Below are positions 1 to 39,189 of a DNA stretch of 39,189 nucleotides, in pieces (positions within the stretch are counted from its first letter, which is position 1; each line of letters begins with the position of its first letter). The translations under genes and the position numbers were made by a program. Origin of the DNA: Candidatus Bipolaricaulota bacterium (GTDB lineage: Bacteria; Bipolaricaulota; Bipolaricaulia; UBA7950; UBA9294); assembly GCA_022711155.1 (NCBI GenBank), contig JAKLFO010000003.1, forward strand, positions 1 through 39,189, read 5' to 3'. Below the pieces are notes generated by a model that was given only the letters and a program-made list of their open reading frames with translations, did not search any database and was not told the origin of the DNA.

Positions 1-1
1 G

Positions 2-949
2 GCAGCCATCGCCGTTCCTTGCTGGTGGGCCACGCGACGCATCTGGAGCTGGCTGTGGCCTGGCCGGAAGGGCGACCTGCCGTGGGTCGACCGCGTCGTC
101 GGGACGGTGGTCTGCCGGCCATCCGAGCTGGTGATGCCGACGAAGCCACGTCGCTGGTGGCAGACAAGTTGGGGCATCATGGCGCTTTTCCTCGTAGTCG
201 TTACCGTCTACGTGGGGGCGCTGACGACGCAGGTCAGTGTCGGCACGCTGATCCGTAGGGCGTCGTCGACGGGCTATTTCTGGCAGAGGCTCGCGACGCC
301 GGACTTCTCGTACTTCTTCCACCCCGATCCCGACCTCGGCGACACGATGCTGAACGCGATCATCCAGACGGTCTTCATGTCGCTGATGGCCACCGTGCTC
401 GGCGTCCTCTTCGCGTTCCCGCTCTCCTTCCTCGGCGCGCGGAATATGGTCACGAAGAATCGCCTCGGTTGGGGCGTGTACACGCTCATGCGCGCCTTCT
501 TCAACGTCGGGCGCTCTATCGAGCCGTTCGTGATGGCCGTCTTCTTCGGCGTCTGCGTCGGGTACGGACCGTTTGCCGGCGTGCTCGCCTTGTTCGTCCA
601 CACGATCGCCGCGCTCGGCAAGCTCTACTCGGAGCAGATCGAGTCGATCGATCCCGGCCCGGTGGAGGCGATCACGGCGTCCGGCGGCCGCCGGACGCAG
701 ATCCTGCGGTACGGCGTGATCCCTCAGGTGGTCCCGCCGTTCCTCGCGTTCACCCTCTACCGCTGGGACATCAACGTGCGCATGGCGACGATCATCGGCA
801 TCGTGGGCGGCGGCGGCATCGGCCGCTTCTTCAACTACTACAAGAACGAGCTTCGGTACCACGAGGTCGGGGCCGTCATCATCATCATCACGGTCGTCGT
901 CTGGGTGATGGACTACATCAGCGGCCGAGTGCGGGAGAGGATCACGTGA
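2..949 (+). CDS. phnE: PhnE-type ABC transporter permease (5' end cut by window edge)
   Basis: Inner-membrane permease of a phosphonate/phosphate-ester type ABC importer. After one N-terminal membrane segment (MALFLVVVTVYVGAL) come the helices typical of PhnE. The cytoplasmic EAA loop that contacts the ATPase reads EAITASGGRRTQILRYG, followed by VIPQ, and the family signature DINVRMATIIGIVGGGGIG is near the C-terminus. The same frame is open without a stop to the left edge. Its third codon positions there are much more GC-rich than in the other two frames, so the gene probably begins outside the window. Internal starts at 107 or 134 would give 280 or 271 residues, the usual PhnE size. Its TGA stop (947-949) overlaps the ATG of the next permease by one base. 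No PhnC or PhnD gene is visible; they may lie upstream. The true substrate is unknown. Family assignment is firm; the start is not. Confidence 0.88.
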   Translation, partial: AAIAVPCWWATRRIWSWLWPGRKGDLPWVDRVVGTVVCRPSELVMPTKPRRWWQTSWGIMALFLVVVTVYVGALTTQVSVGTLIRRASSTGYFWQRLATPDFSYFFHPDPDLGDTMLNAIIQTVFMSLMATVLGVLFAFPLSFLGARNMVTKNRLGWGVYTLMRAFFNVGRSIEPFVMAVFFGVCVGYGPFAGVLALFVHTIAALGKLYSEQIESIDPGPVEAITASGGRRTQILRYGVIPQVVPPFLAFTLYRWDINVRMATIIGIVGGGGIGRFFNYYKNELRYHEVGAVIIIITVVVWVMDYISGRVRERIT

Positions 950-2103
950 TGAACAACAGGTCACAGCTTCCCATTCGGGGTCGCGGAGCCGCGTCCGTTG
1001 CGCTTCGCCTGGCCGGCCGCGCGGCGGCGTGGTCCAAGCGGTTCTGGACAAGGGCTCTCATCTTCGCCATCGACGCCGCCTTCCTCGCCTACCTGTTCGT
1101 CATGGGTTCGTATGTGGTCACGCGCGTGGCGTCGGGCGTGGGCGCGTACCTCGCGATTCCGGGGGGCTTCGTCGTCGTCCTCGCGATTGCCGCTGCGCTC
1201 GTGTGGGGAGCCGTGGGGACTTCCGTCGGCCGCAAGGCCGTCCAGTTCCTGAGCGGCAAGGCCGCGCCCGCGACGGGAAACGCGGACGCGAACCGCGACG
1301 GGGCTCGTACCGCCGCGCCGCCGGCGCGCGTTCGCTGGTACCGCACAGTCTGGGGATGGAGTCTCATCCTGGCGCTCGTCGTCACCGTCGCCGCGGCCAC
1401 GGTCATCACGAGCGTCGACTTCTCGCGCCTCGTTCGGAGCTTCCCCGACGCAGCGAAAATCCTGCGCCGCATCGCGAGCCCGGACGGCTCGATCCTCGGA
1501 GACGTCGTTCGCCTGACGACCATCACGGTGTTCATGGGGCTCATGGCGACGCTCCTCGCCATCCCGTTCGCCGTCATTCTGAGCTTCCTCGGAGCGCGGA
1601 ACCTGACGCGCGGACCGATCGGGAGGCCGGTCTACGTCGTCGTGCGCGCGCTGACGAGCATCGTTCGCTCGATCGAACCGATCATCTGGGCCATCATCTT
1701 CGTCATCTGGGTACGGCCGGGTCCGTTCCCCGGACTTCTGGCGCTCTTCGTCTGCTCGATCGCCGATCTGACGAAGCTCTACTCCGAGCAGCTCGAGTCG
1801 ATCGACAAGGGACCCACCGAGGCGATCACGGCCGTCGGCGGCCGTCGCCTGCAGGTCCTGATCTACAGCATCGTCCCGCAGATCATCAACCCGTACCTCT
1901 CATTCACGCTGTACCGCTGCGACATCAATGTCCGCATGGGAACCGTCATCGGAATGGTCGGCGGCGGCGGGATCGGCATGCTCCTCATGCAGTACGTGCG
2001 CGTGAACGAGTGGGAGGAAGTCAGCATGTGCCTCGTGGCGATCATCGCCGTCGTCTGGTCGATCGACGTGTTGTCGGCGCGCCTTCGAGCCAGGCTCGCC
2101 TAG
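949..2103 (+). CDS. phnE: PhnE-type ABC transporter permease with long N-terminal extension
   Basis: Second permease of the same importer, 384 residues. The C-terminal 270 residues align with the first permease motif by motif: SFLGARNL, the EAA loop EAITAVGGRRLQVLIYS, and DINVRMGTVIGMVGGGGIG. Two consecutive phnE genes are a common arrangement for phosphonate importers, presumably giving a heterodimeric channel. Unusually, about 115 residues precede the PhnE core. They contain two hydrophobic segments (around residues 36-58 and 70-90) and an Ala/Arg/Asn-rich linker. The ATG at 949 overlaps the previous stop, so the two are translationally coupled; the adjacent GTG at 946 is an alternative start. 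The forward frame remains open far upstream of 949, but that stretch is the out-of-frame shadow of the first permease. Confidence 0.9.
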   Translation: MNNRSQLPIRGRGAASVALRLAGRAAAWSKRFWTRALIFAIDAAFLAYLFVMGSYVVTRVASGVGAYLAIPGGFVVVLAIAAALVWGAVGTSVGRKAVQFLSGKAAPATGNADANRDGARTAAPPARVRWYRTVWGWSLILALVVTVAAATVITSVDFSRLVRSFPDAAKILRRIASPDGSILGDVVRLTTITVFMGLMATLLAIPFAVILSFLGARNLTRGPIGRPVYVVVRALTSIVRSIEPIIWAIIFVIWVRPGPFPGLLALFVCSIADLTKLYSEQLESIDKGPTEAITAVGGRRLQVLIYSIVPQIINPYLSFTLYRCDINVRMGTVIGMVGGGGIGMLLMQYVRVNEWEEVSMCLVAIIAVVWSIDVLSARLRARLA

Positions 2104-2106
2104 GCG

Positions 2107-2122
2107 CCGCCCTGGCCGGCGG
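2107..2122. terminator. Short GC hairpin between convergent genes
   Basis: CCGCC and GGCGG can pair around a CTGGCC loop. They lie in the 19-base gap between the stop of the second permease and the stop of the reverse-strand small gene. There is no T-run on either side, so an intrinsic terminator is only a weak suggestion. Confidence 0.25.
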
Positions 2123-2338
2123 TCACTTCACGAGGTCCTCGAGATACTTCTGGATCTCCTCGAGGCCGTACATGGTCTTCATCGCCTTGTAGTCCTCGAG
2201 CCACGCACTCTCGATCGTGTCGTCGCGGCGGATCTCGATGTCCTTGATCCCCAACGCGGCAACCATCGTCTCGGCCTCTTGCTCGATTTGGCGGTCCTTC
2301 ACGCGGAAGAGAAACCTCGGGATGTGCACGGCGATCAC
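2123..2338 (-). CDS. Small hypothetical protein (68-71 residues)
   Basis: I do not recognise this protein. It is short, charged and soluble-looking. A basic N-terminal strand (HIPRFLFRVKDRQ) is followed by a mixed segment and a C-terminal helix ending in YGLEEIQKYLEDLVK. There is no signal peptide or membrane segment. The longest frame starts at a GTG (2338). A second in-frame GTG at 2329 has a well-spaced GAGG upstream and is the more likely start, giving 68 residues. The gene converges on the permease pair without overlap. Its composition is much more protein-like than that of the other frames here, and that is the main support for its being real. Confidence 0.6.
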   Translation of the reverse strand: MIAVHIPRFLFRVKDRQIEQEAETMVAALGIKDIEIRRDDTIESAWLEDYKAMKTMYGLEEIQKYLEDLVK

Positions 2339-2384
2339 CTCGCGGCGCGAGTATAGCCGAGCGTGCGCCGACGCGGCAGGCCCA

Positions 2385-2413
2385 TTGATCAGACGGCATG
2401 GCGGTCCTAGAAT
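2385..2413 (+). promoter_or_regulatory. Promoter of the nucleoside phosphorylase gene, nearly leaderless
   Basis: TTGATC (2385-2390), a 17-bp spacer and TAGAAT (2408-2413) form a good sigma-70-type promoter. The ATG at 2422 begins only 8 bases after the -10 element. Transcription would therefore start at or within a few bases of the initiation codon. Confidence 0.5.
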
Positions 2414-2421
2414 GCGAGACC

Positions 2422-3747
2422 ATGAACATCGTCGACGTCATCCGCAAGAAGCGCGACGGCGGGACCCTGACTCGAGAGGAGATCCAGTATTGGATCTCGG
2501 GCACTGTGTCCGGCGCGATCCCCGACTACCAAGTCTCGGCCCTCCTGATGGCGCTCTTCCTCCGCGGGATGAACGACGAGGAGGCGGCGACCCTCACGGA
2601 CGTGATGGCGCACTCCGGCTCGATGTTCACGCCGGACGACCTCGGCGGGTACACGGTTGACAAGCACTCAACCGGCGGCGTCGGCGACAAGACGACGCTC
2701 GTCCTCATCCCGCTCCTCGCTGCCGCCGGCCTCAAGGTGGGCAAGCTCTCCGGACGCGCCCTCGGGCACACGGGCGGGACGATCGACAAGCTCGAGTCGA
2801 TCCCCGGATTCCACACAAACCTCGAACGGCCGCGTTTCCTCGAACTCGTCCGCAAGACGGGCCTCGCCCTCGCCGATCACACCGCGGACATGGTCCCGGC
2901 AGACCGCATCCTCTACGAGCTGCGCGACGTGACGGCGACGGTCGACTCTCTGCCGCTCATCGTGGCTTCGATCATGTCGAAGAAGATCGCCGGCGGCGCG
3001 CAGGCGATCGTCATCGATGTCAAGACGGGGTCTGGGGCGTTCCTGCCGCGGCTCGAGGACTCACGCCGCCTCGCGCAGGCGCTCGTCGCCATCGGTTCGG
3101 CGCTGGGGCGCAAGATGGCGGCCGTGATCAGCGACATGTCCCAGCCGCTCGGACGGACGGTCGGCAATGCGCTCGAGGTGCGTGAAGCGATCGACACGCT
3201 CCGAGGGCGGGGGCCCGACGATCTCGCCGCCTTGTGCTGCGAGCTCGGCGCCGAGCTGCTCGTCTTCTCGGGAAAGGCCGAGGATCGCGCGTCGGCGGCC
3301 GCGGCCCTGGGCAAGCTGCTCGAGAACGGCGCGGCGCTCGCCAAGTTCCGTGAGTTGGTCGCGCACCAGGGAGGCGACGTCCGTGTCGTCGACGATCCGA
3401 GGCTCTTGCCCCAGGCGGCACGGCGCGTCGAAGTCCGCGCGCGGTCGGCCGGCGCGGTTCGCCGCCTCGACGCCCTGTCCGTCGGGCGCGCGGCCAACTT
3501 GCTCGGCGCCGGTCGGACGAAGAAGGAAGACGCCATCGATCCGGCCGTCGGAGTCGAGATCGCGAAGAAGATCGGGGACGCAGTCGAGAAAGCGGAGACG
3601 CTCGCGATCGTTCACGTGAACGACGAGGCGAACCTCGCCGAGGCGCTGCGAATGGTCGAGTCGGCCTACGACCTGGACTCGAGCGGCGCCCGACACGCTC
3701 CGCCGCCGCTCATCGTCGAGCGCATCCTGGGCGCTTCGCAGGCCTAG
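2422..3747 (+). CDS. Pyrimidine-nucleoside / thymidine phosphorylase
   Basis: Cleaves pyrimidine (deoxy)nucleosides with phosphate to the free base and (deoxy)ribose-1-phosphate, a cytosolic salvage or catabolic step. At 441 residues it has the usual length. The phosphate-binding stretch KHSTGGVGDK is at residues 81-90. The family signature SGRALGHTGGTIDKLE is at 110-125. The pyrimidine-contacting residues are R168 (in YELRDV), S183 and K187 (in SIMSKK). The C-terminal alpha/beta domain is present. The ATG at 2422 was chosen over an in-frame ATG at 2398 because the family N-terminus begins at MNIVDVIRKK and because the promoter overlaps the upstream codons. It ends tail to tail with cytidine deaminase, another pyrimidine salvage enzyme. 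The sequence alone does not decide between DeoA-type (thymidine) and Pdp-type (uridine plus thymidine) specificity. Confidence 0.93.
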   Translation: MNIVDVIRKKRDGGTLTREEIQYWISGTVSGAIPDYQVSALLMALFLRGMNDEEAATLTDVMAHSGSMFTPDDLGGYTVDKHSTGGVGDKTTLVLIPLLAAAGLKVGKLSGRALGHTGGTIDKLESIPGFHTNLERPRFLELVRKTGLALADHTADMVPADRILYELRDVTATVDSLPLIVASIMSKKIAGGAQAIVIDVKTGSGAFLPRLEDSRRLAQALVAIGSALGRKMAAVISDMSQPLGRTVGNALEVREAIDTLRGRGPDDLAALCCELGAELLVFSGKAEDRASAAAALGKLLENGAALAKFRELVAHQGGDVRVVDDPRLLPQAARRVEVRARSAGAVRRLDALSVGRAANLLGAGRTKKEDAIDPAVGVEIAKKIGDAVEKAETLAIVHVNDEANLAEALRMVESAYDLDSSGARHAPPPLIVERILGASQA

Positions 3748-4127
3748 GCTTCGAGCGAGAACGCGTCAGGGAGAAGTGCGGCAATCGTCGTGCGGACGAA
3801 CTCGCCCTTCGGGTTCCCCATGAGGATCTCGAGCCTCGGGGCGTGCTCGAACAGGACTTGCCGGCAGGCGCCGCACGGGCGGCAGTGGTCCGACGGGCAC
3901 GACACGGCGATCTTCACGAACTCGCGCTTGCCCTCGGAGATGGCCTTGAACACCGCAACGCGCTCGGCGCAGAGCGAGAGACCGTTCACCGAACTCTCGA
4001 CGTTGACGCCCGTCACGACGGTGCCGTCGGCGCAGAGAAGCGCCGCGCCCACGGGGAACTTCGAGTAGGGTGCGTGCGCGTTGCGCCGCACGTCGTTCGC
4101 CAGCTTCACGAGGTCTTGGTCGTTCAT
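3744..4127 (-). CDS. cdd: Cytidine deaminase
   Basis: Zinc enzyme that hydrolyses (deoxy)cytidine to (deoxy)uridine, which can feed the phosphorylase encoded opposite. At 127 residues it is the size of the homotetrameric bacterial enzymes. The catalytic CAE is at residues 53-55, with Cys53 as zinc ligand and Glu55 as general acid/base. The second zinc motif PCGACRQ has Cys85 and Cys88. The substrate-pocket residues VNVESS are at about 41-46. The ATG at 4127 shares one base with the TGA of the upstream secreted-protein gene, so it is the distal gene of the acyl-CoA synthetase operon. Its TAG and the TAG of the facing phosphorylase are the two strands of one CTAG (3744-3747). Confidence 0.95.
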   Translation of the reverse strand: MNDQDLVKLANDVRRNAHAPYSKFPVGAALLCADGTVVTGVNVESSVNGLSLCAERVAVFKAISEGKREFVKIAVSCPSDHCRPCGACRQVLFEHAPRLEILMGNPKGEFVRTTIAALLPDAFSLEA

Positions 4128-4972
4128 CAGAATCGGATCACCACTCCCACAGAACCTGACCACCCTCCGCCGCGGAGGTCCCACCATCCAACCCACTCGA
4201 CGATCGGCTCGCCGAAGTGCACCTCGGCGTACAGCCGCAGGAACGGCACGCCGAGTTCGATCCGCGCTCCGACGCGCGCCGCGAGCGTCGACCAGCGCAG
4301 CTGGTCGAGGTGAAGCTCGGCGAGCGCCGCATCGACTCCCTCGCCCCAGCCCGCCGGCACGTCGCGCGTCGCGTCCACCGTCACCGCGCCGCTCGTGTAC
4401 GCGAGCCCGGCGGACAGGTCGAGCGCCGCGATGAGGAGGTCGAATCGCTTCACCGCATCGACGGAAGCTGTCCACACGGAGAACTCGACGTCGAGGGCCA
4501 ACTCGGCCGCCTCGCCGCCGAGGTCGAACTCCACCTCAATGAGCGGGTCGGGAACGGGCACTCCGGAAGCGCCCGCGATCGCTCGCACGAGGGCGCTGTC
4601 GAGGAAGCCGCCGGAGAGGCGGATGCCGTCGACGACGAGGAGGGGGAGGCCGATCTCGACGCCGCCCCCCAGGAGAGGGAGGGGCAGGAGGGTGGGAAGA
4701 GCCGCCGCGGCCGTCGAGGCATCGGCGATCGCGAGGTCGAACTGGCTCTCGATCTCGACGAGCTCGCTGGGAGGCAGGCCCTGGTCAGCGAGAGCCTCGA
4801 GCAGCCGATCGGCGCCTCCCTCCAACGCAGCGGGGACCCTCGACAGGGTCCCCGCAACGTCCAGCGTGACGATCTCACACCCCAGATCGAAGCCGCCCGC
4901 CCACGCGCCCGCCGTCCCGAGAGAGAGGGCGAGAAGGGCAACCGTGGCGACCGCAGCTCTCCTGGAGATCAT
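4127..4972 (-). CDS. Secreted, probably outer-membrane beta-barrel-like hypothetical protein
   Basis: I do not recognise the family. The 281-residue product starts with a clear signal peptide (MISRRAAVATVALLALSLG, then AWA). It is rich in alternating hydrophobic strands. It ends in GWSGSVGVVIRF, where the final Phe and the alternating pattern resemble the last strand of outer-membrane beta-barrels. Two stretches rich in Leu, Gly and Pro lie near residues 90-115. The ATG at 4972 overlaps the synthetase stop by four bases (ATGA), and its own stop overlaps the cytidine deaminase start, so all three are translationally coupled. The link between a surface protein, an acyl-CoA synthetase and a deaminase is not obvious. 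Confidence 0.75.
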   Translation of the reverse strand: MISRRAAVATVALLALSLGTAGAWAGGFDLGCEIVTLDVAGTLSRVPAALEGGADRLLEALADQGLPPSELVEIESQFDLAIADASTAAAALPTLLPLPLLGGGVEIGLPLLVVDGIRLSGGFLDSALVRAIAGASGVPVPDPLIEVEFDLGGEAAELALDVEFSVWTASVDAVKRFDLLIAALDLSAGLAYTSGAVTVDATRDVPAGWGEGVDAALAELHLDQLRWSTLAARVGARIELGVPFLRLYAEVHFGEPIVEWVGWWDLRGGGWSGSVGVVIRF

Positions 4973-6594
4973 CGCCTGTCCCAGCCCTCCCACTCTTTTC
5001 GCTTGAGCTCGGCGCGCTTGATCTTCCCGCTCGCCGTCTTGGGGAGTTCGGTCACGTACTCGACGGCGCGCGGGTACTTGTACGGCGCCGTCACCTTCTT
5101 CACGTGATCCTGAAGTTCCTTCGTCAGCTCGTCGGACGGGGTGTAGCCTTTCGCCAGGACGATGAACGCCTTCACGATCTCCCCGCGCTCGCGGTGCGGC
5201 GCGGCCACCGCCGCCGCTTCCACCACCGCCGGATGGCTGACGAGCGCGTCTTCCACTTCGAACGGCCCGATGCGATAGCCCGACGTCAGCATGACGTCGT
5301 CGGCGCGGCCTTCGAAGAAGAAGTACCCGTCCGCGTCCGCCTTCGCGAGGTCGCCGGTCCGGTACCAGCCTCCGGAGAAGGCGTCCTTGTCCAGGTTGGG
5401 GGACTTCCAGTAGCCGTCGAAGATCGCCGGGTTGCCGGGCTTGAGGGCGATCTCGCCCACCTCGCCCTGCTGCACGGGGTTCCCCTTCTCGTCGATCAAC
5501 GTGACGCCGGAACCGGGCGTCGGCAGGCCCATCGCACCCGGCTTCACCGGCATTCCGGGCAGGTTGCAGACGAGGCAGACGCTCTCCGTCTGCCCGTACC
5601 CGTCGCGGATGGTCACGCCGAACGCACGCTTGAACGCCTCGATCGGCTCCACATTGAGCGGCTCGCCGGCCGAGAGCGCGTCTTTCAGGTAGATCTTGTG
5701 CTTGCCCATGTCGGGCACTTGCGCGAACAGCCGGTACTCGGTGGGCGTGCAGCAGAGCTTTGTCACCTTGTACTTCGCGAGGAGCTCGAGGTATCGCTCG
5801 CCGTCGAAGCGCCCGTTGTAGATCAGCTGGGTGGCGCCGGTCGTCAACGAGACGCCGACCGGGCTCCAGTACCACTTCGCCCACCCCGGCGCCGTGGTTC
5901 CCCACACGACGTCCGACTCGTCGGCGTCGTACCAGTACTTGGCCGTGATCCGGTTGTGGCAGTACATCCAGTGGTGCTTGTGCACGACAGGCTTGGGGTT
6001 TCCCGTGGTCCCCGAGGTGAAGTTGATCGTCATCGGATCCTCGGCGACGAGCGGCACCTTCCTGACCTTGGAACTTCCGGACTTCACCAGCTCGCCGAAC
6101 GACAGCCACCCCTTCTTCGGCTCGTCGGAGCCGATCAGGATGAAGATCTCGAGCGGGCACTGCCCCCGCACCGACTCGATCATGTCCGCCGTCGTGACGT
6201 CGGCGACGATGACGCGAGCGCCGGACGCTTGGGAGCGGTACAGGATCTCCTTCGCCTTCAGCATCTCGGAGCACGGCACCGCGACGCCCCCCGCAACGAA
6301 CGTGCCGAGCTGGGCGACGTGGGCCTCGGGGATGCGCGGCAGGATGTGCATCACCGGCTCGTGCTTCTTGAGGCCGAGCTTCATCAAGGAGTCGCCGAAA
6401 CGCAGCATCCCGTCGACCAGCTCGCCGTAGGTCATCTTCCTTGCATTCCCTTCGGCATCTTCCCACAGGACGGCGAGCTTGGCTGGGTTCTTCCGCGCGT
6501 GGCCCTCGACGACGTCGACGATGTTGTAGTTCGCAGGGACGTTCCAGACGAAATCCCTGACTTCTCTCTCGTAACTGGCCCTGTCGTAACGCAT
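4969..6594 (-). CDS. AMP-forming acyl-CoA synthetase, medium-chain/ACSM-like
   Basis: Activates a carboxylic acid through an acyl-adenylate to its CoA thioester in the cytosol. The core motifs of the ANL superfamily are present in order: the P-loop-like TSGTTGNPK at 193-201, YGQTE at 333-337, YRTGD at 411-415, GRADDVMLTSGYRIGP from 429, and the C-terminal catalytic lysine in PKTASGKIKR (Lys524). The overall pattern (MTYGEL, PGWAKWYWS, CCTPTEYRL) is closest to the medium-chain/ACSM type; the acid it prefers cannot be read off. The start was set at ATG 6594 because AAGGTGG lies eight bases upstream; a GTG at 6606 is possible but overlaps that site. It is the first gene of a three-gene coupled operon. 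Confidence 0.9.
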   Translation of the reverse strand: MRYDRASYEREVRDFVWNVPANYNIVDVVEGHARKNPAKLAVLWEDAEGNARKMTYGELVDGMLRFGDSLMKLGLKKHEPVMHILPRIPEAHVAQLGTFVAGGVAVPCSEMLKAKEILYRSQASGARVIVADVTTADMIESVRGQCPLEIFILIGSDEPKKGWLSFGELVKSGSSKVRKVPLVAEDPMTINFTSGTTGNPKPVVHKHHWMYCHNRITAKYWYDADESDVVWGTTAPGWAKWYWSPVGVSLTTGATQLIYNGRFDGERYLELLAKYKVTKLCCTPTEYRLFAQVPDMGKHKIYLKDALSAGEPLNVEPIEAFKRAFGVTIRDGYGQTESVCLVCNLPGMPVKPGAMGLPTPGSGVTLIDEKGNPVQQGEVGEIALKPGNPAIFDGYWKSPNLDKDAFSGGWYRTGDLAKADADGYFFFEGRADDVMLTSGYRIGPFEVEDALVSHPAVVEAAAVAAPHRERGEIVKAFIVLAKGYTPSDELTKELQDHVKKVTAPYKYPRAVEYVTELPKTASGKIKRAELKRKEWEGWDRR

Positions 6595-6622
6595 GGAGAT
6601 GACCACCTTGTCTAGCGAGGTT

Positions 6623-6651
6623 TTGCTTTGGTGCGGTGCACCTTATAGCAT
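6623..6651 (+). promoter_or_regulatory. Promoter of the forward operon (unknown protein-yigZ-ruvA-ruvX)
   Basis: TTGCTT (6623-6628), a 17-bp spacer and TAGCAT (6646-6651) lie 32 bases before the ATG at 6684. The -10 overlaps the -10 of the reverse-strand promoter for the acyl-CoA synthetase, so the two promoters probably compete. Confidence 0.5.
6630..6642. promoter_or_regulatory. Inverted repeat inside the divergent promoters
   Basis: GGTGC-GGT-GCACC is a perfect 5-bp inverted repeat. It sits between the -35 and -10 of the forward promoter and beside the -10 of the reverse one, a good place for an operator. No regulator is identified. Confidence 0.3.
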
Positions 6652-6671
6652 ACCCGCAAACCCTTTCGCAA
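6642..6671 (-). promoter_or_regulatory. Promoter of the acyl-CoA synthetase operon
   Basis: Read on the reverse strand: TTGCGA (6671-6666), an 18-bp spacer, then TATAAG (6647-6642). The synthetase ATG is at 6594, which leaves a leader of about 40 bases. Confidence 0.45.
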
Positions 6672-6683
6672 CAGGAGATCGAG

Positions 6684-7439
6684 ATGAATGCAACCGTGGT
6701 CCTCTGCTCCGCGGCGTCCAAGCGGTTGATCGCCAAGGGCGTCGCCGCGCACCCCAGCGTCAAGCGAGCTCTGGCCGAGGGGCGAGTGGTCATCACGCGA
6801 GGGACGACCAACGCGTTCGTGGCGGAGGAGCTGTGCGGCAAGGGAATCGATCGTGGCGCCTACGCCGCGGGGTTCATCGACCGCCGCTGGAACGTGAACG
6901 CACGCGTCGGCGAGACGGAGGAGATCGTCCTCGTCCGCGGAGCCGTGACGGACGAGACACCAGACCAGACGCTCGCCGCGCTCGCCGCAGGCGACGTCGT
7001 GATCAAGGGCGGCAACGCGCTGGACCCTTGGGGCATCGTGGGCGTGCTCCTCGCGTCGTCGGCCGGCGGCACCGTCGGCCGGTACGTCGCGGCGGCGACG
7101 GCACGAGGAGTGCAGCTTGTCCTCCCGATCAGCGTCTCCAAGTCCGTCCACACCTCGGTGATCGACCTGTCCCAGGAGATGGGAACGGGGCGCATCGCCC
7201 TGCACGATGGACTCGCCTGCGGCATCTTCCCGCTGCATGGGCTGGTCTTGACTGAAGTCGACGCGCTGCACCTCCTCTTCGGCGTCGATGCCGTGCACGT
7301 CGCGTCGAACGGCGTGGGCGCCGGCCTCGGCAGCACGTCTCTCCTCCTCTATGGAGAGGACGCCGCCGTGCGGAAGGCGTTCGACTTCGTCGGCACTCTG
7401 CGCGACGAGAAGGACGTCGAGCTGACCGGCCGCGCTTGA
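6684..7439 (+). CDS. Conserved-looking protein of unknown function
   Basis: 251 residues, no signal peptide or membrane segment, and not recognised. It reads like a soluble alpha/beta protein. The N-terminal strand NATVVLCSAASKRLIAKGV is followed by VVITRGTTNAFVAEEL, a central motif VVIKGGNALDPWGIVGVLL and a Gly-rich stretch SAGGTVGR. A late segment reads VASNGVGAGLGSTSLLLYG. The Gly-rich turns after hydrophobic strands suggest phosphate or nucleotide binding, but that is inference only. The start at 6684 is fixed by AGGAG seven bases upstream; an in-frame ATG at 6636 lies inside the promoter. It heads a forward operon whose next three genes overlap one another, so it is expressed together with RuvA and RuvX. 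Confidence 0.8.
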   Translation: MNATVVLCSAASKRLIAKGVAAHPSVKRALAEGRVVITRGTTNAFVAEELCGKGIDRGAYAAGFIDRRWNVNARVGETEEIVLVRGAVTDETPDQTLAALAAGDVVIKGGNALDPWGIVGVLLASSAGGTVGRYVAAATARGVQLVLPISVSKSVHTSVIDLSQEMGTGRIALHDGLACGIFPLHGLVLTEVDALHLLFGVDAVHVASNGVGAGLGSTSLLLYGEDAAVRKAFDFVGTLRDEKDVELTGRA

Positions 7440-8044
7440 TGGATGCGTATCGCACGCTCGCTTCCCCGGCGTCGGCGCGTCTCACGCAGCAGCGGTCGCG
7501 CTTCGTGGCGCTCGTCGAGCCTGCGACGCGCGACGAGGTGACGTCGCGGCTCGAGGCGTTCCGCCGCGAGCACCACGAGGCGACGCACGTCTGCGCCGCG
7601 TTCCGCTGCCGCGTCGGTGCGGAGATCGAGGCGGTCGCCGACGACGCCGGCGAGCCGCACGGTTCGGCCGGCGCCCCGATCCTCCAAGCGCTCGAGGGGG
7701 CCGGCCTCGTGGACGTCCTCGCGGTCGTCGTTCGCCACTTCGGCGGAGTGAAGCTCGGCCTCGGGGGGCTGTCGCGCGCCTACGCGGACGTCACGGCGGC
7801 GGCCCTGGCGCGCGCGCAGACCGTCGAGCGGGTCATCGAGGTGACGTTCCGGATCTCGTTTCCCCCCGAGGCGCACGCCGCCGTGATGCGCCTCATCCAT
7901 CACCACGCGGCGCGCGTGCTGGACATTCGCTACGATACACGAGGCACCGTCATCGCCGCGCTGCCGCCCAGTCGCGCGGATCGGTTCCAGACCGCAGTGC
8001 GAGAGGAGACCGCGGCGCGAGCGACGGTCGAGAGGTTGCCATGA
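7439..8044 (+). CDS. yigZ: YigZ/IMPACT-family protein
   Basis: 201 residues, of the usual length for the bacterial YigZ/YvyE family related to the N-terminal half of eukaryotic IMPACT. The hallmark motifs are GEPHGSAGAPIL (about residues 74-85) and VVVRHFGGVKLGLGGL (about 98-113). A ferredoxin-like C-terminal domain follows. The role in bacteria is not settled; a link to translation or ribosomes is usually inferred from IMPACT. The ATG at 7439 shares one base with the previous TGA. Its own TGA overlaps the ruvA ATG (ATGA), so translation is coupled along the operon. Confidence 0.92.
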   Translation: MDAYRTLASPASARLTQQRSRFVALVEPATRDEVTSRLEAFRREHHEATHVCAAFRCRVGAEIEAVADDAGEPHGSAGAPILQALEGAGLVDVLAVVVRHFGGVKLGLGGLSRAYADVTAAALARAQTVERVIEVTFRISFPPEAHAAVMRLIHHHAARVLDIRYDTRGTVIAALPPSRADRFQTAVREETAARATVERLP

Positions 8045-8628
8045 TCGACTCTATCAGCGGGGAAGTCGTCCGCCGCACGGCGGACGCCGTCGTGATCGAC
8101 ACAGGCGGCGTGGCGTACCGCGCCTCGTGCCCGGCCGGGACGCTTCGCGCGTGCGAGATCGGCCGCACGGCGGTCGTGTACATCCACCTGATCCTGCGTG
8201 AGGACACGATCGAACTGTTCGGCTTCTCGTCGCTCCGCGAGCGCGAGCTGTTCCGTCAGCTCCTCACGGTCGGCCAGGTGGGGCCGCGCGTCGCGCTGCA
8301 GATCCTGTCGTCGCTTCCTCCCGACCAACTCGTGGCGGCGGTGGCGGCGCGCAACGTGGACCTCCTCATGACGGTGAAGGGCGTGGGGCGCAAGACGGCC
8401 GAGCGGATCCTGGTCGACCTCCACGGCAAGCTGACCGAGGCGGGGGACAGCACCGAGGGCCTCTTCCTGACAGAAGCCGAAGAAACCGCGCTGCGGGCGC
8501 TGACTTCGAAGTCCCTCGGGTTCTCGTCGCGCGAGGCGCGCGAGGCGCTCACCTACTTGCGCGGCGAGGCGCTCGATGTCGAAACGCTGATTCGCCGAGC
8601 GCTCGAAGTCCTCGGCAGCCGCTCATGA
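8041..8628 (+). CDS. ruvA: Holliday junction DNA helicase subunit RuvA
   Basis: Tetrameric protein that binds four-way DNA junctions and directs the RuvB motor during branch migration. The OB-fold domain occupies residues 1-63 (MIDSISGEVV to ELFGFSS). The two helix-hairpin-helix motifs are VGQVGPRVALQIL (77-89) and VKGVGRKTAERILVDL (112-127). A linker and the RuvB-contacting domain III end in LIRRALEVLGSRS. Length 195, normal for the family. No ruvB or ruvC is adjacent in this window; ruvX follows with a four-base overlap. Confidence 0.96.
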   Translation: MIDSISGEVVRRTADAVVIDTGGVAYRASCPAGTLRACEIGRTAVVYIHLILREDTIELFGFSSLRERELFRQLLTVGQVGPRVALQILSSLPPDQLVAAVAARNVDLLMTVKGVGRKTAERILVDLHGKLTEAGDSTEGLFLTEAEETALRALTSKSLGFSSREAREALTYLRGEALDVETLIRRALEVLGSRS

Positions 8629-9056
8629 GGACGCTCGGCATCGACTACGGGCGAGCGCGCCTGGGCCTCGCGGTGACAGACGCGGAGGGGATCGTGGCGC
8701 GTCCCCTTCCCGCGCTCCGCCGGTCAAGTCACGACCTGAAGGACATCGCGGCGCTCATTCGGGAGAACGCGGTCTGCCGCATCGTCGTCGGCCTGCCCCT
8801 CCACATGGACGGAACCGAGGGCGAGATGGCAGGTGAAGCGAGGGCCTTCGCGGCCCGAGTGGCCGAGTCGACGGGGCTCGGAGTCGACCTCTTCGACGAG
8901 CGCTGGACCTCGGCGGAGGCCGAGCGGGCGATGCTCGAGGGCGACCTCTCGCGAAGGCGACGCAAGGAGCTGCGCGATGGGCTCTCGGCCGTGCTCCTCT
9001 TGCAGGCGTACGGCGCGCAGTCTGCCGCCCGCGCGGGCGAGCCGGAGAGAGACTAG
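8625..9056 (+). CDS. ruvX: Putative pre-16S rRNA nuclease RuvX/YqgF
   Basis: RNase H-fold nuclease that trims the 5' end of pre-16S rRNA in E. coli; also described as a Holliday junction resolvase homologue. The first catalytic Asp lies in LGIDYGRARLGLAV. The second acidic region is IVVGLPLHMDG, and DERWTSAEAE carries the third. 143 residues is normal. It is the last gene of the forward operon, coupled to ruvA by ATGA. Its TAG is the complement strand of the TAG ending the facing ribbon-helix-helix gene (CTAG at 9053-9056). Confidence 0.95.
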   Translation: MRTLGIDYGRARLGLAVTDAEGIVARPLPALRRSSHDLKDIAALIRENAVCRIVVGLPLHMDGTEGEMAGEARAFAARVAESTGLGVDLFDERWTSAEAERAMLEGDLSRRRRKELRDGLSAVLLLQAYGAQSAARAGEPERD

Positions 9057-9229
9057 TTCTTCCGCTTCTCTTCGCGGCTTAGGTACTCGATGATCGCTTC
9101 GACCACGAGGTAGTTGATCGATCGATCTTTCGTCTCCGCAAGCTTCATCAGGCGTTCCACGGGCTTCTGGTCAAGCTTGTTCTTCGGAACGTAGATAGAG
9201 ATCTTGTCGAGCAATTCCTTCTGTGCCAC
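9053..9229 (-). CDS. Small ribbon-helix-helix DNA-binding protein
   Basis: 58 residues reading MAQKELLDKISIYVPKNKL and onward. It contains a short strand (ISIYVPK), then two helices (VERLMKLAETKDRS and INYLVVEAIIEYLSREE), the layout of CopG/Arc-type ribbon-helix-helix regulators. The start is GTG at 9229, supported by GGGAGG six bases upstream and by a promoter. An upstream ATG is out of frame. It has no toxin partner next to it, so an antitoxin role is not supported; a stand-alone regulator is more likely. Target unknown. Its stop shares a CTAG with ruvX. Confidence 0.8.
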   Translation of the reverse strand: MAQKELLDKISIYVPKNKLDQKPVERLMKLAETKDRSINYLVVEAIIEYLSREEKRKN

Positions 9230-9265
9230 GCGCTGCCTCCCTCATCCATATGACTTCCAGGTTGC

Positions 9266-9294
9266 ATTGTAACAGGATTCGATAGACCCGACAA
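9266..9294 (-). promoter_or_regulatory. Promoter of the ribbon-helix-helix gene
   Basis: On the reverse strand TTGTCG (9294-9289), a 17-bp spacer and TACAAT (9271-9266) lie about 37 bases before the GTG start. The -35 falls partly in the loop of the hairpin downstream of prfB. Confidence 0.45.
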
Positions 9295-9301
9295 CCGGGT
9301 C
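9285..9301 (-). terminator. Hairpin downstream of prfB
   Basis: GACCCG and CGGGTC form a perfect 6-bp stem with a 5-base loop, beginning 13 bases after the prfB stop on the reverse strand. No T-run follows, so it may act as a pause, an mRNA 3' end or an attenuating hairpin rather than a strong intrinsic terminator. Confidence 0.4.
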
Positions 9302-9313
9302 CCATCGGTAACT

Positions 9314-10415
9314 CTACCCCGACGAGCCCGAGGAACTTGCCCCGCTCAGGCACGCCTCAACGAACGGGAATAGATTCCCGTCGAGAACATCAGCGACGTT
9401 GCTCGTCTCGACCAGTGTACGATGGTCCTTCACGAGCTGGTAGGGGTGCAGGACATACGACCGGATCTGACTCCCCCACTCATTCTCACGCAACTCCCCC
9501 TTGATTTCCTCCAGCTTCTCGGCCTGGCGGCGGCGCAGGAGATCGGCGAGCTTCGCGTGCAGGACGCGCATCGCGACTGCCTTGTTCTGATGTTGGCTGC
9601 GCTCGTTCTGGCAGGACGCGACGAGTCCCGTCGGCAGGTGGGTGATGCGCACGGCGGAGTCCGTCACATTCACGTGTTGTCCGCCGGCGCCTGAGGAGCG
9701 ATATGTGTCGATGCGCAGATCTTTTGGATCCAGCTCGACCAGCACCTCCTCCGTCACCGGCGTGACGGTGACGGCGGCGAACGACGTGTGCCGGCGATGG
9801 GCCGCGTCGTACGGCGACAAGCGAACGAGCCGGTGAACGCCGGCTTCGCTGCGCAGGTTGCCGTAGGCGTAGTCGCCCTTGACTTCCAACGTCGCGCTGC
9901 GGATTCCCGCGGTATCGCCGGCGCTCGCTTCGAGCAACGCGGCGGACAGCCCCGCGCGCTCGCAAAACCGCCCGTACATGCGAAGCAGCATCTCCGCCCA
10001 GTCTTGGGAGTCCGTGCCACCCGCGCCGGCGTTGATCGACAGGTAGCAGTCCGACGCGTCGTGCTCGCCGGTGAAGGACAGCTCGATGTTGAAGATCCGA
10101 AGGGACTCTGCAAGCGACGCTACGCGACGTGAGACCGAGGTCAGTTCCGCCTCGTCGCCGGCGTCTACCGCCATCGAGTGGAGCACCTCGATGTCCGCAA
10201 GCTCGCTCTCCGCGCCCTGCCATCGCGCAAGCAGGCTCTTGGCGCGCTCGGCCCGCCGCGCGACGTCCGCCGACCGATCCCTCTGGTTCCAGAACCCTGG
10301 GCTCGACATCTCGGTCTCGAGTTCGGCGATCTCCCGCTCGAGTGTGGCGCGGTCAAAGGTGACCACGGATCTTGTCGAGGTCTCGTCGTAGGCTTCCGAT
10401 CTCTTCTCCGAGCAT
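9314..10415 (-). CDS. prfB: Peptide chain release factor 2, with programmed +1 frameshift
   Basis: Releases finished proteins at UGA and UAA. The first 20 codons (MLGEEIGSLRRDLDKIRGHL) run from ATG 10415 to an in-frame TGA at 10355-10353, within CTTTGAC. A +1 slip there continues into DRATLEREIAELE and the rest of the protein, 366 residues in all (E. coli 365). The RGHL before the slip matches the RGYL of other prfB genes, and a GTGG lies upstream as a possible internal Shine-Dalgarno element. AAGGAG is well placed for the ATG. The peptidyl-hydrolase GGQ is at 244-246. The stop-recognition tripeptide, normally SPF, reads SPY (200-202). The C-terminus ends in a Ser/Gly tail. Expected autoregulation: scarce RF2 favours the slip and so more RF2. 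Confidence 0.95.
10352..10358 (-). promoter_or_regulatory. Programmed +1 ribosomal frameshift site in prfB
   Basis: Read on the reverse strand, CTT TGA C is the canonical RF2 slip site. tRNA-Leu on CUU moves to UUU and the next codon becomes GAC. The CGTGGT six to eleven bases before TGA occupies the position of the stimulatory Shine-Dalgarno element in E. coli, though it is weaker than AGGGGG. Confidence 0.92.
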
Positions 10416-10436
10416 CGTCCATCTCCTTCGAGCCGA

Positions 10437-10465
10437 AGCGTAGGCGCTGCGCGCCCGTTCCTCAA
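10437..10465 (-). promoter_or_regulatory. Promoter of prfB
   Basis: Reverse strand TTGAGG (10465-10460), a 17-bp spacer and TACGCT (10442-10437). The expected transcript start is about 15 bases before the ATG, just enough to include the AAGGAG ribosome site. Confidence 0.4.
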
Positions 10466-10493
10466 GGCGCCGCCTCTCCCAGGCCGAGATCGC

Positions 10494-10499
10494 TAGAAT
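10494..10499 (+). promoter_or_regulatory. Possible -10 element for the DUF4342 gene
   Basis: TAGAAT lies 45 bases before the ATG at 10545 and matches the -10 form seen elsewhere in the window. No convincing -35 is present at 16-18 bp. Confidence 0.3.
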
Positions 10500-10544
10500 G
10501 CGTGCGGGGGAATCCGCCGAACGCCAGGGAAGGAAGGCGAACAG

Positions 10545-10805
10545 ATGGAGAAGGGTACGCGCACCGAGGAAGTCACGATTCGAGGCGAGGAGCTGGTCGC
10601 CACCGTGAAGGCACTCGTTCACGAGGGGAACATCCGCCGCATCACCGTGAAGAACCGCGAAGGCCGAGTCCTGATCGAGGTGCCGCTGACCCTCGGGGTC
10701 GTGGGCGCGCTCCTCCTTCCGACGCTCGCCGCACTCGGCGCCGTGGCCGCTCTCGTGAGCGAGTGCACGATCGTGGTTGAGCGAGTGAAGGAGCGCGAGG
10801 ACTGA
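10545..10805 (+). CDS. DUF4342 family protein
   Basis: 86 residues with the full DUF4342 pattern. A charged N-terminus (RTEEVTIRGEELVATVKAL) leads into HEGNIRRITVKNREGRVL, then IEVPLTLGVVGALLLPTLAA and a second hydrophobic stretch to about residue 75, and ends in VVERVKERED. The two hydrophobic segments suggest membrane association. The function of the family is unknown. GGAAGGAAGG lies upstream of the ATG. The YciI-like gene follows after seven bases and is probably cotranscribed. Confidence 0.85.
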   Translation: MEKGTRTEEVTIRGEELVATVKALVHEGNIRRITVKNREGRVLIEVPLTLGVVGALLLPTLAALGAVAALVSECTIVVERVKERED

Positions 10806-10812
10806 CCCCGCC

Positions 10813-11175
10813 ATGGCCCAGTACCTGTACCGCATCCGCCCTGTCCGCGTCGGGTTCTTGACGGACCCCACGGCGGAGGAGTCCGCTCGCGTGAGCGAGC
10901 ACTTCGCGTACCTCAAGGACCTGACCCACCGCGGCACGGTCCTCCTCGCGGGCCGAACGCAGAACGAGGACGATGCGACCTTCGGAATCGTCCTGTTCGA
11001 GGCCGACTCGATGGAAGAGGCCGAAACCATCATGCGCCGGGATCCGGCCGTGCACGCCGGCGTCTTCCAGGCCGAGCTCTTCCCTTACGAGATCGCGCTC
11101 GTGTCGCCACGCCTGGCCGAACAGGCGCTTCGGCTCAACGCAGGCGGGGTCACGGCGCCTTCCTCCCGCGCCTAG
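10813..11175 (+). CDS. YciI-like (YCII-related domain) protein
   Basis: 120 residues with the compact alpha+beta fold of the YciI family. The pattern is YLYRIRPVRVGFL, then SEHFAYLKDLTHRGTVLLAG and a central GIVLFEADSMEEAE, followed by DPAVHAGVFQAELFPYEIA. His30 sits where the conserved family histidine is expected. Members are small, often dimeric enzymes-in-waiting; substrate and reaction are unknown here. It is the second gene after DUF4342. Its TAG forms a CTAG (11172-11175) with the stop of the facing PKD-like gene. Confidence 0.8.
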   Translation: MAQYLYRIRPVRVGFLTDPTAEESARVSEHFAYLKDLTHRGTVLLAGRTQNEDDATFGIVLFEADSMEEAETIMRRDPAVHAGVFQAELFPYEIALVSPRLAEQALRLNAGGVTAPSSRA

Positions 11176-12146
11176 GGAACGTCGTCAATCGTGATGCGAA
11201 TCTGGTCGTACGACGGCCGTCCCGACGCGTCGCGGATCGTGAAGGTGATGGAAACCCGGTCGGCGCCGGTGAATTCGACCTGCGGAGCGTGGTACACGGG
11301 CTCCAGGGTGTCGGCCCGCTCGAACCACCCCGCGCTGGCCGACCACGAGAAACAGACCTGCGTGCAGGACGGATTCGAGACGACGGCCCGCAGCACGGTG
11401 GCGGAGCCTTCCGCCATGCGGGAAGCGAACTGCCGCACGATGCGCGGCGTGGGCCGCTCGGCGGCGGATACGGTGGGAACGGGCACAGGCCACGCGGACT
11501 CCCAGACGCTCCCGCACCCTTCGTCGCAGCGGCACGGCACCGGCGCGAGACCGCACGGAGAAGCAGTCGACGCCTGGCTGACGCACGGGCCGTCACAGGG
11601 GAGATCGGGCTCCGGACAGGGGCTCTTCCCTGTCGCGCTGAGGCACGGAGGCGGGATGGCCACGGCGGTCCCGCCGCACGCGTCCTGTGATGGGCAACCG
11701 GAACGGCAGGCGATCGGATCGCGTATCTCGAGGACCAGCGAGTCGCTGGCTGTGCCGCCGAAAGCGCCGGTCACCGTGAGGGTGAGCGTGACGGCTTGGC
11801 AGCAGTCGCACGCGGAGGGAGACGTGTACCTCGTGTTCGGCTTCGTCGCGTCCTCGAAGAATCCCAGCCCGCCCGAGGCGGTCCAGAGGTAGGTCGCCGT
11901 CCCGGAGGACACGCCGCCTCTTCCGTCGAGTCGGACCGTCTCGCGCTCGCCGACGACTCGGTCCGGCCCGGCGTCAGCCCACAACGCGGCGCTCGATCCC
12001 GCCGCCTGCGGCGAGATCGATACGGAGTCCGTCGCGGTTCCGACAGCATCCGGCGCCGGTTCCCCGGCGGGTGACGAGAACAGGAACAGACCGCCAACGA
12101 CGGCGGCCAGGAGCAACAAGACCACGAGAGAGGAACTGCCGCTCAT
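11172..12146 (-). CDS. Exported, Cys-rich protein with PKD/Ig-like domains
   Basis: 324 residues. An N-terminal hydrophobic segment (SSLVVLLLLAAVVGGLFLF) acts as signal anchor or signal peptide. A PKD-like domain follows (about 57-140; ADAGPDRVVGERETVRLDG, TYLWTASGG). A linker at about 110-225 contains many cysteines, including the runs CDCC and CRCDEGC, probably disulfide-bonded outside the cytoplasm. A second Ig/PKD-like domain (about 240-324) ends in YDQIRITIDDVP. No catalytic motif is visible; adhesion or structural use at the surface is inferred. AGGAGGT upstream of the ATG at 12146 supports the start. Confidence 0.8.
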   Translation of the reverse strand: MSGSSSLVVLLLLAAVVGGLFLFSSPAGEPAPDAVGTATDSVSISPQAAGSSAALWADAGPDRVVGERETVRLDGRGGVSSGTATYLWTASGGLGFFEDATKPNTRYTSPSACDCCQAVTLTLTVTGAFGGTASDSLVLEIRDPIACRSGCPSQDACGGTAVAIPPPCLSATGKSPCPEPDLPCDGPCVSQASTASPCGLAPVPCRCDEGCGSVWESAWPVPVPTVSAAERPTPRIVRQFASRMAEGSATVLRAVVSNPSCTQVCFSWSASAGWFERADTLEPVYHAPQVEFTGADRVSITFTIRDASGRPSYDQIRITIDDVP

Positions 12147-12207
12147 CGGGAGCCACCTCCTACGCCCGTTCAGAAGCCCGTGACGCGCACGGCGGGCCGC
12201 GGACGCC

Positions 12208-12237
12208 AGGCTATCGCGGAACGAGGGCCGAAGTCAA
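12208..12237 (-). promoter_or_regulatory. Promoter of the PKD-like gene
   Basis: Reverse strand TTGACT (12237-12232), an 18-bp spacer and TAGCCT (12213-12208), leaving a leader of about 55 bases that carries AGGAGGT. Confidence 0.45.
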
Positions 12238-12271
12238 CGCCGATCGCGTCAAAGGAAGACGGGGTCTCTGG

Positions 12272-12300
12272 TTGCGATGCAGCGGGCGATCCACTAGAGT
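12272..12300 (+). promoter_or_regulatory. Promoter of the DJ-1/PfpI-rsmI pair
   Basis: TTGCGA (12272-12277), a 17-bp spacer and TAGAGT (12295-12300). The ATG at 12319 lies 18 bases downstream, so the leader is short and contains only the GAGGTGG ribosome site. Confidence 0.45.
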
Positions 12301-12318
12301 GGCGGTGAGGTGGTGCGT

Positions 12319-12822
12319 ATGAAGAGCGCCGTTCTTCTCGTGGAGGCGAACTACGAGGAACTCGAACTGTGGGTCCCTTACTACCGGTTCCTCGAAGCGG
12401 GACTCGCGGCCGTCCTCGCGGGTCCGCAGGCAGGGACGGTCTACGCCGGCAAGCACGGCCTCCCGGCGCGCGCCGACGTCGCGTTCGGCGACGTGGAGCT
12501 GGACAAGGCGAACGTCGTGCTCATTCCCGGAGGCTGGGCTCCCGATCGCCTGCGAACCCATGCGTCGGCGGTCGCGCTCGTCCGTTCCGCCGTGGAGCGC
12601 GAGATCGTCGTGGCCGCGATCTGTCACGGAGGGAGCGTGCTCGTGTCCGCCGACGTTGTCCGCGGCCGACGCGTGACGTCGGCGCGCTCGATCCGCGACG
12701 ATCTGCGCGCCGCCGGAGCGATGTGGGTCGATGAGCCGGCCGTGGTGGACGGGCGGCTCGTGTCGTCGCGCGCCCCGGCTGACCTGCCGCAGTTCCTGGG
12801 CGCGATTCTGTCGCTCGTCTGA
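12319..12822 (+). CDS. DJ-1/PfpI family protein
   Basis: 167 residues, a class I glutamine amidotransferase-like fold. The nucleophile elbow is AICHGG, with Cys102 followed by His103. An acidic residue near the N-terminus (NYEELE, Glu13 or Glu14) and VVLIPGGWAPDRLR fit the PfpI branch. Members are described as peptidases, deglycases or stress chaperones; the sequence does not choose among them. ATG 12319 is preferred over GTGs at 12310 and 12313 because GAGGTGG is then well placed. rsmI starts one base after its stop. Confidence 0.88.
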   Translation: MKSAVLLVEANYEELELWVPYYRFLEAGLAAVLAGPQAGTVYAGKHGLPARADVAFGDVELDKANVVLIPGGWAPDRLRTHASAVALVRSAVEREIVVAAICHGGSVLVSADVVRGRRVTSARSIRDDLRAAGAMWVDEPAVVDGRLVSSRAPADLPQFLGAILSLV

Positions 12823-12823
12823 C

Positions 12824-13663
12824 ATGGCCGGACGCCTGTACGTCGTCTCGCTCCCGATCGGCAATCTCGCCGACATCACGCTGCGGGCCATTGAAACGCT
12901 GAAGCAAGCCGACTTCATCCTCGCCGAAGACACCCGCACGACGCGACGTGTGCTGGAGCGCTACGAAGTCGAGACCCCGTTCTATTCGAGCCTCTATGAA
13001 GGCGCCGAAGATGGCCGCGTGGCCGACATCCTCGAAGTCCTGCGACAGGGCAAAGACATCGCGCTCGTGAGCGACGCCGGCACGCCGCTGATCAGCGACC
13101 CCGGGTTCCCGCTGGTCCGCGATGCCGCGGCGGCAGGCGTCGAGGTCGTCCCGGTTCCGGGCCCCACGGCCGCCCTGGCCGCGCTCGTCGCGTCGGGTCT
13201 CCCGCCGGATCGCTTCTGCTTCGAAGGTTCTCTCCCGCGCAAACGCAGTCACCGCGAGGAGTTGTTCGCGCGTCTGGCCCGCGAGCCCCGTACGACGGTC
13301 GCGTATGAATCGCCGCATCGCCTGCGCGAGTCGCTCGATCTGCTCGCCCTTGTCTTGCCCGATCGTCCGATGGCGGTCGCGCGGGAGCTGACGAAGGTTC
13401 ACGAGGAGTTCGTCCGCGGTCGCGCGGCCGATGTCGCGGCGGAGTTCGCCTCGCGCCCGGAAGTCCGCGGCGAGTGCGTCCTCGTCATCGCCGGCTCGGA
13501 CGAAGCGAGGGATCCGATCGACGACGATCGATTGCGCGCCGTCCTCGCGCTCGCTCGGGAGGAAGGGATCTCCGGCAAGAGCCTCGAACGGCTTCTCGTC
13601 GCCGCGTTCGGCATGGCGAGGAACCGCGCGTACGAGATGGCGCACGGCAAGGAACCCGAGTAG
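12824..13663 (+). CDS. rsmI: 16S rRNA (cytidine1402-2'-O)-methyltransferase
   Basis: SAM-dependent enzyme of the tetrapyrrole-methylase fold that 2'-O-methylates C1402 in the ribosomal decoding centre. 279 residues. The N-terminal strand LYVVSLPIGNLADITLRA, AEDTRTTR (34-41), LVSDAGTPLISDPG (81-94), VPVPGPTAALAALVASGLP and FEGSLPRKRSHR are all characteristic. The C-terminal extension (EGISGKSLERLLVAAFGM) is the usual RsmI tail. It follows the DJ-1 gene directly and shares its promoter. Confidence 0.95.
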   Translation: MAGRLYVVSLPIGNLADITLRAIETLKQADFILAEDTRTTRRVLERYEVETPFYSSLYEGAEDGRVADILEVLRQGKDIALVSDAGTPLISDPGFPLVRDAAAAGVEVVPVPGPTAALAALVASGLPPDRFCFEGSLPRKRSHREELFARLAREPRTTVAYESPHRLRESLDLLALVLPDRPMAVARELTKVHEEFVRGRAADVAAEFASRPEVRGECVLVIAGSDEARDPIDDDRLRAVLALAREEGISGKSLERLLVAAFGMARNRAYEMAHGKEPE

Positions 13664-13715
13664 TCGAGAAGCTCCGCGCCCAAGCGCGCTGGCGGGCGAC
13701 TCCGGCCCCGCGCCC

Positions 13716-14189
13716 CTACGTGTGCTTGTCGGCCACGGAGGTTGCAGCGTAGGCGTGCGGCTTGATCCGAACTTTCATGCCGTTCCCAATGATCATGCCG
13801 ACGACCTCGTCGATCATCTCCTTCGTGCGCCCGTTCTCCCCGATGTCGACGTGGATCTCGAGGTTGAACTGGAGGAGGGAGATCGTCTTGAGACGTTCCA
13901 TGAGCCGCTGGGCAAGCTCGAAGGACAGCCACGCCTCGCGCCAAATGCGCTGCCTCAAGGAGGGCATGATCGGCTCGCGGTGCCGCGTCCAGAAATAGCG
14001 CCCGCCCTTGCCCATTCGGTGCAGGACGATGGCGCTCACAAAGTCGAGACGCTCCGGCCCGGCGGAGGAGTCGGTGCCAATCAGGATCTCGAACTGGTCC
14101 TTCGGGTTCGACTTGATCTCCGAGACCAGCTCGGCCACGACTCCTTCAAACGTCACGTCCCCCAGATGGGGATTATGGAACGTCGGCAC
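13716..14189 (-). CDS. YkuK/DUF458 family RNase H-like protein
   Basis: 157 residues. The opening HNPHLGDVTFEGV, the segment FEILIGTDSSAG with acidic residues as in an RNase H fold, FVSAIVLHRMGKGGRYFW and the C-terminal VDIGENGRTKEMIDEVVGM match the YkuK/DUF458 family found in spore formers and other phyla. The biochemical role is not established. The start is GTG at 14189 with AGGA seven bases upstream; there is no better ATG in frame. It lies just upstream of the kinase on the same strand's far side and is 20 bases from the kinase stop, so it may be the last gene of that operon. Confidence 0.85.
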   Translation of the reverse strand: MPTFHNPHLGDVTFEGVVAELVSEIKSNPKDQFEILIGTDSSAGPERLDFVSAIVLHRMGKGGRYFWTRHREPIMPSLRQRIWREAWLSFELAQRLMERLKTISLLQFNLEIHVDIGENGRTKEMIDEVVGMIIGNGMKVRIKPHAYAATSVADKHT

Positions 14190-14209
14190 GCGTCATCCTA
14201 TCAGGTCTC

Positions 14210-15580
14210 TCACTCGGCGTTCAAGCTGGTTGGCAGTCTGACGGTGAACTTGGCTCCGCCTTCGGGCCGGTTCTCCGCCCAGACGCGGCCTCTGTGCGCC
14301 TCGACCCACTGCTTGACGATCGCCAAGCCGAGGCCGCTGCCTCCGACCGCGCGGTTGCGCGAGGCGTCGCCGCGGTAGAAGCGCTCGAACAGGTGATCCA
14401 GATCATCGGGCGAGATCCCAGGGCCCGTGTCCGACACGCTGATCTCCACTTCATCGCCCACCGTGCGCACCACGATGTCGATCGATCCGTCCGCGGGCGT
14501 GTAGCGGAGCGCGTTGCTGAGGATGTTCCCAAGGATCTGACGGAACCGCTTAGGATCGACCATGGCCATGGGCTCCGCGTCCACCGAGACGCGCACGCTG
14601 GGCACGCCCTCGAGCGCGGGCATGGTGGCGTCGATGATCTGGCGCACCAGCTTCCCCACGTCCATCCGCTCCCGCTCCACGTGGAGCTCGCCGGCTTCCG
14701 CGAGCGCGAGCTCGCGAAGGTCGTCGATGAGCTTGCCGAGATGGAGCGTCTCCTCGTAGACAGGCGCAATCGTCTCCGGGGTCGGATCGTAGACGCCGTC
14801 CAGCACAGCCTCGAGCGTCCCCTGGATGATCGTCACGGGCGTGCGGAGCTCGTGCGCGATGTCGGCCGTCATCGACTGGCGCAGCTCCTCCGAGCGGCGG
14901 AGGTTGTCGACCATGTGGTCGAACGACGTCCCGAGCTGGCCGATCTCGTCGCGCGACCTCAGGTTCAGTTTCTCCGGCGACTCCCCCGCTGCGATCGATT
15001 CGGTGGCGCGGGTGAGTCGCCGCAAGGGCGAAAGGAGCTGCGCGATGAGGAACACTGCGATCGCGAGCCCTACAGCGGTCGCGATGCCGCCTCCGAGCAG
15101 AGCGGACCGCAGTGTCGAGGCAAGAAAAGCGGCCTCCTCCTCGCTCACGTAGCCGGGCAGGATGAGCACGCCTCTCTGGACGCCGCCCACCGATATCGCG
15201 CCGCCCGCGATCTCCTCCTCGGACAACGCCCTGCCGACCTCCGTCGGGTTCGTGCTCAGGATGACGTTGCCTTGCTCGTTGGCGAACGAGAACGGCCGCT
15301 CGATCGCCCAGACGAAGGTCTTCACGGTGTGCTCGCCCATCGAGATGTCGAACTCCCGCACGAACACCCGATCCACTCCGACCCACGAGCCGTTCATCTC
15401 GTAATAGAGGGACAAGAGCGCGCTGAACCGCGAGAAGTCGTTGGCCCGCTGACTCTCGTCGTACAGGTCGAACCGCTGCACGACTGAGCGCTCGGTGAGG
15501 AAGTAGACAAGGGCGACCGCGAGGATGATCGCGACGAAGAACGCCGCGGAGAGCTTCAGCGAGAGCGAGATGCGGCGCAT
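14210..15580 (-). CDS. Sensor histidine kinase
   Basis: 456 residues, inner-membrane kinase. TM1 is at residues 8-28, a periplasmic sensor region at about 29-160 and TM2 at 163-182, followed by a HAMP domain to about 235. The HisKA domain has phospho-acceptor His243 in ADIAHELRTPVT. The ATPase domain shows the N-box (RQILGNILSNALRYTP, 347-362), G1 (DTGPGIS, 384-390), the F-box and G2 (GGSGLGLAIVKQWVEAHRG, 413-431). The stimulus is unknown; the periplasmic region has no recognisable fold by eye. It starts one base after the stop of the response regulator, so both come from one transcript. Confidence 0.95.
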   Translation of the reverse strand: MRRISLSLKLSAAFFVAIILAVALVYFLTERSVVQRFDLYDESQRANDFSRFSALLSLYYEMNGSWVGVDRVFVREFDISMGEHTVKTFVWAIERPFSFANEQGNVILSTNPTEVGRALSEEEIAGGAISVGGVQRGVLILPGYVSEEEAAFLASTLRSALLGGGIATAVGLAIAVFLIAQLLSPLRRLTRATESIAAGESPEKLNLRSRDEIGQLGTSFDHMVDNLRRSEELRQSMTADIAHELRTPVTIIQGTLEAVLDGVYDPTPETIAPVYEETLHLGKLIDDLRELALAEAGELHVERERMDVGKLVRQIIDATMPALEGVPSVRVSVDAEPMAMVDPKRFRQILGNILSNALRYTPADGSIDIVVRTVGDEVEISVSDTGPGISPDDLDHLFERFYRGDASRNRAVGGSGLGLAIVKQWVEAHRGRVWAENRPEGGAKFTVRLPTSLNAE

Positions 15581-15581
15581 G

Positions 15582-16265
15582 CTACGTCTGCCGCGCGAAC
15601 CGGTACCCCACCCCGTGCACGGTCTGAATGTACCGTGGGATCTTCGGATCGTCCTCGGTCTTGCGGCGGAGGTTCTTCACGTGGGTGTCAATCGTGCGAG
15701 CGAATGAGTCGTACGTATACCCCTGAACCTCGCGCAGGAGCTGCAGTCGCGTGAACACCTGACCGGGGTGACGAGCGAGGTAGGTCAGGAGGTCGAATTC
15801 GGTCGGCGTGAGGTCGACGGCGGCGCCTTTCACCCGAAGCTCGCGCGTCTTGAGGTCGATCTCGAGGTCTCCGGCGACGATGCGTTCCGCTTCCGCGCCT
15901 TCCCCGTCGAAGCGCCGCAGGACGGCGCGGATTCGGGCGACCAGCTCTCGCGGACTGAACGGCTTGACGATGTAGTCGTCGGCTCCTAGCTCGAGGCCTA
16001 CCACCCGATCCGCTTCGGCCGCCTTGGCGGTGAGCATGATGATGGGGACGGCGGATTTGGCGCGAATCGCGCGCGTCACCTCGAGCCCGCTCACCTTGGG
16101 CAGCATCAGGTCCAGGATGATGAGATCCGGCCCCTTCTCCTCGAACGCCTGGAGAGCGGCGGCTCCGTCGTACGCGGTGTAGGTCTTGAACCCCTCGTGA
16201 TCGAGGTAGGCCTTGATCGTGCGCACGATCATCTCTTCGTCGTCGACAATGAGGATCCGCTTCAT
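15582..16265 (-). CDS. OmpR/PhoB-family response regulator
   Basis: 227 residues. The receiver domain has acidic pocket Asp8/Asp9, phospho-acceptor Asp52 (LDLMLP), Thr79 and Lys101 (VKPFSP). The C-terminal winged helix (about 130-227) contains DLTPTEFDLLTYLARHPGQV and RTIDTHVKNLRRK, typical of OmpR-type DNA binding. The start was placed at the ATG at 16265, where the receiver fold begins. An ATG four codons upstream (16277) overlaps a TATAAT element and is less likely. Cognate kinase immediately downstream. Regulated genes cannot be read from the sequence. Confidence 0.95.
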   Translation of the reverse strand: MKRILIVDDEEMIVRTIKAYLDHEGFKTYTAYDGAAALQAFEEKGPDLIILDLMLPKVSGLEVTRAIRAKSAVPIIMLTAKAAEADRVVGLELGADDYIVKPFSPRELVARIRAVLRRFDGEGAEAERIVAGDLEIDLKTRELRVKGAAVDLTPTEFDLLTYLARHPGQVFTRLQLLREVQGYTYDSFARTIDTHVKNLRRKTEDDPKIPRYIQTVHGVGYRFARQT

Positions 16266-16275
16266 CCCGAGTTCC

Positions 16276-16281
16276 ATTATA
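16276..16281 (-). promoter_or_regulatory. TATAAT element just before the response-regulator gene
   Basis: A perfect TATAAT on the reverse strand ends ten bases before the ATG at 16265. If used as a -10, the mRNA would have a leader of only a few bases. I see no good -35 at 16-18 bp, so support is limited. Confidence 0.35.
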
Positions 16282-16443
16282 GTGCGCGCCTCCAGGCCGA
16301 ACAGCCTTCGCTCGTGCAGGGCGAACCCGCCCGCGCCGCGCGGCTCGAACACGCGTCGACAGCGCGGTGGATCTATTCTATTGTCCCCTCCGATGTGGAG
16401 GGCCTCCGGCGCTCCCATGGAGATCCTGTGAACGCCTCCCGGA

Positions 16444-16472
16444 TTGCCTTCGGCAAGGACGGCGACTACACT
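16444..16472 (+). promoter_or_regulatory. Promoter of the DRTGG-domain gene
   Basis: TTGCCT (16444-16449), a 17-bp spacer and TACACT (16467-16472), about 30 bases before the ATG at 16502. The remainder of the 236-base divergent gap shows no other feature I can support. Confidence 0.45.
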
Positions 16473-16501
16473 TCGCGGAGTCCCGTCCCAACGCGGATGC
16501 C

Positions 16502-17578
16502 ATGACCATGAAGAGACTCCTGATCGCCTCCACAGAAGAGCACTCTGGCAAGAGCCTGCTTGCGCTCGGGCTCGGACGAGCCATCGAGGCGCGCGGGCTC
16601 GCGGTCTCGTACATGAAGCCGATCAGCTACGAGGTGTCCTACGCAACGGGAGAACCTCTCGATCGCGATGCCACGGCAATCCGCGAACTCCTGAAGCTCG
16701 ACGACGACCTCCACGATATGGCGCCCATCCCGCTCGAAGGCCCTTTCCTGCGCGAAGCCATCGAGGCAGGCGATCGAGGGTTCCGCGAGCGTATCTCGAA
16801 GGCCTTCGCCCGCCTCTCGCAGGATCGAGACGGGGTCCTGGTCGAAGGGCGGGGCTTCCTCGGCATGGGAATGAGCGCCGGGCTGAGCGATCTCGACCTG
16901 GCAGACTTCCTCGAGTGCGACGTCCTCCTGCTGACCCGGTACGACGGGGAGGAAGCCATCGATCGCATCCTGTCCGCGCTGCGGCTATTCGAGGGCGGGC
17001 CTCCGGTCTTGGGAGTCATCCTCAAGGACGTGGGACTGGACCGATCCCGCTCGCTCATCGAGGAGGTGCTCTCCTCGTTCCTCGCCGACCGCGGCGCGGA
17101 GGTGCTCGGGATCATTCCCCACGACCCCTACCTACGCTACGTCCGCACCGACGAGATCGCGCGGCGCCTGGGCGGCCGGACGCTGACGAGCGCCGAGCCA
17201 CGCATCGTTCGTCACTTCGTCGTCAGCGCATCGGGCATCGAGTCGTCCTTGCGGAGCTTCCGTCGCACGCCCGAGTTCGCCGTGATCACCGGCGGAGACC
17301 AGGCCGAGATTCACCTTGCCGCCCTCGAGGTTCCGGAGCTGCGCTGCCTCATCTTGACGGGCGACCAGCGCCCGTCGCGCGACGTTGTCGATCGCGCGGC
17401 GGACGCCGGAGTCCCCGTGATCCTCGCCGGACAGAACACACTGGCTACCGCGAATCTTTGCTCCGGCATGCTCGACCGATTCTGGGTCGTGCCCGGCGAG
17501 CCCCTCGAGTACGCGGTCGACCACGTACGAACGAACATCGACGTCGACCGCATCCTCGAAAAGGCCCGCGACCGCTAG
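16502..17578 (+). CDS. BioD-like P-loop protein with DRTGG domain
   Basis: 358 residues. The N-terminal half (1 to about 200) is a dethiobiotin-synthetase-like P-loop domain: STEEHSGKSLLALGLG with Lys17, then VSYMKPISYE. The C-terminal half has the DRTGG-type domain (about 210-330), as in the N-terminal region of some phosphotransacetylases, but the Pta catalytic domain is absent. This stand-alone form occurs in several bacteria and archaea and is usually thought to be a regulatory or nucleotide-sensing protein; its reaction is unknown. Starts at 16502 or 16508 (MTM-KRLL) cannot be separated, as neither has a strong ribosome site. Its stop shares CTAG with the facing OsmC gene. Confidence 0.82.
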   Translation: MTMKRLLIASTEEHSGKSLLALGLGRAIEARGLAVSYMKPISYEVSYATGEPLDRDATAIRELLKLDDDLHDMAPIPLEGPFLREAIEAGDRGFRERISKAFARLSQDRDGVLVEGRGFLGMGMSAGLSDLDLADFLECDVLLLTRYDGEEAIDRILSALRLFEGGPPVLGVILKDVGLDRSRSLIEEVLSSFLADRGAEVLGIIPHDPYLRYVRTDEIARRLGGRTLTSAEPRIVRHFVVSASGIESSLRSFRRTPEFAVITGGDQAEIHLAALEVPELRCLILTGDQRPSRDVVDRAADAGVPVILAGQNTLATANLCSGMLDRFWVVPGEPLEYAVDHVRTNIDVDRILEKARDR

Positions 17579-17982
17579 CCCTCGAACCGCAGCTCGTGCG
17601 TGATCTCCGCCACCCCCGCGAGGGAGTTCGCGATCGGGCAGTACTTGGCGAGCGACAGCTCGATCGCCTTCTCCGCGCGATCGCGCGGCACGTCGGGGCT
17701 GAACACGTAGGCCAGGTGGATCTTCTTCAGGACCTGCGGGTACTCGGTTGCCCGCTCGTCCTGGATCTCGATCCGGAAGGCCGCGGGCACGTGCTTCGAC
17801 TTCCGCAGGATCAAGACGACGTCCATTCCCGTGCACCCGCCGAGCGCGGCAAGCAAGACCTCGACCGGACGAGCCGCCGTGTCCTGCCCGCCGCTCTGCG
17901 GCCCGGCATCCATGACAATCTCGTGTCCGCTGCCGCCATGCCCAACGAACCGCATCCCTTCGGAGTACTCGACCGTCATCAT
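17575..17982 (-). CDS. OsmC/Ohr-family peroxide-reducing protein
   Basis: 135 residues with both redox-active cysteines of the family, Cys50 (LLAALGGCTGMDVV) and Cys115 (KYCPIANS). The family reduces organic hydroperoxides through these thiols. The layout without an N-terminal extension resembles the YhfA-like branch more than classical Ohr. Two ATG codons stand in tandem (17982 and 17979) behind GGGGAG; either may be used. The gene diverges from an ArsR regulator and a glutaredoxin, which suggests a joint thiol/redox role and control by that regulator. Confidence 0.88.
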   Translation of the reverse strand: MMTVEYSEGMRFVGHGGSGHEIVMDAGPQSGGQDTAARPVEVLLAALGGCTGMDVVLILRKSKHVPAAFRIEIQDERATEYPQVLKKIHLAYVFSPDVPRDRAEKAIELSLAKYCPIANSLAGVAEITHELRFEG

Positions 17983-18012
17983 CGCGCTCCCCTTCCATCG
18001 AACTATTTAGAT

Positions 18013-18023
18013 ACTTGACAAGT
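18013..18023. promoter_or_regulatory. Palindrome over the arsR -35, candidate operator
   Basis: ACTTG-A-CAAGT is a perfect 5-bp inverted repeat overlapping the TTGACA of the arsR promoter in the divergent gap. This is a typical position for ArsR-type autorepression. Binding is inferred from position only. Confidence 0.4.
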
Positions 18024-18043
18024 CCGCCTCTCCCGCGTACCCT
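18015..18043 (+). promoter_or_regulatory. Promoter of the arsR-glutaredoxin pair
   Basis: A consensus TTGACA (18015-18020), a 17-bp spacer and TACCCT (18038-18043), 30 bases before the ATG at 18074. A nearby TATACG (18043-18048) would need a 22-bp spacer and is less likely. Confidence 0.45.
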
Positions 18044-18073
18044 ATACGACAAGAGGCATGAGAGGGAAGACAC

Positions 18074-18367
18074 ATGAGGACCCGGTCGACGCAAAGCGAG
18101 TGGGAGGAGATCTTCGGCGCGCTGGCAAGCCGTCCGCGGCTCTTGATCCTGGAGGAGCTGCGGCGCGGACCGGCACGCTGCCAGGAGATCCAGAACGTGG
18201 TGGGGCTGAGTCAGCCTGCCGTGTCCTACCACCTGACGAAGCTCGAGCGGGCGGGAATCCTGATCAAGGAGCGACGGGGCGCCAGCAACTGCTACCGAAT
18301 CAATGCGGCCCTCGAGGGCATGTTCCGCGAGTGTATGAAGGGAGATGGATCATGGCGAACTCTGTGA
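18074..18367 (+). CDS. ArsR-family winged-helix repressor
   Basis: 97 residues. The winged helix reads EIFGALASRPRLLILEEL, then CQEIQNVVGLSQPAVSYHLTKLERAGILIKERRG, with the recognition helix at SQPAVSYHL. There is no classical ELCVCDL metal motif; cysteines are scattered (Cys41 in PARCQEI, and NCYRI, ECMKG). A thiol-based or oxidative signal would fit the OsmC and glutaredoxin neighbours better than metal sensing, but this is inference. GAGGGAAG precedes the ATG. Its last codons overlap the glutaredoxin start by 16 bases, so the two are one transcript. Confidence 0.9.
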   Translation: MRTRSTQSEWEEIFGALASRPRLLILEELRRGPARCQEIQNVVGLSQPAVSYHLTKLERAGILIKERRGASNCYRINAALEGMFRECMKGDGSWRTL

Positions 18368-18591
18368 CAGTCTACTCGACGCCGACGTGCACCTGGTGTC
18401 ACGCGGTGAAGGACCACCTTCGGACGAACCAGATTGCGTTCACCGAGGTCGACGTGTCGGTCGACATGGCCAAGGCGCGCGAAATGGTCGCGAAGAGCGG
18501 CCAGTATGGCGTTCCCGTGCTGGACATCGACGGCGAGATCGTCGTCGGCTTCGACCGGGCGCGCATCAACGCGTTGCTCGGGATCGCTTGA
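18352..18591 (+). CDS. Glutaredoxin / NrdH-like redoxin
   Basis: 79 residues, the size of a minimal glutaredoxin. The dithiol active site CTWC is at Cys13 and Cys16 (STPTCTWCHAVK). The cis-proline loop YGVPVLDIDG has Pro55 and is followed by the glutathione-site-like GFDRARINALLG. The ATG at 18352 has GGAG upstream within the arsR tail. It likely reduces disulfides, possibly on the OsmC-family protein encoded across the divergent promoter; that partnership is a guess from position. Confidence 0.92.
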   Translation: MANSVTVYSTPTCTWCHAVKDHLRTNQIAFTEVDVSVDMAKAREMVAKSGQYGVPVLDIDGEIVVGFDRARINALLGIA

Positions 18592-18592
18592 G

Positions 18593-18610
18593 CGCGGGCT
18601 CTCGCCTGCG
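18593..18610. terminator. GC hairpin between convergent genes
   Basis: CGCGGG pairs with CCTGCG (one G-T wobble) around a CTCTCG loop. It starts two bases after the glutaredoxin stop and just before the stop of the facing kinase. No T-run follows. Confidence 0.3.
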
Positions 18611-18615
18611 AGTTC

Positions 18616-19182
18616 TCAGGAGCTGAAGAGGGGAAGCGGCGCACGTTCGGCCCGAGCGCGCGGCCTCGCCGGCAAGGTCACCCGCGCGACGAAGGTCTCG
18701 GAAGCGGCGGGCCGTTCGACCGCCGCGAACCCCTCGGACTCCTCCACGGGCTGGTAGCTCGTGGCGAGCGCGTCGTATGCCTTTCGAGAGAACGGACGAA
18801 CCGTCAGGTACGGTTTCTCGAGCGCGAGCCGCTTCAAGTTCCGTTGCAGGCGCTCGAATGCCGCATCGACGGGGATCTCCGGCATGACGTGCGCGATGGC
18901 ATCGCGTCCCGAGAGGCGCGCAAGCTCGACATACGGCGCGCGGGCGTCGGCCGTTAGGTTGGGCTCGTCGACGCAGACGACGTCAGCCGGAGAGTCGATC
19001 GCTTCGACCAGGGCGGCGTGAAAGATGCGATCGACCGTCTCCTCGCATCCTGCGTCGAACGAGCAGCGGAACATCGCTTGGCGGAAGGCAGAGCGAGACA
19101 CGACGACCCATTCGGGATGCTCTCGCTGGTAGGACGTCTTCCCGGACCCCGGCAATCCGACGAGCACGACAAGCTGCTTCAT
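18616..19182 (-). CDS. P-loop kinase of the AAA_33 / polynucleotide-kinase-like type
   Basis: 188 residues. The Walker A is VGLPGSGKTSY near the N-terminus. A Walker B-like strand reads DVVCVDEPNLTADAR. Basic residues (ERLQRNLKRLALEKPYLTVRPF) form a lid-like segment. This resembles small zeta-toxin/polynucleotide-kinase-like phosphotransferases (AAA_33). The substrate is unknown. The last 35 residues are Ala/Arg/Pro-rich and poorly conserved-looking. GGGGGT precedes the ATG. It is 58 bases downstream of the subtilase on the same strand and may be read from the same transcript. Confidence 0.8.
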   Translation of the reverse strand: MKQLVVLVGLPGSGKTSYQREHPEWVVVSRSAFRQAMFRCSFDAGCEETVDRIFHAALVEAIDSPADVVCVDEPNLTADARAPYVELARLSGRDAIAHVMPEIPVDAAFERLQRNLKRLALEKPYLTVRPFSRKAYDALATSYQPVEESEGFAAVERPAASETFVARVTLPARPRARAERAPLPLFSS

Positions 19183-19240
19183 CGCCTACCCCCTCAGGGC
19201 CCAGTATGGACGAACTCGCCGGGCCCGACAAGCGAGGTCT

Positions 19241-20611
19241 CTACCGGTTGGAGGCTGCAAGGAGCGCGGCGGGCGCGTTGACGAGCCCGTACCCGTAGCG
19301 CTCGTCCCAGCCGCGCGGGCCCAGGTCGACGGCCGTCGACGCTACGAGGTCGATCGCGCGGGCGGGCGTCATCGATGGGTCGAAAGAGAGCAGAAGCGCG
19401 AGGACGCCTGTGACGTGCGGCGCGGCAAACGACGTCCCAGACTGCAGAATGACTCGCCCCCCGACCGTGAACGTCGTCACGCCGTCGCCCGGCGCGCACA
19501 CGTCCACGCCGGTGCCGCGGTTGCTGAAACTCGCGAGGAGGTCGACGGCCGATACGGCGGACACGGCGACGACGGACTCGTAGCGCCCCGGGTACAGAAC
19601 CTCGTCCTTGCCCTCGTTGCCCGTAATTCCGACGACGATCACGCCGCGTGCCTGCGCCCGCGCGATGGCTTCCTCGAACGAGGTCGGCGGCTTGCCGTTC
19701 GCGAAGATGCTCAGGTTGATGATGTCGGCCCCGTTGTCAACCGCGTAATCGATCGCGCGCCCGAAGGACTTCCAGTCCGCCGAGCGAAACGCGTTGGAGG
19801 AATCGAGGAAGCGGACGTCCATAAGCCGGACGCCCGGCGCCACGCCGACGATCGGGTAGCGTCCGGGCCGCGCGGCGATGATCGCCGCGACGCCAGTCCC
19901 GTGCCCGTGGATGGGAGTCCCCTCGAGCGAGGACGCGTCGTTGTCTCGGAAATCCCACCCGTTCACGTCGTCGATGTACCCGTTCCGGTCGTCGTCGATG
20001 CCGTTCGCCGGGATCTCGCCCGCGTTCACCCACAGGCTGTCCGCGAGCTGCGGGATCGTGCGGTCGATTCCGGAGTCGATGACCGCCACGAGGACGTCGG
20101 GCGACCCATGGGACAGCGCCCATGCGGCGCGGGCGTCGATTCGGTCGAGGCCCCAGTTGGCTGGCTCCTGCGCGATGGTCAGGAGTCCTCCGGTAGGCGT
20201 CGGGGCGAGCGGAAGGTCGACGGGCGCGATCCGAAAAGGGAGGCTGGCCGACACCAGCGCTCCTGCGCCGAGGTCGAGGGTCGCGTCGATGAGATAGGTC
20301 CCAGCAAGCTGGAACTCCCAGCGGCTCGCCGCCCGAACGTGAATGCGCCCGCCGGCCGGCAGATCGAACGCGTGGATCGCGAACTGGTCGACGGAGAGCC
20401 CGCTCGACTCGCCCAAGGCGATCTGGCCGCGCACGCCCGTGTAGGCGCGGTCTCCCGAGTTCTCGACGTCGAACGCGATCTCAAGCGGCGTCAAGCCGGT
20501 GACGGTCAGCTGGGCGATGCGGACGGTCTCCTGCGCGTCGACGCGAGCGGCGCAACACAGGAGGGACAAGAGGCAGGCGGCGACGGCTGCGCGCGCCGCG
20601 CCGGTCTTCAT
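19241..20611 (-). CDS. Exported subtilisin-like serine protease (S8 family)
   Basis: 456 residues with signal peptide (about 1-26, ending RVDA). An N-terminal beta domain of about 100 residues (CARDB/Ig-like: ETVRIAQLTVTGLTPLEIAF and on) precedes the catalytic domain. The triad is complete: Asp179 (AVIDSGID), His237 (HGHGTGVAA) and Ser394 (SGTSFAAPHVTG), with Asn332 as oxyanion residue. The acidic segment NGIDDDRNGYIDDVNGWDF (204-222) is a known S8 calcium-binding-type loop. No C-terminal anchor or sorting domain. Its ATG overlaps the stop of the GGDEF-like sensor (ATGA), so protease and sensor are made together. Processing of the giant surface proteins encoded nearby is an attractive but unproven role. 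Confidence 0.93.
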   Translation of the reverse strand: MKTGAARAAVAACLLSLLCCAARVDAQETVRIAQLTVTGLTPLEIAFDVENSGDRAYTGVRGQIALGESSGLSVDQFAIHAFDLPAGGRIHVRAASRWEFQLAGTYLIDATLDLGAGALVSASLPFRIAPVDLPLAPTPTGGLLTIAQEPANWGLDRIDARAAWALSHGSPDVLVAVIDSGIDRTIPQLADSLWVNAGEIPANGIDDDRNGYIDDVNGWDFRDNDASSLEGTPIHGHGTGVAAIIAARPGRYPIVGVAPGVRLMDVRFLDSSNAFRSADWKSFGRAIDYAVDNGADIINLSIFANGKPPTSFEEAIARAQARGVIVVGITGNEGKDEVLYPGRYESVVAVSAVSAVDLLASFSNRGTGVDVCAPGDGVTTFTVGGRVILQSGTSFAAPHVTGVLALLLSFDPSMTPARAIDLVASTAVDLGPRGWDERYGYGLVNAPAALLAASNR

Positions 20612-21933
20612 GCGGTTGGTCCCCTTTCCTCCGACGTCAAGCGATCCGCCACGTCGGCCGCCGCCACGTCGGCGTCCGGCGCCCAGCCCATCGACCGGAC
20701 GACGAGGGATGCGGAGAAGGAGAGCGAAGCTGTCACGTCCGCCGCATAGGCGCGGATGCGCTCCGCGGCGACGGCCGCCCCCGCCTCCGGCGTCTGCGGA
20801 AGCACGCCGACGAATCGATCGGGCGCGACGCGATACACAGTGTCGACCCGCCGCAAGCTGGCCAGCAGGAAGGACGCCGTCTTCACGCGAGCCTTGTCCT
20901 GCTCCCCCGCCGCCTGCCCGGCCATCCCCACAATCTCGACGATGAGGAGCGACGTCGGGTGCCCATAGCGCTTGCCCTTGCTGAGCTCGATCGGGAGTTG
21001 TTCACGGAAGTGGTCGACGTTGTACACGCCGGTCAACTCGTCGAGCAGCACCAGTTTGCGGAGTTCCTGCTCGTGGGTGTGGATGCGAGCGGCCATGAGC
21101 TCGAACCCGTCGGTGAGTTGGCACAGTTCGTCGCGCACGGCGGTTCCCGGCACGCGGTCAGTGACGAGAAGAGGGGAGACCGTGTACGTCCGATCGGCAA
21201 CGGCCTGAGTCGCCGCGGCGAGTCGGCGCACGGGGCGGGTGACCACGAGCGTGAGCACGATGCCGAGGAGGCCGCAGAGGAGGAGGATGCCGGCCGCGGC
21301 CGCCACGCCGAACTGCCACGCCAAGCGGTTTTTGTACCCGGCTTCTTCGTCGAGCGACATGTCGACGAGGACGATCCCCGCCTGCTCGAGGCCCGATCCG
21401 AGCGGGTGCGCGGCCCGCAGGATCTCGCCTGACGGGACGCGGACCCGATGCACTTCGGCGGCACGGAGCGCGTCGTAGGCTGCGCTCTCCTCGCCCGTCG
21501 CCAGGGCGCCGACGCGCGTCGGGTCCGTGCTGGCAACCGTGACGAATCCGCGCGCGGTCGACCCGATCACAGTGATGTCGAGAATGGACTCGTACTGCTC
21601 GAGCAGTCTCGCGATGTCCGCGTCCAGCTCGTCGGAGTAGTAGAGGATGTACTCCTTCTCCTGAATCGACTTCGAGATCACGGCGGCCACGCTGCGGGCT
21701 CGCGCCTCGTAGATGGACGCAATCGACGAGTGGAGAGCGAGGAGCGCGAAGGCGAACAGCGCGCCCACCGCGAGGCAGGCGATAGCGAACACGGGCAGGA
21801 CGAGCTTACGCCGCAAGGGGATCCCGTACCGCAAGCGCGACCGTAAGCGCGCCCACCGACCCATCGGCTCGATCGGCGCGGCTCCCATCGCGCCGTCACC
21901 GCGCTCCGCTCGCTGCTCGTCCGTCGACGTCAT
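20608..21933 (-). CDS. Membrane sensor with HAMP and degenerate GGDEF domain
   Basis: 441 residues. TM1 lies at about 44-67, a periplasmic sensor region at 68-205, TM2 at 207-232 and a HAMP-like linker to about 290. A GGDEF-fold domain spans about 296-410. The domain opening LLDELTGVYNVDHFREQL is typical of diguanylate cyclases, but the active-site loop reads RVAPDRF (368-374) where RGGDEF should be. It should not make c-di-GMP. It could still bind nucleotide or signal by contact. AAGGAGGAG precedes the ATG. Its stop overlaps the start of the S8 protease. Confidence 0.85.
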   Translation of the reverse strand: MTSTDEQRAERGDGAMGAAPIEPMGRWARLRSRLRYGIPLRRKLVLPVFAIACLAVGALFAFALLALHSSIASIYEARARSVAAVISKSIQEKEYILYYSDELDADIARLLEQYESILDITVIGSTARGFVTVASTDPTRVGALATGEESAAYDALRAAEVHRVRVPSGEILRAAHPLGSGLEQAGIVLVDMSLDEEAGYKNRLAWQFGVAAAAGILLLCGLLGIVLTLVVTRPVRRLAAATQAVADRTYTVSPLLVTDRVPGTAVRDELCQLTDGFELMAARIHTHEQELRKLVLLDELTGVYNVDHFREQLPIELSKGKRYGHPTSLLIVEIVGMAGQAAGEQDKARVKTASFLLASLRRVDTVYRVAPDRFVGVLPQTPEAGAAVAAERIRAYAADVTASLSFSASLVVRSMGWAPDADVAAADVADRLTSEERGPTA

Positions 21934-21948
21934 CGTGCTCCTCCTTCC

Positions 21949-24315
21949 CTACGATTGCCCGATCAGCCCTTCCCGTAGGAGGTACTCCATCGCCACATCC
22001 GAGGGATCGCGCCCCAACAGCCGCACGCGGCTCACGAGGTCACGAAGCGCCGCGTCAGAGAGGTGGGCGACGAGGCGCCCGAAGGCTGACCTGAGCGCCG
22101 CGCCGGACACTTCAGCCGAGACGCACAACCCGATGGCCCGCGACGGCAGTGCCTCCAAGCCCGCGAGCGGAACGAACCCCCCGAGCGTCAGGGTCTCTTC
22201 GAAGCGCGCCACGACCGCGCAGTCGACGCTTCCGAACTTGAGCAGGCTCTCCGCCGCCGCGGTCGTCTCGACGACCTGGATTGAACGCACTTCGTAGCCG
22301 CCGTTGCGAAGAGACTGGGCGACCGACTCCGCCGGGGCGCCGCCGGGCAGGGCGACAGATACAGATACGGGACTGCCGGCCGCCCGCCGCGCCAGTTCAG
22401 GGCGCGCGACGATGGACCACGCGTCGTCAAGGGACGAATCCCAGAACGTCCAGAGAGCCGCCTCGGCGGTGTCCTCGTCGCACCAGGCGATGTCGAGGTC
22501 GCCGCGAGCGCGCGCCGCCGCGAGCTCTCTCTCGGAGCCGAGTCCGATGAGGTCCACGACCAGGACTCCCTCCTCGACGAGCATCCACTGCAAGAGACGT
22601 CCGAGGACGAGGGCGGACGTCGATCGCTCCGTCCCGATCCCTAGCGCCTTCGCGCGGTCCGCCGCGGGGAGGTGCACGTTGCCCTCGAGGGGGCCGGGGC
22701 CGCCGGAGAGGCCGTTCGCCGCCAGGAGAAGAGGGATCTCAGTCTCGTTTCGCACGCCGACGCGCGATCCCCGCAGTGCGTTGTCGAGAACGAGCGGAGC
22801 GGTCGCCGACGCGGGCCGCTCGATTGCCCACCCGCGGTCCGCAATCCAGGCATCTTCCGCCCAGCGCACGTCACTCCACGCGATGCCCACATCGCAGTCC
22901 ACGAGGGAGTTCCCCTCCACGCGCGCCCCGTAGCCGAGGCGGCACAGGGCCACGCCGGCGCGGCAATGAACGATCGAGTTCTCGAGCGCGGAGGCGCGAG
23001 ACGATCCCGCCAAGAACACGCCCAGCCCTGCACCGGAGACGCGGTTCTCCGCCGCCGTGTTGCCGGAGATCCCATTGAGAAGGGCAATCCCCGCGTTGAC
23101 CGCATCCTCGACCTCGCAGCGGCGAACCGTCACGTCGCTCGAGCGCGCCACGACGACGCCCGCCGGGCAACCGGCGAGCTGTGCGTCGAGAACCTGAACG
23201 CTCTCGCAGCGATCGATCACGACGCCGGCGCCCTCCGCGGCGCGCACGGCCGCTCGCAGGATCTGCGCGCGAGACGCGTCGCGGAGGGAGACGCCGACGA
23301 GCCCTCCACGGGCGCTGTCCCGCGCGATGAGGTCGTCCGCCTCGCCGTCGATCGCGATCGCGACGCCGCACGAGGAGAAGGTGCTGTCGCACACCGCGTT
23401 CTCCTGTCCCCTCGATGCGTGGACGCCCTCGCGGCACGCGCGGAAGTCCGTCGCCACGACGAGCGTTCGTTCCGCGCCATCCAAGAGGATGCCCGCTTCG
23501 GCGCTGTCGCGGAAGTCGCAGGCCGCGATCGACGCGCCCTTCGTCTGCCGGAGTTCGATGCCGACTCGAGAGCCCGCGACGGCGCACCCCTCGATGGCGG
23601 CCCCGGCTCCCCCGGTGATTCGAATCCCCGTATCGCCGTCGCGGGCGCGCGCCTCGTCGAGTCGCACTCCGTCGGAGTTCTCAATGACAACGCCCAGGAC
23701 GCAGGCGTCTAAATCGAGACGCGCGAGAAGACACGCGCTCGCATTGCGAACGCGCACGGCAGCCTCGGCGAGACGCTGGAAACGGGCCCCCTGCACAGCG
23801 TTCCCTGGCGCGAGCACTTCGACGCCAACGCCCGCGTCGCGGAACGTGCACCCTTCCACGACGCTTCCCGTGCCCGCTGCGACTCGCACCCCAACGGAGA
23901 GAGACTCGAAGCGGCCCCGCGCCACGCGACAGTCCGAGCCCTGGACTAGAATCCCGACCTCGCCGCCGTCGAAGGCCAGCCCGTCCACGGACACTCCGTC
24001 GGCGACGACCGTCAGCGTGACGCCGGAGTCGGCGCGCAGGACGGCGTCTCCGCCGATCGAGCGGAGGACCACGCCGGGCACGCTGACCGAGACTCCCCCC
24101 AAGAAAGGTCCCCACCGCGCGTCGAGGGCGATCGTTCCGCCTTCGACCACCGCCTCGAGCGCGTCGGAGAGCGTCGCCGCGTCGCGGGGGACGACGATCG
24201 CTCCCGCGGGAAGCCGTTCGCGCGTCAATTCCCATGGGATCAGGAACGCCGCTCCAGCTGCCACGGCAGCAAGGGCGGCCATCCACACCCTCTTCCGACC
24301 CAGCCGACCCTTCAT
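21949..24315 (-). CDS. Membrane-anchored parallel beta-helix protein fused to an OpuAC/QAT-like solute-binding domain
   Basis: 788 residues. A membrane segment at about 11-27 (signal anchor or signal peptide) is followed by roughly 480 residues (about 60-545) of short repeated strands such as GVGVEVLAPGNAVQGARF and GIRITGGAGAAIEGCAV, the NosD/PbH1-type right-handed beta-helix. From about residue 559 the sequence changes. GIGTERSTSALVLGRLLQWM, LIGLGSERELAAARARGDLDIAW, ESLLKFGSVDCAVV and the end LSDAALRDLVSRVRL, GRDPSDVAMEYLLREGLI follow the order of quaternary-amine (OpuC/OsmX/ProX) binding proteins. The binding-site aromatics are not clearly conserved and lobe 2 looks shortened. No matching permease or ATPase is nearby. 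The start at 24315 lacks a strong ribosome site. Confidence 0.8.
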   Translation of the reverse strand: MKGRLGRKRVWMAALAAVAAGAAFLIPWELTRERLPAGAIVVPRDAATLSDALEAVVEGGTIALDARWGPFLGGVSVSVPGVVLRSIGGDAVLRADSGVTLTVVADGVSVDGLAFDGGEVGILVQGSDCRVARGRFESLSVGVRVAAGTGSVVEGCTFRDAGVGVEVLAPGNAVQGARFQRLAEAAVRVRNASACLLARLDLDACVLGVVIENSDGVRLDEARARDGDTGIRITGGAGAAIEGCAVAGSRVGIELRQTKGASIAACDFRDSAEAGILLDGAERTLVVATDFRACREGVHASRGQENAVCDSTFSSCGVAIAIDGEADDLIARDSARGGLVGVSLRDASRAQILRAAVRAAEGAGVVIDRCESVQVLDAQLAGCPAGVVVARSSDVTVRRCEVEDAVNAGIALLNGISGNTAAENRVSGAGLGVFLAGSSRASALENSIVHCRAGVALCRLGYGARVEGNSLVDCDVGIAWSDVRWAEDAWIADRGWAIERPASATAPLVLDNALRGSRVGVRNETEIPLLLAANGLSGGPGPLEGNVHLPAADRAKALGIGTERSTSALVLGRLLQWMLVEEGVLVVDLIGLGSERELAAARARGDLDIAWCDEDTAEAALWTFWDSSLDDAWSIVARPELARRAAGSPVSVSVALPGGAPAESVAQSLRNGGYEVRSIQVVETTAAAESLLKFGSVDCAVVARFEETLTLGGFVPLAGLEALPSRAIGLCVSAEVSGAALRSAFGRLVAHLSDAALRDLVSRVRLLGRDPSDVAMEYLLREGLIGQS

Positions 24316-24402
24316 ACGTTCAGACCCCGCCTCGCGCCCTCCCGCGTCTGGCCAACGAGAACGTCCCGAGCCTGCCGCGCCGCGGGCCGCCGCTCGCTCC
24401 TT

Positions 24403-24419
24403 CGCGATGCGGCGTCGCG
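24403..24419 (-). terminator. Small hairpin just after the HYR-repeat gene
   Basis: CGCGA and TCGCG flank a 7-base loop directly after the TAG of the long HYR-like gene. The stem is short and no T-run follows. The rest of the 104-base gap before the beta-helix gene has no feature I can support. Confidence 0.25.
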
Positions 24420-27400
24420 CTACGTGTCTCCGAGCACGATGAGCACCGCCGCGTCACCAACACGAACCCAGACCGCGCTCCGGCCCGAGGGCAAAGGCCC
24501 CGTGGGACGGAGAGTCACCTCTTGGCCCAAGGTCGACGCGTCGATCGGCAGCGCGACGGGAAGGCTCGTCTCGAGAGTCAGGGCGACAACGCGCGTCGTG
24601 CCTGCGCCCGACGCGTCGACCCCTTCAGGCAGCGGGACGACGAGGGACGCGCCGCCGCCGGCCGGCAGGGCGGCCAACGCGGCACGAGCCACAAGCTGTG
24701 CCAGCCTGGGCTCGTTCTCCAGCCCCGCGGTCGCCAGCAGATCCGCGCCGTCGGCGTCCTCGCCCGCCGTGATGACCCCGAGGTTCGTGTGCCAGTTGGT
24801 GTCGCTGTCCGGGGCGTAGGCGTCCGTTCTCTCCATGCTGCCTATGGTCAAGGCATCGCCGGCCGCCCAGCCGCCCACATCGTCTCGGTCCGCGTTCGCC
24901 GTGTCGACAACGTAGCCGGTCGGACTCACCAACTCGAGGACGGCGCCCTGTCGCGGCAGCGCCAGCGTCCGGTCTCCCGTCACGCCGGGGTCGTACACGA
25001 GCCCGGCCTCTACTCCCGTCACCGTGTCGTCGCTCCCGCGCTCGAGGAGGAAGAAGTCCCTGCGCGCCTGACGCCCGCTCAGGTCGACCCACCAGGTTGA
25101 CGGATCCTCCGGATTCGGCCCGAAGACCAGCTCCGCGTCGCGCTCTGCCGGATCGATGGTTCCAGCCAGCGCAAGCTCCCTCCAAACCTCGTCGCCTGGT
25201 ACCTCGGGCTTCGCCACGCGCCAGCGAAGCGACCAACCTGTGAGATCGACGAGGCGGTCGGATAGGTTGCGCAGCTCGATCCACTGCTCGTCCGAGCTGG
25301 CGCCGGTCCCCGCCCAGGCCACTTCCGAGATGATCACCCGCGGCGCGCAGGATCCCGCGACCGCGATCGTTTGGATCGCCGAAGCGGAGCTGCCACACGC
25401 GCCCGTGGCCGTCCATAGGCGCAAGACGACGCCGGCGCCCGTCCACGCGTCGAGCTCGGCGAAGTCCTCGTAGCTCACAGTCGGCGACGCGCCGCCAGAG
25501 ACTGGGTCGTAGGCCACAGCCCACCCGGTCAGGGCGGGATCGATGGAGTCCCCGCACGACACGGTGACGTCGCCCGGCGCCACGAGGCGCACGTCGCCAG
25601 AGAAGAGGACGCGAATCCGCTGAACGCCTGTCACCCGGTTCCCGCAAGCGTCCGTCGCCTCCCACGTCCGCTCGATTGTTCCCGCCCCTCCGCAGCCGTA
25701 GAGCGCGGCGTCGTCGGAGTACGTCACGCGAGCTCCACCATCGCACGTGCTACGGGCCACGGCGAGGCCGGTGGCCGCGGGGGCCGTCGGCTGACCGACG
25801 TCGACGTCCAGGTTCGGCGGCACAACCAGGCTCAATGAAGGAGGAAGAGGAGCCGCCACCACCCGGATGATCTGGTCGCTCGTCGCCGCGTTTTCGCACC
25901 CGTCGACGGCCGTCCACGTCCTCACGATGGTCCCGAGGCCGTTCTGATCGAGAGACGCCGCATCCGTGTAGCGTACGGTGGGCTGCGAGCAAGAGTCCGT
26001 CGCCAGCGCCTGTCCCGTGAGGTGAGGGAGGACGTCTTGGCCGACCTGGACCGTCGTGTTGGGAGGCGTCGTCAGAGACGGCGGCGTGGAGTCGATCGCC
26101 GAGATCCTCTGCACGGCAGAGGATGCATTGCCACAACCGTCCGTCGCCGTCCACGTGCGAAGGATGGTCGCACCGCCTCCGCAGCCCGCCCCGAGGATGA
26201 GATCGGAATGCGCGACGCTGGCCCCGCTCCTGTCCGAGGCACTGGCGCTCCCTGTCGACGCAGGGTCCGTCGAGTGGCCGCACTCGACGGTCGCATCCGG
26301 CGGCAGGACGAGCGCGGGAGGCGTCATGTCGACGATCGTGATGGTCTGGACGACCGACGCGCTGTTGCCGCATTCGTCCGTCGCGGTCCACGTTCGGAGG
26401 ATGGTCGACCGGCCGGCGCAGTCTCCGGGGACCTCGACGTCCGCGTGGGCGATCGAAGCGGGAGAGCAGCGGTCGCTCGCCGCGGCGAGCCCCGTCGCCA
26501 GAGGACTGGTCGAATCTCCGTACTCGACGACCACATCGGTCGGCGCGGTCAGGGTGGGCGGAACGTCGTCGACGAGCCGGATCGTCTGCGCGGCGGACGT
26601 TGTGTTCCCGCACTCGTCGGCTGCGCGCCAGGTGCGGGTCACGGTTCCTGCTCCGCCGCATCCCGAGAGCTGCAGGGAGTCGGAGTAGGTCACCTCGGGC
26701 GCCTCGTAGATCGCGTCGGGGTCGCTTGCGGTCGCCCATCCGGTCACATCCGGCGAGTACGGGTCGCCGCACGCGACCTCCGCCGGAGGGGGAACGAGCA
26801 GGCTCACGTGCCCCGAATCGACCACGGTGATCGTCTGCTCCGCGCTCACGCTGTTGCCGCACCCGTCCAAGGCCGTCCAGGTCCGCAGAATCGATCCTGT
26901 CCCGTCGCATCCGGTGAGGTCGGCCTGGTCACGGTAGGTCAGGGTCGGAGCGTGCTCGGGGTCATGGTGGCCGACGGACGCCCAGCCCGTGAACGACGGA
27001 TCGCGCGAGTCCACCGTCTCGATTGTGATGTCCGCCGGAACCGTGAGCACGGGCGCGACGCTATCGACGACAAGGATCATCTGAACGGCGCTCGACGAGT
27101 TCCCGCACGCGTCGGTCGCGGTCCATGTGCGCACGATCGTCCCTGTTCCGTCGCAGCCCGACAGGTCTGCGGCGTCCGCGTACGTCACGCTCAGAGCCTC
27201 GTCGACCGCGTCCGGATCGATCGCCGTCGCCCATCCGGTGGCATCCGGAGTCGTTGGATCCCCGGCCTGAACCGTCACATCCGCCGGGACTTCGATGCGG
27301 ATGTGCCCGCTGTCGATGACCGTGATCGTCTGAACCCCAGTCGAGCGATTGCCGCACACGTCGGTCGCCGTCCACGTCCGCAGGATCGTCCCCGTCTCAT

Positions 27401-29975
27401 CGCACCCCGAGAGAAGAGCGACGTCGGAGTAGGCGACGAGCGGCGGCTCGTCGTCTGCGTCTGGATCACTCGCGGTGGCCCAGCCCGTCGCCGAGGGATC
27501 CGAAGGGCTCTCCGCCTCGATCGTCACGTCCGCCGGGAGGACGAGGACCGGGCTCGTGGCGTCGACAACCCAGATCGTCTGCAGTCCGGACGCCGCACTG
27601 CCGCACGCGTCGTAGGCTGTCCACGTGCGTTCGATCACTCCTGTCCCATTGCAGCCGTTCAGCGCCTCTACGTCAGCGTACGCGACGACGGGCGGAGTCG
27701 GGCACGTGCTGTGAACCGAGGCGTATCCAGCGGTTGTCGGATCGGTGGGGTAGTTGGGAGCAACCGTCACATCGGCTGGCGGCACCAGTGTGAGGGTCGG
27801 CGGAGGGGGCGCCAGGACCACGGCGATGGTCTGGACTCCCGTCGAACCGTGGCCGCAGAGATCCGTTGCCGTCCAGGTTCGCGTGATGGTTCCCGTCCCA
27901 TCCGCCGCAAGATCCTCCGCGTCCGAGTAGGTCAGCGCCGCGATCGAGCAAGCGTCCGCGGCCGCCGCTTGCCCTGTCGTCGCAGGCAAGGTGGATTGGC
28001 CCACGCGAACCGTCACGTCGCTCGGCACCGTGAGGGAGGGCGCCTGTGTGTCGACGACGACGATCCTCTGGACAGCGCTCGTCACGTGTCCGCACGCGTC
28101 GGCGGCCATCCACGTGCGGTAGATCGTCCCCGTGCCGCAGTACCCCGTGAGGCGCGCCTCGTCCGTGTAGGTCACGACAGGCATCGAGCAATCGCCCGTC
28201 GCCGCGGCCTGTCCTGTAGCCGCGGGAGCGACCGAGTGGCCGCACTCGACGGTCACGTCGTCGGGCAGCGTCAGGCGCGGCGCGGGCGGCTCCGCCACGA
28301 CGATCGTCTGCACTCCCATGGCTGTGTGGCCGCACGCATCGGTCGCAGTCCACGTCCGGCGAATCGTTCCCGCGCCGCCGCAGCCTGTGAGGTCCGCGTC
28401 ATCTGCGTAGGATACAGCCGGCATCCCGCAGGTATCTGTGGCCGTCGCCCAGCCGGTCGCCGCGGGATCCACGGCGTCTCCGCAGCCAACTGCGATGTCC
28501 TCCGGCACGTTGAGATGTGGAGCCTGCGTGTCGACCACCGTGATCGTCTGTACGCCCGTCGAGACGTTGTCGCACGAGTCGGTCGCAATCCACGTCCGCG
28601 CGATGGTCCCCGTCCCACCACAGCTGGAGAGGCTCGGCGAGTCGACGTAGGACACCGTCGGCGTCGAGCATCCGTCGGTGGCTGTCGCGAGTCCGGTTGC
28701 CGCAGGAAGCGTCGAGTCGCCGCACTCGACTGCGACATCCGTAGGCACGAGAAGCGTCGGCGCCGCGGCGTCCGCCACCGTGATCTTCTGATGGGCCGAG
28801 ATGCTGTTCCCACAAGCGTCGGTCGCCGTCCACGTCCGCACGATGGTCCCCGTCCCGCCACACCCGACGAACGAGGCGGAATCCGAGAATGAAATCGCCG
28901 GAGCGTGTCCGGAGTCGTCGGTCGCCGTCGCCTGTCCCGTCGCCGCCGGAGTCGTCGAGTGCCCGCATGGTACAGCGACGTCGCTCGGCGTCGTCAGGAG
29001 CGGAGGCGTGGAGTCCACGACCACGATCGTCGACGCCTGGGCCGTGCATCCGGCGGAGTTCGTGACGGTGACGGTGTAGGCGCCCGCCTGCGCCGGGCCG
29101 GCCGCGGGGATCGTGGGGTTCCGATCTGCGCTCGTGAACCCGCCGGGCCCCGTCCAGGCGTAGGATGTTCCACCGCTCGCGACGAGCTGGATCGTCTCGC
29201 CGGGGCAGTAGGGCCCCGCGTTCCCGGCCGTGGCGGCCGGGATGGCCGACACGGTGACCGTGCGGGAGTGACTGTCGGACGCGCCGTTGCGGTCGCGAAC
29301 TGCCAAGGTCACGGCGTAGTCGCCGGAAGCGGCGTACGTGTGCGTCGGACTTGCCTGGGAGCTCGTTCCGCCGTCACCGAATGCCCACGAGTAGGTGTAG
29401 GGCGCCGACCCTCCGGTCGTCGCGTCGGTGAAGGCGATCGGCGTGCCGAGGCACTGCGGGGAGCTGGACGTGAAGTCGACGACGAGCGGCGTCGACACGA
29501 CGATGTCGCGGCCGCTCGAGCACTTGGCGACACGGCTCGCGCACGTGGCGTCGGAGCAGGACTCGGGACTCGCCGACCAGCTCACGATGACGTTGTCGAG
29601 AGACACCGCGCTCCCGCACGGCCACGTGATGGTCGCTAGGAGGACGTCTGTGGTCCCGACCGCGAGATCGCCGGCGCACGACGTGATGCGCCGGGTAGCG
29701 GCCCCCGCGACGCGCAGGTCGCCCATGAGAATGACCGCGTAGCGTCTCGCGCTCGACGTGAACCGCCCGTAGACCTGCGCCGTACCCGTCGCCCCGGGCT
29801 CGCACGGGCCGCCCGAGGCCTGGACGTACACGGACGTCAGCGTGACGTCGTTCGCCGTGCAGTGGAACGAGCAGTTGGGCCAGACGTCGGCTGCTCGGAG
29901 CGACGCGGAGCCCGCGAACAGCAACGCCGCCCCGGCGAACAAGAGCACCCATCGCAAGCGCGTGCCTGTAGGCAT
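24420..29975 (-). CDS. Giant exported protein: PKD domain, 15 HYR-like repeats, lamin-tail domain
   Basis: 1851 residues. Signal peptide (about 1-28), a Cys-rich N-terminal domain, a PKD domain (TYSWAFGDGGTSSQASPTHTY) and an Ig-like domain (GPYCPGETIQLVASGG) come first. Fifteen tandem HYR-like repeats of about 80 residues follow, each with a core such as GTGTIVRTWTATDACGN ending in QTITVVD. A lamin-tail domain (VIISEVAWAGTG, WIELRNLSDRLVDLTGWSL) and a beta-rich C-terminus close the protein. The cysteine in the DACG position is kept in all 15 repeats. No LPXTG or type IX sorting signal is seen. ATG 29975 is chosen because GGGAGG sits just upstream; a GTG at 29987 lies inside that site. Probably a surface or matrix structural protein. 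Confidence 0.9.
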   Translation of the reverse strand: MPTGTRLRWVLLFAGAALLFAGSASLRAADVWPNCSFHCTANDVTLTSVYVQASGGPCEPGATGTAQVYGRFTSSARRYAVILMGDLRVAGAATRRITSCAGDLAVGTTDVLLATITWPCGSAVSLDNVIVSWSASPESCSDATCASRVAKCSSGRDIVVSTPLVVDFTSSSPQCLGTPIAFTDATTGGSAPYTYSWAFGDGGTSSQASPTHTYAASGDYAVTLAVRDRNGASDSHSRTVTVSAIPAATAGNAGPYCPGETIQLVASGGTSYAWTGPGGFTSADRNPTIPAAGPAQAGAYTVTVTNSAGCTAQASTIVVVDSTPPLLTTPSDVAVPCGHSTTPAATGQATATDDSGHAPAISFSDSASFVGCGGTGTIVRTWTATDACGNSISAHQKITVADAAAPTLLVPTDVAVECGDSTLPAATGLATATDGCSTPTVSYVDSPSLSSCGGTGTIARTWIATDSCDNVSTGVQTITVVDTQAPHLNVPEDIAVGCGDAVDPAATGWATATDTCGMPAVSYADDADLTGCGGAGTIRRTWTATDACGHTAMGVQTIVVAEPPAPRLTLPDDVTVECGHSVAPAATGQAAATGDCSMPVVTYTDEARLTGYCGTGTIYRTWMAADACGHVTSAVQRIVVVDTQAPSLTVPSDVTVRVGQSTLPATTGQAAAADACSIAALTYSDAEDLAADGTGTITRTWTATDLCGHGSTGVQTIAVVLAPPPPTLTLVPPADVTVAPNYPTDPTTAGYASVHSTCPTPPVVAYADVEALNGCNGTGVIERTWTAYDACGSAASGLQTIWVVDATSPVLVLPADVTIEAESPSDPSATGWATASDPDADDEPPLVAYSDVALLSGCDETGTILRTWTATDVCGNRSTGVQTITVIDSGHIRIEVPADVTVQAGDPTTPDATGWATAIDPDAVDEALSVTYADAADLSGCDGTGTIVRTWTATDACGNSSSAVQMILVVDSVAPVLTVPADITIETVDSRDPSFTGWASVGHHDPEHAPTLTYRDQADLTGCDGTGSILRTWTALDGCGNSVSAEQTITVVDSGHVSLLVPPPAEVACGDPYSPDVTGWATASDPDAIYEAPEVTYSDSLQLSGCGGAGTVTRTWRAADECGNTTSAAQTIRLVDDVPPTLTAPTDVVVEYGDSTSPLATGLAAASDRCSPASIAHADVEVPGDCAGRSTILRTWTATDECGNSASVVQTITIVDMTPPALVLPPDATVECGHSTDPASTGSASASDRSGASVAHSDLILGAGCGGGATILRTWTATDGCGNASSAVQRISAIDSTPPSLTTPPNTTVQVGQDVLPHLTGQALATDSCSQPTVRYTDAASLDQNGLGTIVRTWTAVDGCENAATSDQIIRVVAAPLPPSLSLVVPPNLDVDVGQPTAPAATGLAVARSTCDGGARVTYSDDAALYGCGGAGTIERTWEATDACGNRVTGVQRIRVLFSGDVRLVAPGDVTVSCGDSIDPALTGWAVAYDPVSGGASPTVSYEDFAELDAWTGAGVVLRLWTATGACGSSASAIQTIAVAGSCAPRVIISEVAWAGTGASSDEQWIELRNLSDRLVDLTGWSLRWRVAKPEVPGDEVWRELALAGTIDPAERDAELVFGPNPEDPSTWWVDLSGRQARRDFFLLERGSDDTVTGVEAGLVYDPGVTGDRTLALPRQGAVLELVSPTGYVVDTANADRDDVGGWAAGDALTIGSMERTDAYAPDSDTNWHTNLGVITAGEDADGADLLATAGLENEPRLAQLVARAALAALPAGGGASLVVPLPEGVDASGAGTTRVVALTLETSLPVALPIDASTLGQEVTLRPTGPLPSGRSAVWVRVGDAAVLIVLGDT
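25370..29020 (-). repeat. Array of 15 HYR-like coding repeats, about 245 bp each
   Basis: Unit boundaries recur at intervals near 245 bp: about 29020, 28780, 28540, 28300, 28060, 27820, 27570, 27325, 27080, 26835, 26585, 26345, 26105, 25865, 25615 and 25370. Units differ in sequence enough that the array is old rather than freshly expanded. Sub-types occur in an ordered pattern (see findings). Confidence 0.85.
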
Positions 29976-30006
29976 CGTTCCTCCCACACCTCTCTATCTC
30001 ACTACG

Positions 30007-30032
30007 AGTCTACCACGCACGCACTCCGTCAA
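30007..30032 (-). promoter_or_regulatory. Extended -10 promoter of the HYR-repeat gene
   Basis: Reverse strand TGG followed by TAGACT (30015-30007) forms an extended -10. A TTGACG (30032-30027) lies only 14 bp upstream, too close for a normal -35. The expected leader is about 25 bases. Confidence 0.35.
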
Positions 30033-30150
30033 GCCGCGCCGAGTTTGCGGGGACGAGCCGAGGGACATCTCTCGCCGCCTGGGCGAGCCGTCCGAGGTCC
30101 GTGGTGTAGTTGTTTCCCCCGGCTTTGGCGAGGCTGGTTGCCGTCCTGCA

Positions 30151-30159
30151 TGGTAGAAT
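30151..30159 (+). promoter_or_regulatory. Extended -10 promoter of the DUF11/CARDB giant
   Basis: TGG plus TAGAAT (30151-30159), with no clear -35, 44 bases before the ATG at 30204. It mirrors the TGG-TAGACT of the divergent giant gene. The rest of the 228-base gap shows nothing else I can support. Confidence 0.35.
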
Positions 30160-30203
30160 CGTCTGTGCGCTCGGAAGCGGGCAGCGACAGAGGGAGGAGA
30201 CGT

Positions 30204-33200
30204 ATGGGAAGGCGCTCTGGTGCGGTGGTGTTCGCGCTCATGGCCGCGATCTGTGCGGTCGCAGGCCCCGTCTGCGCGCAGGTCTTGAGCGGCCCGACGC
30301 AGCTCGACCGTTGCGATGAGGGCCTCTTCACGGTTGTGTTCGCGAACCCGAGTCCGACGCAGACGGCTTGCCAGATCGTCTTCGAAAACGCCCCTCCGAG
30401 CGGCGATTTCGAGTACGTCGCCGGCTCGGGCCGGCTGGACGTCCCGGGGTACGGGACCTACTCAGCCGATCCGACCCTTGGAACCTGGAGCGTCGACGCG
30501 ATCGTCGGTGCGTCCTACGAGCTTCCGCCCGGCGAGACGGTGACGCTCGAGTTCCGGCTTTCGACGGGGTGCGCAGCCGTGTCCGGCGTTGACCAAGTCG
30601 AAATCCGCTACGTCGATTGCGCGGATCCCGGGGCACCGCTGGACGTGACGGATTCCCTCTCGGTGGAGGTCCTCCCCGGAGCGATCACCGTCGTGAAAAG
30701 TCCGGCAAATCCCGCAGGCGGCGTCGGTGACGTCGTCACCTGGACGCTCGAAGTGAACAGCACGGGACTCGGAAGCATCAAGAACGTCGTGGTGAGGGAT
30801 ACGCTCGGGCCGGGCCTCGAGTACGTCTCGTCCACCCCGGCGGGCTCTGCTGCGGGGCAGACGGTCTCGTGGGATGCGGGCGACATCGCGGCCCTCGCTG
30901 AGATGGCGCCGGACGACACAGTGACCATCTCGCTCTCGGCGCGCGTCGTCGCCTGCTCGGGCCTCGACAACGTGCTGAACGCGCAGTTCGGCTGCGACGG
31001 CGCGGTCTGCGCGGACACGGAGACGGGCTTCGGAGACTGCGGAGATCCGGCCACGTCGTCCGTCGCGCTCATCCAGCGGTTGCCCTTCCTCCAGTTCTCC
31101 GCCCCAACGATCCGCGTTCCCTACTGCGCGGCAACCACGACGGTCACGATTCCCGTGACGAACTCAGGAGACGGCGCGGCTCGTTCTCCCGTGCTCTGCG
31201 CCGATCTTGGCTCCCTGGCCGTGACGAACGTCCAGGGCGGAGCGACGTACAGCGACGGCTGCTTCTACCTTCCCGACGTCGCGGCGGACTCGACGTTCCC
31301 TCTGATCTTCGACGTGACGTTCGCGGGCGACTGGTGCTCGTCGATGCCCAGCGGCGCACCGCTGTATACGCTCGAGTACACGAACGACTGCGGCGTCCTG
31401 CACCGCGCGCAGCCGCAGTTCGGATCGATCGGGGCGTCGGACGCCCCCAGCTTGACCGTGTCCAAGACGGGACCGGCGATTGCCGCCTTCGGGGCGGACG
31501 TCACGTATGCGATCACGGCGCGCTACACGGGTCCCACGAGCTGCGGCAGCAGCACGACAGGCATCGTCACCGTGACGGACACGATTCCCGACGGGTTCCC
31601 CGTGGTCGCGACGGCGGGAGGCACGTGGACGCCGGGTGCGGGCGGGACCGGGGGAACCGTCGTGTGGACGTTCGATCCCGCGGTGGTTTCGACCGCGACC
31701 TGGAATCTCGTCGTCCACATCCCGCTCGAGTGCGGCTACTGCTACACCGAACGGACGAATGGCGTGACCGCGGAGACGACGAGTTGCTGCGGCTGCCTCA
31801 TGACCGCGTCGGCGTCGGCAACCACGGCCATCACGTGCGACCGCCTGTATACGTCAGACGCCGAGATGTCGAGCACGGCCCTCGAGCGCTGCGGCGACGC
31901 CATCACGGTGACGGACACCCACACGTTCGCCGACGACGCGGGCCTCGACACGATCGCGTTCGAGGACTTCGTCTACTCGTTCCTCAAGGAGAACGGCCTG
32001 GTCTATGTCGCAGGAAGCGCGTCCGCGACGATCGACGGGACCCCGACGGCCGTGACGGTCACGGATGGCGCGGGCGAGACGACGTTCGCCGTGGGAGACG
32101 CTTCGTCGGTTCGGGGGCGTACGCTCGTCTTCACCTACGACATCCGTGCGACGAGCGCGAGCGCACCCGCCTGCGGCAGTTCCGCATCGTTCTACGTCTG
32201 GATGAGCCACGAGATCCCCGAAGTCGGTCCCTGTCAGACGTTCTACGACACGGTGCAACTCACGGTCGAGCCGCCGGCGATGGCCGTGTCGATCTCCGGC
32301 GTGCCGACCATCCAAGAGGACTGCGCGACGTATCCTGTCACGATCACGTTCCGCCGCACGTCCGCACTGGCAGATCCGTACGACGCGCGCCTCGTCCTGA
32401 CCGGGACGTCGCGCGTGATCGCCGACTTCGCCGGCGCTACGTGGATCGGCGTCACGCCGGCCGAGGCGCCGATCGTCGGGGCCGACTCGGTCGAGTGGAG
32501 GTTCGCGGACGGATTCACAGCTCCCGGCGCCACGGCGACGATCACCGTGCCGGTCACAGCCAAGTGCGGCGGGCCGCTCGTCGCGCTCGGCGCGACGGGG
32601 CGGTTCGACGACCTCTGCAACGATATCGCGGGGTACAACGACACCTGCTCCACGTCGGCGTCCGCGGCCTCGTCGCTCCGCCTGAGCGGAGACGTCCACA
32701 TCTCGAAGACGCCCGAGGTCATCTACACCACGCAACGAACCGTCACGTGGCAGATCGAGATCTACAATTCGTCAAACGGAACAGCCTACAACGTCTACGT
32801 CGACGACATCCTGGGGAGCGGGCTCGTCTACGCCTCCTCCTCCGCCACGGGGTACTCGGGCGCCTTCTCCGTGCAGGCGAACCGCGATCACACGGGGAGC
32901 GTCATCAACGGCGCATCGTTCCTGTTCGAGAAGGTCGCTCCGGGGGAGCGACCAGTGATCACGCTCACCGCGAACCTCGTCGCCTGCAACAACATGACGA
33001 ACACGGCAACGGTCGGCTGGGGATGCGGCGGCACGGCCTGCCAGACTCCGCGATCCGACAGCTCCTACGTGCTCGTGGCCCCGGCCAACGTCGTGGCGAC
33101 GTCGGCCGCGCCCACGCCGCTCGACGCTTGTGCGACAGCCAAGGCCTCCGTAACGTTCCGCAGCGCGGGCATCGCCGTCGCCTACAACCTGACCGCGACG

Positions 33201-36200
33201 GCCACGCTGCCCGCCGGTCTCGCCTACGCAGGCAACCCCGAATACCGCGTGAGCGACGGAGCGTGGCTCCCAGCGGGAGCGCCCTCGGGCGTCCCCGGCC
33301 CGACGTTGACATGGACGTCGGCGGACATCGCGGCTCTGGGCGCCGTCAGTCCCGGGGTGCGGATCGAGATCCGGTTCGACGTCCAGGCGACCTGCAGCTT
33401 CACCGGCGGCACGCTGCAAGCGCGATCGGGGTACCAGAACCCGTGCGGCCAGTCGTTCCTGTCCGGAATCGGGTCGTTCTCCATCGCCGCGCGGACGCCG
33501 TCCCTGTCGCTCACGACGACCCAGACGTCGCCGTCGGCTGGGCAGCCCGTCGCGTGCGGCGGCAACGTGACGTGGGAGATCCGCGTCACGAACAACGGCC
33601 CGGCGGCGGCGAGCAGCATCTGGGTCGAAGAGACGCTGGGCTCCGGATTGAGCTACGTCTCGTCGACGGGAGGCGCCGACGGCGGATCGGGCTCCGGACA
33701 GTCGGCAACGTGGGAGATCGTGAACCTCGGCGTCGGAAGCACAGCCGTGCTCACGGTGACTGCGGAGGCGACGAGTTGCGGCGCTCTGACGAGCTCCATC
33801 AGGGCGTACTGGGCCTGCGGACCCGACGGAAACTCGGCAACAACGCCGGACTGCCTCTCGTCTTCGTCCGCGACCGCGTCGGCGACCGCGACGCGGGCTG
33901 TGAGCGTGGCGGCCACCGCGTCGATGTCGCCCAGCTCGATCGGCGCGTGCGAGACGCAGAAGACGATCGCGATCTCGCTTTCGAACGCGAGCGTCTCGGC
34001 TCCCGCCTACAACCCCGACGTGCGCCTCACGTTGCCCGCCGGGCTCACCTACCGGCCCGGGACAACGGAGGTCAACTGCGGCGGCGGGTTCGCTCCGGCG
34101 AGCGACCCGGCGCAGGCGGGCCAAGTTCTCACCTGGTACAGCCTCACGTCGACGGGTTCGGGCAACGACCTCTGTTCGCTGATCCCGGCCGGCGGATCGG
34201 TCGACGTCCGCTTCCAGGTCGATGCGTCCTGCTACCGAACGACATCGACCGCCACGCTGGATCTCTACTACTACGACTGCTGCGGGAGCCCGCAGTACCA
34301 CGTGACAACGACGCCGTCGCTCACTGCAGCGGCGCCGACCTTGTCGGTCACGATGACGCCGTCTTCCGCGGCCCTGGATTGCGCCAACGCGGCCAGCACC
34401 GTGACCTGGACGATCGCAGTGACGAACACGGGAAGCGCGACCGCGGGCTTCGTCCGCATCATCGACACGCTCGGCGCCGACCTCGTGCGCGTGTCGGGCG
34501 GGACGCAGATCGGGGCCAATCCACAGCAGTGGGGCTGGGAGTTCGGCCCTCTCGCGCCCGGCGGCTCACAAAGCGTGCAGATCGTCGTCCGTCTCGCGGC
34601 TCCGCCCAATGACTGCACGGCGTCGCGCCGCACGAGCACGGCCGTCACGAGTTGGGGCTGCACTCTGGCTGCCCTCGATGGGGACCCGAACACGGCGACG
34701 GAGTACTCGTGCACGTCGAGCGGAGGATCCGTGACCCGGACGGCCACCGTCACGGTCCCCGACCTCTCCGTCTCGGCGTCGGACATTTCGCCGCAGTTCA
34801 CCTGCGCGAGCGACGGCATCTCGAACGGGCGCGTGGCGCTCACAGTCCGCAACACCGGCACCGCGGCCATCACGACGGACTTCTCGATCACGTACTCCGA
34901 GTCGACGACCGGCTGGTCGGGAGGCGGAACGTTCACGAGCTTGGGAGGAACCCTCCCGCTCGCGGCGGGCGGCAGCCGGACGCTCACGCTCTCCAACTGG
35001 CCGATCGCCTGCTCGTCCTGCTCGTACGCCTTCACCGTCTCGCTCGACACTGGCGCGGCGATCTGCGAGTGCCGCGAGAACAACAACACGGCCACTCTGG
35101 CCTACACGCCGGCTTCGCCCGACCTCACGGTGGCGTCGAGCACGCTCGCGCCGACGTGCGCCGGCGACGGCCAGGTTCGCGTGCAGGGCAACGTGACGCT
35201 GCGCAACCAGGGCTGTGGAACGAGCCCGTTCACGACGAACGTCCCCATGCGCTTCACGGTGTACGCCGGCGCGTCCTGCAGCGGGACCGTCCTCGACCAG
35301 TGGACGCAGACGTTCACCGGCGTGAGCCTTGCTGCCGGGGGCGGAACGCAGGCCTTCGCCGTGGACCGCACGGCGACGTACAACTCCTGCTCGCCATGCG
35401 AGATCTCGATCCTCATCGAGGCGGACTACTCGAACGCAATCTGCGAGTGCAGCGGGGCAAACAACGCGCTCTGCGCCGGCCCGCTCACCATCTCGTTCCC
35501 CGATCTCATCGTGAGCGCGATCGACTTCTCGGGCGTGGGCTGCGCGAACGACGCGATGGCGGGATTCGTCGCCGTCACGGTCACGAACCAGGGCTGCGGT
35601 AGCGCAGACGCGTTCAACGTCGGGCTGTCCACTTCGGGGTGCCTGACGTTCGCAACCCAGCGCGTAACGAGCCTCGCCGGCGGCTCGAGCGCGGTCGTCC
35701 AGTTCCCGGTGGCGACGACGTGGAGCGGCTGCGGGACGTGCGGCTGCACGTTCACGGCGACCGTTGATGCGGGAAGCGAGGTCTGCGAGTGCGACGGCGC
35801 CAACAACACGGGGACCGCGACGTACACGTCGCCCCTTCCCGACCTCGTGATCGCGACGTTGACGGCGTCTGCGACAAGCCCCTGCCAGCCTGGATCGGCA
35901 AGCGTGACCGTCCGCAACGCGGGATGCGGCGTCGCGCCGAGCGGCGTCATCGTGGGCGTCACGGGCGCCGTAACTGGACAGGCAGCGACGTCGGTCGCCC
36001 TAGCAGCGGGAGAGAGCCAGACCGTCACGGTGCCGTTCGACACTCCCGTCGGGTGCGGGTCCGGATACGCGGTGACCGCGACGGTCGACCCGCTCTTCGC
36101 CGTCTGCGAGTGCAACGGGGCGAACAACGCGTCGGCGACGACGTTCTCGGTGAGCTCGCCCGACCTGGCCGTGACGGATCTCGCGGCGGACTGCAATCTC

Positions 36201-39189
36201 GATGACACCTTCACGGTCACGGCCAACGTCCGCAATGTGGGCGGCCAGCCCGCGGCAGACGTCTCGATTCGCGTCGTTGCCGACGACGCGCTCGTGCACG
36301 AGGAAGCCGTGACTCTCGCCGCCGGCGCCGTCCACGCGCTCAGTTACGTGACGCCGCCCCTCCTATGCGCCGTGCCGCACACGATCCGCGTGGTGGCCGA
36401 CGAGGCCGACGCGATCTGTGAGTGCTCGGAAGCGAACAACGAGGCCGCGACGAGCGCCGCCTTGTGCGCGTGCCCCGCGCTCTCGACCGCCAAGTCGATC
36501 GCCTCGCTGTGGCGCCGCGGCGCGAGCATCTCGCCTGCGACGCCCGTGGAGCCGGGCGACATCATCGAGTACGTCGCGACGGTGACGAACCACGGCGGAG
36601 CGACCGCGTTCCGCGTCGACCTCGCCGACGCGCTCCCCGCCGGCCTTGCCTACCACATCGCAGCACCCGGCCACGACGGCCAGTACTCGCTCTCGGCCGG
36701 CGGAAGCGGAACGTTCTCCGTGCCGGCAGGAAGTTCGACCTTCACCACCTCGCTCGACGCGACGCTCTCGAGCGGCAGCTCGCTCACGCTCCGCTACTGC
36801 GCGATCGCTGCGAGCTCCCTCCACGAAGGCGCGATCCTCACGAACGTGGCCGAGGCGGTCGGGGAAGAGGGGAATGGGACGCCGATTCCAGCCGGCGGGG
36901 CCAGCGCGACCACGAGCGGCCGTCGCCCCGCACTGCGCGTCGACAAGGCCGTGACGGACATCGTCCGCGACGGCTCGAGTCGAGGCTCAGCGGGCCCCGT
37001 TGAGCCGGGCGACGTCGTCGCCTACCGCGTCACCATCGAGAACGTGGGAGGCGGAACCGCGTACTCCGTCGTGCTCGAGGACGCTCTCCCAGCGGGACTC
37101 GTCTACCACTCGTCGGGAACGTGGGTCGTCTCCTCGCCCGCAGCGACGGGCTCGCTCGGCGCGCCCGTCGGCGGGACGTCCCTGTCGGCGGCGATCTCGG
37201 CCCCCGTCGCGGGCGGAGCGACGCTGACGGCGAGCTACACGGCGCTCGCCACGAGTTCCATCTCCGGCGTCGCTCCGCTCCTCAACACGGCCGAGGCAGC
37301 GGGCGAGGATGGAGCGGGGAACCCGATTCCCGAGACCGAGGCGAGCACGTCCGACACCTTCTCCGACTCGGCCGTCGCATCGGTCGGGTCGGCAAAGCCG
37401 GCGCTCTCCGTGGACAAGGTCGTGGTCGACGTCCGCCGCGGTGGCTCGTCAGCCGGAGCGATCGATCCGGTCCTGTACGACGATGTCGTCGTCTATCGCG
37501 TCGTCGTGCGCAACGCGGGCACGGGGACGGCGTACGGAGTCCGCGTCGACGACGCGCTGCCTTCCGGATTCGTGGTCGACACGACCGCCCCTTGCGGCAG
37601 CGGCACCTATTCGGTCGACTCACCGTCCTCAAGCGGCTCCCTTGGTCTCGCGGGCGGCGCGAGTTCCTTCTCCTTCGCGCCTGGAGTCACCGTGGCGGCG
37701 GGCGGCCGCCTGACGCTCGAGTTCGCCGCGCGCGCGACATCAGGGGCTCAGCCCGGCGTGTGGCTGACGAACACATCCGTCGCGTCCGGCCGCGACGGGA
37801 GCGGCAGCGCGATCCCGGCGTCGAACGCCGTGCTCGGCGACACGTCGGACGACGATGTCGAAGACGCGGACGCCGACGACACGGGGGTGGCGGCGGTTCG
37901 CGTGGGAGTCCCGGCGCTCGTGACCGAGAAGGAGGTCGCGCGCGTGGTGCGCGGCGAACTCGAGGTCGCGACGACGACCGTCGAGGCGGGCGACGTGGTG
38001 ACGTACTCGCTCGTCGTCCGAAACGTCGGACAGGGACCTGCCTACGATGTCGGCGTCACAGACGTTCTGCCGGCATCGTTCACCTACGCGGGACCGACCT
38101 CCGCCTCGTGGGCGTCGGGCTCGTCGTCTCTCGACCCGTCAGGCACTCCCGGGCCGTCGCTCGCGTGGCCGCTCGGCGCGATGCTCGAGCCAGGCGGCGA
38201 GCTGCGCGTGACGTTCTCCGCCCAGGTCTCCGGAGTCGTCACCCAGGGGGAGTCGTACGTGAACGAGATGACCGCCTCCGGCAGGGACGCGGCCGGCGTG
38301 GCGATCTCCCCCGACGCGAGCGTTCTCGTCCCCGCGGATGACGACGCGGACGACACGAGCGAAGCCAGCGTGTTGGGCGTCGTACCCGCCCTGGTGACGC
38401 GCAAGAGGGTGCTCGACGTGGCCCGCGACGGCTCGTCCGTCGGCATGACGTCTCCGATCGTTGCGGGAGACGTCGTGACGTTCGAGCTCGAAGTAACGAA
38501 CGTCGGGCTCGGGAACGCCTACAACATCGACGTGCGCGACGATCTCCCGCCCCCCCTGCGCTACGTCTTGGGAACGACAACGGGGTCGTGGACGTCCCGC
38601 AGCAGCGGGTACCGACTCGATCCCTCGGGTGCGCCCGGCCCAGCCCTGACGTGGTGGACGCACGCCGATCTGCCGCCCGGCGGGCGCCTCACCTTGCGGT
38701 TCGCGGCGCGCGTCGACAGCGCGACGTCGCCCAACGAGCCGTACACGGACATCTTGTACGCGTGGGGCCTCGACGGCAGTGGACGTCCGATTCCTCCCGC
38801 AGGAGACGTGCCTGCAGACACGGACTCGGACGATCAGGATGCGGCCACGGTGCTAGGCGGGACGGCCCCAGCCGGCGCGCCGGCGCTCGTGACCGAGAAG
38901 GGGATCCTGCGCCTCACGCGCGCCGGAGAGCGAGTCACCGACGACCGCGTGGAGCAGGGCGACGTCGTCACGTATGAGATCCGCGTCGAGAACGTGGGAC
39001 CGGCCACCGCGCACCGCGTCGACCTGTCCGACTCCTTGCCGCCGGAGTTCGCCTACGTGTCCGGATCGGCCCTCGCCACGACGCCTGACGGCGTGGCGCG
39101 CGTGGAGCCGGAGACCCCCGGGGACGAGTTGCTGTTCGCGCTTGGCGCCACGCTGGAACGGGGTGAGGACGCCGTCGTGCGCTTCGACG
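30204..39189 (+). CDS. Giant exported DUF11/CARDB repeat protein (3' end beyond the window)
   Basis: An open frame from ATG 30204 (GGAGGAG just upstream) to the right edge gives at least 2995 residues. It begins with a signal peptide (MGRRSGAVVFALMAAICAVA, cleavage near VCA-Q). Several DUF11 (conserved-repeat, Ig-like) units follow, with cores such as VTWTLEVNSTGLGSIKNVVV and DTLGPGLEYVSS. Five CARDB-like units come next (about 34760-36470), each opening with PDL and closing with a CEC-xx-NN motif. At least six more DUF11 units of about 160 residues follow, with linkers rich in Asp (DDDVEDADADD). Other frames across this stretch are Arg/His-rich or low in complexity and are shadows. A surface, stalk or matrix protein is likely; no catalytic domain is seen. 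Cross-strand cysteines suggest many disulfides. Confidence 0.9.
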   Translation, partial: MGRRSGAVVFALMAAICAVAGPVCAQVLSGPTQLDRCDEGLFTVVFANPSPTQTACQIVFENAPPSGDFEYVAGSGRLDVPGYGTYSADPTLGTWSVDAIVGASYELPPGETVTLEFRLSTGCAAVSGVDQVEIRYVDCADPGAPLDVTDSLSVEVLPGAITVVKSPANPAGGVGDVVTWTLEVNSTGLGSIKNVVVRDTLGPGLEYVSSTPAGSAAGQTVSWDAGDIAALAEMAPDDTVTISLSARVVACSGLDNVLNAQFGCDGAVCADTETGFGDCGDPATSSVALIQRLPFLQFSAPTIRVPYCAATTTVTIPVTNSGDGAARSPVLCADLGSLAVTNVQGGATYSDGCFYLPDVAADSTFPLIFDVTFAGDWCSSMPSGAPLYTLEYTNDCGVLHRAQPQFGSIGASDAPSLTVSKTGPAIAAFGADVTYAITARYTGPTSCGSSTTGIVTVTDTIPDGFPVVATAGGTWTPGAGGTGGTVVWTFDPAVVSTATWNLVVHIPLECGYCYTERTNGVTAETTSCCGCLMTASASATTAITCDRLYTSDAEMSSTALERCGDAITVTDTHTFADDAGLDTIAFEDFVYSFLKENGLVYVAGSASATIDGTPTAVTVTDGAGETTFAVGDASSVRGRTLVFTYDIRATSASAPACGSSASFYVWMSHEIPEVGPCQTFYDTVQLTVEPPAMAVSISGVPTIQEDCATYPVTITFRRTSALADPYDARLVLTGTSRVIADFAGATWIGVTPAEAPIVGADSVEWRFADGFTAPGATATITVPVTAKCGGPLVALGATGRFDDLCNDIAGYNDTCSTSASAASSLRLSGDVHISKTPEVIYTTQRTVTWQIEIYNSSNGTAYNVYVDDILGSGLVYASSSATGYSGAFSVQANRDHTGSVINGASFLFEKVAPGERPVITLTANLVACNNMTNTATVGWGCGGTACQTPRSDSSYVLVAPANVVATSAAPTPLDACATAKASVTFRSAGIAVAYNLTATATLPAGLAYAGNPEYRVSDGAWLPAGAPSGVPGPTLTWTSADIAALGAVSPGVRIEIRFDVQATCSFTGGTLQARSGYQNPCGQSFLSGIGSFSIAARTPSLSLTTTQTSPSAGQPVACGGNVTWEIRVTNNGPAAASSIWVEETLGSGLSYVSSTGGADGGSGSGQSATWEIVNLGVGSTAVLTVTAEATSCGALTSSIRAYWACGPDGNSATTPDCLSSSSATASATATRAVSVAATASMSPSSIGACETQKTIAISLSNASVSAPAYNPDVRLTLPAGLTYRPGTTEVNCGGGFAPASDPAQAGQVLTWYSLTSTGSGNDLCSLIPAGGSVDVRFQVDASCYRTTSTATLDLYYYDCCGSPQYHVTTTPSLTAAAPTLSVTMTPSSAALDCANAASTVTWTIAVTNTGSATAGFVRIIDTLGADLVRVSGGTQIGANPQQWGWEFGPLAPGGSQSVQIVVRLAAPPNDCTASRRTSTAVTSWGCTLAALDGDPNTATEYSCTSSGGSVTRTATVTVPDLSVSASDISPQFTCASDGISNGRVALTVRNTGTAAITTDFSITYSESTTGWSGGGTFTSLGGTLPLAAGGSRTLTLSNWPIACSSCSYAFTVSLDTGAAICECRENNNTATLAYTPASPDLTVASSTLAPTCAGDGQVRVQGNVTLRNQGCGTSPFTTNVPMRFTVYAGASCSGTVLDQWTQTFTGVSLAAGGGTQAFAVDRTATYNSCSPCEISILIEADYSNAICECSGANNALCAGPLTISFPDLIVSAIDFSGVGCANDAMAGFVAVTVTNQGCGSADAFNVGLSTSGCLTFATQRVTSLAGGSSAVVQFPVATTWSGCGTCGCTFTATVDAGSEVCECDGANNTGTATYTSPLPDLVIATLTASATSPCQPGSASVTVRNAGCGVAPSGVIVGVTGAVTGQAATSVALAAGESQTVTVPFDTPVGCGSGYAVTATVDPLFAVCECNGANNASATTFSVSSPDLAVTDLAADCNLDDTFTVTANVRNVGGQPAADVSIRVVADDALVHEEAVTLAAGAVHALSYVTPPLLCAVPHTIRVVADEADAICECSEANNEAATSAALCACPALSTAKSIASLWRRGASISPATPVEPGDIIEYVATVTNHGGATAFRVDLADALPAGLAYHIAAPGHDGQYSLSAGGSGTFSVPAGSSTFTTSLDATLSSGSSLTLRYCAIAASSLHEGAILTNVAEAVGEEGNGTPIPAGGASATTSGRRPALRVDKAVTDIVRDGSSRGSAGPVEPGDVVAYRVTIENVGGGTAYSVVLEDALPAGLVYHSSGTWVVSSPAATGSLGAPVGGTSLSAAISAPVAGGATLTASYTALATSSISGVAPLLNTAEAAGEDGAGNPIPETEASTSDTFSDSAVASVGSAKPALSVDKVVVDVRRGGSSAGAIDPVLYDDVVVYRVVVRNAGTGTAYGVRVDDALPSGFVVDTTAPCGSGTYSVDSPSSSGSLGLAGGASSFSFAPGVTVAAGGRLTLEFAARATSGAQPGVWLTNTSVASGRDGSGSAIPASNAVLGDTSDDDVEDADADDTGVAAVRVGVPALVTEKEVARVVRGELEVATTTVEAGDVVTYSLVVRNVGQGPAYDVGVTDVLPASFTYAGPTSASWASGSSSLDPSGTPGPSLAWPLGAMLEPGGELRVTFSAQVSGVVTQGESYVNEMTASGRDAAGVAISPDASVLVPADDDADDTSEASVLGVVPALVTRKRVLDVARDGSSVGMTSPIVAGDVVTFELEVTNVGLGNAYNIDVRDDLPPPLRYVLGTTTGSWTSRSSGYRLDPSGAPGPALTWWTHADLPPGGRLTLRFAARVDSATSPNEPYTDILYAWGLDGSGRPIPPAGDVPADTDSDDQDAATVLGGTAPAGAPALVTEKGILRLTRAGERVTDDRVEQGDVVTYEIRVENVGPATAHRVDLSDSLPPEFAYVSGSALATTPDGVARVEPETPGDELLFALGATLERGEDAVVRFD
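34760..36470 (+). repeat. Five CARDB-like coding repeats
   Basis: Units begin PDLSVSASDI, PDLTVASSTL, PDLIVSAIDF, PDLVIATLTA and PDLAVTDLAA and end with AICECRENNN, AICECSGANN, EVCECDGANN, AVCECNGANN and AICECSEANN. The normal CARDB end has an acidic residue and NN. The extra paired cysteines are specific to this array. Confidence 0.8.
36470..39189 (+). repeat. At least six DUF11 coding repeats, about 470-490 bp each
   Basis: Repeat openings such as LRVDKAVTDIVRDGSS, LSVDKVVVDVRRGGSS, LVTEKEVARVVRGELE, LVTRKRVLDVARDGSS and LVTEKGILRLTRAGER recur near 36475, 36935, 37405, 37920, 38390 and 38885. Each is followed by GDVV, a strand ending NVG and the DALPAGL-type core. The last unit is cut by the window edge. 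Confidence 0.8.

Follow-up and report, generated by a model that had tools for sequence, protein, structure and literature searches.

The window (the whole stretch of Candidatus Bipolaricaulota DNA that was analysed, 39,189 nucleotides) encodes on its minus strand a 788 aa protein in which a membrane helix, a beta-helix and an OpuAC/OsmF-type binding domain are joined, as identified by family models, homologs and AlphaFold. The reading frame (21949..24315) comprises 788 codons with an ATG start and zero internal stops, and so represents one continuous protein. A giant repeat protein of 1855 aa (24420..29987, minus strand), with family matches to PKD, HYR_4C and a lamin-tail-like segment, is encoded upstream and ends 104 bp ahead of the fusion gene. 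The gene for a 441 aa Cache-HAMP pseudo-GGDEF protein (20608..21933, minus strand; hereafter the partner) begins 15 bases downstream of the fusion and overlaps by 4 bp the gene for a secreted S8 (subtilisin-type) protease (19241..20611, minus strand), which features an N-terminal Ig-like region and a Peptidase_S8 match with intact D/H/S motifs. This arrangement agrees with a first-pass annotation of the sequence, which had placed the fusion between an S8 protease/sensor pair and a giant repeat protein. A second giant stop-free frame (29862-39189, plus strand; spanning 3109 aa or more and carrying DUF11 and CARDB repeats) is divergent from the minus-strand giant repeat gene and runs off the contig end.

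Domain architecture of the fusion protein

The N-terminus consists of a basic stretch followed by a single long hydrophobic helix (residues 2-31 in the AlphaFold model; 24223..24312, minus strand), which was assigned from this model and the N-termini of homologs. By-eye inspection found no lipobox or evident signal-peptidase site, and most homologs likewise show neither a lipobox nor an evident cleavage site. Judged by eye and from the AlphaFold helix, this segment is read as an uncleaved signal anchor that would leave the remainder of the protein outside the cytoplasm. A parallel right-handed beta-helix follows at about residues 40-545 (22681..24198, minus strand), where the strand pattern of the full AlphaFold model agrees with this fold and residues 205-475 match Beta_helix (2.7e-40) and NosD (3.7e-27). 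Beta_helix and TIGR03804 were matched in all 21 homologs, and the conserved positions are mostly the Asn, Gly and Leu residues of the coil ladder.

HMM and profile searches, AlphaFold, Foldseek and alignment were used to define the two-lobed C-terminal domain (about residues 556-788; 21952..22650, minus strand). The Pfam OpuAC match in the fusion itself spans residues 559-633 at 21.5 bits, barely over the 21.2-bit cutoff; this marginal match is not due to chance, because OpuAC was matched in 20 of 21 homologs (best 3.4e-20). A phmmer search of the PDB with the single fusion protein gave zero matches, and solved structures were reached only by a profile of the C-terminal domain, which matched a Brucella binding protein (5uve, 5.6e-26), an Agrobacterium protein (4nd9, 7.9e-24) and Escherichia coli OsmF (4wep, 3.3e-19). 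AlphaFold produced a confident two-lobed model of this domain (pLDDT 87.9, pTM 0.80), for which the top Foldseek ranks were OpuBC, YehZ, EgtU and ProX, with a best query-normalised TM-score of 0.81 (OpuBC), while the first 42 matches were all QAT-type binding proteins or sensors derived from them. With both the two-lobed fold and the family HMM present, the domain is a member of the QAT-type binding proteins. When the full fusion model was searched with Foldseek, no solved structure among the matches listed aligned well across both parts. The first-pass annotation had proposed a beta-helix fused to a QAT-type binding domain, and the family models, profile search, AlphaFold and Foldseek all bear this out, with a true two-lobed fold in place of a mere short helix pair. 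The fusion of the two folds is certain, while its mechanism is something that we infer.

B12-binding/corrinoid proteins were also matched by residues 551-610 of the fusion family (MtgC at 5.9e-5 and glutamate mutase at 0.002). This identity was rejected because the E-values are weak, the strand-helix-strand pattern is shared and full-length solute-binding proteins (SBPs) match far better.

Loss of the canonical ligand site

Four canonical stand-alone SBPs from the same phylum (loci L088, L089, L092 and L093), which carry FTEQ, YTGT-type, NNTY-type, RPDG, GTD and PPY motifs, served as the reference for ligand motifs, and cleft residues were assessed from the alignment. None of 21 fusion domains retains the Tyr of YTGT or PPY, the first Asn of NNTY, the Thr of GTD or the Phe and Glu of FTEQ, and the Arg of RPDG is deleted in all 21. 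An earlier impression that obvious ligand-binding aromatics had been lost was therefore correct, with one exception: the aromatic at the NNTY position is kept as Trp in 15/21 domains. In addition, about 20 residues are deleted from lobe 1 between YTGT and NNTY. The majority of the former contact positions are variable across fusion members and form no fixed new pattern; three new invariant residues (E689, E707 and R765) are found near the lost contact motifs. Because the canonical motifs are missing, binding of betaine-type solutes is unlikely judging from the alignment, and it is possible that the domain binds another ligand or no ligand.

Distribution of the fusion

The same domain order is kept in other genomes, with at least 22 homologs, all from Candidatus Bipolaricaulota; full-length members were found in numerous genomes of a single family, and a second family contributes one genome. 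The source genome encodes a second copy (30% identity) on a different contig, with its own partner gene directly after it. A single-sequence scan of named genomes returned zero fusion relatives and an alignment-based scan returned 13, all from uncultured bacteria that are mostly labelled Bipolaricaulota/Acetothermia. In no other phylum did the alignment scan detect the fusion; as it relies on short conserved patterns, distant analogues would escape it. The open-licence literature searched yielded nothing relevant on c-di-GMP in Bipolaricaulota and no published beta-helix/SBP fusion. Within this literature the join thus appears to be undescribed, as the first-pass annotation had supposed; the parts are already known, and the combination and its gene set are new.

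An obligate partner with a degenerate GGDEF domain

Family matches and alignment indicated that the partner is composed of a transmembrane (TM) segment, an sCache-like domain, a second TM segment, a HAMP domain (residues 228-285; 21079..21252, minus strand; domain match) and a pseudo-GGDEF domain (residues 297-405; 20719..21045, minus strand). The Cache-like region was matched by sCache_3_2 in 13 of 19 homologs. Neither GG[DE]EF nor the metal/GTP-binding DxDxFKxxND is present in any of the 22 aligned partners, where the signature is replaced by sequences such as GPFRF and SDNRF. The I-site RxxD (R361-D364; 20842..20853, minus strand) is kept in all 22, and a further invariant Arg (R392) lies 31 residues past it. 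A domain search revealed no EAL domain in the partner. With its active site destroyed, the protein is not predicted from its sequence to be an active diguanylate cyclase, and the pseudo-GGDEF domain would most likely bind c-di-GMP at the preserved I-site. RxxD is absent from the outgroup of the partner alignment, and the outgroup protein from genome G040 is only distantly similar to the partner (E 2e-37), with no fusion gene beside it. A distant partner-like HAMP/GGDEF protein from another family of the class (L094:6299-7594) has GGAEI for GGDEF, no RxxD and no fusion.

The partner is the obligate gene mate of the fusion. It is the next gene after the fusion in 23/23 cases with both visible, and each of the 23 full-length partners in 100 genomes of the phylum adjoins a fusion gene or, in G021, a fragment at a contig end. 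Only two fusions lack a partner (G024 and G032), both of them at contig ends. The fusion and partner trees have 17 of 19 splits in common, compared with a mean of 0.2 and a maximum of 3 for shuffled labels, and a paralog clade indicates that the two genes were duplicated together; the agreement of the trees is partly explained by the common species tree. What the first-pass annotation missed is that the neighbouring "sensor" is this obligate partner, with its GGDEF active site destroyed and its I-site intact.

Conserved gene block

Loci of the related family usually comprise, in order, a small protein, PAS-GGDEF-EAL, an Ig/dockerin-type secreted protein, a small beta-sandwich-like protein, the fusion, the partner, the S8 protease, AAA and OsmC, followed by DRTGG, a response regulator and a kinase, and the window retains this block from the fusion onward. 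The OsmC, DRTGG, AAA and response regulator/kinase genes are likewise conserved in order, so the shared order might by itself mean no more than that genomes of this lineage rearrange slowly. Of 22 pairs, 16 have the S8 gene, with intact catalytic motifs, directly after the partner; the gene is not an obligate component because the paralog pairs and locus L048 have no adjoining S8 gene. Giant repeat proteins also flank the paralog pairs that lack the protease, while giant cadherin-like/Big_9/CshA repeat proteins adjoin loci L034, L043 and L050; the giant repeat protein beside the fusion in the window is a candidate surface target. The secreted Ig-like/dockerin type I protein encoded upstream of the fusion (L043:7155-8246 and equivalents) has an Ig-like part similar to the region at the N-terminus of the S8 protease.

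A PAS-GGDEF-EAL gene is found upstream of the fusion in many loci. In the source genome (89% complete) there are four strong GGDEF genes and no EAL domain was found, whereas many relatives carry PAS-GGDEF-EAL in the block. An Omp85 match in this genome favours the existence of an outer membrane in the source organism; whether Bipolaricaulota are diderm is undecided in the literature (PMC6092417). No ABC permease or ATPase was found in the conserved block, for which the earlier statement that the fusion lacks a nearby ABC partner is therefore correct. The window does contain two BPD_transp_1 ABC permease ORFs (107-2100, plus strand) about 20 kb from the fusion. These ORFs adjoin genes for a pyrimidine nucleoside phosphorylase and a cytidine deaminase, and possibly function in nucleoside uptake.

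Discussion

As the adjoining obligate partner has lost its GGDEF active site but kept its I-site, c-di-GMP-linked signalling is the leading reading. We tentatively propose, as a real possibility and not a firm expectation, that the fusion is a repurposed flytrap/beta-helix envelope adaptor that governs the cell surface together with the partner, which would serve as c-di-GMP receptor. Its N-terminal helix would tether the adaptor to the cytoplasmic membrane, and a long, non-enzymatic beta-helix would project from the membrane, bearing a fold taken from a QAT-type (OsmF/ProX) ABC transporter that would have given up betaine-type solute binding. Building on computed features (the fold fusion, the ligand-motif loss, the obligate gene pair, the loss of the GGDEF active site, the retention of the I-site and the intact S8 motifs), the fusion and the Cache-TM-HAMP pseudo-GGDEF partner would form a single transmembrane signalling unit through putative physical contact. 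The pseudo-GGDEF domain would most likely take up c-di-GMP at the I-site, HAMP would convey this state through the membrane to both Cache domain and fusion, in the presumed outward direction, and the output would be control of the presumed targets: surface proteins, namely the giant repeat proteins and, at most loci, S8 protease processing. The PAS-GGDEF-EAL gene upstream of the fusion in many loci, the four strong GGDEF genes of the source genome and the giant repeat proteins beside several loci also speak for this adaptor. That no EAL domain was found in the partner or in the source genome (89% complete) counts against it, as do the pairs with no adjoining S8 gene and the conserved order of other genes in the block. 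A more far-reaching version, in which a new c-di-GMP architecture has an I-site Cache-HAMP protein acting via a beta-helix/flytrap adaptor on the S8 protease and giant adhesin-like proteins for surface-protein release or display, is unlikely; if true, it would represent the conversion of an ABC binding protein into a signalling adaptor in Bipolaricaulota.

The inside-out direction is favoured over an outside-in sensor, a somewhat doubtful alternative in which the flytrap and/or beta-helix would bind a new ligand (a peptide, polysaccharide or cell-wall fragment) and the fusion would signal to the Cache-HAMP protein. Cache-HAMP proteins usually signal inward, which speaks for such a sensor, as do the invariant E707, E689 and R765 near the lost contact motifs. 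There is also precedent in NspS/MbaA, where a binding protein works with a membrane GGDEF protein (PMC5646818, PMC8967002), and in MtProX, a QAT protein with an altered site that can take polyphenols (PMC5894108). However, the mostly variable former contact positions argue against a newly fixed site, and an enzymatic output of the partner is unlikely because its output domain is without catalytic residues.

A purely structural scaffold, in which the flytrap would be a defunct binding protein retained as a docking or dimerisation module for surface assembly of giant repeat and dockerin/Ig-like proteins without any signalling, is quite improbable. The loss of the ligand motifs together with the lobe 1 deletion would suit a scaffold, as would the surface proteins in the neighbourhood, but a scaffold would not explain why the fusion is strictly paired with a HAMP pseudo-GGDEF protein. 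Uptake of osmolytes or other solutes by a tethered binding protein serving an ABC transporter is highly improbable: the fold family is common to OpuBC/ProX/OsmF and the window does contain two permease ORFs, but these are distant and lie beside nucleoside genes, the conserved block has neither permease nor ATPase, the canonical ligand motifs are lost and related genomes have separate canonical SBPs with intact motifs. Finally, a NosD-like metal/enzyme maturation factor with an incidental C-terminal domain is barely conceivable, since the NosD and TIGR04247 matches stem from the beta-helix repeats in common, TIGR04247 scores 58.9 bits against a curated cutoff of 300 bits, and no nos-type genes occur in the window parts examined.

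Under the preferred adaptor reading, a transport-binding fold would have been recruited to a new function in a phylum for which there is no genetics, and every case examined links the fusion to a pseudo-enzyme whose c-di-GMP site is intact. This offers a lead on possible surface control in Bipolaricaulota and, if confirmed, would join the few known routes for c-di-GMP action outside the cytoplasm as one of different design.

Comparison with known systems

OsmF/YehZ, ProX and OpuBC/OpuAC have the same two-lobed fold, strand-helix order and C-terminal helix pair (LxxxVxL...P..VA.eFL..GLI) as the fusion domain, which differs in being tethered behind a beta-helix, in a lobe 1 that is short by about 20 residues, in its missing ligand motifs and in the lack of any ABC partner within the conserved block. 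NosD/pectate-lyase-like proteins share the parallel beta-helix repeats, but the fusion has no NosD-level score. Parallels in gene content are seen in LapD/LapG/LapA and the Desulfovibrio Dvh system, where a membrane HAMP/Cache protein with a non-catalytic c-di-GMP-type domain likewise occurs with an extracytoplasmic protease gene and giant repeat surface proteins. In contrast, the putative system described here has no EAL/HD-GYP receptor domain, includes an extra beta-helix/flytrap protein and features a Peptidase_S8 protease, not a LapG-type one. LapD binds c-di-GMP through its EAL domain (PMC3032553), which is absent from the partner, so the partner is not a LapD family member; the Dvh system has the same logic built from different parts (PMC13090378). 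NspS/MbaA also pairs a non-transport protein of binding-protein fold with a membrane GGDEF-type protein, but NspS is an SBP for polyamines that lacks a beta-helix, whereas the fusion has a beta-helix and a lost ligand site, and MbaA is a GGDEF-EAL protein that modulates c-di-GMP, whereas the GGDEF domain of the partner is dead. PelD resembles the partner in its degenerate GGDEF domain with an intact RxxD and downstream Arg, an Arg/Asp/Arg trio that binds c-di-GMP (PMC7112168) and makes PelD a c-di-GMP receptor. PelD has a GAF domain, lacks HAMP and Cache domains and controls polysaccharide export, whereas the partner has both HAMP and Cache domains.
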